NCBI GenBank assembly: GCA_013414795.1
Contig: CP058732.1
Coordinates: 794,501 to 858,500, forward strand
Origin: Candidatus Kapaibacterium sp.
GTDB taxonomy: Bacteria > Bacteroidota > Ignavibacteria > Kapaibacteriales > UBA2268
Reading direction: 5' to 3'
Length of the DNA stretch: 64,000 nt
Positions within the stretch are counted from its first letter, which is position 1; each line of letters begins with the position of its first letter. The notes below the pieces were generated by a model that worked only from the letters and a program-made list of their open reading frames with translations, searched no databases and was not told the DNA's origin. The translations under genes and the position numbers were made by a program. Below are positions 1 to 64,000 of the stretch, in pieces.

Positions 1-97
1 TTTGGTAAATCGGTGGGACTACTGGACCAAATTCATAATCCTTAATTCCCGAATGAACACATTTGGTTCCTTGACGCATATCTTCATTTGTTTCCAT
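1..97 (-). CDS. Cys/Met metabolism PLP-dependent enzyme, 5' partial
   Basis: Only the first 32 codons lie in the window; the gene runs off the left edge. The start is the ATG read at 97-95 on the minus strand. The peptide contains GTKCVHSG followed by GPVVPPIYQ, the N-terminal pattern of the trans-sulfuration family (cystathionine gamma-synthase, cystathionine beta/gamma-lyase, methionine gamma-lyase, O-acetylhomoserine sulfhydrylase). The PLP lysine and the residues that separate these activities are outside the window, so the exact reaction cannot be assigned. It reads in the same direction as the upstream aldehyde dehydrogenase but is separated from it by a strong terminator, so it is probably transcribed on its own. 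Confidence 0.75.
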   Translation of the reverse strand, partial: METNEDMRQGTKCVHSGIKDYEFGPVVPPIYQ

Positions 98-148
98 AGC
101 AATTTGTCATAAAGTAAAACATAAAATTAACTAATTCTAATTAAATGC

Positions 149-188
149 AAAAATTATAAAAAATGAACGAAGGGTTGCCCCTTCGTTC
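149..188 (-). terminator. Rho-independent terminator of the aldehyde dehydrogenase gene
   Basis: A perfect 10-bp stem (GAACGAAGGG at 165-174 against 179-188) closes a 4-nt loop that reads GCAA in the minus-strand RNA. In that direction it is followed by a T-rich tail (149-164). It lies 26 bp beyond the aldehyde dehydrogenase stop. Confidence 0.9.
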
Positions 189-213
189 AAAAAGCATTTT
201 TGCGCTGTATTGA

Positions 214-1695
214 CTAATAGTTATCGATTTGTGCTCTTTGCAATCTATTTGAATAATCGATGTATACGGTTTTCCATTCGGTGAAGATGTCGAACACAGT
301 CCAACCACCTTCGCGATGTCCGTTGCCAGTGCCTTTGACTCCGCCGAACGGCATATGGGCTTCTGCTCCGATTGTCGGCGCATTGACGTAAGTAATTCCT
401 GCTTCGAGGTCGCGAATTGCAAGAAATGCATTATTAATGTTCGTAGTATAGATTGAAGAAGACAAACCATAGTCGACAGCGTTTGCAAGTTCGATTGCGT
501 GTTCTAAAGAATCCGCTTTAATGACAGAAAGAATTGGACCGAAGATTTCTTCCTTGAACAAACGCATCTCTGGAGTAACATCAATGAAAATAGTTGGTTC
601 GAAGAAATAGCCTTTTGCAAGTTCACCGTCGGTTGCTCTTTTTCCACCGCAAACCAGTTTTGCTCCCTCTTCAAGACCAATTTTAACATATTCTTCGCAA
701 GTTCGAAGTTGCTGTTCGTGAATGACTGGTCCAACATCGACACCTTCGTTCAACCCATTTCCAAGGCGCAATTTCTTGGTTCGTTCAACAAGTTTTTCAA
801 TGAAGGAATCATAAATATCTTTATGAAGAATCAAACGAGAAGTTGCAGTGCATCGCTGTCCAGTGGTTCCAAAAGCACCCCAAAGCACGCCGTCGAGTGC
901 CAGTTCCATATTTGCATCGGGCATAACAATCAAAGGATTCTTCCCGCCCATTTCAAGCGAAATTCTTTTGTTCAGTCTTCCACAAATTTCACCAAGTTTT
1001 TTTCCAATTTCGGTTGAACCAGTAAATCCAATCACTTTAACGTCGGGATGTTCAACAAGCATATTTCCCATATAGCCTTTACCAAGAACAACATTAAACA
1101 CGCCTGGAGGAAGTCCAGCCTCTTCCATTACTTCAGCAAAAACAACACCGCTATGCGGAACGTCTTTCGAAGGTTTGAAGACCACTGTGTTCCCAGCAGC
1201 AATCGCTGGAAGAATTTTCCACGAAGGGACTGCAATCGGGAAGTTGAAAGCAGTAATAACACCCACAACACCAATTGGAACTCGGAAGGAAAGATTTGCT
1301 TTGTCTGGCAACTCGCTTGGAGTATTGTGCCCGAAAAGCCTTCGTGTTTCGGAAGCAGCATAATAAGCAGTGTCGATTGCTTCTTGGATATCGCCTCGCG
1401 TTTCGAAAACTGGCTTTCCCATTTCACGTGTCATAATCCTTGCAATTTCTTCTTTTCTGCGAGCAAAGATATCCCCAGCGCGCTTGATGATTTCTCCGCG
1501 TTTTGGGGCTGGCACCAAACGCCACTTCTTGAAAGCCTCCTTTGCCGCCGCAACTGCGTCGTCGACATCTTCTTTTCCAGATTCGGGAAATTCCCCGATT
1601 ATGTCTTCTGTATTGGCTGGATTGATGTTTAAAAAGTATTTACCACTTTTGGGTTCTACCCACTTACCATTGATATAGTTTTTAAAACGCTCCAT
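214..1695 (-). CDS. NAD(P)-dependent aldehyde dehydrogenase (semialdehyde type)
   Basis: A 493-residue protein covering the whole ALDH fold. Seen: the GFTGST nucleotide-binding turn near residue 223, the general-base glutamate in LEMGGK (about E248) and the catalytic cysteine in GTTGQRCTATS (about C282). The C-terminal GAEAHMPFGGVKGTGNGHR stretch resembles 2,5-dioxovalerate/ketoglutarate-semialdehyde and aminoadipate-semialdehyde dehydrogenases rather than classical ALDH7. The start is an ATG at 1695. A role in lysine breakdown, oxidising the semialdehyde made by the lysine 6-transaminase at 44.2-45.6 kb, is attractive but is inference; sugar-acid semialdehydes are an alternative. A terminator follows the gene. 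Confidence 0.85.
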   Translation of the reverse strand: MERFKNYINGKWVEPKSGKYFLNINPANTEDIIGEFPESGKEDVDDAVAAAKEAFKKWRLVPAPKRGEIIKRAGDIFARRKEEIARIMTREMGKPVFETRGDIQEAIDTAYYAASETRRLFGHNTPSELPDKANLSFRVPIGVVGVITAFNFPIAVPSWKILPAIAAGNTVVFKPSKDVPHSGVVFAEVMEEAGLPPGVFNVVLGKGYMGNMLVEHPDVKVIGFTGSTEIGKKLGEICGRLNKRISLEMGGKNPLIVMPDANMELALDGVLWGAFGTTGQRCTATSRLILHKDIYDSFIEKLVERTKKLRLGNGLNEGVDVGPVIHEQQLRTCEEYVKIGLEEGAKLVCGGKRATDGELAKGYFFEPTIFIDVTPEMRLFKEEIFGPILSVIKADSLEHAIELANAVDYGLSSSIYTTNINNAFLAIRDLEAGITYVNAPTIGAEAHMPFGGVKGTGNGHREGGWTVFDIFTEWKTVYIDYSNRLQRAQIDNY

Positions 1696-1739
1696 AACAC
1701 CACCTTAAATTTGGTAAAAAAATTATAGAAAAATGCAAG

Positions 1740-1789
1740 TTACAATTTTTTAAGGAAATTACAATGTAAGATTGCAAGCATATTACAAT
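1740..1789. repeat. Three TTACAAT direct repeats upstream of the aldehyde dehydrogenase
   Basis: TTACAAT occurs at 1740-1746, 1759-1765 and 1783-1789, with start-to-start spacings of 19 and 24 bp, in the 115-bp AT-rich gap between radC and the aldehyde dehydrogenase start. They could be operator half-sites for that gene, but in such AT-rich DNA chance is a real alternative. Confidence 0.3.
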
Positions 1790-1810
1790 CAAAGTTAAAA
1801 TAAGACAAAT

Positions 1811-2539
1811 TCAAATATGTCCAAGTTGTGCAAGACTAGTGAATTGGTCTCCAGCAATAATTAAATGGTCTAGAATTGGAATGTCGATATACTTACTTGC
1901 TTGGACCAACTTTTTTGTCATAGTTATATCCTCGTTTGATGGCGTGGGATTTCCCGAAGGGTGATTGTGTATCAAAATAATCGAAGCAGCCGACTCTGTG
2001 ATTGCAAGTCGAAAAACTTCGCGAGGATGGACAAGGCTTGCGTTCAAAGTGCCTTCGGTAACCAAATGGATTCTGGTTATCCTATTCGAACTATTTAAAA
2101 GGGCAATGTAAAATCGCTCTTGTTTAACACCACGAAGCAGGGGTATGAAATAATTTGCCACGTCTTGCGGAGAACGGAACATTGGATTTTCCACGAAGCC
2201 GCTGGCTTGTATTCTTCGCGAAATTTCGAATGCCGCAGAAAGAGTAATCGCCTTTGCCAAGCCAATTCCTTTGATGCTTTTCAATTCGCTGATATCCCGC
2301 GAAGCAAGTTCCCGCAAATTTTGAAATTTGTCCAAAAGCAGTTTTGCAAGGTCGAGTGCAGACAAGTTCTTTGTTCCAGTGGAAATCAAAATCGCAAGCA
2401 ATTCAGAATCGGAAAGCGAATCGGGTCCGTTCTTCAAAAGTCTTTCCCGAGGTCTTTCGTCTGCTCGCCACTCCTTTATGGGCTTGTAATTAGTTTGTGT
2501 TGTTCGATGGTAGTCAATATTATGCTTGACCTCTTCCAC
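1811..2539 (-). CDS. radC: RadC family protein (MPN/JAMM domain)
   Basis: A 242-residue protein of normal RadC length. The N-terminal half carries a helix-hairpin-helix segment (LKSIKGIGLAKAITL near residues 86-100). The C-terminal half is the MPN(+) domain with the JAMM metal signature HNHPSGNPTPSNED, a predicted metalloprotease-like site. The family was named for a radiation-sensitivity phenotype, but its function remains unclear. The start is a GTG at 2539, inside the last codons of the upstream sugar transferase (20-bp overlap), so radC is translationally coupled to the exopolysaccharide operon and is its last gene. No nearer ATG exists in frame. Confidence 0.92.
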   Translation of the reverse strand: MEEVKHNIDYHRTTQTNYKPIKEWRADERPRERLLKNGPDSLSDSELLAILISTGTKNLSALDLAKLLLDKFQNLRELASRDISELKSIKGIGLAKAITLSAAFEISRRIQASGFVENPMFRSPQDVANYFIPLLRGVKQERFYIALLNSSNRITRIHLVTEGTLNASLVHPREVFRLAITESAASIILIHNHPSGNPTPSNEDITMTKKLVQASKYIDIPILDHLIIAGDQFTSLAQLGHI

Positions 2540-3929
2540 GCAACACCAAATATATTGTTCTTAAAATTATCTCAATATCAAGTTTTAAAGACATATTTTC
2601 GATGTAGTAGAAGTCGTCTTTTAAGCGATTCTTCAAATGCTCTTCGTTGATTTCAAACAATGGGGATTTGACTTGGTTCCAACCAGTAATTCCAGGCCGA
2701 ACAACAAGTCTACGCTTGAACAATGGAACCATTTTGCTGTACATTTCGATGAACACTGGTCTTTCAGGGCGTGGACCGACAAGACTCATTTCCCCTTTCA
2801 ATACATTCCAAAATTGAGGCACTTCGTCGATATGGGTTTTCCGAAGGAAAAGACCAACGCGGGTAACTCGGGGATCGTTTAAAACCGTTGTTTTTGGTCC
2901 AGTTTTTTCTGCGTCAACATACATTGAACGGAACTTGTAGCATATAAAAATTTTTCCGTTTTTCCCAACCCGCTCTTGTTTGTAAAGAATTGGTCCTTTC
3001 GAGTCGAGTTTAATCAATATTGCTACAATAATCCAAAGGGGAAGTCCAACAATTAAAACAAAAAGGCTTATGACAATATCTAAAAATCTTTTCAAAAATG
3101 CTTCCCAGGGTCGAAGAAGTTGCGTGCTGATTTCAATTAAAGGAATGGAATACATTGGAAATGTCTTGACCAAACCAGTAAGAACATCGTAAAGGTCGGG
3201 AACAATTTTAACAACAATTTGTCTTTCGGCACATTTGTTTGCAATTTCAAGTAACATTTCGTGATTGGGCTTGTCAATGGCAATAAAAAGTTCACGGGGA
3301 TGGTACTTTTCCAATACTTTTTCCAAATCTGAAAATTTATAGATTGGTACTCCTACATCGAGGGATTGGTCCTCTTCGGACAAAAGTATTATTGCTCTGA
3401 CATCAAAGCCCCACTCGGGATATGATTGCACTTTTTTCATAAGGTCAAGCACTTCTTGGGTTGTCCCAAGAACTACCACTGGAACTTGAATGATTTTCTT
3501 TTGACGAAGGTATTTTTGCAAACGACGAGCAAGAAACCGACCAAGAAGAACGAAAAAAGTTATGTCGATAAAATAAATCAAGAACAAAAGTCTTGGGCGA
3601 GCCGAACTATCGAGAAAGACAAAGAAAAATAACAGAAAATTGAAAAAGAACGATGTTTTTATTACAGCGAAGAACTCATCGAAAGGTGACCTAACAAACC
3701 AGTTTCGGTACAAACCAGCAAAGAAGAAAGCAATAAGCCAGTACAAGAGAATTATCGTTCCAGTGATAAAAGCATCAACAAAGGAGGGATGAATGTCGGT
3801 ATCGAAAAGACCAGACTCGAAACGAATGTAGTAGTGAATGATGTAACTTATTGTAATGGCAACAATATCGAAAGCAATTTCGAATAGGATTGGCGAAGAA
3901 TATTGCAGTTTTTCACGTAATGATTTCAC
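2520..3929 (-). CDS. Exopolysaccharide polyprenyl sugar-phosphate transferase (WbaP/WcaJ-like)
   Basis: A 469-residue initiating glycosyltransferase that would load a sugar-1-phosphate onto undecaprenyl phosphate at the inner membrane. Seen: four to five hydrophobic segments in the first ~145 residues, a cytoplasmic Rossmann-like region (~150-270), one more membrane segment (~285-310), and the C-terminal bacterial sugar transferase domain with KFRSMYVDAE, LRKTHIDEVPQFWNVLKG and LVGPRPERP. This order is the full-length PNPT/WbaP architecture. The start is a GTG at 3929, one base after the upstream GT2 stop. The sugar (glucose or galactose) cannot be read from the sequence. Confidence 0.92.
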   Translation of the reverse strand: MKSLREKLQYSSPILFEIAFDIVAITISYIIHYYIRFESGLFDTDIHPSFVDAFITGTIILLYWLIAFFFAGLYRNWFVRSPFDEFFAVIKTSFFFNFLLFFFVFLDSSARPRLLFLIYFIDITFFVLLGRFLARRLQKYLRQKKIIQVPVVVLGTTQEVLDLMKKVQSYPEWGFDVRAIILLSEEDQSLDVGVPIYKFSDLEKVLEKYHPRELFIAIDKPNHEMLLEIANKCAERQIVVKIVPDLYDVLTGLVKTFPMYSIPLIEISTQLLRPWEAFLKRFLDIVISLFVLIVGLPLWIIVAILIKLDSKGPILYKQERVGKNGKIFICYKFRSMYVDAEKTGPKTTVLNDPRVTRVGLFLRKTHIDEVPQFWNVLKGEMSLVGPRPERPVFIEMYSKMVPLFKRRLVVRPGITGWNQVKSPLFEINEEHLKNRLKDDFYYIENMSLKLDIEIILRTIYLVLRGRGQA

Positions 3930-3930
3930 T

Positions 3931-5088
3931 TTAATTTTCCAAGCCTTCTAATGTCCAACTTGCATTTTGCTTTCCAAGCAAAGCCCGAATAACCCCAGAA
4001 ACCGTGCCCGAAACAGATACCATTATGTACAGCGGAAGAACAAGCACCGACAACTTCCTCTTCCAAAACTTTAAATTTACAATACCTAATAGAAAGAGAA
4101 GAACAAAAAGCCCGATTATTGAAAATATTATCGATTGAATTTGTGAGTCACTAAACCAAAGCAACAAAATTAAGCCGATGGTAGCAAAAAAAGGGCTCAA
4201 CCATCGAAGCAGTTTATGGGAAAATGTTAAAAAAAGCAAGTATGGATGCTTGAAAAGTTCCTTAACAGCAAGAATCGCTGATATACCGCCAGCAGAGAAA
4301 CGTTTTTTCCGATGGTATTCTTTCCAAACGTTGTCTCTTTCCCTAATGTCGTAAACAATAGCCTCCTTTGCAAGAACCATTCTTTTCCCCGCTGTAACAA
4401 CTTTAAGCAGAATAAAATAGTCGTCGCAAACTCTATCGTTTGGTATCGGAACGAATAGTTCTTTTCGAATCGCATAGCAAGGTCCAGTATTGTTCACAGT
4501 AGCGTAAATATCGCTTTCCCATTTACGAATGTTTAAGAGGAACTGATGGGTATTGCTTTCTTCAAGATTATAATGCGACCCCTCGTCTCTTTTTATCATA
4601 AGATTTGTCAATACTCCGCCAACATTTGGGTCTGCGAAGTATTTAACAATATTATGAATCGTGCCTCTGGGAATTCGGATGTCAGCATCAACAAGCAGAA
4701 CTATGTTATGCTTGGCTTTCGAGAACAATTGGTTTAGAACAAAATTTTTGCCTTTTCTTGGAAAAAGATAAAAGTCGATAAAATCGTTTTCTTTTGCAAC
4801 TCTTTGGATAATTTCATTTGTTTTGTCAGTCGAGCCGTCGGAACCAAAAATCAATTGGATTTTTGAAAGTGGATAGCCAGAGTTTTTAATCGCTTCTACC
4901 AAAGGTTCAATGTTTCTTTCTTCATTATGAACTGGAACTAAAATCGATATTTCTGGTTCAAAATTTGGATCAGTCTCGATTTTCCTTTTGAATATTCTGC
5001 TAATGAGAAAAATCAAAAAAGGATAGATTACAAAAGGATAAATAGAAATTAGAAAAAGTAAAATTACAATGAATTTTATTGTGTCCAT
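3931..5088 (-). CDS. Membrane glycosyltransferase family 2
   Basis: A processive-type GT2 of about 385 residues. Seen: an N-terminal membrane segment (about 6-30), a GT-A domain with SILVPVHNEERN, the FGSDGSTD nucleotide-sugar loop and VDADIR as the DxD-like metal site, then an acceptor-side region containing CDDYF and RKKRFS, and three C-terminal membrane segments. ATG at 5088 is taken as the start; a TTG two codons upstream is possible. It overlaps the end of the Wzi-like gene and continues the exopolysaccharide operon. It probably elongates the polymer on the cytoplasmic face of the inner membrane; donor sugar unknown. Confidence 0.88.
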   Translation of the reverse strand: MDTIKFIVILLFLISIYPFVIYPFLIFLISRIFKRKIETDPNFEPEISILVPVHNEERNIEPLVEAIKNSGYPLSKIQLIFGSDGSTDKTNEIIQRVAKENDFIDFYLFPRKGKNFVLNQLFSKAKHNIVLLVDADIRIPRGTIHNIVKYFADPNVGGVLTNLMIKRDEGSHYNLEESNTHQFLLNIRKWESDIYATVNNTGPCYAIRKELFVPIPNDRVCDDYFILLKVVTAGKRMVLAKEAIVYDIRERDNVWKEYHRKKRFSAGGISAILAVKELFKHPYLLFLTFSHKLLRWLSPFFATIGLILLLWFSDSQIQSIIFSIIGLFVLLFLLGIVNLKFWKRKLSVLVLPLYIMVSVSGTVSGVIRALLGKQNASWTLEGLEN

Positions 5089-5090
5089 AA

Positions 5091-6737
5091 TCAAAAGTCT
5101 TCGAAACGAAACACAACTTTTGTTACAAAGTAAGCGTCTTGGTTCTGTGGTTTACGGTAATCAATAACAAATTGAAAATTGAAATTTCTTATGATTTCAA
5201 ATCCAAAATACAGAGAAAGAGAAAGCAAATCGTTGCGAACACCATCAAGGAATTTCACACGATAGTCATCAGTTGCGGAGTGGTTAACATTGAAATCGCC
5301 ACCGACATTTCGAATAATTTTACCCGTGCTATCAATTACATTATCCCCGTGCCTTAAATATGATATTCTAAATATCACTGGATAGCGTGGAAGAATAAAA
5401 CTTTTGATTTGAACAGTTGCTTCGTCCGAGTTTGGCGGGACATAAGTGCCAATGAGCCTTCCATCATTGGTACGATTGTTAACATTGTTAAAATGCGTAA
5501 ACATATAGGGTTCGACCCGAGTATACTCAAAGCCAAAATCAACGGAAAAGGGGCTTGCATAAATTGCACCGATGTTCCAGGCAGTTTTGTTTCCCCAAAA
5601 GTTTTTGCCAATTTCGGAGAAAATCAGGTCTTCGAGCATCCAAGAGCCAAGAAGTTGAAAGCGTGGAAAAATGTTCCATTCGAAACTCAATCCCATTCCA
5701 GCCTTGTCTCGGTCGTGTAGCGAATGTTCCACAGATTTAAGGAAAGTAAAAGGATTCAAATAAGCAATTTCAACGCTTCTACCAGAATACGTAATTGTTT
5801 GGAAATAAGTCAAGTTCCAATTCTTGAATTGAAAAGTTGCAGAATGGAGGACAAGATACTTTGGAGGAATGTCTGCCGAAGAACCCGCTTGGATTGGATT
5901 TTTTGGTTGGGCAATCAGACTGTAATGCGAAAAGTGGTATTTGAAATTGCGAAAACTTGCACCAATGAAGAATTCGTCCATTGGTGGTGCATTGTCCGAT
6001 ACAACAAGATTTTGGTTAACACCAGAACCAAGGAAACGAGTTTCACGGGAAATTCCAGTGGAAAACCATTTGTATTGGAAACGAACGTGCGATTCGACAA
6101 GGTCGAAGTCGCTGTTCAACAAAGTGAACTTAACGCTGTTCGAAAGAAATTTATCTTCTTGAATACCGAGACTCTTCGAACCAGAGATGAATTTTCCGTT
6201 AGTTGCTTGCAAATAAAAGCCAAGGCAAGAGTCAATGGTTCCAAAAACCCGAAAACCAAGATTTCCATAAAATGCGTCGTCCGTATCAATCGATTTTCCA
6301 TATTTGAAGACAGAACGAAGCGAACCCAGAGGTTTAACAAAAACTTCATTCGGGCTTTTGTTGTATCGATATATAAATTTGTCATCGTTCGAAAACAGTT
6401 TTGTTGATAGTACTTGAATAGAATCTGTTTCGCTTGCTATAAGAACAGCATTCGATTTATCCACTAAATCAAATTCTTCAAGGTATGTTTGCAATTGTTT
6501 CTTTTCGGTTGAGTTTAATTTATCTTTTTTCGTTTGAACTTCCACAAGCATTCTTTTTATTTCGCCTCTTGCAAATGGAGTTTTAAAAAAACTTTGCCCT
6601 TCGATGATTCCACAAACTTGTAAGTGTTTCAAAAAGTGATACACTGGATTTGAAAGAGGCACATTTTCAACTTGTGCAAAAAGTTCAAACGATAGCAATG
6701 TCAATTGAAACAAAGATAGGAAGAAAAACTTTTTCAT
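5091..6737 (-). CDS. Wzi-like capsule assembly outer-membrane protein
   Basis: A 548-residue protein with a signal peptide ending near FELFAQ (residues 1-21), a helical N-terminal region (~25-110) and then alternating short aromatic-rich strands to the C-terminus, as expected for an outer-membrane beta-barrel. The segment RFLGSGVNQNLVVSDNAPP and the final VVFRFEDF fit the Wzi/capsule-assembly family in which a helical N-terminus precedes the barrel. Known members anchor or organise surface polysaccharide. The start ATG overlaps the stop of the upstream export gene (TAATG). Identification rests on architecture and neighbours more than on invariant residues. Confidence 0.75.
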   Translation of the reverse strand: MKKFFFLSLFQLTLLSFELFAQVENVPLSNPVYHFLKHLQVCGIIEGQSFFKTPFARGEIKRMLVEVQTKKDKLNSTEKKQLQTYLEEFDLVDKSNAVLIASETDSIQVLSTKLFSNDDKFIYRYNKSPNEVFVKPLGSLRSVFKYGKSIDTDDAFYGNLGFRVFGTIDSCLGFYLQATNGKFISGSKSLGIQEDKFLSNSVKFTLLNSDFDLVESHVRFQYKWFSTGISRETRFLGSGVNQNLVVSDNAPPMDEFFIGASFRNFKYHFSHYSLIAQPKNPIQAGSSADIPPKYLVLHSATFQFKNWNLTYFQTITYSGRSVEIAYLNPFTFLKSVEHSLHDRDKAGMGLSFEWNIFPRFQLLGSWMLEDLIFSEIGKNFWGNKTAWNIGAIYASPFSVDFGFEYTRVEPYMFTHFNNVNNRTNDGRLIGTYVPPNSDEATVQIKSFILPRYPVIFRISYLRHGDNVIDSTGKIIRNVGGDFNVNHSATDDYRVKFLDGVRNDLLSLSLYFGFEIIRNFNFQFVIDYRKPQNQDAYFVTKVVFRFEDF

Positions 6738-8461
6738 TAGTTCCGTCGACTTGTAAGGTTAATAATCAAATACGTCAAACTAATTAAAGTGGCAATTCCA
6801 GTCGCAATCAGACTATAGTATTGATACTCGGTTCCAGGCGGTAAGTCGGGTGCTCCGGGAACATAAATCTCATCCCCATCAACCACCGCTAAATCATCTG
6901 GCTTTAACCAAACTTTTTGTGCTCCCCGAATTACTCTAACACGCGATTTCTTTGCAGTAGGCAAATATCCACCAGCCTTGTCGATGTACCATTCGAATGG
7001 CTTACCACTTTCATACGGAACATAGCCGGGATTTTTGACTTGTCCCCAGACGTAAACACTCCCTTTGCTTTGAGGAAGAACAACCAAATCGCCATCGTAA
7101 AGCAAAATATTTTGCTGTAAATTCTTTTTCACTAGCAGTTCATACAAATCGCAAGAAACGAAATTACCCTTTGTTAACAAATCCATCTTGAAACGAGCAG
7201 TGTCTTCCATTGTCAAATTACTTTGCTTAAAAATATTAAAAAGTTCAATCGATGGGTCCTCCCAATATTGACGGGGAGGAAATGTTCGCAAAACAAAAGA
7301 TTTTGAATATGATGGCTCGCAACTTAATCCCCCAGCCAGGTTAACCAAGTCGAGCAATCTTGTTTTCCCAGGTTCGATTGGATACACACCAGGCTTTTCG
7401 ACACAACCATAAATTCCAGCAACCCCAGTTTTGGTGTTCCTTTTGATAGGAATTTCTCCAACAATTACATTTGTATAAGGTTCCAATTCGAAATCAATGC
7501 CGGAAATATTATTAATATCCACAGAAATATTTTTGGTTGAACCATCGCTTTGAACATAGATGTTTGAAAGGTCTGCATTATCTTTGAAGCCCTTTGCAAA
7601 CTTGATTAAATCACTGAATCTATCACCTTTTTTATAATGGTACTTCCCTGGTTGAACCACAGCACCCGAAATCGTAACATATTCGAACTCTATCGGCGAG
7701 TATGGCACATATATTTCGTCCCCTTCTCTAATGTATGGGTTATTATCAAATGCATTTCTTGATTTGCTTAATTCAATATCAGCCTTACGCAAACCCCAAA
7801 TTTGATTGTAAACAAAAACATTTCGAGTCGAATAGAAAAAGTCCCCAGGTAAGCCTTTTTCGATGAGTTCCGATTCACGCTTTCTCTCCAAATCGTTTAT
7901 CATCATTGAAGTAGAAAGTTTTGTCATAGGGGCTTCTTGGGTTGTATATTCTTGGTTTGCGATTGCAATGGCATCGGAAATTCGATAATTTGCTGGAAGA
8001 TTATAAATTCCAGGCTTTTTCACATTTCCGTAAATTCTTACAAGGCATATTCTTGGCTTGTAAAGTGAAATGGAAACTTCGGCGTTTGGATTAATGTTCT
8101 TGACAAGTTCAGTTACAGAATTTTTTACTTCAAGTAAAGTTTTACCCTTTACATCAATGAAACCATAACGGGAAAGAATTAGTTGTCCATCGGTGGAAAC
8201 TTTTGTAACTTCCGGATTAACAGAAATTGGAAGAATAAGAATGGAAAAAATATCGCCCGGACCTACGTAGTAAAATGTATCGACAACCAAAGTTGTTGTA
8301 GGATAGGTCTCTTTTTCAGAAAGCAATTGCTGTTGGATTTGGCTCTTCATTTGCTCTTCAAGTCCGAATTCTTTTTGAAGCGTAGGCAAGCCAGTAACTT
8401 GTGAGAAAATAAATGAACCCGAAAGAAGCAAGCATAAAACAGCAAACCCAATTTTTTTCAT
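6737..8461 (-). CDS. Polysaccharide export protein with SLBB domains (Wza-like)
   Basis: A 574-residue protein. Seen: a signal peptide (residues 1-20, ending FIFSQ; no lipobox cysteine), a polysaccharide-export domain starting at YYVGPGDIFSI (~65-140), and four SLBB-type repeats opening with IYGNVKKPGIY, ISGAVVQPGKY, IYGCVEKPGVY and VWGQVKNPGY. A single C-terminal membrane segment (about 546-567) is followed by SRRN. It should form the outer-membrane exit pore for exopolysaccharide. The lack of a lipobox and the terminal hydrophobic helix set it apart from classical Wza. It is the first gene of the operon, directly behind a promoter-like site. Confidence 0.9.
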   Translation of the reverse strand: MKKIGFAVLCLLLSGSFIFSQVTGLPTLQKEFGLEEQMKSQIQQQLLSEKETYPTTTLVVDTFYYVGPGDIFSILILPISVNPEVTKVSTDGQLILSRYGFIDVKGKTLLEVKNSVTELVKNINPNAEVSISLYKPRICLVRIYGNVKKPGIYNLPANYRISDAIAIANQEYTTQEAPMTKLSTSMMINDLERKRESELIEKGLPGDFFYSTRNVFVYNQIWGLRKADIELSKSRNAFDNNPYIREGDEIYVPYSPIEFEYVTISGAVVQPGKYHYKKGDRFSDLIKFAKGFKDNADLSNIYVQSDGSTKNISVDINNISGIDFELEPYTNVIVGEIPIKRNTKTGVAGIYGCVEKPGVYPIEPGKTRLLDLVNLAGGLSCEPSYSKSFVLRTFPPRQYWEDPSIELFNIFKQSNLTMEDTARFKMDLLTKGNFVSCDLYELLVKKNLQQNILLYDGDLVVLPQSKGSVYVWGQVKNPGYVPYESGKPFEWYIDKAGGYLPTAKKSRVRVIRGAQKVWLKPDDLAVVDGDEIYVPGAPDLPPGTEYQYYSLIATGIATLISLTYLIINLTSRRN

Positions 8462-8482
8462 TTTAATCCTAATTTAAGTTTA

Positions 8483-8510
8483 CAAAATTACAAAAAGTTG
8501 AAGAGTTCAA
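8483..8510 (-). promoter_or_regulatory. Promoter-like site of the exopolysaccharide operon (TTG-N17-TAATTTTG)
   Basis: Read on the minus strand, TTG (8510-8508) is followed after 17 nt by TAATTTTG (8490-8483), matching the Bacteroidota TTG / TAnnTTTG consensus. It lies just downstream of the dsrK terminator, and the ATG of the export gene follows 21 nt after the -7 box. Confidence 0.6.
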
Positions 8511-8526
8511 ATCTCTTACAAATGTG

Positions 8527-8566
8527 GTAAAAAAATAAAAAAACTGCCAAGAGACTTGGCAGTTTT
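8527..8566 (-). terminator. Terminator of the sulfate-reduction island
   Basis: A 12-bp stem (AAAACTGCCAAG, 8540-8551, with 8555-8566) has a 3-nt loop and is followed in the minus-strand RNA by TTTTATTTTTTT. It sits 15 bp beyond the dsrK stop and separates the island from the exopolysaccharide operon. Confidence 0.92.
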
Positions 8567-8581
8567 ATCCGAAAGAAGAAA

Positions 8582-10195
8582 TTACATCATAGAGAAGTCA
8601 ATGAAAGGCTCTTTCAAATCTACCATAGCGTTGACAACTAATTCAACAAGTCCGCCGTAATAAATACCAGACTTTTCTTTTGCACCATAATAATCGAGAA
8701 TATCCCTAATCTGACCTTTGCAGTTTGAACAAGGAGCACACACATATTTGGGGACTTCTGGACCAGGGGGTTCATCTTTAAATGCATCAAGAATCTGTTT
8801 AAACTTTTTACGACCACTGATGTGCATTCGCCAGTCGAGGAAATTGTAAGGGGTCATAACTGCAAAACCACTTCCGCCACCGCAACAATAATTTTCCACT
8901 CCGTGTGGTTCCATTTCACGGAATTTAGGAGCAAGATAGCGAAGAACCCTACGCTGTGGTTCAACAATCCCCATCAGTCGCACAATATTGCACGGATCGT
9001 GCAAAGTTACTGGGAAATTGTTCCTTTCTGGGTCGAATTTTATTTTTCCACTGAAAACAATTTGCTCAACCAAGGTCATCGCATTGATCGTCTTTATTTC
9101 GTTTCCGAATATTCTTTCTGCAATGATACCCATTGATTTGGACTCGTGACCGCATTCGCCCATAATAATTCCTTTGACGCCAAGTTTCTTTGCAATTTCA
9201 AAGTGCTTTTGGGCAACGCGGGCAAGTTGGAAGTCGTCGTACCAAACACCATAATTAACTCCATCGTAGCCAACAAGTTCACTTGAATAAGTCCACTTAA
9301 TCCCAGCGGCGTCCAGCAAAATTGCAAATGCGGCTGGGTTTTCTGGCCAGGATAGAAACTCGCCAGCATTATGGATAAGAAGATAATCCGCATTTGGTAC
9401 ATCCCATTTGGACTCTACCTTTATCCCCAGGCGTTCACTCAAATCCTCATCAATAAACGAAACGTTATCCTTGACAACCTCTGGGGTCATTCCAGTCGAA
9501 GAGCCAACCAAAAGTTGTTGCACTGTCCCTTTTTCGTGAAGTTCTTTTGCAGCAATCCCAAGTTCCTGGCTAAAAAGTTTTCTCAACTCGTGGGTAATAA
9601 GCCCATTGTCAATACCGATTGGACAGGCTTGCGCACATCTTCGGCAAATCGTACAACGATAACTTAACTCAATTAGTCGGGAAATCAGCGTCCAGTTTAG
9701 TTCTATGTCGCCAACCTGGAACTTTTTCAAAAGCGGGCTACCAGGTTTAACATATTTGAAATAAAGTCTTCGCAACACCTCGGCACGATAGGTTGGACGG
9801 TAAATTTCTTCGTAGCCACTTGCTTCAAAAATTGGGCATTCTTCGGCGCAAGTTTGACATTTAGCACAATGCTCCATTGTCAATAATAGAGGTTGCAGAA
9901 AAGTCCAATTATTTTCTTTGGAAAAAAGTTTGATTAACCCAGAAATGAACTTTTCGACAAGTTCCTGCTCTTCCTCTGGTGTTTTAGGTTTGGGAACTCC
10001 AACAGCAACGACACCGTCGAGTGAGTCATCAACTGCTTGTCGAGCAGATTCGCTCAATTTCTTGAAACCAGGCAAGTTTTCCAATTTGTCGTATGGCGGG
10101 GGAAGTTCAATTGTATTGTTTGGACCAACTTCCGCCAAAGGATAAATATTTGGATTGCTAATATCTGAAATTCTAACTTTTCTTTTCTCAGCCAT
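8582..10195 (-). CDS. dsrK: DsrK, HdrD-like iron-sulfur subunit of the DsrMK complex
   Basis: A 537-residue cytoplasmic protein. Seen: two 4Fe-4S motifs, CAKCQTCAEECP (near 110) and CTICRRCAQACP (near 180), and two CCG-type cysteine-rich segments (DPCNIVR...NYCCGGGSG and CAPCSNCKGQ) that hold the noncubane cluster in HdrB/HdrD. Known role: DsrK reduces the DsrC trisulfide with electrons from the membrane subunit DsrM. The start ATG at 10195 overlaps the dsrM end by 8 bp, so the two are coupled. dsrJ, dsrO and dsrP do not follow; a terminator does, which suggests a two-subunit DsrMK complex unless JOP lie elsewhere in the genome. Confidence 0.93.
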   Translation of the reverse strand: MAEKRKVRISDISNPNIYPLAEVGPNNTIELPPPYDKLENLPGFKKLSESARQAVDDSLDGVVAVGVPKPKTPEEEQELVEKFISGLIKLFSKENNWTFLQPLLLTMEHCAKCQTCAEECPIFEASGYEEIYRPTYRAEVLRRLYFKYVKPGSPLLKKFQVGDIELNWTLISRLIELSYRCTICRRCAQACPIGIDNGLITHELRKLFSQELGIAAKELHEKGTVQQLLVGSSTGMTPEVVKDNVSFIDEDLSERLGIKVESKWDVPNADYLLIHNAGEFLSWPENPAAFAILLDAAGIKWTYSSELVGYDGVNYGVWYDDFQLARVAQKHFEIAKKLGVKGIIMGECGHESKSMGIIAERIFGNEIKTINAMTLVEQIVFSGKIKFDPERNNFPVTLHDPCNIVRLMGIVEPQRRVLRYLAPKFREMEPHGVENYCCGGGSGFAVMTPYNFLDWRMHISGRKKFKQILDAFKDEPPGPEVPKYVCAPCSNCKGQIRDILDYYGAKEKSGIYYGGLVELVVNAMVDLKEPFIDFSMM

Positions 10196-11117
10196 TTTTG
10201 TTCTCCTTTATTGGTAATGGTGAAGTAGCGATAACGACCCAAGTTTTCCTACCGTCGGCACCAATGTGTGGTGCAGACCATTGAACTGGGAAATTCAATT
10301 GCTCCATTAAACGTTTTCGGATTTTGCTGTTTGGAAAGTTGGGCTCGTCGTCCCATCTGACTTTATGATAAGTAAAGTATTTCATAAAAAAGTGGGTCAT
10401 ATGTGTGAAAGGAAGATAAAACAAAAAGAAAGAAAGCAAATAAAGGTGAATGTAGCCTATGACGGGAATTTCTGGTAATGAAGAAAATGTGAAGGCGCTC
10501 TTATAAAATCCAAAAAATTCGCCAATAGCATTCTCGGAGTTTAGCAACCACACAAGGGAAGTAACATAAAGCATTCCTATTAAGAGAATATTGAAGTAAT
10601 GGCTTGGATTTGAATAAAGCCTTAGGTTTTCATCGAAAATCCTTTTGAACAACAAAACTATTGCTCCAATAATTCCCAAAATTGAAGCAAGCCAAAGAAG
10701 AATATTCAGAAATTGTGGGAACCAACTGGTTTGAAAATCCACATTATCTGGTGTAACCCCAAAAATTAAGCCCAAGAAAATTAAAAGAGTGGAAGCAATA
10801 TAGAGATAAAGAGCATAATGGAACGGAGCCGAGCCAAACCAAAGCGAACGATTGTGTTCCCAGACTCCTTTGAGTAGAACAATCTCTTGAAACATTGTCC
10901 AAAGTTCACCAAGCAAGTCTTTTTTTAGGGGTTTGGTCCACCATTCAAATTCTTCAAGATATGAGCCACCGTAATGGGCTTTTCCTTTCTCGTGGGCAAC
11001 GGGGTACAGTTCCCAACGAAGATGGACGGGCGCAGTTGCAATTTTAATCGCTTTACTAATAACGAGTATCAAGAAGATAACTAATCCAAAATAGAAGGCA
11101 AAGTGTAAAAATTCCAT
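10188..11117 (-). CDS. dsrM: DsrM, membrane cytochrome b subunit (NarI-like)
   Basis: A 309-residue membrane protein with about five to six hydrophobic segments. Histidines inside them (HYALYLYIAS, GYIHLYLLSFF, FTHMTHFF) are candidate heme b ligands as in NarI/HdrE proteins. Known role: quinol oxidation or quinone exchange and electron delivery to DsrK. The loop before the second helix (GKAHYGGSYLEEFEWW, KGVWEHNRSLW) is cytoplasmic by charge. It reads directly into dsrK. The 139-bp gap before it, after dsrC, holds two hairpins and is the largest gap in the dsrA-to-dsrK part of the island. Confidence 0.9.
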   Translation of the reverse strand: MEFLHFAFYFGLVIFLILVISKAIKIATAPVHLRWELYPVAHEKGKAHYGGSYLEEFEWWTKPLKKDLLGELWTMFQEIVLLKGVWEHNRSLWFGSAPFHYALYLYIASTLLIFLGLIFGVTPDNVDFQTSWFPQFLNILLWLASILGIIGAIVLLFKRIFDENLRLYSNPSHYFNILLIGMLYVTSLVWLLNSENAIGEFFGFYKSAFTFSSLPEIPVIGYIHLYLLSFFLFYLPFTHMTHFFMKYFTYHKVRWDDEPNFPNSKIRKRLMEQLNFPVQWSAPHIGADGRKTWVVIATSPLPIKENKNG

Positions 11118-11118
11118 A

Positions 11119-11250
11119 ATTACTCCATAGCTTTTTCAAAACTAACTTTTGAAGGAATAAGCCTGCAAAAATTAGTTTTGACGATATTTCGCAATCATAT
11201 TCGAAACAAGGAACCCATCAACTGGATTCCTTGTTTCGATGTAAAGTCAA
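11119..11250 (-). promoter_or_regulatory. dsrC-dsrM intercistronic region with two hairpins
   Basis: In the minus-strand RNA the first hairpin is a perfect 12-bp stem (CGAAACAAGGAA, 11202-11213, with 11227-11238). The second is a weaker 9-bp helix, CAAAACTAA...TTAGTTTTG, just before the dsrM ribosome site. Neither has a clean U-tract. They may limit read-through or protect the 3' end of the dsrC message, giving more DsrC than DsrMK; this is inference. Confidence 0.55.
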
Positions 11251-11256
11251 AGAACA

Positions 11257-11574
11257 TTACACACATCCAGTAGGCTTTGCAAGTCCAGCAACTTTACAGG
11301 CGCCTTTCGCTGGTCCCGATGGGAACAAGTCGTAAATTTGCTTCAAGGTAAAGCCAGTTTCCTTGCACAATTTACGAATCATCGGAGCAATACCATATTG
11401 TTTGTAATAATCGCGGAGATAGTTGATAACTTTCCAATGGTCTGCTGTCAACTCTGTGATCCCTTCTGTTGAAGCAAGAGCAAGAGCAACTCGCTCGTTC
11501 CACTCGTCGGGATTCGCCATAAAGCCGTCTTCGTCGACTTCGATTTTAATTTCGTTCCATTCAAATACTGGCAT
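11257..11574 (-). CDS. dsrC: DsrC, sulfur-carrier substrate protein of DsrAB
   Basis: A 105-residue protein from the ATG at 11574, the usual DsrC length; an ATG four codons upstream (11586) is possible. The start MPVFEW...VDEDGF aligns with the DsrC N-terminus. The C-terminal arm has both redox cysteines: C104 is the penultimate residue and C93 lies 11 residues before it (GACKVAGLAKPTGCV). Both are needed to carry sulfite-derived sulfur as a trisulfide between DsrAB and DsrK, so this is a true DsrC and not a TusE or single-cysteine relative. It lies between dsrL and dsrM and is followed by a strong hairpin. Confidence 0.96.
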   Translation of the reverse strand: MPVFEWNEIKIEVDEDGFMANPDEWNERVALALASTEGITELTADHWKVINYLRDYYKQYGIAPMIRKLCKETGFTLKQIYDLFPSGPAKGACKVAGLAKPTGCV

Positions 11575-11620
11575 TTTAACACCCATTATTAATTAAACAT
11601 ACTACCAAATACGCTATTTA

Positions 11621-13375
11621 TCATCCAGTGTAGATGACCTTTCCAGTTTCTGGGTCTCGCGGAGCAATTTGTCCCGTGAATGGATCCTTCATTTCAATGT
11701 ATCCGCAAGGACACGCCTCGGCACATTTATTACATCCTTTGCAAAGTTCAAGTTTAAATGTATATGTTTGGAAACGCTGTATCGGTCGGTGAATGACTTG
11801 GTCCTGGCAAATACTCCAACAAGTTCCGCAATCGAAGCAAGAACCACAACTCATACATCTTCGGGCTTCGTCTATAACTTGCTCTTCGGTCAATGTGCAA
11901 GTGATTTCCTTTTCCATCTGCGCCAGCCGTTCATCGGGAGGCAAACGCAAGGCTTCGTTTCTATATTTTTCAGTATAGTATGTAAATACAATCCTATCCT
12001 TTGTAGCAATTGGATAAGAAAGTTCGGGATCCTTTTCAATTGGTATACCTCGGAAAGTGCTGTGTATTGTTTCCGCAGCCATTCGACCCTGGTAAATTGC
12101 AATAGTAACCAAGCCAAGTTCAAGATCGTCACCACCAGAAAAAACTTTTGGGTCTTTAACTGAACGGAAGTTTTCGTCCACCTTAATCCAATCTTTTCCT
12201 TCACGCAAATGCTCCAATCCATAGAAGTCAGGTTCTTGACTGATTGCGGAAATAATCGTATCGCATTCGAAAATTTCTTCTGCTCCTTCTATAGGAACTG
12301 GCCTTCTTCTACCAGATTCATCTGGTTCGCCAAGTTGCATTTTCTGGCATTTAATTGCTTTCACCTTCTCGCCGTCAAGAATTAATTCTTTCGGTGCTAC
12401 GAGGAAAACGAAATTGACACCTTCTTCCTCGGCACCAACAATCTCTTCTTCTATTGCTGGCATTTCATTGCGTGTTCTTCGATACAGTATTGTCACATCA
12501 GCACCAAGTCGGCGAGAAACTCGCGCTGCGTCGATTGCAGTATCGCCACCACCGATTACCAGCACTTTCTTCCCAACATCTACTTTTCTGCCAGAATTAA
12601 CCATATTAAGAAATTCGGTTCCAGTGAAAACGTTCGGAGCATCTTCGCCAGGCAAACCAAGGTTCTTTCCTTTATGCGCCCCAATACCAACAAAGACTGC
12701 ATCATATTTTTCGCGTATTTCTTGGTAGGGGATATCGCGCCCGACTGCCACATTGCATTTAATTTCAACGCCGAGATCGACAATCCTTTGAATCTCAGCA
12801 TCGAGGACATCTTCGGGAAGTCTATATTTTGGAATACCATATCGAAGCATTCCACCAGGTTTGCTAAATGCTTCAAAGACAGTTACAGAATAACCTCGAC
12901 GAGCAAGTTGATAGGCGCACGACAGCCCCGCTGGTCCAGCTCCAATTACTGCAATCTTTTCGGGATATTTCTCTTCGGTTAACTTGGGAAGCGGGAATTT
13001 GTGCTTTAAGGCATAGTCGCCAATAAATCTTTCAACTCCGTGTATATTCAAAGAACCATCTTTATATTGTCGATTGCAATTCTCCTCGCAAGGATGGGGA
13101 CAAACTCGACCACAAACCGCGGGGAATGGGTTACGTTCCGCAAGAATCTCAAAAGCAAGTCGATAGGATTCATCATATGTTCTGCCGCGATCTTCCGTTT
13201 GTGCAATTGCAAGCAAAACCTCTCTGATTTTCGTAGCGTTTGGGCAACCAGAGCGACAGGGGGCAAGTTTGGGAACATGCGTTGGACGAAGCGGTGAAGT
13301 TTCGACCCCAGATGTTCCGGTGCTTGTTCCCCTTATTTTTCCAAGCGGTTTTTTATCTTTTTTTACAAGTCCCAT
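11621..13375 (-). CDS. dsrL: DsrL, NAD(P)H-linked iron-sulfur flavoprotein
   Basis: A 584-residue protein of the glutamate-synthase-small-subunit type. Seen: an N-terminal cysteine region (APCRSGCP, CGRVCPHPCEENC), an FAD Rossmann site VIGAGPAGLSCAYQ (~145), a second nucleotide site VLVIGGGDTAIDAAR (~270) for NAD(P)H, a cysteine-rich segment CMSCGSCFDCGTC (~516), and a C-terminal ferredoxin motif CKGCNKCAEACPCGY (~545). DsrL exchanges electrons between NAD(P)H and DsrAB. It is best known from sulfur oxidisers, where it works in reverse, but a DsrL-2 group occurs in sulfur/sulfate reducers. Presence with DsrD here points to the latter. ATG at 13375 follows a GGGG-type ribosome site. Confidence 0.92.
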   Translation of the reverse strand: MGLVKKDKKPLGKIRGTSTGTSGVETSPLRPTHVPKLAPCRSGCPNATKIREVLLAIAQTEDRGRTYDESYRLAFEILAERNPFPAVCGRVCPHPCEENCNRQYKDGSLNIHGVERFIGDYALKHKFPLPKLTEEKYPEKIAVIGAGPAGLSCAYQLARRGYSVTVFEAFSKPGGMLRYGIPKYRLPEDVLDAEIQRIVDLGVEIKCNVAVGRDIPYQEIREKYDAVFVGIGAHKGKNLGLPGEDAPNVFTGTEFLNMVNSGRKVDVGKKVLVIGGGDTAIDAARVSRRLGADVTILYRRTRNEMPAIEEEIVGAEEEGVNFVFLVAPKELILDGEKVKAIKCQKMQLGEPDESGRRRPVPIEGAEEIFECDTIISAISQEPDFYGLEHLREGKDWIKVDENFRSVKDPKVFSGGDDLELGLVTIAIYQGRMAAETIHSTFRGIPIEKDPELSYPIATKDRIVFTYYTEKYRNEALRLPPDERLAQMEKEITCTLTEEQVIDEARRCMSCGSCFDCGTCWSICQDQVIHRPIQRFQTYTFKLELCKGCNKCAEACPCGYIEMKDPFTGQIAPRDPETGKVIYTG

Positions 13376-13408
13376 TTCCGCACCCCTTTAATTTGTTTAA
13401 CAATAAAA

Positions 13409-13846
13409 TTAGTAACCACCGTACGGGTACATTCCTTGTTTAATCTTATTCATTTCCTCAAGTAAATTGTCGTGTTTGGTTTCATCATAAAGTAAATATT
13501 CAAGTAGATATTTAGCAATTGGGGATTTAACATCTTGCAATGCTTCCTTTGCAAGTGCAATAGTTTTCTTTTCGACCTCGTCGTGTTCTTCAACAAGAGA
13601 CCAGAATGCTGCCAATTCTTCTGGATTCATTGTAATTGGTTGCTTTTCGAAATGGTCAATGAGTAGTTGTTGGGTTCGCCGGTGCATAACTGAATCTTGA
13701 CGAATAATTTCCATCACCAAGTGAACCAAGGGATTATCGGTTTTCTTGATAATTTCAGTAGTATTTTTGATAGAGGCGTCTTCGATCTTTTGCCATCTTT
13801 TCAAAAGATCGACTAATTTTTCGATTAATTCTTTCTGTGTTGCCAT
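13409..13846 (-). CDS. Ferritin-like four-helix protein in the dsr cluster
   Basis: A 145-residue, almost wholly helical protein. Acidic and histidine residues are spaced as in ferritin-like or rubrerythrin-like diiron bundles: E18 and E25 in helix 1, ExxR..SVMHRR in helix 2, EEHDEVEKK in helix 3, and YDETKHDNLLEEM in helix 4. The ATG at 13846 is chosen because AAGGAG lies 9 nt upstream; a TTG eight codons earlier lacks such a site. It is soluble and has no cysteine motif. Its place between dsrN and dsrL suggests oxidative-stress or iron-handling support for the iron-sulfur/siroheme enzymes, but no function can be shown. Confidence 0.7.
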   Translation of the reverse strand: MATQKELIEKLVDLLKRWQKIEDASIKNTTEIIKKTDNPLVHLVMEIIRQDSVMHRRTQQLLIDHFEKQPITMNPEELAAFWSLVEEHDEVEKKTIALAKEALQDVKSPIAKYLLEYLLYDETKHDNLLEEMNKIKQGMYPYGGY

Positions 13847-13893
13847 TTTTTGTTTCTCCTTAATTGACAAAATAAAATTAATAACATTTAAAA

Positions 13894-15303
13894 CTACAAA
13901 GCAATATTAATCGAATTTTTGTGTATTGATTTGTTTTTATTAAAACAAAGTTCAACGAAATTCTTTGCCCATTGGGGGCAACCGTTTGTGTGTAAATGAA
14001 CATAGGAGGCAAATGTATTTCCTTTCACAATTCCATCGCGACTTTCCCAACATCCAACTCCACGAGTAACTTTAATAGTTGTTGGAATTTCACTTTTTTT
14101 CTCGCTAATGAATGAGTAGTGGAATTCGTGCCCTCGAATGTATGTGCCAACATCGAAAAATGGATTCGCCGTGTCGACAATTCCTTCAAAATATCCGTGG
14201 CCAACCGGTTTTTTGCTCATTGAAATTTTAATAGGAAGTATCCCACTCATCTCGAAATTACCACCGAATTCAAGTTCTTCGGCAAGATAAATTAGACCAC
14301 CGCATTCTGCAAAAACTGGTAGCCCATTCTCAACCTTAGTCTTGAAATCTTCGATAAACTCTCTGTTCTCCGACAATGACTTGGCGTTTGTTTCTGGGAA
14401 CCCACCCCCAATGTAAATCCCATCTACATTCGGCACGGATTTATCACTCATTGGAGAAATGGGAACAAGTTCAGCACCCAATTGTTCCAAGGCTTCAAGA
14501 TTTTCTTTGTAATAGAAACAGAAGGCACTGTCCCAAAAGTAACCAATTCTAACAACTTTATTTTTTGGGGTGCTTTTTTGGGGAATCGTAGAAACATAGA
14601 TGTCGTTTGAATTATTTGCAATTTTGATGATTTGGTCAAAATCAACATAATCTTCGACAATTTGGCGAGCAGTATCAATTGCCTCTCGATATGAAGCGAA
14701 CTCGTAGGGAGTTGTAAGCCCAAGATGGCGCGACGGGAACAAAAGTTTATCCGACAATCTAGGAATAGCACCGATTACAGGAATTCCAGCAATATCTACA
14801 ATTGATTTAGAAATTATTTCCTTATGCCTTTTGCCAGAATAGTTATTAATAATTACACCAGCAATATTTAAACCAATGTCAAAATATTTTACTCCCCAAA
14901 GAATTACGCCAATCGTTCTGGTTACCTTTTGTACATTGACCACAAGGATAATAGGACAATCCAAAATTTTTGCAAGTTCAGCAGTGCTATGCGAACCATT
15001 TTCGTCGAAACCATCATACAAGCCACGGTTCCCTTCGATAATTGATATTCCGCTACTATTTGAGTTAATTAAAAAAGATTCCAAAATGGAAGCTTTGCCC
15101 ATTATGAAAGTATCAAGATTTCGTGCTGTCGACCCAGAAGCCAACGATAGCCACATCGGGTCGATGTAATCGGGTCCTTTTTTGAAAGGGAAAACCTCAT
15201 AGCCAAGACTTTTTATTTTAGAAGTTAAGCCAACAGAAACAAGTGTTTTACCACTATCACCCGATAAGCCAGCAACAATAAATCTCGGTCTTTTGATGTT
15301 CAT
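13894..15303 (-). CDS. dsrN: DsrN, cobyrinate a,c-diamide synthase-like siroheme amidase
   Basis: A 469-residue CbiA/CobB-family protein. Seen: the N-terminal P-loop-like GLSGDSGKTLVSVGL, then KKGPDYIDP, EGNRGLYDGFDE and, in the C-terminal type-1 glutamine amidotransferase domain, the nucleophile cysteine in FAECGGLIYL (~330) with a later histidine in YIRGHEFHYS. In dsr clusters this paralogue (DsrN) converts siroheme to siroamide for DsrAB. The context is typical, immediately after dsrAB-dsrD. A cobalamin role cannot be ruled out from sequence alone. A hairpin separates it from dsrD. Confidence 0.9.
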   Translation of the reverse strand: MNIKRPRFIVAGLSGDSGKTLVSVGLTSKIKSLGYEVFPFKKGPDYIDPMWLSLASGSTARNLDTFIMGKASILESFLINSNSSGISIIEGNRGLYDGFDENGSHSTAELAKILDCPIILVVNVQKVTRTIGVILWGVKYFDIGLNIAGVIINNYSGKRHKEIISKSIVDIAGIPVIGAIPRLSDKLLFPSRHLGLTTPYEFASYREAIDTARQIVEDYVDFDQIIKIANNSNDIYVSTIPQKSTPKNKVVRIGYFWDSAFCFYYKENLEALEQLGAELVPISPMSDKSVPNVDGIYIGGGFPETNAKSLSENREFIEDFKTKVENGLPVFAECGGLIYLAEELEFGGNFEMSGILPIKISMSKKPVGHGYFEGIVDTANPFFDVGTYIRGHEFHYSFISEKKSEIPTTIKVTRGVGCWESRDGIVKGNTFASYVHLHTNGCPQWAKNFVELCFNKNKSIHKNSINIAL

Positions 15304-15325
15304 TCGACACCTTTAATAAATCAAA

Positions 15326-15349
15326 CGGGCTCCCCAAAAGGAGAGCCCG
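15326..15349 (-). promoter_or_regulatory. Intercistronic hairpin between dsrD and dsrN
   Basis: CGGGCTC (326-332) and GAGCCCG (343-349) enclose an inner CC/GG pair and an A4/T4 loop, with one mismatch. The minus-strand RNA continues GTTTGATTTATT, which is only mildly U-rich. It is likely a partial terminator or RNA-stability element setting dsrABD above dsrN expression. Confidence 0.6.
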
Positions 15350-15359
15350 AGAAGCAAAA

Positions 15360-15614
15360 TCAATCGTTTTGGGCTCCCTCTTTGTGAGGGATTTCGAGGA
15401 AGCTACCTCCAAAATAAGTGTAAACAAGGCGACCCGAGTTCACAAGTTCTTTTATCGCTTCTTTGCAAATATTTTTATCGCAACGGTCTTCGCCAAACAA
15501 TTCGATTGCTGCTTTTTGCAAATCGGTTGCCTTCCACTTTTTCATTCCCATCGTATCTTTTACCATTTTATACATCGCTTCGGCAACTTCCTCGACAGTT
15601 ACTTTTTCAGCCAT
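15360..15614 (-). CDS. dsrD: DsrD, winged-helix activator of dissimilatory sulfite reductase
   Basis: An 84-residue protein of normal DsrD size. The pattern EAMYKMVKD...KWKATDLQKAA...LVNSGRLVYTYFGGS matches the DsrD winged-helix fold, in which the GRL-Y-YFGGS wing is conserved. DsrD has been shown in a model sulfate reducer to stimulate DsrAB activity, and it is widely used as a marker of the reductive direction. ATG at 15614 follows AGGAGG. It lies 8 bp after dsrB, so it shares that message. Confidence 0.95.
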   Translation of the reverse strand: MAEKVTVEEVAEAMYKMVKDTMGMKKWKATDLQKAAIELFGEDRCDKNICKEAIKELVNSGRLVYTYFGGSFLEIPHKEGAQND

Positions 15615-15622
15615 AACTCCTC

Positions 15623-16705
15623 CTAATATGTCAAATGAACAGAAGTCTTGTATGTTAGTCCAGCATGCTTGAAGTCGTCTATGTGTTGCTTAGTAAACTC
15701 AATTCCAGTTAATTTAAAGAACTTGGGCCAGCCGATTCTTTCAATCCATTCGCCAACACGTTCGTGTTTGTGTGCATTTGCTGCCCAAACTTCAACGATT
15801 TTCTTAACTGTTTCAACAACTTCGGGCCAGCGAGGTGGATTGTTAGGTAGATATGGTACAGCAAGTTTCGAGAACATCGGCTCTGTTCTTGCATTGGAAA
15901 CTTTTCCACCAACCCAAATGGAAATACCATCTGTTTGAGCGTTGTTCAATGGCATTGCTGGGCATACAGTATAACAGTTGGCGCAATACATACATTTCTC
16001 TTCGTCAACTTCTACACTTGGTTTACCTTGATAGGTCGATGGTCTAATTGCAGCAGTCGGGCACGAAGCAACAACATTCGGAATTTCGCATACCTTTGGC
16101 AACAACTCGTGATTAACTTTCGGTGGTCTTGTATGAATACCAAGAATAGCAATATCGGAGCAATGTACAGCCCCGCACATATTCAAACAGCAAGCAAGAG
16201 CCAACCGAATCTTTGCTGGCAATTTCATTGTCTTGAAATAATCAATCAATTCGTCCATTACTGCTTTAACAACACCAGAAGCGTCGGTAGCAGACGAGTG
16301 ACAGTGTATCCATCCCTGGGTATGGACCATACTCGATATAGCATTGCCAGTTCCACCAACTGGATGTCCGATAGATTCAAGTTCTTGAATCAAAGGATCT
16401 ATCTTCGATGGGTCTGTTAGTAAAAATTCAACATTATGTCGAGAGGTAAATCTTAAATAACCATCGGAATATTTTTCTGCCAATTCAGCAAATTTTCGAA
16501 TTTTAGAAGTACTCAAAAGTCTTGGGGACGCAGCCCTAACTGTGTATAATTTAGCGCCCGTCTCCGATGTATGAACAATTACGCCGGGACGGGGAATTTC
16601 GTGATATTTCCATTTGCCATAGTTTTCTTTGATAATCGGGGGCAAGAACTTTTCGTAATGCGGTGGTCCAATGTCTGTTATTCTTTTGGGTGCTGTTTCT
16701 GCCAT
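15623..16705 (-). CDS. dsrB: Dissimilatory sulfite reductase beta subunit
   Basis: A 360-residue DsrB. Seen: a siroheme-[4Fe-4S] binding set C135 ([11 protein letters not shown]), C172, C173 and C177 (CCLNMC), and a ferredoxin insert [12 protein letters not shown] (C238-C248) with C215 in [10 protein letters not shown]. All cluster ligands expected for a catalytically active subunit are present, including the double-cysteine motif. ATG at 16705 is chosen because GGAAGGAG precedes it; the upstream TTG frame extension is rejected. It works as an alpha2beta2 enzyme with DsrA in the cytoplasm, reducing sulfite to the DsrC trisulfide. Confidence 0.97.
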
Positions 16706-16742
16706 TTTTTTCTCCTTCCTTTTATTTAACAAAATTAATAAA

Positions 16743-17942
16743 TTATTCTTCTTCTAAATAATTTTCATAAAATACATAAGGATTGGTTCTTGGATGGCGT
16801 ATCATTTCGGGTTGTGGATCGAGTCCAACTGCTTCGAGGAAATTACCCAATCCAACACGTTGGACAAATTCGCCAATTCGTTCGCGGTTCTTTCCTTCTT
16901 CGATCCAGGGTTCAAGTATTGCATCAATTAATTCAACAATGTCGTTAAACGATTCTTCGTCGTCGAGTTTCACGAATGGAACAATGACAGAAGACAAGAT
17001 AGCCCCCTCGACTATTGGAGCCTTTGAACCAAGGAGAATCACAGCGCCACGATCCTTGCCCGGTGCAAGTGCCTTTGGCATTACATTTATACAATGCATA
17101 CAATGTCGGCAACTACTGTTGTCAATCTTCAATTCGTTACCATCCCATTCAATGCATTTACCGGGACATAATGCTACAACCTCCTTTACAATGTCTACAC
17201 CATTTTTTGCATACTCGCGGACCATTTCCTGGTCAATTTGAATTTCATCGCGCCAGGTTCCAATAATAGAGAAGTCGGCTCGGGCAACAGATGCAACACA
17301 ATCATTTGGACAACCAGAACATTTAATCTTAAACTTATATGGGAAGGCTGGTCGATGAATTTCGTCTTGATAATGTTGCGTTAAAAAGTAAGTAAGTTTC
17401 ATTGTATCGTAGCAAGCCCACTCGCAGCGAGCCATACCACAGCAACAACTTGGAGTACGAATGTCGGAACCAGAACCGCCAAGGTCGAAGCCCGCTTGTG
17501 TCAACTCGGCAAAAGTGGGTTCCAACTCCTCTGTCCTCGTTCCCAAGAAAATTATATCACCAGTGGAGCCGTGGAAATTTGTCAAACCAGAACCGTGCCT
17601 GTCCCAGATATCTGCAAGAGTGCGAAGCGCTTCGGCTGTGTAGAACCAGCCAGCAGGTTGATTGACACGCATCGTATGGAAGTGAGAAACATTTGGAAAT
17701 TCTTCGGGCAAGTCAGTATAGCGTCCAATAACCCCACCGCCATAGCCCATAACACCAACGATACCGCCGTGTTTCCAATGGCCAATTTTCTCGCGATAAG
17801 ACCTTTCGAGCAAGCCTAAAAGGTCGTTTGCCATTGGATTCCATTCAGCAGCAGCCTTGATTTCTTTAACGAAACTGGGCCAGGGTCCTTTCTCCAATTC
17901 GTCCAAAAGTGGGGTTTCGTACTTTTTCATTTGTTCTGCCAT
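16743..17942 (-). CDS. dsrA: Dissimilatory sulfite reductase alpha subunit
   Basis: A 399-residue DsrA, somewhat shorter than deltaproteobacterial forms. Seen: the cysteine-rich segment [13 protein letters not shown] (C166-C177), the second siroheme-cluster segment CSGCPNDC (C208-C215) and a ferredoxin domain with CPGKC and CRHCMHC (C259-C284). ATG at 17942 follows AAGGAG. The 37-bp spacing to dsrB and shared strand show one operon. The gene follows qmoC rather than starting a separate dsr transcript, linking APS and sulfite reduction at the transcript level. Whether this is a bacterial reductive-type lineage would need a tree; DsrD next to it supports that. Confidence 0.97.
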
Positions 17943-17969
17943 TTCAACTCCTTTAAAAAATGAACATAA

Positions 17970-19208
17970 TTAGTTGTTTGAATTATATGTAACCAAAAGT
18001 TTTGGGCTCTTTTCTTCGCGTCCATACATTTTTAGAAACACTAAGCCAAGAAATCGGTAAACCATATGGGCAAACTTTGAATAAGGCATATACCAAAGCA
18101 AGAAATAAACTAAAACCAAATGGATGAAATAAGTCGGAAAGCCCAACACAGCAGTATGCATAAGTCGGAATAAAACACAAAGCAATCCAGTCGAAGCAAC
18201 GCCCCAAACAACCCAAAGGAACAGCATATCGCTATAACTGGATTTTCCGTGTTGCAAGTTGGTTTTATATCTTCTGATCAAGCACATTAAACTGCCAATA
18301 ACAATCAAGAAACCGGAAAGAATTCCAAAGAGTTTAACAAACAATCCGAAAAATTCACGCAATTCATCTGGGTTATGAATATCGAAGCCAGCAAACATAC
18401 GAATTGGCAAATTCATATCCTCGGGCAATATTTTTCCAAAAATGCCAATAACATTGATTACAACAACGCCAGTAGCAATCATTGCACCAAGGAAACCATA
18501 AAAGATTAACAAATGCCCCCAAAATCGAGTACTATTCGTTGTGCATCGGCTAAATTTCTTGTGCAAAAACAAATCGACAAGGACTTGCCAAACACTTTGC
18601 CAGAAAGTCCGCACTTTCGGCCTATTTAGTTTACACTGCAAATTGTCCCAATATCTCTTATAACCAAAGAATGTAAAAGCAAATATCAAAATGTTGCCAG
18701 AGATGAACAGCATTTCAATCGGACCGTGGGCGACAAATTCCTTGTAGCGGAAAGGTCCTTCTTTGATTGGAAACAAGTTGTTCAAATCCCAGTTCTGTGT
18801 AATCATAACTAAAAGTGAAATCAGAACTATTGGCAAAAGCAAGAGCAAAGGCAAATATTTGGGCGAACCCAATGCAGTACCCATAAATTTTGGCACAGCA
18901 AAATGCTTGTAAACATAATCTCGCAGAGCAGCCATCAAATCGGCTGGGCGTGCTCCTCTTGGGCATTTTTCGCTGCACTCCATACAACCGTGACAAAGCC
19001 ACAGGTCTGGGTCCGAAAGCAATTCTTCTTTAAGTCCCCAACTTGCCCAAATCATTTCTTTTCTTGGAAAAGCGTTCTCTTCTGGCGATAAATCGCAAAC
19101 AACAGAGCAAGTCGCACATTGATAACACTTTTTAAGCGTTTCGCCCCCACGCTTCTTTAACTCTTTTATAAACTCGACATCATTCTTAACTTCAATTAAG
19201 TCACGCAC
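17970..19208 (-). CDS. qmoC: QmoC-like quinone-interacting membrane oxidoreductase subunit
   Basis: A 412-residue fusion of an HdrC-like ferredoxin part and an HdrE-like cytochrome b part. Seen: CYQCATCSVVC (C28-C38) and CHGCMECSEKCP (C72-C82), then six or so membrane helices with histidines in GHLLIFYGF, RLMHTAVLG and IHLVLVYFLLW. QmoC takes quinol electrons and, with QmoAB, passes them to AprBA. The start is a GTG at 19208 after GAGGG. Odd: no qmoA or qmoB lies next to it; the place they usually take after aprA holds two small cysteine proteins. Either QmoAB are encoded elsewhere or this subunit has another partner. Confidence 0.88.
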   Translation of the reverse strand: MRDLIEVKNDVEFIKELKKRGGETLKKCYQCATCSVVCDLSPEENAFPRKEMIWASWGLKEELLSDPDLWLCHGCMECSEKCPRGARPADLMAALRDYVYKHFAVPKFMGTALGSPKYLPLLLLLPIVLISLLVMITQNWDLNNLFPIKEGPFRYKEFVAHGPIEMLFISGNILIFAFTFFGYKRYWDNLQCKLNRPKVRTFWQSVWQVLVDLFLHKKFSRCTTNSTRFWGHLLIFYGFLGAMIATGVVVINVIGIFGKILPEDMNLPIRMFAGFDIHNPDELREFFGLFVKLFGILSGFLIVIGSLMCLIRRYKTNLQHGKSSYSDMLFLWVVWGVASTGLLCVLFRLMHTAVLGFPTYFIHLVLVYFLLWYMPYSKFAHMVYRFLGLVFLKMYGREEKSPKLLVTYNSNN

Positions 19209-19222
19209 TTTGCCCTCAAAAT

Positions 19223-20038
19223 TTATTTGACTTTATGCTTATCCAAATCAAGATAATCCTTGCGTAAGTTGAATAATTTTTCTCCAAAAATGCTGAACCT
19301 CAACCATTCGAAGCCAAATCGGATCAATTCGGCGTCGTCAGTTCTAATCTTCTCTTTTCGTTCGTCGTCAACATCAAATCGTTTGAAAAAAGTGCTGTCG
19401 AAAAGAAATTTTCTGAATTTATCGATATCGTAGCAAACCATATAGAACATTTCCAACTTCACTGGTTCAATCGCACGAGCAGTAACAAAGAATTTATGCA
19501 ATGAAATCTCTTTAAACAATTCTCCAAGTTCTTGATATTCACTCAAGTTTTGGTCGTCGAACCATTCATCAACGGTCCATTCCTTATCTTCTTCAAAACC
19601 TTTACAAACATCTTCTTTTATTAAAAAATAGAACTCTTCGCCATTATTCAATTTCTCGGCTTCGTTTGGCGAAGCCACCCCGAGCGGAAACATTCTACAA
19701 CTCCAGGGTCGGTCCTGGTATACAGCACAGCCATTTTCACCAAGGAAAGGACAATCGAGCGTCCTGTCGTCCATTTTTAACATTACTATTGGATGGCGAA
19801 GATTTGAAGCAATTGGTAAAATCGTGTATTTAGCGAGAAATTCGGATGATGTTATTCCAAGCGCCTTTCTCAATCTTGCAATGTCGTAAGGAGTTAGAAA
19901 AATATTAACATTGTTACAGCATTTGTTGAAACATTCCACTCCCGGATGGCAGTGGAACTTAAATTTTGCATTCTTATCCAATTTTGGATAAGAGGCAATT
20001 AATTCTTCATTTAAAACTCTTGGATTTTTATCAAACAT
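19223..20038 (-). CDS. YkgJ-family cysteine cluster protein
   Basis: A 271-residue soluble protein. The N-terminal part carries the YkgJ metal-binding pattern: CHPGVECFNKCC near residue 30, a middle region (LTPYDIARLRKALG), then DCPFLGENGCAVYQDRP and CRMFPLG near 94-122. The C-terminal half is helical and charged, without recognisable motif. YkgJ proteins are predicted zinc- or iron-sulfur-binding proteins of unknown reaction. It overlaps the zinc-ribbon gene upstream by one base (TAATG-like junction) and precedes qmoC by 14 bp, so it is part of the sulfate-reduction operon. A role in assembly or electron transfer for Apr/Qmo is inference. Confidence 0.8.
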   Translation of the reverse strand: MFDKNPRVLNEELIASYPKLDKNAKFKFHCHPGVECFNKCCNNVNIFLTPYDIARLRKALGITSSEFLAKYTILPIASNLRHPIVMLKMDDRTLDCPFLGENGCAVYQDRPWSCRMFPLGVASPNEAEKLNNGEEFYFLIKEDVCKGFEEDKEWTVDEWFDDQNLSEYQELGELFKEISLHKFFVTARAIEPVKLEMFYMVCYDIDKFRKFLFDSTFFKRFDVDDERKEKIRTDDAELIRFGFEWLRFSIFGEKLFNLRKDYLDLDKHKVK

Positions 20039-20316
20039 TATTGTTGCCTTTCAATTTCCCCAACATAAGCATTTTTAATATCGTTTTCTTTTGTAACTGG
20101 ATATGGTCCTTGATAACCGTTGAAGGGATTAATCATAAACCGATAGGAAGCGTGGACGTGATAGTTATTCCACATCCAATCCCAACCTCTTTTAAAATAT
20201 CCACAATCGTCGTTTAAACAGATATAAAGATATTCTACTCCCCAATCGGAGTCTACCGGCAAGTAAACTTTCTTAACTTCGCTTCCACAATGTTTGCAAT
20301 AATATTTCTCTTCCAT
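20038..20316 (-). CDS. Small zinc-ribbon protein (ogr/Delta-like finger)
   Basis: A 92-residue protein with an N-terminal two-pair cysteine ribbon: CKHCG at residues 7-11 and CLNDDCGYF at 33-41, a pattern like ogr/Delta-type zinc fingers or rubredoxin-like knuckles. The rest is rich in aromatic residues (GWDWMWNNYHVH). ATG at 20316 follows GGGAGG. It is coupled to the YkgJ gene. I know similar small zinc-finger proteins near apr/dsr genes in sulfate reducers only from general memory; the function is unknown. Confidence 0.75.
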   Translation of the reverse strand: MEEKYYCKHCGSEVKKVYLPVDSDWGVEYLYICLNDDCGYFKRGWDWMWNNYHVHASYRFMINPFNGYQGPYPVTKENDIKNAYVGEIERQQ

Positions 20317-20353
20317 TTTTGCCTCCCTATTATTTTCTAGTGGGGATAGAAAG

Positions 20354-20442
20354 GCAGAATTAAGATGAATGAAATCATCTTAACCCTGCATTTCGCTCCC
20401 GTTTTTCAAATAACATAGTGTCCCGGGTTGCCCCGGGACACT
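20354..20442 (-). promoter_or_regulatory. Two strong hairpins between aprA and the zinc-ribbon gene
   Basis: In the minus-strand RNA an 11-bp perfect stem (AGTGTCCCGGG, 20417-20427, with 20432-20442) closed by a GCAA tetraloop comes 7 nt after the aprA stop. It is followed by TATGTTATTTG, not a clean U-tract. A second hairpin (20354-20389; TTAAGATGA/TCATCTTAA with a flanking GCAG/CTGC) lies before the next ribosome site. The pair probably reduces read-through from the highly expressed sat-aprBA part into the downstream genes, or stabilises the aprA 3' end. Confidence 0.7.
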
Positions 20443-20449
20443 TTCTTAA

Positions 20450-22321
20450 TTAAAAGATATGGATAATATCCCTTGTGAAGACATTCCAAGTATCGGTCTT
20501 GCGGTCGTAGGTCATATTCACAAACTTTTCCCAATTCGGGTCAAGATTGGGTTTGTCTGCACGGAAGTAGTAGCCGGGCCAACGAGTTTCTTCGCGGAAG
20601 AGAATTGCACGAATGTGGGCTTCGGCTTGATACATTCGGTGAATGTTTTCCCAGCATCGCATCAATTCATGCAAATCGGCGGCAGCCAATTTTTCGCTAT
20701 CTTCCTTCAAGAATTGCATAAGTTGCAATCCTTTTTCGAGCAAAGGCTTGCTTGTCTTGAATTGCGAAGAAACACCGCCAGCATATTCGTCCATAATCTT
20801 TTGCAATCGGAACATAAACATCTTCGGTCGGATGTAGTTCGGATTAATGTCTGGGTCGGTTGTCTCTTTGTAATGTGCCTCGTAAACTTCAAGAGGCTTG
20901 TAAATCTTCTTCTTAAGTTCCTCGATTTGATTTGCGTCGTAATTCAATTGCGGATTTTCCTTAACGATGTATTCAATTGCACCCTTTGCTGCAATTCGAC
21001 CTTCCGCATGAGAGCCAGAAGAGAACTTATGGCTTGAAGCACCAGAAGCGTCGCCGGCGCAGAACAAACCTTTAACAGTCGACATATTTGGATAGCCCCA
21101 GAAATATTCCGGTGGTGCAAGGTCTTTTGGACCACTAACCCAAGCACCAGAGGCACCAGAGTGTGAACCAATGAAGTATGGTTCCGCAGCAGCAATTTCC
21201 GATGGTGCTTGTTCTGGGAAGGTGTTCGTTGCAGCCCAAAGAATTGCTTGGGAAATTGTCATATCGAGGAAGTCTTCCCATGCTTCTTCTTCGAGTTCTT
21301 TCATTTTCTTCTTGTATGCCTTCGGGTCGTCTTTATATTGGTCGGCAAGTTTTTGAATTGCTTCTTCTGTACGCATATAGATTGGACCCTTGCCTTCCAT
21401 TACGTCGAGCATTCCAAGCCAGTTGCGTAAGTTCGCCGGGATTGGTTTCACCTTACCATAGGGCAACCATTTCTCCAATTCGTCGGTTCGTTCAACCATA
21501 TAATCGCCGCCAAATGCATTTGTGGCTCGCGATTTAAACAACAAGAACCAGGCTCCAACTGGGCCATAAGCGTCTTTGAAACGAACTGGAATGAATCGAA
21601 CTTCCTGGCAAGTCATTTCGGCACCAGCCATTATTGTAAAGTATGCACTGGAACCACTATTCCAAGGTGGATACCAAGCGCGGCCAAGACCTTCGCCAGT
21701 TGAACGGGGTCGGAATACGTGGACAGCACCGCCCATTGCAACAAGAGTTGCTTTCGCTTTAAATACATAGAATTTGTTTTCGCGAACACTAAACCCAACC
21801 GCACCAGCACAACGATCGCCGTCCATCAATGGCTCAACAATAAATATTCTTTCGTAAATGTTTTCCATTCCAAGAGCATTCTTTGCAGCCTCGGCAACAA
21901 TAACTTTGTAAGATTCACCATTAATCATAAGTTGCCAACGGCCTTCGTGGACATAGTTCCCTTGTTCATCTTTCCAAATCGGAAGTCCCCATTTTTCGAA
22001 AAGATGAACTGTCGAGTCCACGTGTCGGGCAATGTTTGCTACCAAATCTTCGCGGGTAATTCCCATCAAGTCGTTTCGGACATAATCAACGTAATCTTTT
22101 ACAGTATTCTTGCCCGAATTTAGGTCGACATAAAGGTTAATAGCGGAAAGACCCATAGCAACAGCGCCGCTTCGGTCCAAAGCAGCCTTGTCGACTAATG
22201 TTACTTTCAATCCATATTTCTTTGCCCAATATGCTGCCTCGACTGCTGCACCGCAAGCAGCCATACCACCACCAACAATCAATAAATCGGTGTTGACTTC
22301 TACTGTTTCAAATGGTCCCAT
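20450..22321 (-). CDS. aprA: Adenylylsulfate (APS) reductase alpha subunit
   Basis: A 623-residue flavoprotein of the fumarate-reductase superfamily. Seen: the FAD site DLLIVGGGMAACGAAVEAA near residue 11, GAVAMGLSAINLY, VAMGGAVHVFRPRSTGEG, GSHSGASGAWVSGP and FCAGDASG...SGSHAEGR in the C-terminal FAD domain, which together are characteristic of AprA. It reduces APS to sulfite and AMP with AprB in the cytoplasm. ATG at 22321 follows AAGGAG. It is 33 bp downstream of aprB, in the order sat-aprB-aprA found in many sulfate reducers and sulfur oxidisers; direction is inferred from the neighbouring dsrD. Confidence 0.97.
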   Translation of the reverse strand: MGPFETVEVNTDLLIVGGGMAACGAAVEAAYWAKKYGLKVTLVDKAALDRSGAVAMGLSAINLYVDLNSGKNTVKDYVDYVRNDLMGITREDLVANIARHVDSTVHLFEKWGLPIWKDEQGNYVHEGRWQLMINGESYKVIVAEAAKNALGMENIYERIFIVEPLMDGDRCAGAVGFSVRENKFYVFKAKATLVAMGGAVHVFRPRSTGEGLGRAWYPPWNSGSSAYFTIMAGAEMTCQEVRFIPVRFKDAYGPVGAWFLLFKSRATNAFGGDYMVERTDELEKWLPYGKVKPIPANLRNWLGMLDVMEGKGPIYMRTEEAIQKLADQYKDDPKAYKKKMKELEEEAWEDFLDMTISQAILWAATNTFPEQAPSEIAAAEPYFIGSHSGASGAWVSGPKDLAPPEYFWGYPNMSTVKGLFCAGDASGASSHKFSSGSHAEGRIAAKGAIEYIVKENPQLNYDANQIEELKKKIYKPLEVYEAHYKETTDPDINPNYIRPKMFMFRLQKIMDEYAGGVSSQFKTSKPLLEKGLQLMQFLKEDSEKLAAADLHELMRCWENIHRMYQAEAHIRAILFREETRWPGYYFRADKPNLDPNWEKFVNMTYDRKTDTWNVFTRDIIHIF

Positions 22322-22354
22322 TTTCTTCTCCTTTATTATCCAACATTAAACATA

Positions 22355-22798
22355 TTACTTATTAAGTGTGAACAATGAATCCAATTTCAGCGAGCCAGGT
22401 TCTGTGAACAGCAGCGGGCTTGAAATATCGTCGGTTGCAGTTTCCCAACCACCATCTGGGACTGCAGAACCCTCTGGGGTTGTTCGAATTGGGAACTTGA
22501 AACGCTTCAATTCACCATTGCGGAACTTAACAGTCCACATAATCGAATCGGAACTACGCATTGGCGTAACTTGTGCTCCTAATGGCACGAAATCAGCATA
22601 ACCACGCACTTCGATTGCCTGGTTTGGGCAAATCTTAACGCAATTGTAGCATTCCCAGCACAATTCTGGCTCGCGATTGTAAGCCTTCATAGTCTCTTTG
22701 TTCAAGACCATAAGGTCGTTTGGGCAAATATACTGGCAAGCAGTCTTGTCCAGTGCTTTGCACCCATCACATTTGTCGACTATTACGAAGCTTGGCAT
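22355..22798 (-). CDS. aprB: APS reductase beta subunit
   Basis: A 147-residue iron-sulfur protein. Seen: two 4Fe-4S motifs, CDGCKALDKTACQYICP (with the AprB-type longer spacing) and CWECYNCVKICP, followed by the AprB-specific tail (VRGYADFVPLGAQVTP, then PEGSAVPDGG) that wraps around AprA. It passes electrons to the FAD of AprA. ATG at 22798 follows AAGGAG. Length is normal. Confidence 0.97.
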   Translation of the reverse strand: MPSFVIVDKCDGCKALDKTACQYICPNDLMVLNKETMKAYNREPELCWECYNCVKICPNQAIEVRGYADFVPLGAQVTPMRSSDSIMWTVKFRNGELKRFKFPIRTTPEGSAVPDGGWETATDDISSPLLFTEPGSLKLDSLFTLNK

Positions 22799-22854
22799 TT
22801 TAGTACTCCTTTTAATAATTAAACATACATTGATTAAATAAATAAGAAATCATT

Positions 22855-24075
22855 TTATTCTCCTGTTGCTGCTCTATGCAGCTTGATTTCTACTTTTTCT
22901 TGCAATCCAGAGTAATACTCGCGAAGAATGGCAAGAACTTCGGGACGCGAGAATTCCTTTGGCACTTCGAGCCCTTCGGAAAGTGCCTTACGCAACATAG
23001 TTCCGCTGAGCAAGAGTCTGTCTTCCTTTCCGTGTGGGCAGGTCTTCATCGAAGCCATTCCCTCACATTTGTAGCAATAGAAAGTCCAGTCAATTTTCAA
23101 CGGCTGGCAAAGGAGCGCGCCTTCCCAAAGTTCGTCGAAGATTTCTTGTGCTTCGAATGGACCATAATAGTTTCCAACACCAGCGTGGTCGCGACCAATT
23201 ATCATATGCGTACATCCATAATTCTGACGGAACAACGCATGGAGCAATGCTTCGCGCGGACCAGCATATCGCATATCCAATGGGTATCCTCCTTGAACAA
23301 CTGTGTCTTTCACGAAGTAATTTTGGACGAGAACATCAATGCATCGAACCCGAACATCTGCCGGAATGTCGCCAGGCTTTAGTTTACCAACCAATTGGTG
23401 AATGTACAAACCATCAGAGACTTCCAATGCTATTTTTGCAAGATACTCGTGCGAACGATGCATTGGGTTTCGCAATTGTAATGCTGCTATTGTTTTCCAG
23501 CCACGTTCCGCAAAAATCTTTCTCGATTCCTCTGGCCTTTGATAAATCCCCTTGAATTGTACTGGAAATGGTCCTTCGCTTAATACCTTCACTGGACCAG
23601 CAAGGTTTATTTCCTCTTGGTCCATTACCATTTTCACGCCGGGATGTTCGATATCAGTAGTCTTGTAGACATTTTTGCATTCGAATTCCTTGTCGATTTT
23701 GTACTTTTCTTCAACTTTCATCGTTGCCATTATTTCGCCGTACTCATCGGAATAAAGAGCAACTTCGTCGCCAATCTTAATCTTGTCGGCTGTTTCTTTG
23801 TCGGTGGAAACTGTTATCGGAATAGGCCAGAAAAGTCCGTTCTTGCTTGGCATTTTCATTTCTTCGCAAACGCTTTTCCAATCGTCATAGCCCATAAAAC
23901 CAGTGAGAGGGGTGAAGCCACCAATTCCCATCATTATTAAATCGCCAGTTTTACGGCTCGTAATATTGACTTTTAGCAACTTTTGGGCTTTTTTCTTTTC
24001 CTCGGCCAATTCTTCGCCTTCGAGCAGGAGTTTTATTAACTCGGGACTTCCGTGTGGGCTGATTAATTTTGCCAT
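22855..24075 (-). CDS. sat: Sulfate adenylyltransferase (ATP sulfurylase), dissimilatory type
   Basis: A 406-residue homo-oligomeric type ATP sulfurylase without a C-terminal APS kinase domain. Seen: the ATP-binding [15 protein letters not shown] (~199-213), [20 protein letters not shown] (the HxxH-like and GRDHAG motifs) and the cysteine set [16 protein letters not shown] near 325-340, which in this lineage forms a zinc site. It makes APS from sulfate and ATP. ATG at 24075 follows GAAAGG. It is the first gene of the island. Confidence 0.96.
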
Positions 24076-24113
24076 TTCTTTGACCTTTCAAAATTGTTAA
24101 ACAAACTCAATTG

Positions 24114-24144
24114 CAATATTAGATTAGACATTATATTTCAACAA
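24114..24144 (-). promoter_or_regulatory. Candidate promoter of the sat-apr-qmo-dsr operon
   Basis: On the minus strand TAATATTG (24121-24114) differs by one base from TAnnTTTG. TTG triplets lie 17 and 20 nt upstream (24141-24139 and 24144-24142). The -7 box would put the transcription start about 30 nt before the sat ATG. This is the only reasonable match in the 200-bp gap, but it is not exact. Confidence 0.35.
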
Positions 24145-24276
24145 CTTATTTACTTGTTTTGTATACACCTTGTAGTTTTAGATGAGATTAAGTTTTAATT
24201 TAATATAATGAAGTGCTTTTCTATAAATAATTCTGAGGCAATATTGTGGGGGAAGTTTTAAAATGCAACAAAGTGG

Positions 24277-24852
24277 TTACATAAGTCCAGTGACTTTTTG
24301 CACGATTTCAATCAATTCTTTTTTGGCTTCCTCTAAATCATCATTTACCAAAACATAATCAAACTTATCCCTTTGTTCCATCTCCATTTGAATTCGTTCC
24401 CATCTTTTTTGCAACTGTTCGGAAGATTCTGTCCCTCGCTTGATTAGCCTTTCTTTCAAGACCTCAATCGATGGAGGTGAAATAAATATCAAAAATGACT
24501 CGTTCGGGAACAGTCTTTTGATCGACAGTGCACCTTTTACATCAATATCGAAAACAACAATTTCCCCTTTCTGCAAACTTTTTTCAATCTCACTTTTGAG
24601 CGTCCCGTAATAATTTCCAAAGATTTGCTCATACTCTACAAATCCACCATTGGCAATTAATTGCTTAAATTCCCCCTCGCTTAAAAAATGGTAGTCCTTG
24701 CCGTCGACTTCGTTAGGTCGGGGCTTCCTTGTCGTGGCTGAAACAGAGAATTTGAATTGAGGAAATGTCGAAAGCAAGTGCTTAGCAAGAGTAGTTTTTC
24801 CAGCACCACTGGGCGCCGAAAGTACAATCAATTGTTTTCTTCCCGCACTCAT
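24277..24852 (-). CDS. gmk: Guanylate kinase
   Basis: About 190 residues. Seen: the P-loop LSAPSGAGKTTLAK at the N-terminus, SVSATTRKPRPNEVDGKDYHF (GMP-binding), NYYGTLKSEIE and FDIDVKGA, and the arginines in KRGTESSEQLQKR. It phosphorylates GMP to GDP. ATG at 24852 is preferred; a TTG six codons upstream is also open. It lies 46 bp after a small membrane-protein gene in the same direction and is the last gene of that short unit. Confidence 0.95.
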   Translation of the reverse strand: MSAGRKQLIVLSAPSGAGKTTLAKHLLSTFPQFKFSVSATTRKPRPNEVDGKDYHFLSEGEFKQLIANGGFVEYEQIFGNYYGTLKSEIEKSLQKGEIVVFDIDVKGALSIKRLFPNESFLIFISPPSIEVLKERLIKRGTESSEQLQKRWERIQMEMEQRDKFDYVLVNDDLEEAKKELIEIVQKVTGLM

Positions 24853-24898
24853 AATAATATCAAAATCCAAAAAGTCAAAAATAGAAAACTTGGGCTAT

Positions 24899-25438
24899 TC
24901 AATCTTTATTGTATTCAAACCAAAGTTTGTAGAACACTTTTCTTAAAAATTCAATTGGATGGAAAATTGCGAGTTGAACAATTCGCTTCTTTTCGATTTT
25001 TTGCTGTGATGTAATCATTTTATTTTTAAACTTATTCATTGTAGAAACCGTTTCTGTAAAGACTTCCTCGAAGTCGGGATGAACTTTTTTGAAATGGGCA
25101 AATATTTTGTTCCTATCGATACGAGCAACCAAAATTGCAATTGTTTGCAAAAGTACTATCCCGCGCAAAAGAACTTTGACTACCATTTCAAGAGTATGAA
25201 ACAATTCTCCACTATTGCCATAGGCGAAGATAATTGGAAGCACAGTTATTATGGTTATTGACAACAAGAACTTAGGCTTTCTTAAATATGAGATTCCCTT
25301 CTTTTCATCCTTTGAGAATATTATGAAGTATAGCACAAAGAGTGCGAAATAGAACAAAAGATTATTGATGATTATTCCAACAACAACGGAAATTACAAAA
25401 AGTGAAATTTTTAACTTTTGTCTTTTTTCCTCACTCAT
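24899..25438 (-). CDS. Membrane protein of unknown function (possibly ECF T-component-like)
   Basis: 179 residues with about four membrane segments in residues 9-110 and a positively charged C-terminal tail. The stretch VVKVLLRGIVLLQTIAIL followed by a basic amphipathic region is faintly reminiscent of transmembrane T components of ECF transporters, but the protein is shorter and the Ala-Arg-Gly motifs are missing, so I do not assign it. Its start overlaps the end of the next membrane-protein gene upstream by 8 bp, so the pair is co-translated. It is downstream of the switch-like leader at 26.03-26.19 kb. Confidence 0.6.
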   Translation of the reverse strand: MSEEKRQKLKISLFVISVVVGIIINNLLFYFALFVLYFIIFSKDEKKGISYLRKPKFLLSITIITVLPIIFAYGNSGELFHTLEMVVKVLLRGIVLLQTIAILVARIDRNKIFAHFKKVHPDFEEVFTETVSTMNKFKNKMITSQQKIEKKRIVQLAIFHPIEFLRKVFYKLWFEYNKD

Positions 25439-26018
25439 TCACAATCACTTTTTTAAGAACATTTTTGGAAAAGTAAAAAGATAAGATACCCACAACTACA
25501 CCAATTATTAGATAGATAAATACAAAAATCAAAATCATTTCAAATATTCCAAATTTGGTTTGCAAATTGACAATTTGCTGGAATTCGACAAGTATTTTGT
25601 TATAAATTTTAAAGATATCTACACCAAAAATCATTGTCTGCATAAAAAGACTATGAAGAAAAGGATATAACAAAACAAGAGCACCAACGAGTATACTACT
25701 AAACAGATTCACCTTCGCCAACCCAAAAATTGCTTCGGCAAGTAATCCTTCGATAAAAATTGCAAGAGCAGAGTTGAATGCCCCAGCACCCAAAGAGAAA
25801 AACAATTTAATAGTTGCAACGACCGAAGCAAGATACAGCGAACTTCGAGGCTTGTCGACAAACATTCGAAAAGCGATAAGTATGAAACAAGCAAACGAAG
25901 CCATAAGCAATCCTCGAAAAGGTACTTTCGAAAGGGAAAGTATCGTACCAAGCGAAACTTCGACCAGAGCCCAAAGTCCAGCAAAGAACACGAATATCTT
26001 CTTTTCTTTTCTATCCAT
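25431..26018 (-). CDS. Six-helix membrane protein, possibly a transporter S-like component
   Basis: About 195 residues from the ATG at 26018, which follows GGAG by 5 nt; the frame stays open upstream but crosses the leader hairpin. Five to six membrane segments with small residues in GAGAFNSALAIFIEGLLAEAI, a layout like ECF substrate-binding (S) components or similar small-molecule uptake proteins. No family signature is certain. It overlaps the partner membrane gene. Control by an RNA leader with an alternative terminator would fit uptake of a vitamin or metal; the ligand is unknown. Confidence 0.6.
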   Translation of the reverse strand: MDRKEKKIFVFFAGLWALVEVSLGTILSLSKVPFRGLLMASFACFILIAFRMFVDKPRSSLYLASVVATIKLFFSLGAGAFNSALAIFIEGLLAEAIFGLAKVNLFSSILVGALVLLYPFLHSLFMQTMIFGVDIFKIYNKILVEFQQIVNLQTKFGIFEMILIFVFIYLIIGVVVGILSFYFSKNVLKKVIVNE

Positions 26019-26026
26019 AATTCTCC

Positions 26027-26193
26027 AAAAAAATAAACCTTGCCGATTTGGCAAGGTTGCACGCAAAAGAACTCCTTTCCAATTCGGCATTTAGCCTCGG
26101 GAGGCTTGGGAGTTTCCTCCCAAACCCATCGGTTGTGTCCCATAGGTATTCAACCCTTAGGGAACAACAACTCGGAGTATATTCCAAAGAACT
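26027..26193 (-). promoter_or_regulatory. Structured leader with terminator and competing helix (riboswitch-like)
   Basis: Minus-strand RNA. A terminator (9-bp stem, 26036-26044 with 26050-26058, then TTTATTTTTTT) sits just before the ribosome site of the 26018 gene. The strand 26051-26041 can instead pair with 26089-26079 (TGCCGAATTGG / CCAAATCGGCA, ten pairs, one mismatch), which excludes the terminator. Upstream are a 5-bp hairpin (26093-26106), a 7-bp hairpin with a GAAA tetraloop (26106-26123) and GGTTG/CAACC (26131-26155). I recognise no known riboswitch class. An interspersed palindromic repeat is the alternative. Confidence 0.6.
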
Positions 26194-26856
26194 TTAACAG
26201 CCTTCTCGCTTTGGCTTGCTTGCTCCTCCCGGTTTCGGAAGACTAACCGCTGGCTTTTGCACTTGTGGTGTTTGCTTCTGCACTTCAATCTGTGTTTGCA
26301 CTGCCTTTCCTTCGGAAATCAAAATTGGCGAACCACCAAAATACGAAGAAATTTGTTTCATTTTTTCAAATTTTTCTTTGCCGGCTGTGGTTGTATCCAG
26401 TGGAATTTTGGGGAAAACTACTTCGTCGGTCCAGCCTTGATATCCACCCTTTAAAACCAAAACATCTTTATAATCAAGGGCTTTCAATGCCAGCCAAGCA
26501 TTCAATGATTTCGTATCATCTTCTGAGAAAAGTATTATTTTTTGATTCCGTTGAAGAACATTTTGATACAAATCCTTTGAAGAAAGATTAATTGCTCCCG
26601 GGATTGTTCCTTTTTCATATTCGTTTGGATTTCTTAAATCGACAATTACAAAAAAATTTGTTCCGGAAATAATTTTCTCGGCAAGTTCCATTGGGGTAAT
26701 ATATTTCGACGGCGAATTTATTTCGAGTGAAAACTTCTTCACATCGACTCTTTCGTAAGTGGCTTTGGTTGGGTCGTGAGTGAACAATGCTATAATCCCC
26801 AAAAGTATAGCAAACAGTCCAAGCTTCTGATTCAGACTCAAATCTTTGAATTTCAT
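26194..26856 (-). CDS. Membrane-anchored rhodanese-like protein lacking the active-site cysteine
   Basis: About 220 residues: one N-terminal membrane anchor (residues 10-26), a periplasmic rhodanese domain (~52-145; IVDLRNPNEYEKGTIPGAINL and VLKGGYQGW) and a flexible Gln/Pro-rich tail ending in KREGC. In the catalytic loop the usual cysteine is replaced (ILFSEDDTKS). The only cysteine in the whole protein is the last residue. ATG at 26856 follows GGGAGG. It is the last gene of the psr operon. Either the domain is a sulfur-binding rather than transferring module, or the C-terminal cysteine on the mobile tail serves as sulfur carrier; both are inference. Confidence 0.85.
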   Translation of the reverse strand: MKFKDLSLNQKLGLFAILLGIIALFTHDPTKATYERVDVKKFSLEINSPSKYITPMELAEKIISGTNFFVIVDLRNPNEYEKGTIPGAINLSSKDLYQNVLQRNQKIILFSEDDTKSLNAWLALKALDYKDVLVLKGGYQGWTDEVVFPKIPLDTTTAGKEKFEKMKQISSYFGGSPILISEGKAVQTQIEVQKQTPQVQKPAVSLPKPGGASKPKREGC

Positions 26857-26857
26857 A

Positions 26858-27457
26858 CTACCTCCCAAACAATTTTGATTGAAACTTCCTCTCTATGTAT
26901 GTTGCGCCGGCGAAACCACAAACTGCAATCAAAACAACAGCAAAAACTACCACTCCGTAGGGTATGTGAAGTACTTCGTAAATAGTGGCTTTCCCCATTG
27001 GAGTCGACTTTGCAAAATCTGCAATCCAAGGATAAATCTCGCCGTAAATAAAAGTGCCAATAAAAACGCCAATCAAAAAGAACAAACCGTCGAGCCTTCC
27101 TATTGATGTCGATACAACTGATGTCCCCGGACAATAACCACCAATGATAAAACCAAACCCAAGGAGGAAACCGCCAACAATTTGCGGAACAACATAGGTC
27201 GGGGTAAAGTAAATGAGATTTATATCTAAAAAACCAAAGACGCCAAGAAAATAAACACCCAACATTGCAGTAACAATTGCAGTGAACATCACTTTGAATA
27301 CAGTCATATCGTAAAGGTAGAATTGTGCTGCAAGTTTTCTGGCGCTACCAAAACCGGCGCGTTCGAGGAAGAAACCGAAAGCAATGCCAATAAGAAAGGC
27401 AATGATTAAACTGAACTCCTCGCCAAACATTCCAAATTTGTAAAATGGTGCTATCAT
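26858..27457 (-). CDS. YeeE/YedE-type sulfur-compound transporter, half-size (second half)
   Basis: 199 residues, about five membrane helices. Seen: ERAGFGSARKL near residue 32 and GGYCPGTSVV near 107, the cysteine motif that in the YeeE/TsuA thiosulfate channel family relays the substrate. Known full-length members contain two such halves; here the halves are two adjacent genes, overlapping by 4 bp (ATGA). The partner is the next gene upstream. Context with PsrABC suggests uptake of thiosulfate or polysulfide-derived sulfur into the cytoplasm. ATG at 27457 follows GGAGG. Confidence 0.85.
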   Translation of the reverse strand: MIAPFYKFGMFGEEFSLIIAFLIGIAFGFFLERAGFGSARKLAAQFYLYDMTVFKVMFTAIVTAMLGVYFLGVFGFLDINLIYFTPTYVVPQIVGGFLLGFGFIIGGYCPGTSVVSTSIGRLDGLFFLIGVFIGTFIYGEIYPWIADFAKSTPMGKATIYEVLHIPYGVVVFAVVLIAVCGFAGATYIERKFQSKLFGR

Positions 27458-28020
27458 AACCAGAACCTCCTAAATAAATATGCAATCAAATATCCGCCTG
27501 CAAATACAGAAAGCATAAATAACCAACTTCCAAGATTTAGAAGTGAACCACCAGTGAGAGCCTGCCCGCTTGTACAACCGCCGGCAAGTTTTGCTCCAAT
27601 ACCCATCAACGCTCCGCCAATGGTCGCAAATATTAATCTTTTGGTGTTTGTAATTTTAGGACCTTTCTCGATTTTAAATTTCACTCGATTCGCAAAAATT
27701 CCAGAAATGAAACCCCCAACTAAAACTCCAAGCACTTCAAACACAAGCCAATCTTTCAAAGGATTTCCCGCAGAGAGATAGTTGCGATAGAACTCATTAT
27801 TCTGTGCGTGTTCTGGTGCAATTTTCAACACGCCAGTTGCAACAACTGATGAAACTGCCCCCGAAGCACCAAGCCCTCGCCCCATAATTACAAAAGCCAG
27901 TAGGAGAACAATTCCCAGACCAATACCAGCCAGGTACGGATTCCAGTAAGGCTTTTCTGGAAAACTTTCTTTGTGGAAAGCCTTCGTTGTTTCAAGATTC
28001 TCTTGTCCTTTCTCTTCCAT
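27454..28020 (-). CDS. YeeE/YedE-type sulfur-compound transporter, half-size (first half)
   Basis: About 188 residues. A short charged cytoplasmic start is followed by five membrane segments and the motif GGCTSGQALTGG (near residue 150), the counterpart of GGYCPGTS in the partner. GRGLGASGAVSS near residue 53 is also typical of the family. ATG at 28020 is preferred because AGG lies 7 nt upstream; an earlier in-frame ATG overlaps the psrC-like gene. Together with the 26858-27457 product it should form one transporter. Confidence 0.85.
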   Translation of the reverse strand: MEEKGQENLETTKAFHKESFPEKPYWNPYLAGIGLGIVLLLAFVIMGRGLGASGAVSSVVATGVLKIAPEHAQNNEFYRNYLSAGNPLKDWLVFEVLGVLVGGFISGIFANRVKFKIEKGPKITNTKRLIFATIGGALMGIGAKLAGGCTSGQALTGGSLLNLGSWLFMLSVFAGGYLIAYLFRRFWL

Positions 28021-28039
28021 ATCAATACCTATTTTATTA

Positions 28040-28993
28040 TTAAAATACTGTAAATACATTTCTAGGCCAATGACTAAATTGTCCAGCGTAAACTACAATA
28101 AAACGAAGAATAAGTCCACCAAGCATTACCAAGATTGGTGCAACATTAGTATGCACAATTTTGTTGTTTACAGAAAACATTTGAATTATCAATGGAATAA
28201 CAATTCCCGAAAGAACAACAAAAATCCAAAACGAAGCAGCATAAGGTCCCGAAAGTATGAGTTTCGCTGCATCGATATGAACTTGGCTCGAAGAGACAAA
28301 GCCAATAATCATCAGCAAGATGATTATTAATTCTGCAATCAGAAAGCCATTGTCCGCTTTTGCAAGCAAATGCCTTTCTTCTGGATCTTTACCTATTAAA
28401 TGGACCAATGCTGCTGCGCTCGACAAACCAGATGTTAAGAATAGTGTCCAAAGCATCGGACTATTCCAGGCTGGTCGAGCAGAGAACCCACTTAAAAGAA
28501 TTGCAGTGTATGCGCCAAGCAGACCACCAAAGACCATACTTAACGAACCTATTAATTTTACAAGGAAAGCGTTCGACCGTATTTTTTCCGAAAGCCTACC
28601 CAAGGCTGGAAATTTCTCCGCTACGTTTTCTGGTATACGAATTAACAATGTTACAAACAAAATCGGATAGATGATTAACAAAATCCAAGCACCCCAGGAC
28701 ATTGGTGATTGCCATTTGAAATTGAGGTATAGATTCCAAACATACAGTTTGTGTTCCAAATCTAAAAACAGGGCTAACATACCAATTGAAATTGCAACTA
28801 TCCCAATTAGCGGAATTCGAAAACAAGAGCAAAGGGTGTTTTTTGTTCTTCCAGTTAAGATAAAATATCCAGAAATAAGCATCATTCCGCCAACGAGACC
28901 TCCCAGGAATAGATATACTGGAATTTCCCAACCCCAAATATGCAAAGTTGGGTCTATTAAATGATTATGTCTTGTTATTACCAATTCATTCAT
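28040..28993 (-). CDS. psrC: NrfD/PsrC-type quinol-oxidising membrane subunit
   Basis: 317 residues with eight to nine membrane segments (WGWEIPVYLFLGGLVGG at the first) typical of NrfD/PsrC. Acidic and basic residues within the membrane (DLEHKLYVW) are usual for the quinol site. It links the periplasmic PsrAB to the menaquinone pool. ATG at 28991-28993 follows AGGAGG. It lies 9 bp after psrB. The symbol is given by operon position; thiosulfate (PhsC) or tetrathionate systems have similar subunits. Confidence 0.87.
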   Translation of the reverse strand: MNELVITRHNHLIDPTLHIWGWEIPVYLFLGGLVGGMMLISGYFILTGRTKNTLCSCFRIPLIGIVAISIGMLALFLDLEHKLYVWNLYLNFKWQSPMSWGAWILLIIYPILFVTLLIRIPENVAEKFPALGRLSEKIRSNAFLVKLIGSLSMVFGGLLGAYTAILLSGFSARPAWNSPMLWTLFLTSGLSSAAALVHLIGKDPEERHLLAKADNGFLIAELIIILLMIIGFVSSSQVHIDAAKLILSGPYAASFWIFVVLSGIVIPLIIQMFSVNNKIVHTNVAPILVMLGGLILRFIVVYAGQFSHWPRNVFTVF

Positions 28994-29002
28994 TGTTGCC
29001 TC

Positions 29003-29542
29003 CTAAATTAAGTAATATACTTGTGGTTTGGTTCCACTTTCGGGATTTAATACGCGATACTTGCGTGATTGAAGTAATTTGGAAACCTCGCTATTGGGGT
29101 CTTCGAGGTCTCCAAAATACATACAATGCGTTGGACAAGTTGCAACACACGCTGGGTCCAATCCTTGCACAACTCTATGTTCGCAAAATGTACATTTCGT
29201 AGCGTAACCATCTGGATGAATAAAGCGTGCATCGTATGGACAAGCAGCAATACAAGCCTTGCATCCAATACATTTGTCGTAATCAACTAGAACAATTCCG
29301 CCAATGTCCGAAATATGGCTTGCTCCCGTCGGGCAAGTGTACACACAAGGCGGATTGTCGCAGTGATTGCATCGTTCAGAGCGTATCTCCATATGCAAGT
29401 TTGGAAATTTCCCTATCGTTTCGTAGGTTATCCAATCCCGATTGAAACCTTCTGGTACATTGTTTTCTGTTTTGCAGGCAACGACGCAATCCATACACCC
29501 AACGCATTTTGTCGTATCTATAACCATTGCATATCTTGCCAT
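29003..29542 (-). CDS. psrB: PsrB-type four-cluster ferredoxin subunit
   Basis: About 179 residues with four 4Fe-4S motifs: CVGCMDCVVAC, CNHCDNPPCVYTCP, CIGCKACIAACP and CTFCEHRVVQGLDPACVATCP. This DMSO-reductase-family electron-transfer subunit carries electrons between PsrC and PsrA. ATG at 29542 with AAAGG upstream is preferred over the GTG two codons earlier. It starts 3 nt after psrA ends. It has no signal peptide; such subunits are carried across the membrane with their Tat-bearing PsrA. Confidence 0.92.
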   Translation of the reverse strand: MARYAMVIDTTKCVGCMDCVVACKTENNVPEGFNRDWITYETIGKFPNLHMEIRSERCNHCDNPPCVYTCPTGASHISDIGGIVLVDYDKCIGCKACIAACPYDARFIHPDGYATKCTFCEHRVVQGLDPACVATCPTHCMYFGDLEDPNSEVSKLLQSRKYRVLNPESGTKPQVYYLI

Positions 29543-29544
29543 TT

Positions 29545-31746
29545 TCACACCTTTTCAAATGTTACAAAATTGTTATTCATTCCCGTTCCGCCCATAACTG
29601 GGTCGATATCATAACGAGTAATCAATTGCGTATCGCTGGCTCCTTTTAAGTAAGCCCGTTTGAGCAACTTTGAAGTGTGTCCAAAGCCGTGATACATATA
29701 AACACAATCGGGGCGTATTCTTTGGGTTAATCGCACTTTTACCTTGTTGCTTTTAACACCATCTTGGTTAACCAAAACCACATATACCCCATTCTTTAGT
29801 CCGAGGTAGTTTGCAACATCGGAGTTCACCCAAACTTCGTTCTCATTAATCATATCCATCAAAATTGGGTTCGATTGGGTCATACTGAACGTATGAACTG
29901 GTGCACGCCCAAAAAGTAAGCGGAAGTATCCAGGCGGTGGTTCTGGGGGTCGTTCGTATGTTGGGAAAGGTGATAGTCCTTTTTCAGCCAATTGAGTTGA
30001 ATACAATTCGATTTTTTGAGTAGGCGTATTCGAAAACTCCAATTGTAAACCATCCTCGACATATATTGGTTGCGAACTACCAAGAATAATGCCATCCTTT
30101 TTCAATTGTTCATAGGAAAGCCCAGCGGCTTCAACTCGATAGCGAAGATATTCTTCGATATGTTTCCAAGGGAAATAATGTTCAAGTCCAAGTTTTTTAG
30201 CGAGTTCACGTGCAATCCACCAACCTTCACGCTGGTCGTGTGGTGGGGGGACTACTGGTTGACGAATTCCCACAAAAGGAACTTTGAAAGGCGAAACGTT
30301 CAATTCATCATATCGTTCTAAATATATTGCTTCGGGAAGAACAACATCTGCCCACATCGAAATTTCGCTTGGTATTACATCTATGACCAACAAAAAGTCA
30401 AGATTTTGTATTGCTTTCAAAGTTTCTGCTTGGTTGGGTAAGGTTTGAATCAAATTTGTACCGTAAACAACCCAAGCCTTAATTGGATATGGCTTTCCAG
30501 TAATTGTTGCATCACGAATTCCTTGGGTAAGCCCCTCGTCTTCGCCCGCAAATGGGTATTTGTTGTTGGGATTGTAAACAACTTCATAATCTACTTCTGG
30601 ATATGGTGGGTAAGGATATTTAGGAATATTCATTTTTACTGGTTTAAAGAATGCACCTTTGTGATTCCAATTTCCCAGAAGCGCGTTTATAATTGCAACA
30701 GCACGCAATCTTTGTACATCGTTCCCATACCAATTGACGTGGCGACCAGGATGGACAAAAGATGCAGGCTTGTACCGTGCAAGTTCACGGACTGTCTCCC
30801 GAATCAAATCTGGTTCGATTCCAGTTTCAACAAATGCCCATTCTGGTGTAAATGGCTTGACGTATTCTTTCAATTGCTCGAAGCCAAAAGTATACTTATC
30901 AACAAAATCTTTGTCGTAGAGATTTTCCTCGATTAATACATTTATCCAGGCTAAAAGCAAAGCAGTATCGGTCCCAGGTTTAATTGGCAAATAATATTTT
31001 GCCTTGCTTGCAGCAATAGAAAATCTCGGGTCGACCACAATAATCGTTGCACCTCGTTCCACTGCTTTAGCAAATTCTTGCACCTGGGAATTATGCATAT
31101 TTTCCCCAAGGTGCGTACCTATTAAAGCGAAACACTTGGAGTTTTCAATGTCTGTTCGTTCGGGCGAACCGACAATTTCGCCAAAAGTAAGTTCGAAGGC
31201 AACTTCCCTCGGTCCACGACATTGTGCAAAGGAGGGAGCAGCAAAGTTTTTTACACCAAAGGCATTAAAAGTGTGTTTCAAAAATGCACCGCCTGGTCCG
31301 TGACTGAAAACTGCAATCGATTGCGGACCATATTTTTCCTTGATTTCCATTAGTTTTTTCGCTGTGAATGTAAGAGCCTCGTCCCAAGTTGAAACTTTCC
31401 ATTCTTCCTTTCCACGAGTGGATGTGCGAATAAGTGGAGCCTTCAACCTATCTGGGTCGTAATGTTGACCAACGCCACCATTGCCACGGGGACAAAGTCT
31501 TCCTTTGCTCAATGGGTCCAAGGGGTTCCCTTCCAGTTTCCAAAGTTTTCCATCCTTGACATAAGCAACCAATCCGCATTTCCAGAAACAAATGGAACAA
31601 TAGGAAGGAATTTTGACCACACCCGAAGTCTTTTCAGCAGAAAAAAGAGAATTGTCTATTAACTTTGTACCCCCAAAGGCAAGACCAGCCCCAGCGAATG
31701 TTGCACCGCTGATTTCCAAAAATTTTCTTCTTGTGAACTTTTCCAT
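29545..31746 (-). CDS. psrA: Molybdopterin oxidoreductase, polysulfide/thiosulfate reductase catalytic subunit
   Basis: 733 residues. Seen: a Tat signal TRRKFLEISGATFAGAG (residues 5-21), a 4Fe-4S set CSICFWKC...C (C50, C53, C57, C85), a likely Mo-ligand cysteine C176 in AQCRGPREVAFE, and the C-terminal MGD-binding domain (LLFGRAPVHTFSMTQSN). This is the PsrA/PhsA branch of the DMSO reductase superfamily. It would reduce polysulfide, elemental sulfur or thiosulfate in the periplasm with quinol electrons, though reverse use cannot be excluded. The adjoining sulfur transporter and rhodanese support a sulfur substrate; arsenate or tetrathionate relatives are alternatives. MobA for the cofactor is at 48.4 kb. 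Confidence 0.88.
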   Translation of the reverse strand: MEKFTRRKFLEISGATFAGAGLAFGGTKLIDNSLFSAEKTSGVVKIPSYCSICFWKCGLVAYVKDGKLWKLEGNPLDPLSKGRLCPRGNGGVGQHYDPDRLKAPLIRTSTRGKEEWKVSTWDEALTFTAKKLMEIKEKYGPQSIAVFSHGPGGAFLKHTFNAFGVKNFAAPSFAQCRGPREVAFELTFGEIVGSPERTDIENSKCFALIGTHLGENMHNSQVQEFAKAVERGATIIVVDPRFSIAASKAKYYLPIKPGTDTALLLAWINVLIEENLYDKDFVDKYTFGFEQLKEYVKPFTPEWAFVETGIEPDLIRETVRELARYKPASFVHPGRHVNWYGNDVQRLRAVAIINALLGNWNHKGAFFKPVKMNIPKYPYPPYPEVDYEVVYNPNNKYPFAGEDEGLTQGIRDATITGKPYPIKAWVVYGTNLIQTLPNQAETLKAIQNLDFLLVIDVIPSEISMWADVVLPEAIYLERYDELNVSPFKVPFVGIRQPVVPPPHDQREGWWIARELAKKLGLEHYFPWKHIEEYLRYRVEAAGLSYEQLKKDGIILGSSQPIYVEDGLQLEFSNTPTQKIELYSTQLAEKGLSPFPTYERPPEPPPGYFRLLFGRAPVHTFSMTQSNPILMDMINENEVWVNSDVANYLGLKNGVYVVLVNQDGVKSNKVKVRLTQRIRPDCVYMYHGFGHTSKLLKRAYLKGASDTQLITRYDIDPVMGGTGMNNNFVTFEKV

Positions 31747-31755
31747 AGCAATCTC

Positions 31756-32196
31756 TCAAATTTCCTTTAATAATTTTTTTATATCATCACAATTTGTAAA
31801 ATCATTATAAACTTTACAATCTCTGCAATTTTTTATCGCACATATATTGTCCTTATGGTCGTAAGCCCAGCAAGGAGTACCAATCGAATTGTATGCTGGG
31901 CAATTCATACGCTCTTCCTCGCTACAATTGATAATTTTCCAGCAAGGAATAAGGGAAAGCATCGTTTTTATCGAAGGAATAGAGTATTTCTTTTTTGTAA
32001 TTGCGTCTCGGATACACTCCATTCGCTCGATGTCAGCAATGGAATACAATCGATTTTTTTGGTTCGTTCCCCTTGCTGTGATAATCAGTCCCTCCTTCTC
32101 GTACATCCTTAAAGTATGAACACTAATTCCGAGGAGTTTAGAAGCAACCCCTATCGGATAAATCGGTTCATTTTTATTTAAACTTTTATTCTCCAT
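31756..32196 (-). CDS. MerR/HspR-type regulator with cysteine-rich tail
   Basis: About 146 residues. N-terminal MerR helix-turn-helix (YPIGVASKLLGISVHTLRMYEKEG, positions ~14-37) most like HspR-type regulators. The C-terminal half holds eight cysteines in CWKIINC, MNCPAY, PCW, NIC, KNC, DCKVY and TNC. This CW...CPAY...CRDC pattern is found as a metal- or cluster-binding module in anaerobes. It is the first gene of the psr operon, 9 bp before psrA, so it likely controls its own operon in response to redox, metal or sulfur state. ATG at 32196 is preferred over a TTG two codons earlier. Confidence 0.85.
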   Translation of the reverse strand: MENKSLNKNEPIYPIGVASKLLGISVHTLRMYEKEGLIITARGTNQKNRLYSIADIERMECIRDAITKKKYSIPSIKTMLSLIPCWKIINCSEEERMNCPAYNSIGTPCWAYDHKDNICAIKNCRDCKVYNDFTNCDDIKKLLKEI

Positions 32197-32215
32197 TGTC
32201 AACTCATTTAATATT

Positions 32216-32245
32216 CAAAATTATTAAATGAAATTAAATTTACAA
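32216..32245 (-). promoter_or_regulatory. Promoter-like site of the merR-psr operon (TTG-N19-TAATTTTG)
   Basis: On the minus strand TTG (32245-32243), 19 nt, then TAATTTTG (32223-32216): an exact match to the Bacteroidota consensus. The merR ATG follows 19 nt after the -7 box. The region between the two boxes (AAATTTAATTTCATTT) has no clear MerR dyad. Confidence 0.6.
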
Positions 32246-32389
32246 CACCAAAATGCTGTTTAAGTCCTTGATTTTTAGTAGATTTATTTAGTTTGTAGAA
32301 AATTAAATTTTGGGTAAGCCTTAATTCATTTAAATCCAACAAAAAAGAGAAAGGAAAATTATACAACACAAGTGTTACAAAAGTGAATT

Positions 32390-34012
32390 TCAAATTGCAA
32401 TTAGGAAGTGAGTGTTATTGTCCAATTCTATGACTTTTCTTGTTTCTTCCTCAAACCTTTTCAAGCCATAAATCAGCAAAGGATACGCCAAAGATAAAAT
32501 CCTTTCTTGAAGTGTTCCGTTGGGTAATACAAAATTGTTAAGATTTACTATCTCTTTGTGCCGTGAAAGGATTTTCTTCCTTTCTGCCGAATAGATTTTA
32601 TTTACATAGGATTTAAACGAGCGAAAAGATTTACTAAAATGGGCTTCTGCACTTATTTCCAACGATTTGTCGAACCTTGTACCAATATTTTTAAGTTTTG
32701 CAAATATGTTTTCAAATTCCTTTTCAATATTTTCAATCTCGTTTTGCAGATTAAAGTCCCGATTGGAATTATATATTTCCTCTAAAATCTCCTCGTTTGG
32801 CTTTAAGAAGTATGTAAAGTGTTTCGTTTCAAGCAACTCAACAAAGTTATGTGGAATAAATGTAATAGAATGGCGAGGAACAATTGCTGGCATTTTTATT
32901 TCGAACCATTCATACAATTCCTTCAACTGTGTGGTATAACCTATTTCGCTTGGTCCAAGAACAGAAGCAACATTAGGAAGAAGATAATCCTGGCAAATAG
33001 GTCTTAACAAAACATTAGGCGAAAACCGAGCGGTATTTCGTTCAAAAAAATCCAGAATATTATTTTCATCAACAAATTCTTCACCAAGGGCGAAGGCTTT
33101 TCTTTTGCTATCCCATTCAACTTTCACACGCTTATCCATCGTATGGTAGAACAAATTCGGAAGAGAATTCTTTGCTTGGATGTGATACCCTTGCGATTCA
33201 ATTAATCGGTTTGCAGTTTCAATAATCGAGTAACTTGCCCCAAAGTTTTCAAATTCACGAAAAAGTATATCTTTAAATCCGCCTTGTTGCCTACATTTCG
33301 AGGCTGTGACAAAGAGCAAACCATACTTTCCAAAAATGTAGTTCAATATTCTTTGAAATGTACCCGAAAGCGATTCATTGGCTTTGTAGAGTTCTATTAA
33401 AAACTTCGTGAAACTGTTGTCTTCTTCATCTAATTGGTTAGTAAATATGAAATACTCAAGAAAATTTGCGAATTCTTGGGGCAGTTTCAACTCTGAAATT
33501 GAATTATGCAAACCTTTTTTGCATTGTTCGAGCATTGGAATGCTTACAATTTCCCAATTCCGATTAAATAAAACTGACTGGAAGGCTTCGATACAGTCGT
33601 GGTCGTTGTCTTCAATCCAAAACAATGGAACAAAGTTGTAATTGGGATACCGTCTTCGCAATTTTTCCACAAGTGCGATGGCTGTAAACGTTTTATAATA
33701 GACATACAGCGGTCCACCAAGAAACCCTGGTTGTTGTCCAGTGGTTACCACAACAGTGTTATCCAATTTTAAAAGTTCTAAATTACTTTTCTGGGAATCG
33801 GAAAGTTCCAATCCAAGATTAGATTGATTAACCAGTTTGACAAAAAGTTCCCTATTAGAATATGTTTTTAATTTATCCTCAAGCAATGCCTTTTTCGAGA
33901 GCAAGTCGACTTCGTAATTGAACCTTTCAGAGAAAAACAAATTTCTTTTTAGAAAGTCCACAAAAAGTTTAGAGAACCCTTGGATATCTTCAAACCTAAT
34001 TTTTTTCATCAT
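32390..34012 (-). CDS. bshC: Bacillithiol biosynthesis cysteine-adding enzyme
   Basis: 540 residues, the usual BshC length. Seen: VTTGQQPGFLGGPLYVYYK near residue 90, PLFWIEDNDHDCIEA near 130, a nucleotidyltransferase-like Rossmann core, and a long C-terminal coiled-coil (about 380-470). BshC adds cysteine to GlcN-malate in bacillithiol synthesis. bshA and bshB are not in the window. The organism is thus predicted to use bacillithiol as low-molecular-weight thiol. Two tandem ATG codons open the gene (34012 and 34009). Confidence 0.93.
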   Translation of the reverse strand: MMKKIRFEDIQGFSKLFVDFLKRNLFFSERFNYEVDLLSKKALLEDKLKTYSNRELFVKLVNQSNLGLELSDSQKSNLELLKLDNTVVVTTGQQPGFLGGPLYVYYKTFTAIALVEKLRRRYPNYNFVPLFWIEDNDHDCIEAFQSVLFNRNWEIVSIPMLEQCKKGLHNSISELKLPQEFANFLEYFIFTNQLDEEDNSFTKFLIELYKANESLSGTFQRILNYIFGKYGLLFVTASKCRQQGGFKDILFREFENFGASYSIIETANRLIESQGYHIQAKNSLPNLFYHTMDKRVKVEWDSKRKAFALGEEFVDENNILDFFERNTARFSPNVLLRPICQDYLLPNVASVLGPSEIGYTTQLKELYEWFEIKMPAIVPRHSITFIPHNFVELLETKHFTYFLKPNEEILEEIYNSNRDFNLQNEIENIEKEFENIFAKLKNIGTRFDKSLEISAEAHFSKSFRSFKSYVNKIYSAERKKILSRHKEIVNLNNFVLPNGTLQERILSLAYPLLIYGLKRFEEETRKVIELDNNTHFLIAI

Positions 34013-34155
34013 AATTCAAAATTCAAAAAAATGTAAAAAGAAAATTACATTTAAATATTTTACAAAAACAAACAGAAAATTTTGAAACATTTGGCAAAGT
34101 TTTAAATATTTTTTTTTGCATTTCGTTTAGTTTTATTAAACAAATAGAGATATCT

Positions 34156-34830
34156 ATGGAAACTGCTTTACTAAATTTTATAGAAGAAACCAATCCAACA
34201 ATAGAGTCTTTCCTTAAAGGTTTCACCAATGGAATTAACCAAGCTGGAGCAAAAGTCTTTGAATTAAATTTAAAACACTATCAAATTTTGGATTGTATTG
34301 GATGTACCGAGGATATATTTTTCGAACCGAATGGCACTTGCAAATGTGAAGATGATTTTACTTCTGCCTATCCTTTTCTGCAAAAAAGCCAATACCTTGT
34401 ATTTGCTATTGATTTAGATAAACAAAATCTTTTGAATGAGTTGAACAAAGTCCTTCTTCGAATGGAGCCTCTGTTCAATTTTTCTTTCAATGGCTCCTTG
34501 GAACAAACCACAAAAAAAATACTCCTGCTACTGTTTTCCTTAAGAACTTCGGACCTGAAACCAAAAGTCGAAGAGATTATCGAAGAATTTGCAAATCTCT
34601 ACAATTATGAATATCTTGGCTTTCTGTATCGTCCCGATTACCATCTCTTAAAAATGCTACCACAAAGCATTGCCAGAAGTTTTGGATTTGAAGAAAGTTT
34701 CACTGCACTTGGAAAAGAATTAGTCGCAACTGGAAAAATAAACAGTTCAATCAAAGAAAAAATCGAAAGAGAATTTTTACCCCAAGACTCCTTGTTCAGA
34801 GAAATTTATGCTTTAATAGGCAGAAGATAA
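34156..34830 (+). CDS. Flavodoxin-like/FMN reductase family protein with cysteine motif
   Basis: 224 residues. The N-terminal half resembles the iron-sulfur-flavoprotein/NADPH-dependent FMN reductase group: a beta-alpha start (NPTIESFLKGFTNGINQAGA), then CIGCT at ~52 and CKCEDDF at ~67, where that family has its cysteine cluster. The usual G-S-P-R phosphate-binding loop after strand 1 is poor (EETNPTIES), so FMN binding is not certain. It is divergent from bshC across a 143-bp AT-rich gap; a thiol-redox role is possible but unproven. Confidence 0.65.
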   Translation: METALLNFIEETNPTIESFLKGFTNGINQAGAKVFELNLKHYQILDCIGCTEDIFFEPNGTCKCEDDFTSAYPFLQKSQYLVFAIDLDKQNLLNELNKVLLRMEPLFNFSFNGSLEQTTKKILLLLFSLRTSDLKPKVEEIIEEFANLYNYEYLGFLYRPDYHLLKMLPQSIARSFGFEESFTALGKELVATGKINSSIKEKIEREFLPQDSLFREIYALIGRR

Positions 34831-34835
34831 TAAAT

Positions 34836-35450
34836 TCACTTCTTGGGTGCTGTCCCAAAAACATAATCCCACAACGGAGAACTAACCCCAAAGCGTGTGT
34901 TTTCGTCACTGTAGTGATGTTTCATATGATGGGATTTTATCTTCAAAAAGAATTTGTTCTTAATTGGGAAATGGTGAATTGCATAATGAGTAGTATCGTA
35001 GACGAGGTAGCCAACAACAAAACCAGCAAAGAATGGTAAATTCCAATTATTTGGGAAAATCCATTCGAAAAGAAAATAGAACAAGAAAGCCAATGGAATG
35101 CTCACCGACGGGGGCATAACTAAACGTAGCGGGTCTCGGGGATAACTATGGTGAATTCCGTGAAAAATGAAATGGAGTCTTTCGCCAAATTTCGTTTTCG
35201 GTTGGTAATGAAAGACAAATCTATGTAACAAGTATTCAACAAAAGTCCAAGATATAATCCCAAACAAAAAAAGAAGAAATGTCGTAAGCACAGATAATGA
35301 ATGGTTAAACAGCGAAATATAGAGTATATAGAAAACAACGGGAACATAAATCGCAAGAGGAACATACCAAGGCACTTTGGAGAAGAATTCTAAAAAGTTA
35401 CTATTGAAAAGCCTTGGAGTAATTTGTTCATTTGAAATTATTTTGGACAT
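34836..35450 (-). CDS. Fatty acid hydroxylase superfamily membrane protein
   Basis: About 204 residues, four membrane segments and the histidine clusters of the sterol-desaturase/fatty-acid-hydroxylase family: EYLLHRFVFHY, FHGIHHSYPRD, YDTTHYAIHHF and HHMKHHYSD. These form a diiron site. It is like the catalytic part of fatty acid 2-hydroxylase and is an O2-using enzyme, consistent with aerobic capacity. ATG at 35450 is chosen; the upstream TTG extension is unlikely. It may make 2-hydroxy acyl groups for sphingolipids or lipid A. It is convergent with the flavodoxin-like gene (5-bp gap). Confidence 0.88.
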   Translation of the reverse strand: MSKIISNEQITPRLFNSNFLEFFSKVPWYVPLAIYVPVVFYILYISLFNHSLSVLTTFLLFLFGIISWTFVEYLLHRFVFHYQPKTKFGERLHFIFHGIHHSYPRDPLRLVMPPSVSIPLAFLFYFLFEWIFPNNWNLPFFAGFVVGYLVYDTTHYAIHHFPIKNKFFLKIKSHHMKHHYSDENTRFGVSSPLWDYVFGTAPKK

Positions 35451-35516
35451 ATTTCCCCGAAATTGTGAATTAATCAAAACGAAAAAAGAATTTTATTATT
35501 TCAAAAATTTTTTTGT

Positions 35517-36110
35517 CTAAAAAGTAACATCTTTTTGCTTTACAGCGTGTTTCAAAATTTTGATATACTGATAACGAGGAATTTCAATCGCACCGAGCAT
35601 TTTCGTGTGTTCATTAATAAATTGTGAATCGAGAAGGATAAAATTCCTTGCTTTTAGATGCTCAATCAAATGATAAAATGCGACTTTCGACGCATTGCTC
35701 ACAAGCGAAAACATAGACTCGCCAAAAAATGCCGCCCCAATTGCAACACCATACAATCCGCCGACTAACAGTCCATCTTTAAATGTTTCAACAGAATGAG
35801 CATATCCCAAATGGTGTAAATTGATATAGGAATTGATTAGTACGTCGTTAATCCAAGTATCTGGTCGGTTTGCACAACCCATAATAACGTTTTCGAAGCA
35901 AGTATCTATCCGCACTTCGAAGATTTTTTTCTTCAAAATCTGCTTCATTGAATGCGATGGTTTAATTGAATAAATTGGAAAAATAGCACGTCTTAATGGT
36001 GAAAACCACTCAATCTCCCCTGTTTCTGGGTCAGCCATCGGAAACCATCCGTTTACATATGCATCTATTAATATTTGAGGACTAATTATTTTAGAATACT
36101 TACGTTCCAT
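35517..36110 (-). CDS. aat: Leucyl/phenylalanyl-tRNA-protein transferase
   Basis: 197 residues. Seen: YVNGWFPMADPETGEIEWFSP at the start (motif W-F-P-M) and GGLYGVAIGAAFFGESMFS in the middle, both diagnostic of Aat. It adds Leu or Phe to proteins with N-terminal Lys/Arg in the N-end rule pathway. It is followed on the message by nothing close; queA lies 3 bp upstream in the same direction, so the two are coupled. Confidence 0.95.
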   Translation of the reverse strand: MERKYSKIISPQILIDAYVNGWFPMADPETGEIEWFSPLRRAIFPIYSIKPSHSMKQILKKKIFEVRIDTCFENVIMGCANRPDTWINDVLINSYINLHHLGYAHSVETFKDGLLVGGLYGVAIGAAFFGESMFSLVSNASKVAFYHLIEHLKARNFILLDSQFINEHTKMLGAIEIPRYQYIKILKHAVKQKDVTF

Positions 36111-36113
36111 AGA

Positions 36114-37337
36114 TTAACCATTGGTTTTGAATAGAAGAGAAGAATCACCATAACTTAAAAATCGGTAATTCTTTTCAAGTGCTTCGTTATAAATTTGTTT
36201 CCAATCTTCACCAACAAATGCATAGACAAGAAGTAGAAGCGTGCTTTTCGGTTGGTGAAAGTTTGTAACAATAGCGTCGAAAAATCTTATCTTGTAATCT
36301 GGGGTAATGTACAAACTTGTGTTACCAATTATTTCCTTTTTTCCTTCTTTGTCCATCAATCCAAGCAGAAAATCAAGAGCATTTTCAATTGATAATTTTT
36401 CCTCAACTCGACGCCAAATATACTGGTCAATCAATGCATTATTCAAATTGGGTTTAAGACTGTTAGAATATACATCTTGAGCAAACCAGTACAGCGACTC
36501 TAATGTTCTAACGCTTGTCGTTCCTATTGCAACAAAAAGTTGTTCTTTGCCTCGAGTTTGGAAGAACTTGTGAATTTTTTTAATATTATCGTAATATACT
36601 AAAAATTCCTCGCTGTGCATATTATGTGCAAAAATATTTTCCACTCGTATAGGTTTGAAAGTACCCAGACTTATATGCAAGGTAACATCGGCAAAGTCAA
36701 TAGATTTTGATTTGAGATTTTGAATAACATCATCGGTGAAATGGAATCCAGCCGTAGGAGCAGCAACCGAGCCTGGTTGCCGTCCGTAAATTGTCTGATA
36801 TCGAGTTCTATCTAACTCTTCGGCTTCTCGTTTGATGTATGGTGGAAGCGGTGTTTTTGCAATTCTATCGAGCACTTCTTCGAAAGTTAATTTTGAACTG
36901 CTATTGTTTGAAATTTCTTTCCAATCCAAAGATACTGTGTAACAATCTTGATTTTTGGAAAGTACATCAACGTAAAGTACCAAATTTTCCTTTGAGAATT
37001 GTTTTGAAAGGCGAACGTTCGGCTTTATTTTCCTTCCCTTGATTAGCGCTTCAAAAACATTTGCTTGTTGTTTTTTGTTTGAAAGTAGGAGAACTTCGAC
37101 GGTGCCTCCATTTGGCTTTTCGACGAATATTCGGGCTGGAATTACTTTTGTAACATTTCTTAAAAGCAAACTGCCTTCGGGTATAAAGTTTGGTAGTTCG
37201 TAGAATTTGTGATGGGAAATTGTTCGATTTTTATGGTAAACAAGAAGATTGCTTTCATCACGCTTTTCCAAGGGATATTGCGCAATTTTTTCCTCTGGAA
37301 GATTGTAATCAAATTGGTTTAACGAGAACTCGACCAT
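36114..37337 (-). CDS. queA: S-adenosylmethionine:tRNA ribosyltransferase-isomerase
   Basis: About 407 residues. Seen: the start LNQFDYNLPEEKIAQYPLEKRDE, the AAPTAGFHFT motif and HISLGTFKPI, GTTSVRTLES and TNFHQPKSTLL, all typical of QueA. It transfers the ribosyl part of SAM to preQ1 in tRNA during queuosine formation. Some Bacteroidota QueA proteins carry similar inserts (region 300-345 here). ATG at 37337 is used; a TTG one codon earlier opens the frame. Confidence 0.95.
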   Translation of the reverse strand: MVEFSLNQFDYNLPEEKIAQYPLEKRDESNLLVYHKNRTISHHKFYELPNFIPEGSLLLRNVTKVIPARIFVEKPNGGTVEVLLLSNKKQQANVFEALIKGRKIKPNVRLSKQFSKENLVLYVDVLSKNQDCYTVSLDWKEISNNSSSKLTFEEVLDRIAKTPLPPYIKREAEELDRTRYQTIYGRQPGSVAAPTAGFHFTDDVIQNLKSKSIDFADVTLHISLGTFKPIRVENIFAHNMHSEEFLVYYDNIKKIHKFFQTRGKEQLFVAIGTTSVRTLESLYWFAQDVYSNSLKPNLNNALIDQYIWRRVEEKLSIENALDFLLGLMDKEGKKEIIGNTSLYITPDYKIRFFDAIVTNFHQPKSTLLLLVYAFVGEDWKQIYNEALEKNYRFLSYGDSSLLFKTNG

Positions 37338-37442
37338 CAACTTATGTCTTTCCTTCTTTAATTAATCATTAAAATATAACGAACAAGCAATGAAAAAAAT
37401 GGATTAATTTTGTAGTTTTATGTCATTACAATATTTAGATTA

Positions 37443-38162
37443 ATGGACAAAGATTTACTTTCGTTTGTTATTCCAGTTTACAACGAAGAAGAAAGGATAG
37501 TTGCTACTTTGGAAAAGGTCTGGAACTATTTCACTGCCAACAATTATAATTTTGAAATAGTAGTTGTAGACGATGGCTCGACCGACAAGACATTGGAAAA
37601 GTTAAATCATTACAGCGATAAAATTAAAATAATCAGTTACAATCCCAATCGGGGCAAAGGCGCAGCGGTAAGAACTGGAATGCTGAAAGCAAAAGGCAAA
37701 TTTCGGGTATTTTCGGACGCTGACCTTTCGACCCCAATTTACGAAATAGAAAAACTGCTCGATAAGTTGACATCTGGTGCGGATGTGTGCATTGGAAGCC
37801 GTGCGCTCGACCCCTCGCTTATAAAGGAGCACCAACCCTTCTACCGTGAATTTATGGGAAAGACTTTCAATAAATTCGTTCAACTTATTGTCTTTCGTGG
37901 TATTGAAGATACCCAATGTGGTTTCAAAGGATTTACGGACAAAGCCGCCGAAATGGTCTTTTCAAAATCCAAAATCGATGGTTTCAGTTTTGATGTTGAA
38001 ATTCTCTATCTTGCCAAAAAGGCTGGATTAAAAATTGAACAAGTTCCAGTCGAGTGGTACAATGACAAAAGAACAAAGGTTAACCCATTGAGAGATTCAA
38101 TAAATATGTTTATTGAATTATTTAAAATCAAAAAACTTCATTCCAATACTGAATTTGAATAG
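37443..38162 (+). CDS. Glycosyltransferase family 2 (dolichyl-phosphate glucosyltransferase-like)
   Basis: 239 residues, a single GT-A domain without membrane segments. Seen: LSFVIPVYNEEERI, the VVDDGSTDKT loop, RGKGAAVRTGM, the FSDADLSTP metal site and the acceptor-side EDTQCGFKGF. The pattern is closest to ALG5/dolichyl-phosphate beta-glucosyltransferase-like bacterial enzymes that load a sugar on a polyprenyl phosphate. It is followed at once by an MFS gene (1-bp gap). Confidence 0.88.
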   Translation: MDKDLLSFVIPVYNEEERIVATLEKVWNYFTANNYNFEIVVVDDGSTDKTLEKLNHYSDKIKIISYNPNRGKGAAVRTGMLKAKGKFRVFSDADLSTPIYEIEKLLDKLTSGADVCIGSRALDPSLIKEHQPFYREFMGKTFNKFVQLIVFRGIEDTQCGFKGFTDKAAEMVFSKSKIDGFSFDVEILYLAKKAGLKIEQVPVEWYNDKRTKVNPLRDSINMFIELFKIKKLHSNTEFE

Positions 38163-38163
38163 G

Positions 38164-39384
38164 ATGGGAATAAATTTTATTGCTATAAAGCACAGATTTC
38201 AAGAAACTTGGGAACGCAATCTATTATTTCTGGCTCTGTCGCAATTCATTGCAATGATGGGAATGAATGCTTGCGTTCCTTTCCTCCCACTGTATATAAG
38301 GGAACTTGGAGTAGTTGGCGAATCGGCACAAAGGTTTTGGAGCGGTTTGGTGTTCGCTGGACCATACTTCTTGTCTATTATATTTGTACCAATTTGGGGC
38401 AATCTTGGCGACAGATATGGCAAGAAATTAATGATTATCCGAGCGATTTTCGGCTTGGCTCTTGCAATGTTTCTTATGGGATTTGCAAAAAATGTTTGGC
38501 AATTGTTTCTTCTTCGAGTTTTCCAGGGCGCATCAAGTGGATTTATTGCCGCAAATCTTGGCTTTGCCGTTGCAAACACACCAGAAGATAAAAAAGGCTC
38601 TGCTGTTGGTTTCCTACAAAGTTCACAATCGGCTGGGGCATTGACTGGACCATTGCTGGGCGGTTTCATTTCCGATATTTTTGGCTTTCGGGAAGTTTTC
38701 TTTGTTGTTGCCGCCTTGTGTTTAGTGAGTGCAATTCTTATAATTTTTTTTGTAAAAGAAATAAACAAAACAAAGGAAAACCAAGAAGAATGCATTATCG
38801 ATATCCTAAAATTAGTTGTCAGAAGGAAGGATTACCGCAATGCCCTAATTATGATTGTGATTGGTCAAGTTGGAATTTTTCTCACTTTTCCAATTATCCC
38901 CTACTATCTTGAACAATTGAATGTACCAAAAGAGATAATAAGTTCTGCTACTGGTATAGCAATAGGCATTACAAGCGCCTTTAATATTATATTCGCTCCG
39001 ATTTGGGGTCGTTGGGCAGACAAAACGCCAATTACTCGACTTTTGAAGAGAAGTGTAATCATATTAAGCATTGGAATGTTTCTCCATTCTATTGCCTTCA
39101 ATTATCTATTAATTTACCCGATACGAATAGTACTCGGCATCTCGATTGCGGGGCTTGTCCCCTTGTTGTATTCTTACCTTGGTAAAATTGCCGAGCCAGT
39201 AAGAATAGGAAGTATTATGGGCTTTGCCTCTTCGGCTACTCTTTTTGGTTCACTGCTTGCATATCTTGGCTCGGCTTTTGTTGCCCCATTAATAGAATTG
39301 GAATGGCTATTTGTGATTTCAAGCGGGATTTTACTTTCGATATTGTTCTTTATTAAGTCAAATTCGAAAGATTCCGAGAAATAA
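38164..39384 (+). CDS. Major facilitator superfamily transporter
   Basis: About 406 residues with 12 membrane segments. The loop 2-3 motif reads GNLGDRYGKKLMI, the MFS motif A (G-x-L-x-D-R-x-G-R-R), repeated more weakly in the second half (GRWADKTPITRLLKRS). GPLLGGFISD in helix 5 fits drug/H+ antiporters. The ATG at 38164 lies one base after the glycosyltransferase stop; the upstream TTG start would overlap it by 50 bp and is rejected. Substrate unknown; multidrug or sugar efflux possible. The 3' end overlaps convergent hrcA by 32 bp. Confidence 0.9.
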   Translation: MGINFIAIKHRFQETWERNLLFLALSQFIAMMGMNACVPFLPLYIRELGVVGESAQRFWSGLVFAGPYFLSIIFVPIWGNLGDRYGKKLMIIRAIFGLALAMFLMGFAKNVWQLFLLRVFQGASSGFIAANLGFAVANTPEDKKGSAVGFLQSSQSAGALTGPLLGGFISDIFGFREVFFVVAALCLVSAILIIFFVKEINKTKENQEECIIDILKLVVRRKDYRNALIMIVIGQVGIFLTFPIIPYYLEQLNVPKEIISSATGIAIGITSAFNIIFAPIWGRWADKTPITRLLKRSVIILSIGMFLHSIAFNYLLIYPIRIVLGISIAGLVPLLYSYLGKIAEPVRIGSIMGFASSATLFGSLLAYLGSAFVAPLIELEWLFVISSGILLSILFFIKSNSKDSEK

Positions 39385-40441
39385 TTTTAGAAACGACGTC
39401 AACCAAGCGAATTACTTTCGGGTAATTCATCCTTTTTGGACCAAGCAAGCCAATGTATCCAACAGAACTTGTTACCCAATAGGGCGAAGCAATAATTGAA
39501 AAATCGAACAGCAATTCGTTGTCCGTTTCGCTACCAATAAGAATCTTTATTGAAGAATTATCATCGTTGTAAAATTTTTGGAGAACATTCAAGATTAAAT
39601 TCGAGTTTTCAAGCAAGGTAATCATTCTTTGGATGTAGTCGGGTTGTTGAAATTCTGGATATTGCAAAAGATTCTTTGCCCCAGAAATAAGCGTTCGCTC
39701 TTGTTCCAAAATATTATTGTAAATTTTATCGAAAAAGTTCACAAATAATTGAATCACTGGCGATTCTCTCAACTCTGGTGTTTCAATTAAATCGTAAAAG
39801 TTTTCGTAAACAAAACGCAAAGGTTTGCCAGCAATTTTTTCATTGACATAACGAACAACAGAATCAATCTCATCTTCAACTATGTCAAAATCTGCTTCAA
39901 TGGTTAATGTTTCGACAAAATTTGAGTTTAAAGCAAGAACAAACAACAATCGGTTTGAAGATAGAGGCAAAATTTCAAGTTTTTGAATTGTGATGTTTTG
40001 TATCTCGGGAATAACAATAATGCTTAAATATTTTGAAAGAAATCCCAAAACTTTAGAAGCAGTCCTCAAAAGTTCTTCAACATTGCTTGTATCAATTTTC
40101 TTCAACTCTTCTTCGATTTTTTGAATTTCTCGCTCGGTAGGTTTGACTTTTGGTAAAATTGAATCAATGTAAAATCGATAACCTTTGTCGGTTGGGATTC
40201 TACCAGAAGAAACGTGGGTCTGTTGCAAAAAATCTTGCTCCTCGAGTTCACACATAATATTGCGAATTGATGCTGGACTTAAATTCAATTTGTTTTCCAA
40301 ATATTTAGCAACGAGCCGAGAGCCAACTGGCTGTGCTGTCGAAATGTGCAATTGCACAATCGTTCGAAGCACGAGTTGTTCCCGCTCGTGCAAAGTAACC
40401 GTCGACTCTTTCGATTTTATCCTATATAAATTTGGTTTCAT
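39353..40441 (-). CDS. hrcA: Heat-inducible transcription repressor HrcA
   Basis: About 362 residues from the ATG at 40441; the longer frame upstream would run through manC DNA and is rejected. Seen: the N-terminal winged helix with LHEREQLVLRTIVQLHISTAQPVGS (positions ~17-41), YLENKLNLSPASIRNIM and GRIPTDKGYRFYID, then the GAF-like core and C-terminal VGYIGLLGPKRMNYPKVI. HrcA represses groE/dnaK operons through CIRCE sites. I found no CIRCE inverted repeat in this window. No grpE-dnaK follows, unlike many genomes. Confidence 0.95.
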   Translation of the reverse strand: MKPNLYRIKSKESTVTLHEREQLVLRTIVQLHISTAQPVGSRLVAKYLENKLNLSPASIRNIMCELEEQDFLQQTHVSSGRIPTDKGYRFYIDSILPKVKPTEREIQKIEEELKKIDTSNVEELLRTASKVLGFLSKYLSIIVIPEIQNITIQKLEILPLSSNRLLFVLALNSNFVETLTIEADFDIVEDEIDSVVRYVNEKIAGKPLRFVYENFYDLIETPELRESPVIQLFVNFFDKIYNNILEQERTLISGAKNLLQYPEFQQPDYIQRMITLLENSNLILNVLQKFYNDDNSSIKILIGSETDNELLFDFSIIASPYWVTSSVGYIGLLGPKRMNYPKVIRLVDVVSKIISRNLSNLT

Positions 40442-40520
40442 CGCAAAAAAATAATATATTAATCCTTTAAAAAAGACAAAAAATAGCAAAAAATATTTTG
40501 TTTTAATGGGATTGGAGAAA

Positions 40521-41645
40521 ATGAAAAGAATTGCAATTATGCTTGCTGGGGGAAGCGGTGAAAGGTTTTGGCCAGTAAGTCGTGTAACAAGACCAAAGCA
40601 ATTGCTTCCGCTTAATTCTGAAAAAACATTGATAGAGGAAGCAGTCGAAAGAGTTGCAAATTTTATCGATACCGAAGACATATTTGTATTTACAAATCAT
40701 ATAACTCTTGAAAATATAAGAAAAGTTTTGTCCAATCTACCAAAGGAAAATATTATTTCCGAACCAATGAAAAGAAATACAGCACCCGCTCTTGCCTATG
40801 CTACAAGTTATATACTTGCGAAATATGAAAAAAATTTTAGTCCAAGCGAAATCGTTTGCGGTGTTTTCACTTCCGACCAAAAAATTGAACCTTTGAGCCA
40901 ATTTAAAAAAACAGTAGAGATTGCTTTCGATTATGTGTCGAAGAACCCAAAAATTGCAACTATTGGCATTGTTCCAACTCGGCCAGATACTGCTTTTGGA
41001 TACATTGAAATCGATAATCAACAAAGCACTGGAAATGAATTTGTTTACAAAGTTAAAGCATTCAAAGAGAAACCCGATGTTGAAACAGCAAAGAGATATG
41101 TTGAATCTGGAAATTATTTCTGGAACAGTGGGATGTTCTTCTGGCGTGTGGACACATTTCTAACTGAATCCGAAAAATATATGCCAGAGATTTTTTCTAA
41201 AATCGACCCAATAAAGAAAATATTCATAGAAATTGATTGTAGCAATATTGAATCGAAAACAAAAGAAATCGAAAATATTTTCAAGACATTCCCAGACATA
41301 TCGATTGACTATGCATTGATGGAAAGAACCCCAAACATTGTTCTTGTTAAATCGCTTTTCGATTGGGACGACATTGGCTCTTGGGATGCTCTCGACAGAA
41401 CGAAAAACCACGACGAGTATCGAAACGTCAACATTGGAAACAACATTTTGATTGATACCAAAAATTCAATTGTATACAATGCCTCACAAGACGGGAGAAT
41501 AGTTGTCTCATCCGTTGGAGTACAAAATTTAGTAATAGTTGTTACTGACGATGCAGTGCTTGTATGCAACAAAGACGAAGTTCAGAAAGTTAAAAGTTGT
41601 GTCGAATTGTTGAAAAAAGACCCGAAAAAACAAATCTATTTGTAG
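40521..41645 (+). CDS. manC: Mannose-1-phosphate guanylyltransferase
   Basis: About 374 residues. Seen: AIMLAGGSGERFWPVSR (pyrophosphorylase signature), KPKQLLPL variant RPKQLLPL, VFTSDQKIEP in place of the usual VxPxDH, GYIEID, KAFKEKPD, WNSGMFFWR and SIDYALMERTPN. It is the short form without the C-terminal isomerase domain. It makes GDP-mannose for glycans. ATG at 40521 is chosen because GGAG lies 4 nt upstream; an ATG five codons earlier is possible. Confidence 0.93.
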   Translation: MKRIAIMLAGGSGERFWPVSRVTRPKQLLPLNSEKTLIEEAVERVANFIDTEDIFVFTNHITLENIRKVLSNLPKENIISEPMKRNTAPALAYATSYILAKYEKNFSPSEIVCGVFTSDQKIEPLSQFKKTVEIAFDYVSKNPKIATIGIVPTRPDTAFGYIEIDNQQSTGNEFVYKVKAFKEKPDVETAKRYVESGNYFWNSGMFFWRVDTFLTESEKYMPEIFSKIDPIKKIFIEIDCSNIESKTKEIENIFKTFPDISIDYALMERTPNIVLVKSLFDWDDIGSWDALDRTKNHDEYRNVNIGNNILIDTKNSIVYNASQDGRIVVSSVGVQNLVIVVTDDAVLVCNKDEVQKVKSCVELLKKDPKKQIYL

Positions 41646-41661
41646 CGTGCGGGAGTTGCCT

Positions 41662-42918
41662 ATGAAAACACTAATTAAAGATATTTCTTCACTTGTAACA
41701 ATTGCTGGGAATAATGAAAAACCACGGAGAGGAAAAGAATTAGACAATATCAATGAAATTCAAAATGGTGCAATTTTCTTCGACGAAAAAATTCTTTGGG
41801 TTGGGTCGACCCAAGAAGCAGAAATCAAGTTACACAATGGAGAAATTTCACCAGAGCAAACTATTTCTCTAAAAGGTAAAACCGTTTTTCCTGGTTTCGT
41901 TGATTCTCATACCCATCTTGTCTTTGCAGGAGACCGTGCCAACGAATTTGCTCTTAGAGTTCGTGGCGCCACATACCAAGAAATTGCCGAGAGAGGTGGC
42001 GGGATTATCGCAACAGTTAAAGCAGTGAGAAAAGCCTCGGAAGATGAACTTTTCGAAAATGCCAGCAAACATCTTTGGAGTGCAATTCGCCACGGAACAG
42101 TTGCAATCGAAATCAAGAGCGGATATGGCTTGGATGTTGAAAATGAATTGAAACTGTTGCGAGTAAACAAAAAACTTTCGGGCGCTTTTCCAATACACAT
42201 AGTACCTACATTCCTGGGCGCACACGACTTTCCACCAGAGTACAAGAACAAACCCGATGATTATGTTGAAATCATTTGCAAGGAGATGATTCCAAAAGTT
42301 GCAGAACTTAATTTGGCAAAATATTGCGATTGTTTTGTAGACAAAGGCTACTATACAATCCAACAAGCGGAGAAGATTTTCCGAACAGCACAAGACTACG
42401 GTTTGAAAATTCGAATGCACGCAGACGAACTTGCCGACGTTGGTGCTGGCAGATTTGCTGGGGAAATTGGTGCCATTTCTGCCGACCATTTGCTTTTTGT
42501 ATCCGACGAAAGCCTTGAAAAGATGAAAAATGCTGGTACGATTGCAACTCTTTTACCAGGAACTTCCTACTTTATTCGAATGCCCTACGCCCCAGCGAAG
42601 AAGATTGTAGAGAAAGAAATTCCAATTGCATTAGCAAGCGATTTCAATCCAGGCTCTTGTTTTACCGAAAATATGCAAATAATTCTTTCTTTGGCAGTAA
42701 CAAACTTGGGTTTAAATTGTGAACAAGCACTTGTCGCTTCCACAATTAACGGAGCCCATTCGCTGGAAATTTCCTCACTTGTTGGCTCGCTCGAAGTGGG
42801 CAAGGAAGCAACATTCGCAATTCTTGATTGCTCTTCTTATGTGGAAATGTTCTATCACTATGGAATAAATCACGTCAAAGAAGTTTGGGTAAAAGGAAAA
42901 AAATTTATAGAAAACTAA
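41662..42918 (+). CDS. hutI: Imidazolonepropionase
   Basis: About 418 residues of the amidohydrolase superfamily. Seen: the metal-binding DSHTHLVFAGDRANEFALR, GATYQEIAERGGGI, EIKSGYGLD, HADELADVGAG, ISADHLLFVSDE and LASDFNPGSC, all typical of HutI. It hydrolyses imidazolonepropionate to formiminoglutamate in histidine breakdown. hutH and hutU are not in the window. ATG at 41662 follows GGGAG. It follows manC by 16 bp, an unusual pairing. Confidence 0.94.
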   Translation: MKTLIKDISSLVTIAGNNEKPRRGKELDNINEIQNGAIFFDEKILWVGSTQEAEIKLHNGEISPEQTISLKGKTVFPGFVDSHTHLVFAGDRANEFALRVRGATYQEIAERGGGIIATVKAVRKASEDELFENASKHLWSAIRHGTVAIEIKSGYGLDVENELKLLRVNKKLSGAFPIHIVPTFLGAHDFPPEYKNKPDDYVEIICKEMIPKVAELNLAKYCDCFVDKGYYTIQQAEKIFRTAQDYGLKIRMHADELADVGAGRFAGEIGAISADHLLFVSDESLEKMKNAGTIATLLPGTSYFIRMPYAPAKKIVEKEIPIALASDFNPGSCFTENMQIILSLAVTNLGLNCEQALVASTINGAHSLEISSLVGSLEVGKEATFAILDCSSYVEMFYHYGINHVKEVWVKGKKFIEN

Positions 42919-43059
42919 AAAACTTTAATTTTTTATTATCAAAATTTTTATTATTTTTGAATTTTATATTTTTTAAATTTTAGAATTGTGAAGGCTAAAC
43001 TTTTGATTACAATCAGCAAAGAAACAAGCATAAATACACTAACTGATGAAATTATTTTT

Positions 43060-43085
43060 CTCCCCTTTCGAGGGGAGTTTTTTTT
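43060..43085 (+). terminator. Rho-independent terminator 1 after hutI
   Basis: A 7-bp GC-rich stem with the stable TTCG tetraloop and eight T residues. It lies 142 bp beyond the hutI stop. Confidence 0.9.
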
Positions 43086-43089
43086 AAAG

Positions 43090-43116
43090 GGCTGGGTTTT
43101 CCCAGCCTTTTTTTTT
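43090..43116 (+). terminator. Rho-independent terminator 2
   Basis: GGCTGGG/CCCAGCC stem (43090-43096 with 43101-43107), TTTT loop and nine T residues. AAGGGC at 43087-43092 can alternatively pair with GCCCTT at 43117-43122. Confidence 0.88.
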
Positions 43117-43163
43117 GCCCTTAAAATACTAAAGATGTATTTATTAGGTTCAAGGAAAAGAGA

Positions 43164-43188
43164 AGCAGGATTTATTCCTGCTTTTTTT
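43164..43188 (+). terminator. Rho-independent terminator 3 / possible attenuator
   Basis: AGCAGGA/TCCTGCT stem (43164-43170 with 43176-43182), 5-nt loop, seven T residues. It stands 36 bp before the AsnA-like start codon. Confidence 0.8.
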
Positions 43189-43224
43189 GTGTTTGTTTAA
43201 CATATTTTTAATCAAGGAGGTTTT

Positions 43225-44187
43225 ATGAACAAAAACACAATTATTCTGAAAGGCTTGATTTACCAATCAGCACTCGAATTCTTATGGGAAGAGGGATTCA
43301 TCGGAATTCCATATCCTGGAATTACCAATGCTACGGGTTCTTGCGAAGCAGTTAGCAATGTTTTCACTCTGAAAGAGCAAGAATTCCTTACGCTTTCGCA
43401 AACTGTTCAATTGCATTTGGAACGGGACATCATTTTAAATGGATTGCCAAGAATGTTCTCGACCAATCGTTCTTTCCGCAAAGACAATTCGCAATGGAAG
43501 TCCGACGGACGCCACTTGAACGACTTTGAATTGCTTGAAACAGAAGCACTCGACACAGATTTGAATTGGCTATTGCAACATTGCCAAGATATGTTGAATT
43601 ACATATTCGTCAATGTCTTGAATGTTTCTTCTAAATACGGGCTGTTAACCCCCGAACAGCACCATAATCTTTACATTTACTACGAAAAAGGATTTGAAAT
43701 AATTACCTATACCGAGGCAATCGAAGTTTTGCAAAAAGAATATAAATTGAACATCAACTGGGGCGATGATTTAAAATCCGAACACGAACAAACCCTTGTC
43801 AACTATTACGACAAAAATCTGATGATTACTCATTACCCAGAGTTGATTAAGTTTTTCAATATGAAACTAACAAGGGATTGCGACCCAGAACGACAAACTT
43901 GCGATTGCGTCGATGTGATTCTCAAATATTCGGGAGAAACGATTGGGGGTTCAGAAAGAGAATACGATTACGATATCCTTCGCAAAAGATTATACGAAGG
44001 CACAATGATTAAACAATTGAGATTGTTAAAAACCGAACACGACAACAAACCCGAAGAGATCGACACAGTATTCGAACAATATCTTGATTTATTCAAAAAC
44101 AATCCACAAAAGCGTTCGGGAATGGGACTTGGCTTTGGTCGCCTTGCACAATTTATTCTTGGTTCCAAAGATATTGTGCCATTTTAA
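43225..44187 (+). CDS. AsnRS/AspRS-like ligase without anticodon domain (archaeal-type AsnA-like)
   Basis: 320 residues forming only a class II aminoacyl-tRNA synthetase catalytic core. Seen: a motif 2-like FRKDNSQWKSDGRHLNDFELLETE (positions ~92-115; the usual arginine loop) and a motif 3-like GMGLGFGRLAQFILG (~300-314). There is no N-terminal OB-fold anticodon-binding domain. This matches the archaeal asparagine synthetase-related AsnRS paralogues, which make asparagine from aspartate, ATP and ammonia. A cysteine patch CDPERQTCDCVD (~220-231) is unusual. ATG at 43225 follows AAGGAGG. An amino-acid:carrier ligase is an alternative. Confidence 0.8.
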   Translation: MNKNTIILKGLIYQSALEFLWEEGFIGIPYPGITNATGSCEAVSNVFTLKEQEFLTLSQTVQLHLERDIILNGLPRMFSTNRSFRKDNSQWKSDGRHLNDFELLETEALDTDLNWLLQHCQDMLNYIFVNVLNVSSKYGLLTPEQHHNLYIYYEKGFEIITYTEAIEVLQKEYKLNINWGDDLKSEHEQTLVNYYDKNLMITHYPELIKFFNMKLTRDCDPERQTCDCVDVILKYSGETIGGSEREYDYDILRKRLYEGTMIKQLRLLKTEHDNKPEEIDTVFEQYLDLFKNNPQKRSGMGLGFGRLAQFILGSKDIVPF

Positions 44188-44203
44188 ATAACCAGAGGAA
44201 AGG

Positions 44204-44233
44204 AAAGAACAAGGGAGCAAGCCCTTGTTCTTT
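44204..44233. terminator. Bidirectional terminator between the AsnA-like gene and lat
   Basis: A perfect 12-bp stem (AAAGAACAAGGG, 44204-44215, with 44222-44233) with a 6-nt loop, placed in the 55-bp gap between two convergent genes. Flanking T-richness is modest on both sides. Confidence 0.85.
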
Positions 44234-44242
44234 GCCTTTAAT

Positions 44243-45610
44243 TTAATGAGATTTTGGGTTTAACTTTTCTAAAACTTTTCTGATTTTTGCAATTCCTTCG
44301 TCGATTTCTTCTTTTGTTATACACAATGATGGTCTAAATCTAATAGATTTTACTCCCGAACCGAGAATTAATAACTTCTCCTCAAAAGCAATTTTTCTGA
44401 ATTCATTTCGAATTTCATTCGATGGCAAATCGAATGCACAGAACAAACCTCGACCACGAACATTGCTAACAAGATTTGGGAATTCGTTGCCAAGAATTTG
44501 CAACTTTTCGAGCAAATAATTTCCCATATTCTTTGCGTTATCCAATAAGTTGTCCTCTTCGATAATTTCAAGATAACGGGTCGCACGTACCATATCAACG
44601 AGATTTCCGCCCCAAGTTGAATTAATCCTGCTGGAAACTTTAAAAACATTGTTGGAAATTTCGTCAATCTTACCGCCAGCAAGAATTCCACAAACTTGCA
44701 TTTTTTTGCCAAAAACCATAATATCGGGTTGAACGTTCATCTGTTCGTGTGCCCACATCGTTCCCGTAATTCCAACGCCAGTTTGCACTTCATCGAAAAT
44801 CAAAAGTGCTTCGTTTTCGTCGGCAAGTTGACGAAGTTGTTGTAAAAACTCGGGTCTAAAGTGGTTGTCGCCTCCCTCGCCTTGAATGGGTTCAATAATT
44901 ATTGCAGCAATTTCATTAGGGTTATCCAAGAAGGCTTTTTTGATTTCCTCCACTGCTTGCTTTTCCAAGCGAATGGTTTCATCGACATTTGCACCTTCGA
45001 AAGGAAATGTCATTTTGGGATTGGTTATCCTTGGCCAATCCTTGAACTTGGGGTAATACATAACTTTCGTTGGGTCGGTGTTTGTCAAACTCATCGTATA
45101 ACCCGAACGGCCGTGGAATGCCTCGCGAAAATGAATAATTTTGTGTCCTTTCTCTTCGCAAACGCCCTTCAATAAATTTTTTCGCACTTTCCAGTCGAAA
45201 GCCGCTTTAAGAGCATTCTCGACTGCTAATGCCCCACCTTCTATGAAAAATGCATATTGGAAGTATTTTGGAACCGCAACTTTGAATAAGGTGTTGACAA
45301 AGGTTGCCATTTCTTCGGTGTAAATATCGGAGTTCGATGGTTTGTTTATTGCAACATACTTTAAATATTCAAGAAAATCCTTGTCAAGCATCTTTGGATG
45401 GTTTAATCCCAAAGGCAAAGAAGCAAAACAAGTGAATAAGTCTTGATATTTTGTTCCCTTTGCTTTGTCGACGAAGTATGTTGGATTGCTTTCGAACAAG
45501 TCGACAACAATTTCAAAACCGTCAACCAGCATATGTTGACGCAAAGAGTCCAAAACATTAGTACTCTCGACGAAGTATTTTGGTTTGTAAGTAAATGACA
45601 ATCTGGACAT
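44243..45610 (-). CDS. lat: L-lysine 6-transaminase
   Basis: 455 residues of the class III PLP aminotransferases. Seen: the LAT-typical start (VDLFESNPTYFVDKAKGTKY, near 38-57), FFIEGGALAVENALK in place of the usual GSEAxExA, HFREAFHGRSGYTMSLTNTDP, the cofactor aspartate in LLIFDEVQTGVG and the PLP lysine in VFGKKMQVCGI (~300). It converts lysine with 2-oxoglutarate to the 6-semialdehyde, which cyclises to piperideine-6-carboxylate. The aldehyde dehydrogenase at 0.2-1.7 kb could act next. ATG at 45610 follows AAGGAGGG. A structured leader RNA precedes it. Confidence 0.92.
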   Translation of the reverse strand: MSRLSFTYKPKYFVESTNVLDSLRQHMLVDGFEIVVDLFESNPTYFVDKAKGTKYQDLFTCFASLPLGLNHPKMLDKDFLEYLKYVAINKPSNSDIYTEEMATFVNTLFKVAVPKYFQYAFFIEGGALAVENALKAAFDWKVRKNLLKGVCEEKGHKIIHFREAFHGRSGYTMSLTNTDPTKVMYYPKFKDWPRITNPKMTFPFEGANVDETIRLEKQAVEEIKKAFLDNPNEIAAIIIEPIQGEGGDNHFRPEFLQQLRQLADENEALLIFDEVQTGVGITGTMWAHEQMNVQPDIMVFGKKMQVCGILAGGKIDEISNNVFKVSSRINSTWGGNLVDMVRATRYLEIIEEDNLLDNAKNMGNYLLEKLQILGNEFPNLVSNVRGRGLFCAFDLPSNEIRNEFRKIAFEEKLLILGSGVKSIRFRPSLCITKEEIDEGIAKIRKVLEKLNPKSH

Positions 45611-45681
45611 AGTTAGCCCTCCTTCTAAAAAACATAATTAGAAATTAGATTAGTATGAAAGAGATTTGGTAAGTTTCAGTA

Positions 45682-45781
45682 CGAGTAGGAACAAATTTCT
45701 TGCGGAAGAATAGGATAGGAAGGAACCACCTCGAATAGTTCCTTTGCTAAAATTTGTTCCCGCTTTTATAGTTCTTACTCG
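45682..45781 (-). ncRNA. Structured leader RNA upstream of lat, unknown class
   Basis: In the minus-strand RNA an outer helix (45776-45781 with 45682-45687) continues, after a 15-nt bulge on the 5' side, into an 11-bp helix (45750-45760 with 45688-45698). It encloses two hairpins: AGGAAC/GTTCCT (45721-45743) and TTCTT-CCGC-AAGAA (45697-45710). GTTCC of the long helix can also pair with GAAC at the RNA 5' end, giving an alternative fold. It starts just downstream of a TAATTTTG box and lies 70 nt before the lat start codon. It does not look like the lysine riboswitch. Because the helices are palindromic, a plus-strand RNA cannot be excluded. Confidence 0.55.
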
Positions 45782-45787
45782 CATACA

Positions 45788-45822
45788 CAAAATTAACGAA
45801 AAAGAACGAAATTTCTTGTCAA
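45788..45822 (-). promoter_or_regulatory. Candidate promoter of the lat leader
   Basis: TAATTTTG (45795-45788) on the minus strand, with TTGACA (45822-45817) 24 nt upstream, one longer than the usual 17-23 range. Transcription would start almost exactly at the outer helix of the leader RNA. Confidence 0.4.
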
Positions 45823-45881
45823 TATTCAAACGACAAGAAAAAAATCAAAAATTTGACAAAAATTTCAAGAAAAAAATTATT

Positions 45882-45909
45882 TTGTTAACTATTATATTTT
45901 ATAATTTTG
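45882..45909 (+). promoter_or_regulatory. Promoter-like site of the unknown membrane protein gene (TTG-N17-TAATTTTG)
   Basis: TTG at 45882-45884, 17 nt, TAATTTTG at 45902-45909: exact consensus match. The following ~80 bp to the ATG at 45994 are AT-rich with no clear structure. Together with the lat leader this accounts for the 383-bp gap at 45611-45993. Confidence 0.55.
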
Positions 45910-45993
45910 TTTTTTAAATTTGTTAGAATTATAAACTTGACTTTTTAAAATCGAATTTAATTAGTATGTTTTTTAAACTTTGAGGTTTACTAA

Positions 45994-47352
45994 ATGAATG
46001 CAAAATCAAAATTAAGAAGAGCAACTGAAGTTCAATTCAAGCGTTTGGGACCAACCCAAGTCATAATCTTTCTCGCTTTGTTAGTGTTTTTCTTCTTTGT
46101 TTTCTTCCGAAGTGTAATCCCATGGGGAACAGCACAATTTGTGGTACCATTGTTCAAACCAAGCGGAGATAAACTTGAAAAGATTGGTTTTGTTAAATTT
46201 CAAGGCTTGGTGTGGGCATCGACAACAAAAGAAAAGGCTGAGGAAATTGTTAAGCAAGGTCAAGTCGAAATACACAAAGACCTAATCAACAAAGAATATA
46301 TTTTTGATTTTACATTTAAACCAAGAAATGAACGTGAGCACGGATACGTAAAAGAAGCAATGCAATTTTATGTCAAATCCGAAGTCATTGGAGAAAACGC
46401 AATTATTCTCGACCCCGAACTTGCGTTTTCAATTTTGGCTTTGGACCTTGCATTAATCCTTGCAATTTTCATCACAATGGTTCTTCCGACCAAGTTTGGT
46501 TTTATGTCTTTGCTTTTCGATAGACAAATTGACAATACAAAAACTAAGATTCGCTTGCAAACTGGCTTTCCCGAAGATGTTGTTGAACTTCTCGTTATGC
46601 CAGATGACGTTTTAGCCCAAAAAGATAGGGACGAAGTTGAACGTGCCTTTAGAATTGTTTGGGAAAGAACCATTGGCGAAGAAATGGCTTCGCCAAGACA
46701 ATCAATTCGCTTCGAAGACATTTTCGATGAATCAACAGATGTGGTGAAGTTTAGAAACATCACACTATATAGCCGAATTAAAGATTACTTCTCCGATTTC
46801 GTATTGAAAGAAATTGAAGATACAAAGGACGGCTTGCTGTGGCGAAGAAACCACTTCCTTGTCTTCAAAGGATTGCGATTGTATATGGCTCACCACTTTA
46901 CAGAGAAATATTCCAATAATGTTACTGGCCTTGCTTATGGCGGTGCTGCATTCTTGATTGTCGCAGTTGGTATTCGTGGTTTGAAGTTCATTCCCGCAAC
47001 CAAACCATCATTCATTCTCTTGGCTATCTTCCTCGAATTCACAATGTTGTCGATGCTTTCGATTACCCTAATTTATACAGAAGAAGAAGAAAGAATGGAC
47101 AGAATGCTGAAGAAGATGGAAGATGCAAACAAAAGCCAATTGGAAGCATTGCGAAGCCAGCAATATGATATACATCAATTAACATCAGTTCTGGTTGGAC
47201 AATCCGCCGAGATTATTAAGTCCCGTGTTGAAAAGGCAATTTCCGAATACTTAACAAGTGACGACCACGTGAAACGAATGATTGCAGAAGAAATCAGCCA
47301 GAAGATATTAATTGGTTTGAAAGAATCTTTCTTAAACCAAGAAGAAAAGTAA
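45994..47352 (+). CDS. Membrane protein of unknown function with C-terminal coiled coil
   Basis: 452 residues that I do not recognise. Seen: a membrane segment at ~23-44, an extracytoplasmic region of ~100 residues, a second segment at ~143-165, a cytoplasmic domain of ~135 residues (rich in acidic and basic residues; includes LLVMPDDVLAQKDRDEVERA), two more segments at ~307-326 and ~331-355, and a charged helical tail (~355-452; EEERMDRMLKKMEDANKSQLEALRS begins it) likely to form a coiled coil. It is monocistronic with its own promoter-like site and terminator. The build suggests a scaffold or sensor, but no function can be assigned. Confidence 0.8.
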   Translation: MNAKSKLRRATEVQFKRLGPTQVIIFLALLVFFFFVFFRSVIPWGTAQFVVPLFKPSGDKLEKIGFVKFQGLVWASTTKEKAEEIVKQGQVEIHKDLINKEYIFDFTFKPRNEREHGYVKEAMQFYVKSEVIGENAIILDPELAFSILALDLALILAIFITMVLPTKFGFMSLLFDRQIDNTKTKIRLQTGFPEDVVELLVMPDDVLAQKDRDEVERAFRIVWERTIGEEMASPRQSIRFEDIFDESTDVVKFRNITLYSRIKDYFSDFVLKEIEDTKDGLLWRRNHFLVFKGLRLYMAHHFTEKYSNNVTGLAYGGAAFLIVAVGIRGLKFIPATKPSFILLAIFLEFTMLSMLSITLIYTEEEERMDRMLKKMEDANKSQLEALRSQQYDIHQLTSVLVGQSAEIIKSRVEKAISEYLTSDDHVKRMIAEEISQKILIGLKESFLNQEEK

Positions 47353-47380
47353 GAAAATAATCAAATTTAGATTGAAAACC

Positions 47381-47412
47381 AGGTGTCCCAATTTTGGGGC
47401 ACCTTATTTTTT
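47381..47412 (+). terminator. Terminator after the unknown membrane protein gene
   Basis: AGGTGTCCC/GGGGCACCT stem with one G-T pair and a 6-7-nt loop (47381-47404) is followed by TTATTTTTT on the plus strand. Confidence 0.85.
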
Positions 47413-47415
47413 AAA

Positions 47416-47766
47416 TCATTCAGTAAACAAACCGACTATATTCTCTGGTTGAATATTGGCTTGTGCATTTAATGCTTCCTCTTTAAATTTTGGTTTTCTC
47501 AACTCTTCAAGTTCTTTCAACGCTTCCTCAAAAGTTTTAATTTCTTTAAATCGAGATTGACTTAGTGGATGATTATTCTCCACTTGGTTTTTATTCTCCA
47601 AGTATTTTAGTGCAATTTCGACAACACTTCGCTGCCAATCAGTCAACTCGAGTATGTCTTTAGATTTTTGTTTCTCTTCGACACTTGGTACATCTTGCCT
47701 TTTAATCTGCTTCAATCCAAGATTTTCAATTTTATCGAATGAATTTTTAATTGATTTAACTTCCAT
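47416..47766 (-). CDS. Hypothetical small helical protein
   Basis: 116 residues from the ATG at 47766, which follows GAGGGGGA; the open frame upstream is longer but lacks a start with a ribosome site. It is highly charged and helical, with no signal peptide or membrane segment. KTFEEALKELEELRKPKFKEE (positions ~79-99) suggests a short coiled coil. The end QANIQPENIVGLF looks a little like a flagellin C-terminus, but no flagellar gene is near and the rest does not match, so I treat it as chance. It diverges from the lipoprotein gene. Confidence 0.65.
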   Translation of the reverse strand: MEVKSIKNSFDKIENLGLKQIKRQDVPSVEEKQKSKDILELTDWQRSVVEIALKYLENKNQVENNHPLSQSRFKEIKTFEEALKELEELRKPKFKEEALNAQANIQPENIVGLFTE

Positions 47767-47902
47767 CTTCCCCCTCTTGTTTTTTAAAAATATTATTTGT
47801 ATTTTGCTTTTGGTAATTGAATTTTTTTTAAAAAAGGGTAAAAGTGCAAAATTTATACCAAAATAAACTTTTCTGGATTGTAAAAAATCAAATGGAGGTC
47901 CT

Positions 47903-48409
47903 ATGAAGTATTTCTTACCTATCTTGTTAATATTTCTGCTTCTTTCTTGTTCAACATCCGAGGACCAATTATCAACTGAAGAAGAAGTCAAAGAAAAGGA
48001 GCGAATTGTCGAGGTATTAAAAGCCTACAACAAAGCCTATGAAAAGAAGAATTTCAGCGAAATGGTCCGCTATCTTGCGAACGACTTGACATTTTTCGGA
48101 AGCGATAGTGGCGAAACTGTGAAATCCCTTTCCGAATTCAAAATTGCCATCGAGAAACAATGGCAAGAAGTTGATTCAATGAAGTACGGCGATATGGTCG
48201 ATGTCTACATTCTGATGGATTCGAAAGGGAAGATTGCCTCGGCAATCTATGGTGTTCCGCTTCAAATGTGGTCAAACGGGAAAAGTGTAAACTTGTTCTT
48301 GCGTGTAGCACGAACACTTAAAAAGGAAGGTGGAAACTGGGTAATTGCAAGTGGCATTACTGGAATTACCCGAACATCGAAGTCGGTCAAAGATTTGTTT
48401 GAAAACTAA
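47903..48409 (+). CDS. NTF2-like (SnoaL/DUF4440-type) lipoprotein
   Basis: 168 residues. A lipoprotein signal with lipobox LLLSC (cysteine at ~17) is followed by a short acidic linker and an NTF2-like domain: helix RIVEVLKAYNKAYEKKNFSEMVRYLAND, then strands ending in WVIASGITGITR. Such domains bind small ligands or act as immunity/scaffold proteins; no catalytic residues can be named. ATG follows GGAGG. It stands alone between convergent and divergent neighbours. Confidence 0.8.
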   Translation: MKYFLPILLIFLLLSCSTSEDQLSTEEEVKEKERIVEVLKAYNKAYEKKNFSEMVRYLANDLTFFGSDSGETVKSLSEFKIAIEKQWQEVDSMKYGDMVDVYILMDSKGKIASAIYGVPLQMWSNGKSVNLFLRVARTLKKEGGNWVIASGITGITRTSKSVKDLFEN

Positions 48410-48435
48410 ATACTTGACTTATAAAGAATTAATTT

Positions 48436-49059
48436 TTAGAAATTGCTTTTGTAAAATTCTTTGAGAAGATTTTGCACTTTTTCAAAATCTTCAATGGTGT
48501 TGATATTGTAAAATGTCAATGGTGTATAAAATTTTTCTTTGGCGACGTCAACAACCTCGCTTTCGACAAGTTTTATAAAGTTGTGCAATGCTAAATATTT
48601 GCTTTCGTATTTACCAGCCAAAACTTCTTCAATTTTGGGAATTAAACTCTTTCGATAAACCGCAAAAAGTGGCTGAATTCTCCCTTCTGCAAACGGCACC
48701 AATACTTCTTTCTTTGGATAGTAATTCAACAAATATTCCACCATATCGAAATTAATAAAAGGCATATCGCAAGCAGTAATGAAACAAAATTCTGTCGGGC
48801 TGTGTACCAAAGCAGAATGTATTCCACCAAGAGGACCAAAGTTTTGGAAAACATCTTTTATTACTGGTACTTCCAATTGTTTAAACATTTCGGGTTTGTT
48901 GGAACTTATAATAATATTTTTGAATTTTGATTGTAGTTGGGATAAGATTAATTCTATTAGATATTTATCGCCAATTGGGATAAAAGCCTTGTCTGTTCCA
49001 AAACGAGTACTCTTTCCCCCAGCAAGAATAACTCCCGTAAAATTTGTTTCCACTGACAT
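48436..49059 (-). CDS. mobA: Molybdenum cofactor guanylyltransferase
   Basis: About 207 residues from the ATG at 49059. Seen: GVILAGGKSTRFGTDKAF at the N-terminus (nucleotide-binding), VIKDVFQNFGPLGGIHSAL and FITACDMPFIN (metal-binding aspartate). It joins GMP to molybdopterin to give MGD, needed by the PsrA-type enzyme at 29.5-31.7 kb. The longer open frame upstream overlaps the porin gene and is rejected. It starts 5 bp after the porin stop. Confidence 0.93.
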   Translation of the reverse strand: MSVETNFTGVILAGGKSTRFGTDKAFIPIGDKYLIELILSQLQSKFKNIIISSNKPEMFKQLEVPVIKDVFQNFGPLGGIHSALVHSPTEFCFITACDMPFINFDMVEYLLNYYPKKEVLVPFAEGRIQPLFAVYRKSLIPKIEEVLAGKYESKYLALHNFIKLVESEVVDVAKEKFYTPLTFYNINTIEDFEKVQNLLKEFYKSNF

Positions 49060-49063
49060 AAAT

Positions 49064-50167
49064 TTAAAGGAATATGTAGAAGAAAACAATTCGTGCAGTA
49101 ACCGATGGTTTAAAACTTTTGCCATTTTGCTTTTCGAATGCTTCGATAAGCAATACTGGTGAAATATAAACCTTATCAATGGGTTTATAGTTAAATCCAA
49201 GCAGATATAAAAATCTTCGGTCGCCTTCGGATTCGGGTTTGACATTAGGGTCGAAATAATCGAAACGAGCGACGATGTTATACTTTGGGGAAAAATAATA
49301 AATCCCAAAAAGGGAAATCCCAATCATTTGGCGATTCTTGTAAGTGGCATTAACTGTGTCTTTTATATTATTCCTTAAAAAATTGGAAAAACCTTCGAAA
49401 CCAACTTTGAATTTATCTTTAAGGTAATAGGCAAAGAAAAGAGAGAGCAAGTCTTCATCGGTCGAAAGTTTTTCCCCATTTATAAAAGAGTTACTTAAAG
49501 GTTTTAAAAATTTGTGATGATAGTTCACGTAAGCCCAAATATTTTCGCTTGGCTTAAATAATAGATTTCCGTAAATATTTTTATACCTATCATATTCGGG
49601 CTTTACCCCAGCCCCATTGCCAAACAGTATCCAATAATTGAAAATCCCATCGCCGTCAATCTTTCCTTTAAGCGAAATTCCAAAGTCACGAGAACTCATA
49701 AAACCGTAAAGGTCGATGATGGTCATCTCTAAATGCCGATTTTCCCAGACATATTCCGAAATGTCGAACGTTGGTGTTGGTTGAATACCAAAAGTCAGAT
49801 TCGAACCCTCGAAAATGTCCTTCCATTGAAGATATGCATCCTTGACGAACGGAGCAAATTTGGAATTGTTTGTTAAGGAAAAATTTTCAATTTCGAAACG
49901 CAATCTGGAATTGAATTTTGCAGAAATTTGGTAATCGTAAGTAAAATAAATCCTACGAAACTCAAAACCATTTTGGTCTTGTTGGTCTTTGAAATTTGCA
50001 AAAGGTAATGATGCAATATTATTATCCCGAAGTATGTTGTAGTAATAATCGCCAAACATAAAGCCAGAAAACCGCCCTCGTTCTAAAACCTCTTGTGAAA
50101 ATGAGATTTCCAAAGCAAAAAAGAATGCTCCGAAAACAATCAATGATGTTTTAATAATATAGCGCAT
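49064..50167 (-). CDS. Outer-membrane porin, OprO/OprP-like
   Basis: About 367 residues with a signal peptide ending near EISFSQ (residue 24) and a beta-barrel of alternating aromatic strands (GFEFRRIYFTYDYQIS, LRFEIENFSL) to a terminal FFYIFL. The segment AYLQWKDIF...TFGIQPTPTFDISEYVWENR is typical of phosphate-selective porin O/P family proteins. The substrate is not known; the co-transcribed mobA makes an oxyanion such as molybdate conceivable, but that is only inference. ATG at 50167 follows AAGGGG. Confidence 0.8.
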   Translation of the reverse strand: MRYIIKTSLIVFGAFFFALEISFSQEVLERGRFSGFMFGDYYYNILRDNNIASLPFANFKDQQDQNGFEFRRIYFTYDYQISAKFNSRLRFEIENFSLTNNSKFAPFVKDAYLQWKDIFEGSNLTFGIQPTPTFDISEYVWENRHLEMTIIDLYGFMSSRDFGISLKGKIDGDGIFNYWILFGNGAGVKPEYDRYKNIYGNLLFKPSENIWAYVNYHHKFLKPLSNSFINGEKLSTDEDLLSLFFAYYLKDKFKVGFEGFSNFLRNNIKDTVNATYKNRQMIGISLFGIYYFSPKYNIVARFDYFDPNVKPESEGDRRFLYLLGFNYKPIDKVYISPVLLIEAFEKQNGKSFKPSVTARIVFFYIFL

Positions 50168-50192
50168 TTTCCCCTTTGCAAAATATAAAAAT

Positions 50193-50220
50193 TTGAAAAT
50201 TAACAAATTATTTAATTTTG
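50193..50220 (+). promoter_or_regulatory. Promoter-like site of the DUF429 gene (TTG-N17-TAATTTTG)
   Basis: TTG at 50193-50195, 17 nt, TAATTTTG at 50213-50220, an exact consensus match in the divergent gap between the porin and the DUF429 gene. The TTG start codon follows 25 nt after the -7 box. Confidence 0.55.
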
Positions 50221-50245
50221 AAACTCATAAAAATCCATAATAATC

Positions 50246-50845
50246 TTGGAAAAGATTGTAATTGGATTGGATTTGGCTGGAAATCCGAAAAATCCGACTG
50301 GTTTTTGTGTGCTTCACGACTTCATTGGAAAAGTAAAAATACTTAAAACCGACGAGGAGATACTTGAAAGAATATTTGAAACAAATCCAGAAGTTGTAGC
50401 AATTGATTCGCCGTTGTCATTGGAAGATAGAATTTGCGACCGTTTATTAAAAAAATATGGTGTGATGCCCGTTAAATTGAAAAGTATTTACAATTTAGGA
50501 ACAAGAGCAATTCATTTGGTTGAAAAAATTCTTACAAAAATCGATACCAAAATTATCGAAGTCTTTCCAACTGGGACTGCAAAAATTCTTGGTGTTTATT
50601 CCAAGAACTACAAAGAAAAACAAAATCTTATAAAAGACAAGTTGAGCATAAGATTCAAAGAAGACTTGACGAAAGATGAACTGGATTCCGTGCTTTGTGC
50701 ATTAACTGGATTGCTCTATATGTCGAACTTGACCCAAGATTTAGGCGACGAAAAGGGAAAAATCACAATTCCATTAGAAAAAAATACGGAGACAACAATC
50801 ATTAAAATTCAAAGTATGAATATATTCGTTGAGAAATGGGTTTAA
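50246..50845 (+). CDS. DUF429 family protein (predicted RNase H-like)
   Basis: 199 residues. Seen: IVIGLDLAGNPKNPTGF at the start and VVAIDSPLSLE near residue 50, then FPTGTAKIL and the late DELDSVLCALTGLLY, which place acidic residues as in the DUF429 ribonuclease-H-like fold (D-D-E-D). Function in the cell is not established for the family. There is no in-frame ATG near the 5' end; TTG at 50246 is the best start and agrees with the promoter-like site just upstream. The 3' end overlaps convergent hemW by 4 bp. Confidence 0.8.
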   Translation: MEKIVIGLDLAGNPKNPTGFCVLHDFIGKVKILKTDEEILERIFETNPEVVAIDSPLSLEDRICDRLLKKYGVMPVKLKSIYNLGTRAIHLVEKILTKIDTKIIEVFPTGTAKILGVYSKNYKEKQNLIKDKLSIRFKEDLTKDELDSVLCALTGLLYMSNLTQDLGDEKGKITIPLEKNTETTIIKIQSMNIFVEKWV

Positions 50846-52008
50846 GTTTGGTAATCTTTAATTTTGATACAAGATTCAACTTTTTCAGTTAAGTCCACTG
50901 TCAATTTGTCGCATACAAAATAACCATTAGGGGTTAATTTCAAAAACCCGTTTTCAATTTTAGCAAAGCCCAAAGCAATCCATTCCTGAAGAACTTCATT
51001 AAGTTCACTCTGAATATCGACATCAAAGTCTTCTTTAAATTTTTGCAAGCATATACCTTCGGAACGAAGTCCTAACATAATTTTTTCCAGCATTTTCTTC
51101 TCTTCGTCTAAAATTTCACTTCCTTCAATGGGAAGATGATGATTTTGTAGAAACGCAAGATATTGCTTCAAGTTCCTAACATTCCAAACTCTTTTGCTTT
51201 GATAGAAACTATGTGCCGATGGTCCGAAGCCATAATACTCCTTGTGTTGCCAATAACCAAGATTATGAAGCGACTTAAAGCCTTGTTTTGCATAGTTAGA
51301 AACTTCATATTGCTCAAAACCTCGATTTAAAAGAAAACTTTGAATTGTTCTATAAAGTTCATAATCTTCGTTTTCATTTTTTGGAAAGACTTTTCCCTTT
51401 TGCAATTGATTGAACAATGGAGTTCCTTCTTCATAGATTAGTGAATATGCAGAAATGTGCTTCAAATCGAATTCAAGCAAATATTTTAAAGTATTCAGAA
51501 GGCTTTTTTCCGTTTGGTTGGGTATAGAAAAAATTATATCGACGCTGACATTTTCAAAGAAGTCCAAAGCAGATTCAATTGAACGTATCGCTTCGTTGCT
51601 TGTGTGAATTCGACCAAGAAATTTCAACTCGCTTTCGTTCAACGATTGAACGCCAATGCTAATTCTATTAATTCCAATAGATTTGTATTCTGGAAGTTTT
51701 CGGATAAAGTCGGTTCCTGGATTGCATTCTATTGTAAATTCACCAAGACTGGACAAGTCAAAGTTGTTATAGATAATTTCAACAACTTCTGCAATATGTT
51801 TGGGTTCAAGAAGGGAAGGAGTTCCCCCCCCAACATAAATTGTTTCGATTTTTCTGTCGATTTCTGGGTTTGCTTTTAAAAACAAAAGGATTTCATTTTT
51901 CAGAGCATTAATGAATTGGTCGATATTCGATTTATTCGTGATAGAGTAGAAATCGCAATAGATACATTTTTTCTCGCAAAACGGTATATGTAAATAAATT
52001 CCTGGCAT
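50842..52008 (-). CDS. hemW: HemW-type radical SAM protein (heme chaperone)
   Basis: 388 residues. Seen: the radical-SAM motif CEKKCIYCDFYS at residues 9-20 (the extra cysteine next to the site as in HemW), YVGGGTPSLL, GEFTIECNPGT, RISIGVQSLNE and YEVSNYA...HNLGYWQHKEYYGFGPSAHSF. HemW is now regarded as a heme chaperone for respiratory membrane proteins rather than a coproporphyrinogen oxidase, which suits an organism with cytochrome b and caa3 proteins. It lies 1 bp after the sigma-54 activator. Confidence 0.92.
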   Translation of the reverse strand: MPGIYLHIPFCEKKCIYCDFYSITNKSNIDQFINALKNEILLFLKANPEIDRKIETIYVGGGTPSLLEPKHIAEVVEIIYNNFDLSSLGEFTIECNPGTDFIRKLPEYKSIGINRISIGVQSLNESELKFLGRIHTSNEAIRSIESALDFFENVSVDIIFSIPNQTEKSLLNTLKYLLEFDLKHISAYSLIYEEGTPLFNQLQKGKVFPKNENEDYELYRTIQSFLLNRGFEQYEVSNYAKQGFKSLHNLGYWQHKEYYGFGPSAHSFYQSKRVWNVRNLKQYLAFLQNHHLPIEGSEILDEEKKMLEKIMLGLRSEGICLQKFKEDFDVDIQSELNEVLQEWIALGFAKIENGFLKLTPNGYFVCDKLTVDLTEKVESCIKIKDYQT

Positions 52009-52009
52009 A

Positions 52010-53242
52010 TTAGGTTAGATTGTATTGATTGATTTTACGGTAAAGAGTTCTTTCGCTAATTCCAAGGGCTTTTGCAGTTAGCCGACGATTGCCTTTGTAT
52101 TTCTTCAAAGTGTAGGAAATAATTTCTTTTTCGATGTTCTCTAGATTTACATTTTCTCCACTTATATTTGGAAAACCATCTGTTTCGACAATATGATATG
52201 CTTCGGGTTTCAATTCAATAATATTCGTAGAAAGAGCGTCAACTTTTGCGTTCAATTCGTTTATAGCCCCTTTGAGAAGTTCGACATCTTTCTTCAAATC
52301 AAGCAATGTTTTGAAAATTACTTCCAAGCCTAAAGTGGTTTCTGGCGACCTCGAAATAGGAATTAGAGAAGTTTCTTTTGGTTGTTCAGTAACAACATAA
52401 GGGGGAAGTGCTGGCGGAAGATATTTCTTTAAGATTTCAATAGTTATGAAACCATTTTTTTCGAGTTGAATTATTGTTTCAATTAAGTTTTTGAGTTCCC
52501 GAACGTTACCTTCCCATTGCAATCCACGAAGAATATTCAACGCATCAAGCGAAATGCCTTGGTATTTGATTCCCAGACGACTGCAAGTTTTTTCTGCAAA
52601 GTAGTCAATGAGTATTGGAATATCTTCTGGTCTTTCTCTCAAAGGTGGTAGAATAATATGCAAATTTTTCAATCGGTAGTACAAATCCTGGCGAAAAGTT
52701 CCTTTATAGATTTCCTCCTCCAAAATTTTGTTCGTTGCAGCAATTACTCGAACATCAACTTTTCGAATTTCGGTTGACCCAAGCCGATTGAACTCCCCAG
52801 TTTCCAACACTCGAAGCAATTTAACTTGGGTACCAATTGGCATTTCTCCTATCTCATCGAGGAACATCGTACCTTTGTTAGCAACTTCGAAATAGCCCTT
52901 CCTTTGTTCGTAAGCACCAGTAAATGCTCCTTTTTCGTGTCCAAACAATTCCGATTCTAGTAAAGTTTCTGGAATTGCACCGCAGTTGACACTAATGAAT
53001 GGAAATTTCCTCCGCTTGCTTAATTTATGAATTGCGTTTGCAACAACTTCCTTGCCTGTTCCAGTTTCCCCAGTGATGAGAACGTTTAAATCTGTTGGTG
53101 CCACTTTTAAAATGGTTCGGAAAATCTCCATCATCTTGGGCGAAACACCAACCAATCCAAACTGGCTCTTCAATAAATCCAAAGTGGATTGGTCAATTGT
53201 CAAGGGTTCCGTCGAGTTTGTTATTTTTTTTGCTTGCTCCAT
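52010..53242 (-). CDS. Sigma-54-dependent transcriptional activator
   Basis: About 410 residues without a receiver domain. Seen: a short N-terminal region (1-30), the AAA+ core with Walker A GETGTGKE, the sigma-54 contact loop GAFTGA (ELFGHEKGAFTGAYEQ), Walker B MFLDEIGEM and the arginine-finger region GTFRQDLYYRLKN, and a C-terminal Fis-type helix-turn-helix (RRLTAKALGISERTLYRKI). A linker of ~100 residues replaces a sensor domain. It is similar to short NtrC-like activators common in Chlorobi/Bacteroidota. ATG at 53242 overlaps the rhodanese end. Target genes unknown. Confidence 0.92.
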   Translation of the reverse strand: MEQAKKITNSTEPLTIDQSTLDLLKSQFGLVGVSPKMMEIFRTILKVAPTDLNVLITGETGTGKEVVANAIHKLSKRRKFPFISVNCGAIPETLLESELFGHEKGAFTGAYEQRKGYFEVANKGTMFLDEIGEMPIGTQVKLLRVLETGEFNRLGSTEIRKVDVRVIAATNKILEEEIYKGTFRQDLYYRLKNLHIILPPLRERPEDIPILIDYFAEKTCSRLGIKYQGISLDALNILRGLQWEGNVRELKNLIETIIQLEKNGFITIEILKKYLPPALPPYVVTEQPKETSLIPISRSPETTLGLEVIFKTLLDLKKDVELLKGAINELNAKVDALSTNIIELKPEAYHIVETDGFPNISGENVNLENIEKEIISYTLKKYKGNRRLTAKALGISERTLYRKINQYNLT

Positions 53243-53877
53243 TCTTCCCAACCGCCAGCGTAAACAAATACGTTCTTATGTCCTAATCGAATCAAATCGG
53301 TTGCAACCTTGTGACTTGCATCACAAGTACCGCCTTCGCAATAAACAACGATAACTTTGCTATCATCAAATGGAATTGAGGCTAATTTCTGGAAATATTT
53401 GTTCAAATCTTCTTCGAAGGCAAAAATGTTTATTGCTTTTCCAATGTGTTCTTTGGTATAATCTTCCTCCGAACGAGCGTCGATTAATAATAACTTTGGC
53501 GAATCAAGATATTTTAATAATTGTTGCAATGTTATGGTGGGAACCTCAATAAATTGAGAGTTATTGTTTTCTTCTTTGATAACTTTCGCAGCAAGTTCCT
53601 TGGAATTGGGTTGTGGGGTTGTTGTGTCAGTCTTTTGCTTCGAGGAAGTTACCGCTTCTGTTGTTATTTCGGGACTAATGGTATCATTACTGTTAGTATC
53701 AATTGTTTCCTTCGGTGTCAATAGTTTCTCCAAAAGTGTATCGGAAACTACTTCTGGCTTTTTCAAAAGATTTATCCCTTTTGGATTAAGTGTATTATAA
53801 ATGATTGAAATAACAACAGCAAAAGCAACAATAAAAAGGGTTTCGTTTAGAATTTGCTTCCAATTTATGTTTTTCAT
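53221..53877 (-). CDS. Membrane-anchored rhodanese-domain protein, active-site cysteine present
   Basis: 218 residues: N-terminal membrane anchor (~11-27), a long low-complexity linker rich in Thr/Ser/Pro (~40-110) and a C-terminal rhodanese domain with LLIDARSEEDYTKEHIGKAINI and the catalytic loop VVYCEGGTCDASHK. The first cysteine of CEGGTC sits at the persulfide position. Unlike the rhodanese of the psr operon, this one should be active. It probably acts in the periplasm in sulfur transfer or cyanide detoxification. It overlaps the sigma-54 activator start. Confidence 0.88.
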   Translation of the reverse strand: MKNINWKQILNETLFIVAFAVVISIIYNTLNPKGINLLKKPEVVSDTLLEKLLTPKETIDTNSNDTISPEITTEAVTSSKQKTDTTTPQPNSKELAAKVIKEENNNSQFIEVPTITLQQLLKYLDSPKLLLIDARSEEDYTKEHIGKAINIFAFEEDLNKYFQKLASIPFDDSKVIVVYCEGGTCDASHKVATDLIRLGHKNVFVYAGGWEEWSKQKK

Positions 53878-53878
53878 A

Positions 53879-54262
53879 TTATCTTCCCTTTGCTTGTTTA
53901 ATCAAATCGAATGCATAATTGATTTCTTTTATTTTCTGGGTTGCCAATTCTTTCAACTCTTCTCCCATATTTTGCAACAAGTCTGGATGGTATTCTTTGA
54001 CTTTCTTCTTGTATGCAATTTTAACCTCTTCAAAAGTTGCATCACTTTTCAATCCCAATATTGCATATGCTTCTTCAAGGGTTATTTTTCGAAAATCTTT
54101 ATTTTTTGTGTTGCGGGCGGTCTTTGAATTTCTCAAAGCCTCTTCTATTTCCCTTTTAAGTTCCTCCTCTTCATTCAAAAAGACAGAATCAGCGAAATAA
54201 ACACTATCGTCTGTCAAATTTGCTTTCAAAATTCTTTTTATGCGATTGAATATTTGCCCCAT
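53879..54262 (-). CDS. J-domain protein (DnaJ-like)
   Basis: About 127 residues. The C-terminal 65 residues form a J domain: EEAYAILGLKSDATFEEVKIAYKKKVKEYHPDLL begins near residue 62, with the HPD tripeptide that stimulates Hsp70. The N-terminal part is charged and has no Gly/Phe or zinc-finger region, so this is a class III J protein. ATG at 54262 is chosen; the upstream frame lacks a ribosome site. It is 1 bp upstream of the rhodanese gene in the same operon. Confidence 0.88.
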   Translation of the reverse strand: MGQIFNRIKRILKANLTDDSVYFADSVFLNEEEELKREIEEALRNSKTARNTKNKDFRKITLEEAYAILGLKSDATFEEVKIAYKKKVKEYHPDLLQNMGEELKELATQKIKEINYAFDLIKQAKGR

Positions 54263-54350
54263 AAAAAAGCGTTTATACAAAACTTAAAAAACGAAAGAGA
54301 AGAAGAAATATGACAAAGAAAATTATTTTTTGTCAAAATGTCAGTGTATG

Positions 54351-55181
54351 TTAATATGATTCAGATTCATTGGGAAAGTCGACATTGCGAACATCTTCGG
54401 CATATTTTCTGCAGGCTTCCGATATTGTCTCGTATAAATTTGCATAACGGCGAACGAAACGAGGGTTGAAATCTTTGGTCAGACCAAGCATATCTGTGTA
54501 GACCAGAATCTGACCATCGCAATGCGGTCCCGCACCAATGCCAATAGTAGGAATTTTTAATGTCTCGGTAATTCTTTTAGCCAAATCTGCTGGGATTTTT
54601 TCCAGCACAACCGCAAAGGCACCTGCTTGTTCCAAATTCACTGCATCCTGGAAAATCGACTCCGCTTCTTTTGGGTCTCTTCCCCTTGCTCGATAAGAGC
54701 CAAATTTGTGAATACTTTGAGGCGTCAAGCCGACGTGTCCCATAACGGGAATACCGCTTTCGGTCATCCTTCGAACTGCTTGCAAAATAATTTCGCTTGC
54801 ACCTTCAAGTTTCACACCACCGCAACCAGTCTCCTTCATTATCCTTCCAGCATTGGTAAAGGCTTCGTCTGCTGAAACTTGAAAAGTCATAAAGGGCATA
54901 TCTGCAATAATCAATGGTCTTTTGGCTCCTCGAACCACTGCTTTTGTATGATAAATAATCTCATCCAAAGTTACTGGAATCGTTGTTTCCAAGCCTTGTA
55001 CAACATTTCCAACTGAATCACCCACAAGAATGACATCTATCCCAGTTTCATCAAGTATTCGGGCAATTAGTGCATCGTATGCAGTTAGGCAAACAATCTT
55101 CACCCCCGCATTTTTCATTTCTTGAAGGCGAAAAGTAGTAACTTTTCTTGGGTCAACGCTTTTGCTACCAATATAATCCAT
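54351..55181 (-). CDS. panB: 3-methyl-2-oxobutanoate hydroxymethyltransferase
   Basis: 276 residues of normal length. Seen: KIVCLTAYDALIARI, the metal-binding DVILVGDSVGNVVQGLETT, IADMPFMTFQ, GGVKLEGA, PVMGHVGLTPQS and IGIGAGPHCDGQILVYTD. It makes ketopantoate for pantothenate/CoA. It is a separate unit: AT-rich gaps without clear signals lie on both sides. Confidence 0.95.
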   Translation of the reverse strand: MDYIGSKSVDPRKVTTFRLQEMKNAGVKIVCLTAYDALIARILDETGIDVILVGDSVGNVVQGLETTIPVTLDEIIYHTKAVVRGAKRPLIIADMPFMTFQVSADEAFTNAGRIMKETGCGGVKLEGASEIILQAVRRMTESGIPVMGHVGLTPQSIHKFGSYRARGRDPKEAESIFQDAVNLEQAGAFAVVLEKIPADLAKRITETLKIPTIGIGAGPHCDGQILVYTDMLGLTKDFNPRFVRRYANLYETISEACRKYAEDVRNVDFPNESESY

Positions 55182-55277
55182 TGAATACCTTATGCTTGTA
55201 AAAAAACAAAATTAATAAATTAGCAACAGGTACTAACTTAACCTTTGAACTAATTAACGATAAATAATAGAAAGTTT

Positions 55278-56567
55278 CTACTTCAACATTGGTCCGTAAT
55301 GGTCGAACATATAATTGACAACGGCTTCCGCTTCTTTGGGTTTTAAACCTTGATTGGGCATTGGTGGATAATTGGGGTCGACTTTGACTGGATTTAGAAT
55401 AAACTTGACCATATCTTCTTTGCGATTTTCGTATTTTTTCAATACTTCTTTATGGGGAGGACCGACAAGTTTTGTGTCAAATTGATGGCAAGCAACACAT
55501 TTTGCCTTGTAGATTTCCTCACCGTTGATTTGCTCGCCAGTCTGTCGTCCAGCAGAGGCAAGCAACTGTTCGTGATAAGTGATATATTCTTTGGCAATTT
55601 TGAACTGCTGGACTTTGTTTGAAACTGCCAGCAAGGAGGTATCGGAGGCAAAAATCAGAATAAACGAAACCAAAGCAGTTACAAATGCATATTTTGCAAA
55701 TGAAACTTTGCTCTCCTTTAATGAGAAATATGTAAAAACTCCACAAAGCAAAAGGACAAGAATCGAGGCTACAACAAGAATAAAGTTTTGCAATGTAACA
55801 AGATTCTTGGGCATTTGTAAGTACATTAAGAAGTAAATTATAGGTAACAAGTAAAAGGCTATCAATATATTTGTCAAGTTTTGCTTAAAAGGTTTACTTT
55901 CGATAAAGTAATCGCCCTTTTCAGCAACTTCGTCGACAGAATAGGTTTTGAAAATATAGGTTAGTGGAGTGATAATGAAAGCAATTGCAATGAAAAACAG
56001 AAATCTAATAATCGTATTGAAACTTAATAAATCAACTATCGTAAAAGGAGTAAGTTGAAATCCAAAGGAAACGGACAAATTGAAAACCCCAATTGTTAAA
56101 AAGGAAATTACAAGGGATATAAGCGACAAAATACCCAAAAAAACTACAAACAGAAGATTTCTGTTACCGATGGCAATTTTCGATGATTTCAATAATAGAA
56201 TTTTCGAAATAACAACATAAACAATAAACAGACCAACGGAAACAAACAGAACTAAAAAGAAGTCATCTGGGGCTTTTTGAATAAATTGAAGAAGTGCATA
56301 GTAAACGGCTAAAATGGGAACTAAACCAAGACCAATGAAAGCAACATAGCCTTTGCCAAAATAATTCACATAGTTTTTGGAAACAGCAAGGTAGTAGTCA
56401 TCGTTTTTTGAAATGCCTCTCAAATAATAGTAAATTGCGAAACTGCTTGCCCCAAAAAGAAAAGCAAAGTAGAGCGTGAATATTGAAAACCCAAGAAAAA
56501 ACAAAATTTCCAAGAGTTTCAACACTTGTTCAGTATGGGGAATTGCAATAACATTTAGTGCTTCCAT
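55278..56567 (-). CDS. Polytopic membrane protein fused to a C-terminal cytochrome c domain
   Basis: 429 residues: about eight membrane helices (residues ~16-320), then a periplasmic mono-heme cytochrome c domain with CVACH (~354-358), VGPPHKEV and a distal methionine in YPPMPNQG. The membrane part lacks a family signature I can name. It lies downstream of ctaB-coxBDCA in the same direction, 10 bp after ctaB, so it is likely made with the oxidase. It may feed electrons from the ACIII/cytochrome c pool to the caa3 oxidase, or be a separate quinol-linked cytochrome c reductase; no decision is possible from sequence. Confidence 0.78.
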   Translation of the reverse strand: MEALNVIAIPHTEQVLKLLEILFFLGFSIFTLYFAFLFGASSFAIYYYLRGISKNDDYYLAVSKNYVNYFGKGYVAFIGLGLVPILAVYYALLQFIQKAPDDFFLVLFVSVGLFIVYVVISKILLLKSSKIAIGNRNLLFVVFLGILSLISLVISFLTIGVFNLSVSFGFQLTPFTIVDLLSFNTIIRFLFFIAIAFIITPLTYIFKTYSVDEVAEKGDYFIESKPFKQNLTNILIAFYLLPIIYFLMYLQMPKNLVTLQNFILVVASILVLLLCGVFTYFSLKESKVSFAKYAFVTALVSFILIFASDTSLLAVSNKVQQFKIAKEYITYHEQLLASAGRQTGEQINGEEIYKAKCVACHQFDTKLVGPPHKEVLKKYENRKEDMVKFILNPVKVDPNYPPMPNQGLKPKEAEAVVNYMFDHYGPMLK

Positions 56568-56577
56568 TTATCGACTC

Positions 56578-57447
56578 CTACAAGTTCAATATTTTCTGAA
56601 AAGAAAGAATAACAGTAACCAACAAAACAAACATATTAAGATTGATAAAAGCAAATTTATAGAATTTCTGTGGTTGAACGATGGTAACCATTCTGTGAGT
56701 TCGCAAAATCAAAAACATCCCAAGCGAAAGTATGGCAATCAAAGTTAATATGTTGAAATGTTCCAAAAGAAAGATGTTCAAAATAGAAACGAGCACTAAA
56801 GCGACAATCCAAAGGAACGAAATTCTTGCAATCTGCAAATGCGACCATAAATCAGTTAAAACGGGAAAGCCCGCTTTGCGGTAGTCGTCCTCGTAAACAA
56901 TTAACAAGAGCCAAAAGTGTGGAATTTGCCATATGAAAAAGAACGAAGCAACTGCAAGATTTAGGGGATGGAGTAAATCTCCACCAGCGAATGTCCAACC
57001 CATCATTGGAGGAATTGCCCCAATAAATGCACCAGGAATAGCAGCAAAGGGAGAAACCCTTTTCAATGGTGTGTAGATGGCATTATAAATTATGATTGCT
57101 GAAATTCCAAGATACAAAGGCAACGTCCAACCTTTCGTAAGAAAAATAAGTGTTAGCCCCGAAAATATCAGTAATAAGGATAAAAGTAATCCAAAAGAGA
57201 AGGAAAATACTTTTTTGGGAAGGGGACGGTTTTTCGTTCTTTCCATTTTTGCATCAAATTGCCATTCCTGGACTTGGTTCAAGGCAGCAGAACCAGAGGC
57301 GAGCAATAAAACTGAAAGCCAAATTACGAAAATATCGTTGCTTATCGCATTCGCCGAAAGTATGTACCCCAAAATTGCACTTATTGATACTGAAATAGAA
57401 ATTCTAATCTTAATAAAAGTTAAAACGTCCGTAAGTTTGATTTTCAT
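56578..57447 (-). CDS. ctaB: Protoheme IX farnesyltransferase
   Basis: 289 residues, UbiA family with about nine membrane helices. Seen: the first aspartate-rich motif in NQVQEWQFDAKMERTKNRP (prenyl-diphosphate/Mg site) and the second in YEDDYRKAGFPVLTD. It converts heme b to heme o, the first step to heme a of the neighbouring caa3 oxidase. ctaA for heme a is not in the window. It overlaps coxB by 4 bp (ATGA). Confidence 0.93.
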   Translation of the reverse strand: MKIKLTDVLTFIKIRISISVSISAILGYILSANAISNDIFVIWLSVLLLASGSAALNQVQEWQFDAKMERTKNRPLPKKVFSFSFGLLLSLLLIFSGLTLIFLTKGWTLPLYLGISAIIIYNAIYTPLKRVSPFAAIPGAFIGAIPPMMGWTFAGGDLLHPLNLAVASFFFIWQIPHFWLLLIVYEDDYRKAGFPVLTDLWSHLQIARISFLWIVALVLVSILNIFLLEHFNILTLIAILSLGMFLILRTHRMVTIVQPQKFYKFAFINLNMFVLLVTVILSFQKILNL

Positions 57448-58415
57448 TGCTTACTCTTCACAAAGTTGTTGTAAAGTAAATCGACTAGATACTCCAATTC
57501 TTCTTTTTTCAAATTGTTCATTGGGTTTGTCATCTTAATCTTTTCATAACCACGCACTATGTGCAAATCTGGATTGATAATCGACTGTCGAATATATTCT
57601 TTATCTATCGTTATCGTAGTATCTTTTCCATTAACAATCACATTGGATTTGCCTTTTCTTAATTCTGTGAAGGATGGTCCAATGCTCTTTCGTTCGTCGA
57701 TACTATGACATTGAACACAGCCTTTTGCAAAAAGAATTGCATAACTTCCAGTAAGATAATCTTTATATCCCCCAGTATGCATTGCTACATATTTGCGAAG
57801 ATAGCCTTCGTCAACTTCTCCATTCATCCATTGGGAGAATTCTTGCTGGGGAACAACATAGACTTTGGTGTACATTAACGAGTGGTTTAAACCGCAATAT
57901 TCTGCACAAGCAATATCAAATGAACCAATTTCCTTGGGCTCGACAACCATATAGTTTTGCCTACCTGGCACAGCATCTTCTTTTATTCTAAACGCTGGGA
58001 TATAGAAAGAATGGTTGACATCTACCGATGTTATGTTAAACTTGATTGGTTTACCAACAGGTATAAATAATGTATCTGTAACTTTGCCATTGGGATAAGT
58101 GAACTTCCAAGCCCACATCTTGGCTTCTACGTTAATATTTAAAGCATTGGGGGGGACTGCTCTTGCTTGCTTGAAAACATCGTAACTGTAGAAGAACATT
58201 GTCAATACTAATGCCACTGGTACTATAATCCAAATAATTTCTATTGTTTTATTACCCTCGATTTGCGAAGCAACAGGATTTCTTTTACGATTGTATCGGA
58301 TTACAAAATAAATCATTGCGAATGTGATAATAAAAAGCAAGAGGACAGAAATGCCAATAATGTAGAGCATTACATTATCGACATTCTTTGCATAATCACT
58401 AGCAATTTGGAACAT
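57444..58415 (-). CDS. coxB: Cytochrome c oxidase subunit II with fused cytochrome c (caa3 type)
   Basis: About 323 residues from the ATG at 58415 after GGAGG. Two N-terminal membrane helices (~12-35 and ~55-80), a CuA domain with NHSFYIPAF and CAEYCGLNHSLM (both cysteines, histidines and methionine of CuA), then a C-terminal cytochrome c domain with CVQCH and a late methionine (KIKMTNPMNNL). The fusion defines a caa3 oxidase that takes electrons directly from a cytochrome c or ACIII. Confidence 0.95.
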   Translation of the reverse strand: MFQIASDYAKNVDNVMLYIIGISVLLLFIITFAMIYFVIRYNRKRNPVASQIEGNKTIEIIWIIVPVALVLTMFFYSYDVFKQARAVPPNALNINVEAKMWAWKFTYPNGKVTDTLFIPVGKPIKFNITSVDVNHSFYIPAFRIKEDAVPGRQNYMVVEPKEIGSFDIACAEYCGLNHSLMYTKVYVVPQQEFSQWMNGEVDEGYLRKYVAMHTGGYKDYLTGSYAILFAKGCVQCHSIDERKSIGPSFTELRKGKSNVIVNGKDTTITIDKEYIRQSIINPDLHIVRGYEKIKMTNPMNNLKKEELEYLVDLLYNNFVKSKQ

Positions 58416-58429
58416 TTTAGCCTCCAAAA

Positions 58430-58717
58430 TTACCTAAAGAAAATATCAGTTGATGTAAGAATAAAGATTGAAGCGAGCGTTACAAGAGCCACAAGCAGAA
58501 ACACCTTGAAAATCAAATCGTCGAATTTAATATGCATAAAGTAGTTAATGACAAAAGTAGATTTCACAGCAGCAATCAACAATGCAATAAATAGAGAGAA
58601 CCGACCGAAATCAATTCCAGCAATAGTCACTGTCAACACTGTAAGAGAAATCAAACTTAACCAAACAAGAATGTAAGTTCCGTATGGTATAAAGTGTTCT
58701 TTATGTTCTTTTTCCAT
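58430..58717 (-). CDS. coxD: Cytochrome c oxidase subunit IV
   Basis: 95 residues with three membrane helices and the typical HFIPYGTYILVWLSLISLT beginning and KSTFVINYFMHIKFDDL segment of prokaryotic caa3 subunit IV. It lies between coxC and coxB with short spacing (10 and 14 bp). Confidence 0.9.
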   Translation of the reverse strand: MEKEHKEHFIPYGTYILVWLSLISLTVLTVTIAGIDFGRFSLFIALLIAAVKSTFVINYFMHIKFDDLIFKVFLLVALVTLASIFILTSTDIFFR

Positions 58718-58727
58718 AGCCCACCTA

Positions 58728-59396
58728 TCAATGAATTAAGTAAAACAATGGGAAAAGGAAAATCCAGATTAAATCGACAAGGTGCCAATACAAACCAGAA
58801 TTTTCCAATTTAATATAATCTTCTTTTGTTATCTTATTTCTCAAAAGGAAAACAAGCATAAAGGAAAGAACAACAATTCCAATGAGAACGTGAAGAGCGT
58901 GCAAGCCAGTCATAGAAAAGTACATTCCGTAGAAAACAATTTCTCCGTTAGGTTTGGAAAGCAATTCTGGACTATTGGGTGCAATTCCGTGGGAGAATTT
59001 AGCAGTCCATTCAAAGTATTTTATTACTAAAAAAGCCAAGCCCATTAGAATTGTAGAAACGAGGAAAATAATGGACAAATCCTTTTTTCCCCTTTGGATT
59101 GCCGCTATCGACAAAGCCATTGTCAAACTACTTGTAAGTAGAATAATTGTGTTAACAGTTCCAAGAATTATGTTAAGTTCTTGGCCACCGATAACGAAAT
59201 CTTTTGTGTACTGCAATCGATATGCCATATACAAAAGGAAAAGCCCGCCGAAGAGAAGCAACTCTGTAAAAAGAAAAAGCCACATCCCAATTTTCGCTCC
59301 GACAGCGTCTTTATGTTGGTGTGGGTCGGAGATGTGGTGTGCTTTTGTTCCGACTTCCTGCTGTACTATTGTGTTTGTTGCGTCAAGACTTTCCAT
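58728..59396 (-). CDS. coxC: Cytochrome c oxidase subunit III
   Basis: About 222 residues with five membrane helices (the short form usual in caa3 oxidases). Seen: [50 protein letters not shown] and [18 protein letters not shown] at 59396 is preferred; another ATG at 59408 lies four codons upstream. Either way the start overlaps the coxA end, indicating translational coupling. Confidence 0.93.
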
Positions 59397-61020
59397 CTTT
59401 ATTCTCATTTATTGTTGAAAAATCATATGGTCCGTGGTTTACAACGGGAATCTCCTCGAAATTTTCGACTGGCGGTGGGGATGGAACTTGCCATTCAAGG
59501 GTCACGCCACCCCAAGGATTGGCTTCCGCAGGCTTCCCTTTGAACAGCGAATAAATCAAATTGCCAAACATTAGCATTAAACCCGCAACAAGTATCCAAG
59601 AGCCAACGGTCGAAATAATATGCAATGTTTGATATTCGGGCAAATAACTCCAGTATCTTCGTGGCATTCCAAGATAGCCAAGTATGAACATAGTGAAATA
59701 GAGCATATTGAATCCAATGAAAATCAGCGGTGTCGCCCAAATTGCAAGTTTTTCGTTATACATTTTCCCAAACATTTTGGGAAACCAATAGTGAAGAGCA
59801 GCAAAAAGAATTACAGCAGTGCCACCGAACATTACATAATGGAAATGGGCAACAACAAAGTATGTATCTGTAACGTGAATATCGGTTGCCAACGAACCAA
59901 GAACAAGCCCCGTAAGACCACCAATTGAAAACAAAAAGATAAACATCATAACGTAAATTAAAGGTGCTCTCAACTCGATAGAACCTTTGTAAAGAGTTGC
60001 AACCCAATTGAAAACTTTAACTCCGCTTGGAACAGCAACCAAAAATGTTAGCAAAGAAAAAACCATACGTGAAGTATCGCTCATACCAGAAGTGAACATA
60101 TGGTGTGCCCAGACAAAATAACCAATTAAAGCAATTGCCAATGATGAGAAAGCAATTACCTTGTAGCCAAATATAGTTCTTTTAGCAAAGGTTGGGATAA
60201 TTTCCGAAACGACGCCCATCGCTGGTAGAATCATTATGTATACCGCAGGATGGGAATAAATCCAGAACAAATGTTGGAATAGAAGTGGGTCTCCGCCAAG
60301 TGCTGGGTCGAAAATTCCAACGTGTAGAAGTCGTTCTATAATTACAAGAACAATTGTAATTCCAACAACGGGGGTAGCGACAACTTGAATCCACGCAGTT
60401 GCATACAAAGCCCAAACGAACAATGGCATTCGAAAGAAAGTCATTCCTGGTGCTCGAAGCCTATGTACAGTGGTAATAAAGTTCAAGCCAGTGAGAATTG
60501 AAGAAAATCCTAAAATGAAAGCACCCAATAAAGGCAAAATCACATTGGTTGTCGTTCTAATGCTGTAAGGAACATAAAAAGTCCAACCAGTATCTATCGG
60601 TCCACCTTGTAAAAATAAAGAGATAATTGCAAAAAGTCCTCCGATTATGTACAAATACCAAGATAAAAGATTTAATCTGGGAAATGCAACGTCCCGTGCA
60701 CCAATTTGAATCGGAAGGAAAAAGTTGCCAAAAACCGCTGGAATTCCAGGAATAATAAATAGGAAAATCATTATTACACCGTGTAGGGTAAAGAATGTAT
60801 TGTAAGTTTGGGCATCTACAATTGTCTTGCCAGGAGTAAGCATTTCCAATTTCATCAAGAAGCCCAAAGTTACACCAACCCAAAAGAAAGTTACCATCGC
60901 AACGAGGTAGAGGATGCCTATTCTTTTATGGTCGGTGCTTAAAATCCAGGCAAATATACCCTTTTTCGACTTGTATTCTAAATAATTTTCCAAAGTTGCC
61001 GCCAAAGTACCATTAGCCAT
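59383..61020 (-). CDS. coxA: Cytochrome c oxidase subunit I, A2-type heme-copper oxidase
   Basis: About 545 residues, twelve membrane helices, with all heme-copper ligands: [10 protein letters not shown] for heme a, [10 protein letters not shown] for CuB and the cross-linked Tyr261, HHMF and HFHYVMFGG for CuB/heme a3/a. The helix VI segment reads YSHPAVY (Y255, S256, A259), lacking the Glu of HPEVY; the YS motif is the hallmark of A2-type oxidases such as the caa3 enzymes of Thermus and Rhodothermus. It reduces O2 and pumps protons. ATG at 61020 follows AAGGAGG; the frame upstream overlaps sco and is rejected. Confidence 0.96.
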
Positions 61021-61786
61021 TTTTAACCTCCTTTTTTCTTGGTTTCGAAACAAGAATTATAAAGTATATTGATAAACCAAGCAGCATTATTGCACCGAAG
61101 ACACGAGTGAAATTGAACATATACCTTCGTCCTTGAGGATCGTATGAATAGCAGAACTTTAACAATCTGTTAACTGTCGGCAGTGGAATTCCTTTTTCTG
61201 CCTCAAGAACAGCCATCTTGAAATCGAATGGGTTAAATTCCGTACCAAACAAGTAGCGAATGATTTTACCATCGGGAGCAATTGAATATAGTGCTGCTCC
61301 GTGAATGAAATCTCCTTTGCCGTCGGGTTTGAAATAAAACCCAACTGCGTTGGTAAGTTTACGAACAGAAATGCTATCACCAACGAGGAAATACCAACCA
61401 TCGCTTGGAACTTGCCTTTCGAGCCCTTTTAAATGGTTCTCCTTCCATTTTTTTGCTTTGTCCCAAGTCTCTGTATGGTCGAAACTTACAGTAAGAAGTC
61501 TGTAATCTTTTCCAGGGATAATGTCGGCTTTATCCACAACCTCGGATACACCCGTGAGAAGCGGACTACAAATACCAGGACAATGGTAATATACAAACAT
61601 CAAGATAGTAGGCTTGTCGATAATTTCTTTTAATTGGACTTTTTTGCCTTTGTCGTTTGTAAAAACAAGATCCAGCGGAATTTTATTGCCTAACTTTTCG
61701 ACTATACCAACTTCAACATCATTTTCATTTCCAAAGATTGGAATTGAAAGGAAAAGCAAAATAAGAAAGACAATGATTTTTCTCAT
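61013..61786 (-). CDS. SCO1/SenC copper chaperone for CuA
   Basis: 257 residues: signal/anchor at the N-terminus, a thioredoxin-like domain with the copper-binding CPGIC ([12 protein letters not shown], ~70) and distal histidine in [12 protein letters not shown], and a C-terminal membrane helix (~226-246), which is an extra anchor compared with the simplest SCO proteins. It matures the CuA site of coxB. It overlaps coxA by 8 bp. Confidence 0.93.
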
Positions 61787-61792
61787 AGAATA

Positions 61793-62701
61793 TTAAAATT
61801 TGTAGGACAAAAGTTTCTCGATAAATCTTTTCTTTTCAACACTATTCGATTTGATAAACTTTGCAGAGACCCCATTCAATGGATAATTCGACACAAGCAA
61901 GTTTTCCAAATCGCTTCCTTTTCCCGAAACCTTGAGCAAAAAACCCGCAAATAATTCGGGGTCGCTAACATAATTTTTTATTTCTGGATCATTCAACAAT
62001 TTGACAATATTTGCAGAAACCTTCGATAACGTATCATTCTCGGAAACAATCTTTTGAACTGCTGTTCCAATTGGTATTGTTGGAGGTATGTCGTAGGTTT
62101 GAGTCACTTTGTAAGTAGCGTCAAGTTCGGCAACATCTTTATCAGTAATATCAGGAAAATCGGTACCAAATTTTTTGATGATGTGGTACAATGCAATTTT
62201 TTCGCTGGGCGAAAGGTATTCATAAGCAACCATTCCCGAGCCTGGAATGCCTTCTTGCAATGTTTTATACACCTGGGTTATGCTTCTTCCATTTTTCCAG
62301 CCATCTTTCTCTGCGAAGTTTCTTGGGGGTGGATTTAAACCTTTTCCAGCGATACCGTCGCCTTGACCCTTTTCTCCGTGGCAAGTCGAGCAAGTTGTTT
62401 TGTAAATTTCTTCTCCACGCTTCAACATTTCTTCGGTTGGTTGTTTGATTAGTTCAACCTTCACGCCTTCGACTTTTCTGCCAAGCGTTAGTTCAACATC
62501 TTTAAACAATTTTGCTGGGTCTGGCTCATCGTAAGGTGTTTCGTTTCGATAGAACTGATCGATTTGATTGAGATAAACAAGACCAATTCCAAAAATAGCA
62601 AGGAAGAATACAATGAACGAATAGCCAATTAGTCTCTTTGGGTCTTTAAAAACTTCTTTGAAATTAATTTCATCGTAAAAAAAGTCGAACAATTTCTTCA
62701 T
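61793..62701 (-). CDS. Membrane-anchored c-type cytochrome (ActE-like region)
   Basis: 302 residues. N-terminal membrane anchor (~26-46), a cytochrome c domain with CSTCHGEKGQGDG (heme motif ~100-104) and GSGMVAYEYLS giving a likely methionine ligand (~151), then a long C-terminal helical extension without motif. Its place between actF and the sco-cox genes and the cytochrome c fold fit ActE of alternative complex III, but the extension is longer than usual. A dedicated electron shuttle from ACIII to the caa3 oxidase is the alternative. Confidence 0.7.
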   Translation of the reverse strand: MKKLFDFFYDEINFKEVFKDPKRLIGYSFIVFFLAIFGIGLVYLNQIDQFYRNETPYDEPDPAKLFKDVELTLGRKVEGVKVELIKQPTEEMLKRGEEIYKTTCSTCHGEKGQGDGIAGKGLNPPPRNFAEKDGWKNGRSITQVYKTLQEGIPGSGMVAYEYLSPSEKIALYHIIKKFGTDFPDITDKDVAELDATYKVTQTYDIPPTIPIGTAVQKIVSENDTLSKVSANIVKLLNDPEIKNYVSDPELFAGFLLKVSGKGSDLENLLVSNYPLNGVSAKFIKSNSVEKKRFIEKLLSYKF

Positions 62702-62711
62702 TTTTATTTCC

Positions 62712-62740
62712 CAAAATTAAAATTTTGTTCACTCTAACAA
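62712..62740 (-). promoter_or_regulatory. Possible internal promoter before the cytochrome c-sco-cox genes (TTG-N18-TAATTTTG)
   Basis: On the minus strand TTG (62740-62738), 18 nt, TAATTTTG (62719-62712). The match is exact, but only 10 nt separate it from the ATG at 62701, so a transcript would be nearly leaderless. The GGGA after the box may simply be the ribosome site. Confidence 0.35.
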
Positions 62741-62800
62741 TATTTTTTAACGATTTTTTATGAAAATATTGTAATTTTTAATTTTGACCTAAACCTATTT

Positions 62801-63988
62801 TTACAAATGGAACTCAACACCTCGTCTCAATTTCGGGTCGCCTATCGGGACAAGATTGACTTTGCTCGCAACATAATAGAATACCATTATAAATAATCCT
62901 AAACCAAGGACAATCGGTACCAACTCGAACCAGTTGAATGGAATACCATTTTTTGAAAAAGTTGGCATAACAACCCAAAACAAATCATAATAATGTGCAA
63001 AGAGTATCCAAAGTGCAGCAATTTTCAACCTTTTGGGGTCCATTTTTGCTGGTTGTGGAAGAAGAAGAATGTAGGGGACAATGAACTTTACAAGGATAAT
63101 TCCTATGGACATATAAAACCAAGAACCAACGCCTCGATTAATGAACCAAAAAGTTTCTTCGGGTAAATTTGCATACCATATTAACATAAATTGACTAAAA
63201 GCAATGTATGCCCAGAAATTCGTAAAACCAAAAAGCAAAGCACCCATACTGTAATAATGGTCTGGACCGAGACCTTCGACCAAGTAGCCCTTTTCATTCA
63301 ATAGGATTGAAATGTATGTAAATGCTCCAAGCGAAGCAAGAAAAGTCCCAGCAAAATAGTAAACGCCAAAAATGGTAGAATACCAATGCGGTTCAAGGCT
63401 CATCAACCAATCGATTGCAAAAAATGTCAACGATATTGCAAAAACAGGCATAAAAGCAGCCGAAACAATCGAATTTCGCTTGGTTAGTTTCTGGTCGGAT
63501 GTTGAGTCTTGCTTTCGAGAGTTACTAATAAATAGGTAATAAAACAAAAACCACAGAAATATAAAGACAACAGTGCGTATGATAAAGAATGTTTCGTTTA
63601 AATATGGGGCTTTATTTTTTAAAATCGTATCGTTTTGAACTGCTTCGATGTGTGTCCAATGATAAAGAGAATGAATATTCAAAATTATCGGTACAATTAA
63701 AATCGGAAGAACAAAAATTATCGCTGAATTAATTTCGGCAACTCTGCGAAAAGGCACACTCCATACTGCCCCAGTTAAATACTCAATTCCAATGAAGAAC
63801 AAAGAGCCAATACCAATGCTTGCGAGCCAGGTAGTCAGAACCACAAGATTAAAAGAAATACGTGCCGAGTCCACAAAAAAACCAGCAATGGTACCAAGCA
63901 AACCAACAACAAAAAGTAGCAAACCAAGGTTTAAAAGTTTTTTTGGCAGTGGCTTTTTGTGATACAAAATTTGTTGATTTTCTATCAT
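62801..63988 (-). CDS. actF: Alternative complex III subunit F (quinol:cytochrome c oxidoreductase)
   Basis: 395 residues with about ten membrane helices of the NrfD-like/ActF type. Seen: PVFAISLTFFAIDWLMSLEPHWYSTIFGVYYFAG, SQFMLIWYANLPEE and VVMPTFSKNG, which are typical for the last integral subunit of ACIII in Bacteroidota/Chlorobi relatives. It oxidises menaquinol as part of ActABCDEF and passes electrons to cytochrome c or directly to the caa3 oxidase. ATG at 63988 follows GGAGG at the very right edge of the window; actA-actD should lie beyond the edge. Confidence 0.88.
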   Translation of the reverse strand: MIENQQILYHKKPLPKKLLNLGLLLFVVGLLGTIAGFFVDSARISFNLVVLTTWLASIGIGSLFFIGIEYLTGAVWSVPFRRVAEINSAIIFVLPILIVPIILNIHSLYHWTHIEAVQNDTILKNKAPYLNETFFIIRTVVFIFLWFLFYYLFISNSRKQDSTSDQKLTKRNSIVSAAFMPVFAISLTFFAIDWLMSLEPHWYSTIFGVYYFAGTFLASLGAFTYISILLNEKGYLVEGLGPDHYYSMGALLFGFTNFWAYIAFSQFMLIWYANLPEETFWFINRGVGSWFYMSIGIILVKFIVPYILLLPQPAKMDPKRLKIAALWILFAHYYDLFWVVMPTFSKNGIPFNWFELVPIVLGLGLFIMVFYYVASKVNLVPIGDPKLRRGVEFHL

Positions 63989-64000
63989 TGAACATCCTCC

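Follow-up and report, generated by a model that had tools for sequence, protein, structure and literature searches.

The window, a 64,000-nucleotide stretch of DNA from Candidatus Kapaibacterium sp., carries on its minus strand a run of genes in the order sat-aprB-aprA-znr-ykgJ-qmoC-dsrAB, which open reading frames and family scans confirm at the positions given below. The first gene of the cluster, sat (22855..24075), codes for ATP sulfurylase; this open reading frame also precedes aprB in relatives, and its name is based on the sequence and the published sat-aprBA order (PMC6338057) rather than on the family scan. It is followed by the genes for the two subunits of APS reductase, namely aprB for the beta subunit (22355..22798; TIGR02060, 208.5 bits), with a lysine in the motif MWTVKFR, and aprA for the alpha subunit (20450..22321; TIGR02061, 906.7 bits against a cut-off of 641.75). 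The AprA protein carries a lysine in the motif GPVGAWFLLFK, the counterpart of a site reported as methylated in D. vulgaris.

A gap of 133 nt separates aprA from znr (20038..20316), which codes for a zinc-ribbon-like protein of 92 aa matching the Ogr_Delta-like zinc finger PF04606 below its cut-off (E 2e-4). Two stem-loops occupy this gap (span 20354..20442, minus strand), at 20442-20417 with 11 pairs and at 20389-20354 with 15 pairs. They were recovered by a scan for terminator-like patterns, which found 13 sites in 8 kb as against 7.8 +/- 3.2 in shuffles; going by their sequence, they are possible candidates for attenuation or mRNA-stability elements. The stop of znr and the start of ykgJ (19223..20038) have one base in common, and the latter codes for a 271-aa protein with the PF03692 (CxxCxxCC) domain (42.6 bits; Pfam gathering score 23). 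Only 14 nt further on lies qmoC (17970..19208), a gene with a GTG start whose 412-aa product matches the qmoC equivalog NF038018 at 403.4 bits (cut-off 300). After another 27 nt the same gene run continues downstream with dsrA (16743-17942; TIGR02064, 581.7 bits) and dsrB (15623-16732; TIGR02066, 526.3 bits). Neither qmoA nor qmoB was found by open reading frames or family scans between or beside the genes from aprA to dsrA at this locus.

The initial annotation had described the locus in just these terms, as a qmoC gene without qmoAB preceded by aprA, a zinc-ribbon gene and a YkgJ gene, and had suggested comparing the gene order with that of related genomes. The comparison bears the description out: znr and ykgJ intervene between aprA and qmoC in all ten qmoC-bearing genomes of the family, the window's own included, and given this repetition the order is not a product of chance. 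A split arrangement of this type, sat-aprBA-hyp-hyp-qmoC-dsrAB, was published in 2019 for MAGs of 'Ca. Thermonerobacter thiotrophicus' (PMC6338057), which is very probably a congener of the window organism. The two share the gene order with two conserved genes between aprA and qmoC, the location of qmoAB elsewhere, the presence of dsrD with dsrL, and a second dsrMK. According to that account qmoA and qmoB are adjacent in two of the three MAGs, the third being without a recovered qmoA, and the two genes in the gap are hypotheticals, whereas here they can be identified as znr and a PF03692-type ykgJ. The Qmo part of the locus is ordinary and already published; it is the genes in the gap that matter more.

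QmoC and its distantly encoded partners

The QmoC protein combines an HdrC-like dicluster N-terminus with a cytochrome-b-like membrane part, and both of its four-cysteine motifs are visible in part of an alignment of ten sequences. In known systems qmoABC usually follows aprBA contiguously; this is not so here, and the published MAGs indicate that such contiguity is not required (PMC6338057). Two ways out had been envisaged for the solitary qmoC, namely that QmoA and QmoB are encoded elsewhere, or that QmoC reaches AprBA through another partner. A search of the remaining genome for HdrA-like proteins found both QmoA and QmoB, encoded by an adjacent pair of genes at G000:C1:2102693-2106213, on the same contig as qmoC and 1.29 Mb away from it. 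Within the extracted locus (L043), qmoA (10909-12213, 434 aa) adjoins qmoB (8693-10909, 738 aa from its likely start), and residues 604-736 at the C-terminus of QmoB match the VhuD/MvhD-type family NF045873 at 73.2 bits, below the family cut-off of 215. Their names derive from the HdrA-type matches, from how large the proteins are and how their genes are paired, and from the published MAGs; the NCBIfam qmoA and qmoB models were absent among the matches.

The set as a whole resembles the QmoABC known from sulfate reducers and green sulfur bacteria in its QmoC equivalog, its HdrA-like flavoproteins QmoA and QmoB, and the MvhD/VhuD-like C-terminus of QmoB, but differs in that qmoAB is unlinked and znr-ykgJ separates aprA from qmoC. 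QmoB was found in each of the ten family genomes whose QmoC exceeds the cut-off; in the genome G004, with no qmoC over the cut-off, the matches were confined to HdrA-like proteins with at most 40% identity. One genome (G018) keeps qmoA-qmoB, a transposase-like gene and sat-aprBA-znr-ykgJ-qmoC-dsrAB on one contig.

Hence, we consider it highly probable (about 0.85) that the window carries an ordinary sulfate-respiration cluster with a split QmoABC and a conserved accessory pair, znr and YkgJ, of the AprBA-Qmo module. The qmoAB pair would have lost its linkage to an otherwise ordinary cluster. Going by homology, QmoC and the distantly encoded QmoA and QmoB would still form a complete QmoABC, as in other Qmo organisms, and pass electrons between menaquinol and AprBA. 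As qmoAB is encoded elsewhere in the genome, a substitute partner for QmoC is not needed, and we saw no support for one; YkgJ, DsrL and other Hdr proteins were accordingly rejected in that role. Coupling of QmoC to AprBA through one of these without QmoAB, for which the local gene order is the one argument, is refuted in its strong form by the presence of QmoA and QmoB in the same genome. We regard what is left of it as extremely improbable: in the probable congener the pathway transcripts, those of qmoAB included, reach their maximum together, at night and during transition periods (PMC6338057), and YkgJ also accompanies linked aprBA-qmoABC. Thus, of the initial interpretation the part that placed QmoAB elsewhere stands, with co-expression seen in the transcripts of the probable congener, and the part that invoked another partner falls.

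A conserved pair associated with APS reductase

That two small cysteine-rich proteins occupy the usual place of QmoAB holds as a description, but not in the sense of a replacement: the pair also accompanies AprBA at loci with a complete, linked qmoABC set (L116, L129, L136, L139), so that znr and YkgJ would belong to the AprBA-Qmo module as a conserved accessory pair and not as a stand-in for QmoAB. Eight cysteines of YkgJ (C30, C36, C40, C41, C96, C104, C114 and C145) are invariant in an alignment of 71 sequences, and are kept in 68 further distinct sequences, with C96 present in 67 and read as X in one. The four of the N-terminal motif CX5CX3CC are invariant both in the alignment and in all 68 of the additional sequences. 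PF03692 matches every one of the 71 aligned members at E<=1. The znr protein has four invariant cysteines, present in 60 of 60 aligned open reading frames. When provided with an alignment, AlphaFold modelled YkgJ with a pLDDT of 87.0, the single-sequence fold being poor (42.5). No solved structure resembling the model emerged from Foldseek (best E 2.3) or from VIA-align (no Z >= 2 among 167 chains), and the sequence profile yielded a single chance-level row against the PDB (E 0.85).

We retained 80 loci from a scan of the collection; these were picked by similarity to the query, with some genomes contributing more than one and at least seven lying on contigs that, judged by their length, the gene-order count of the family already includes. 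In this set znr is present at 76 loci and aprA at 65, and 13 of the 15 genomes behind the remaining loci have aprA elsewhere, in one case a partial copy. In a first phylum draw, taken to be Desulfobacterota, YkgJ was found in 48 of 51 aprA-bearing genomes and in 5 of 67 others (Fisher 1.5e-23, a value that counts related genomes as independent). In a draw from the window organism's own phylum, which we infer to be Bacteroidota, the corresponding figures at E<=1e-8 are 12 of 13 and 16 of 382, and above the score gap just 2 of the 382 genomes without aprA have YkgJ. Within the 80 loci and these two bacterial draws the co-occurrence holds in independent groups, as expected of the proposed accessory factor. 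In one family (f29), whose genomes probably belong to green sulfur bacteria, ykgJ comes after aprBA-qmoABC, and znr adjoins it on the opposite strand in all four ykgJ loci examined. YkgJ would therefore appear to accompany aprA across many bacterial groups, both sulfate reducers and probable green sulfur oxidisers.

The association has exceptions. No YkgJ match was obtained in three aprA-bearing first-draw genomes (G079, G103, G180), nor in G308, an f29 genome in which aprA lies on a contig of just 5.9 kb; hence, either YkgJ is not strictly universal or these genomes are incomplete. In many first-draw genomes ykgJ does not adjoin apr, and in the stretches examined the znr profile matched just three of them (G110, G135, G078). 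In view of the central place of APS reductase in the global sulfur cycle, an uncharacterised protein found with this enzyme so regularly seems to be a pathway component that has been overlooked.

Gene content, conservation and co-occurrence, on which the accessory-pair reading is founded, were observed directly; the metal type, target and chemistry considered below are inferred. The pairing with AprBA is apparently undescribed: among the matches listed, in coverage that mostly excludes subscription journals, no paper describes znr and YkgJ together or names an AprBA methylase, none treats YkgJ together with sulfate reducers, and none is relevant by title under the name qmoD. A comparable case is DVU0851, with which the qmo operon of D. 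vulgaris ends and which is likewise small, uncharacterised and joined to an apr-qmo operon; by its description it differs from znr and ykgJ in that homologues are reported to be absent outside Desulfovibrio (PMC3125180).

Candidate functions of the pair

The most likely job of the pair would be the modification or maturation of AprBA, with the eight cysteines of YkgJ probably carrying an Fe-S (or Zn) site and znr helping to bind or present the target. One tentative possibility, which we take seriously while holding it at less than even odds, is a maturation chaperone, in which YkgJ with znr supplies AprB with its [4Fe-4S] clusters or shields them, or else assists FAD insertion or assembly of AprA, rather than methylating them. 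The location of the pair after aprA and before qmoC, the invariant cysteines and the nature of the presumed clients, which are Fe-S and flavin proteins, agree with this, and, with two hairpins behind aprA, the pair could be expressed at a lower level than the enzyme, as would befit a helper. However, Fe-S enzymes are generally served by the housekeeping Isc/Suf factors, and the literature listed under PF03692-type names yielded no such chaperone. A maturation factor would still be of consequence for AprBA production in other hosts and for the annotation of sulfate reducers. It is unlikely that the two proteins are instead redox, oxygen or metal sensors tuning the expression or activity of Apr-Qmo: both are cysteine-rich and the pathway of the probable congener is expressed at night and low oxygen (PMC6338057), but for neither was a DNA-binding family found, except for the sub-cut-off Ogr_Delta-like match of znr.

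The boldest possible role for the pair is lysine methylation. YkgJ would then be a [4Fe-4S]/SAM protein-lysine methyltransferase akin to FliB, acting on AprA at GPVGAWFLLFK, on AprB at MWTVKFR and perhaps on DsrC, an assignment we rate as rather doubtful. FliB, the flagellin lysine-N-methylase, binds a [4Fe-4S] cluster via CX4CX3CC and has eight conserved cysteines (PMC8598068). YkgJ shares with it the PF03692-type domain, an N-terminal cysteine motif ending in CC and the number of conserved cysteines, but has CX5CX3CC, and APS reductase rather than flagellin as its genomic partner. Moreover, among NCBIfam families only FliB (NF038110) is matched below E 0.01, by 3 of the 71 aligned members (best E 9.1e-5). 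Methyl-lysines are known from the presumed targets in D. vulgaris: ApsA is mono-, di- and trimethylated, ApsB and DsrC peptides are trimethylated, one DsrC peptide being also readable as acetylated, and MetK and AhcY co-purify with ApsA (PMC3125180). A study of protein modifications at hydrothermal vents did not, in its published account, cover lysine methylation (PMC5012046).

Several observations weigh against the methylase. NF038110 has no match in the window protein, the three matches have E-values that imply scores far below its cut-off of 85 bits (in the first-draw genomes E 7.6e-6 corresponded to 25.7 bits), and 9 of the 13 weak FliB matches in those genomes fall at places without an apr-linked YkgJ profile match; hence, the similarity reflects the domain that the two have in common. 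FliB sequences over the cut-off were absent from the 118 first-draw genomes, and none was found at E<=1e-10 in the 395 own-phylum genomes, where the controls of the scan were silent too. The link to FliB thus consists of the shared Pfam domain and the three weak NCBIfam matches. The AprA lysine is present at every readable locus (123 of 123), also in the three first-draw genomes devoid of YkgJ, and aligns with a lysine of an archaeal PAPS reductase; its conservation is therefore non-discriminating, and correlating the methylated residue with the presence of YkgJ proved uninformative. The AprB site is a threonine in two genomes with tandem YkgJ (G116, G152). Finally, the genomes nearest to the measured methylation, provisionally labelled Desulfovibrio-like from peptide identity, have one weaker-scoring YkgJ, away from apr where seen.

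That the lysine methyltransferase so far missing from dissimilatory sulfur metabolism is YkgJ, assisted by znr, with AprA as its target and AprB and DsrC as probable further ones, is thus a proposal we would make with considerable reserve. Were it true, it would answer a question left by the 2011 study of D. vulgaris (PMC3125180), provide a single-gene handle on sulfate respiration, and mean that the assembly of a functional APS reductase almost universally includes methylation, in sulfate reducers as well as in green sulfur bacteria. In our alignment the AprA lysine lies three residues past Leu-A278 in A. fulgidus numbering. Phe-A277 and Leu-A278 are presumably located in the substrate channel of APS reductase.

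Gene order around qmoC and the location of qmoAB

On the minus strand of the window, we observed the order sat (22855-24075), aprB, aprA (20450-22321), znr (20038-20316; a 92-aa zinc-ribbon-like protein), ykgJ (19223-20038; 271 aa, recovered by a PF03692/YkgJ family scan), qmoC (17970-19208), dsrA, dsrB, dsrD, dsrN, a gene for a 153-aa hypothetical protein, dsrL, dsrC and a second dsrMK pair. In family scans aprA, aprB, dsrA, dsrB and qmoC are all above curated cut-offs; the DsrL-like protein exceeds only the cut-off of a general subfamily model, and the second DsrK and DsrM fall below theirs (302.9 bits vs 400 and 36.6 vs 300, respectively). The names sat, dsrD, dsrN and dsrC come from sequence and published gene order. 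This layout bears out the initial annotation, which described a qmoC without neighboring qmoA and qmoB, and proposed that QmoAB are encoded elsewhere or that QmoC has another partner.

The genome is one 2.66 Mb contig (97.65% complete), and an HdrA profile search of it recovered QmoA and QmoB encoded side by side 1.29 Mb from qmoC (G000:C1:2102693-2106213), placing QmoAB elsewhere, as proposed. A ferredoxin-like stretch is present in this QmoB, whose C-terminus resembles VhuD/MvhD. Across 60 genomes searched, including the window's own, qmoC was above cut-off in 10, every one of which has a QmoB relative (self 100%, the rest 59-83% identity), with those of G011 and G022 being fragments at contig ends. 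G004, a genome of the same genus lacking qmoC, gave only HdrA-like matches, all of 40% identity or less.

PMC6338057 describes an identical gene order in three hot-spring MAGs of a probable congener of the window organism, with "two conserved hypothetical genes before qmoC". In these MAGs qmoAB map elsewhere, side by side in two of them, and qmoA was not recovered from the third. The paper further reports that transcripts of the 20 pathway genes, including qmoAB, peak at night and in transition periods. Thus, qmoAB elsewhere and co-expressed, which the initial annotation had named as evidence against its reading, are both found, the expression being that of the probable congener; the qmoC arrangement as posed is ordinary and already published.

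Linkage of qmoAB varies among relatives. G018, a family genome, has the order qmoA-qmoB-[transposase-like ORF]-sat-aprB-aprA-znr-ykgJ-qmoC-dsrAB (locus L045); the distance between qmoAB and qmoC, which share a contig in G002, is about 17 kb there and about 138 kb in G040. Eight of the 80 loci from a collection scan with YkgJ queries (next section) have qmoB ahead of sat, and ykgJ followed by a gene resembling qmoC (27-47% identity): L071, L072, L077, L078, L085, L096, L106 and L111, of which L106 is, by its length, the G018 contig. The simplest account would be loss of qmoAB linkage. The G018 ORF, read from the sequence at 5768-6928 of L045 between qmoB and sat, offers a possible route for such unlinking in relatives.

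A znr-ykgJ pair associated with aprA

The pair znr and ykgJ sits between aprA and qmoC in all ten qmoC-bearing family genomes. With ten YkgJ proteins as queries, the collection scan returned 128 relatives, the best 80 of which were analysed; their titles name Zixiibacteriota, Bacteroidetes/Kapabacteria/Kryptoniota/Ignavibacteria, Calditrichaeota, LCP-89, Omnitrophota, Sumerlaeota, Armatimonadetes, Dehalococcoidales, Deltaproteobacteria and others. In the surrounding stretches examined, znr was found in 76/80, aprA in 65/80, sat in 56/80 and qmoC or a relative in 50/80, where the 80 are loci rather than species, chosen by similarity, and at least seven are family-genome contigs already counted among the ten. 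Of the 15 loci without aprA nearby, 12 belong to genomes with aprA above cut-off elsewhere and one to a genome with a partial copy; the genomes of L095 and L103 had no aprA elsewhere either.

As a test less prone to selection bias, we sampled 118 genomes evenly across the phylum to which G075 belongs, presumed to be Desulfobacterota; aprA is above cut-off in 51 of them, a YkgJ profile match at E<=1e-8 occurs in 53 and both in 48 (Fisher exact p = 1.5e-23, ignoring relatedness). G079, G103 and G180 have aprA with no YkgJ match at that threshold; YkgJ without full aprA occurs in G107 and G166 (both weak), G154 (aprA fragments), G190 and G185, where the ykgJ pair adjoins qmoA (L150). In this sample ykgJ is often in tandem, at times beside apr or qmo and otherwise elsewhere, and znr was matched in only three genomes among the stretches examined. 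Two YkgJ genes lie between aprA and qmoA in L219 (G116) and L220 (G152).

In the window's own phylum, aprA is present in 13/395 genomes and YkgJ (E<=1e-8) in 28/395, 12 with aprA and 16 without. The scores are bimodal: 14 of the 28 genomes score at least 287.9 bits and the remaining 14 no higher than 79.3. Above this gap, a threshold set after the gap was seen, YkgJ occurs in 12/13 genomes with aprA vs 2/382 others. In one family, which we infer to be green sulfur bacteria, aprBA-qmoABC is followed by ykgJ, with znr between qmoC and ykgJ on the opposite strand in all four ykgJ loci examined (L247-L250). A search of open-licence texts, including sulfur papers, found no description of the pair. 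Hence, znr-ykgJ is a conserved, apparently undescribed AprBA accessory pair that, as a by-product of the qmoC question, deserves follow-up.

Candidate functions of YkgJ

Eight YkgJ cysteines (C30, C36, C40, C41, C96, C104, C114, C145) show no variation across an alignment of 71 sequences and recur in 68 further distinct ones, barring one unread residue at C96. All 71 match PF03692. The only NCBIfam match below E 0.01 is the flagellin lysine-N-methylase FliB, in 3/71; the window YkgJ has no FliB match there, and its good AlphaFold model (pLDDT 87.0, pTM 0.84) matched no fold among solved structures. According to PMC8598068, FliB has eight conserved cysteines and binds, via CX4CX3CC, a [4Fe-4S] cluster that methyl transfer requires. 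For D. vulgaris, PMC3125180 reports mono-, di- and trimethylation of the lysine of GPVGAWFLLFK in ApsA (AprA), trimethylation of that of MWTVKFR in ApsB (AprB), two DsrC peptides as trimethylated, one also readable as acetylated, and co-purification of MetK and AhcY with ApsA; the section reporting these findings names no methyltransferase. In an alignment, the AprA lysine falls at K281 in the A. fulgidus enzyme, where L278 precedes it by three residues. F277 and L278 have a role in the substrate channel of that enzyme. The genomes of L174 and L175 share the D. vulgaris AprB and AprA peptides and have one, weaker-scoring, YkgJ each. We therefore put YkgJ forward as a candidate lysine methylase of AprBA.

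The case against this proposal is equally plain. The AprA site is lysine in 60/60 and 63/63 readable loci (17/80 of the second set being unreadable), whether YkgJ is present or absent, and aligns with a lysine of a PAPS reductase; the AprB site is threonine, rather than the otherwise conserved methylatable lysine, in G116 and G152 despite their tandem YkgJ; and the likeness to FliB is only at the domain level. A maturation chaperone role for YkgJ accounts for the genomics as well as the methylase does.

Other features of the cluster

Two stem-loops of 11 and 15 pairs (20354-20442), terminator-like by pattern scan, lie in the aprA-znr gap and may part an abundant sat-aprBA message from znr-ykgJ-qmoC. 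The combination of dsrL, dsrD and a second dsrMK pair (8582-13375) is unusual, and is a mix already remarked in PMC6338057. The 153-aa hypothetical protein encoded between dsrN and dsrL (13409-13870) had no match in a Pfam scan; it was found at 73-93% identity in five family genomes though not in G018, and near dsr or sat in 7/80 collection-scan loci. Upstream of the cluster (26194-31746) are genes that, judged from sequence, encode rhodanese-like, two YeeE/YedE-like, NrfD-like, ferredoxin-like and molybdopterin-oxidoreductase-like proteins, which might function in thiosulfate or polysulfide use.
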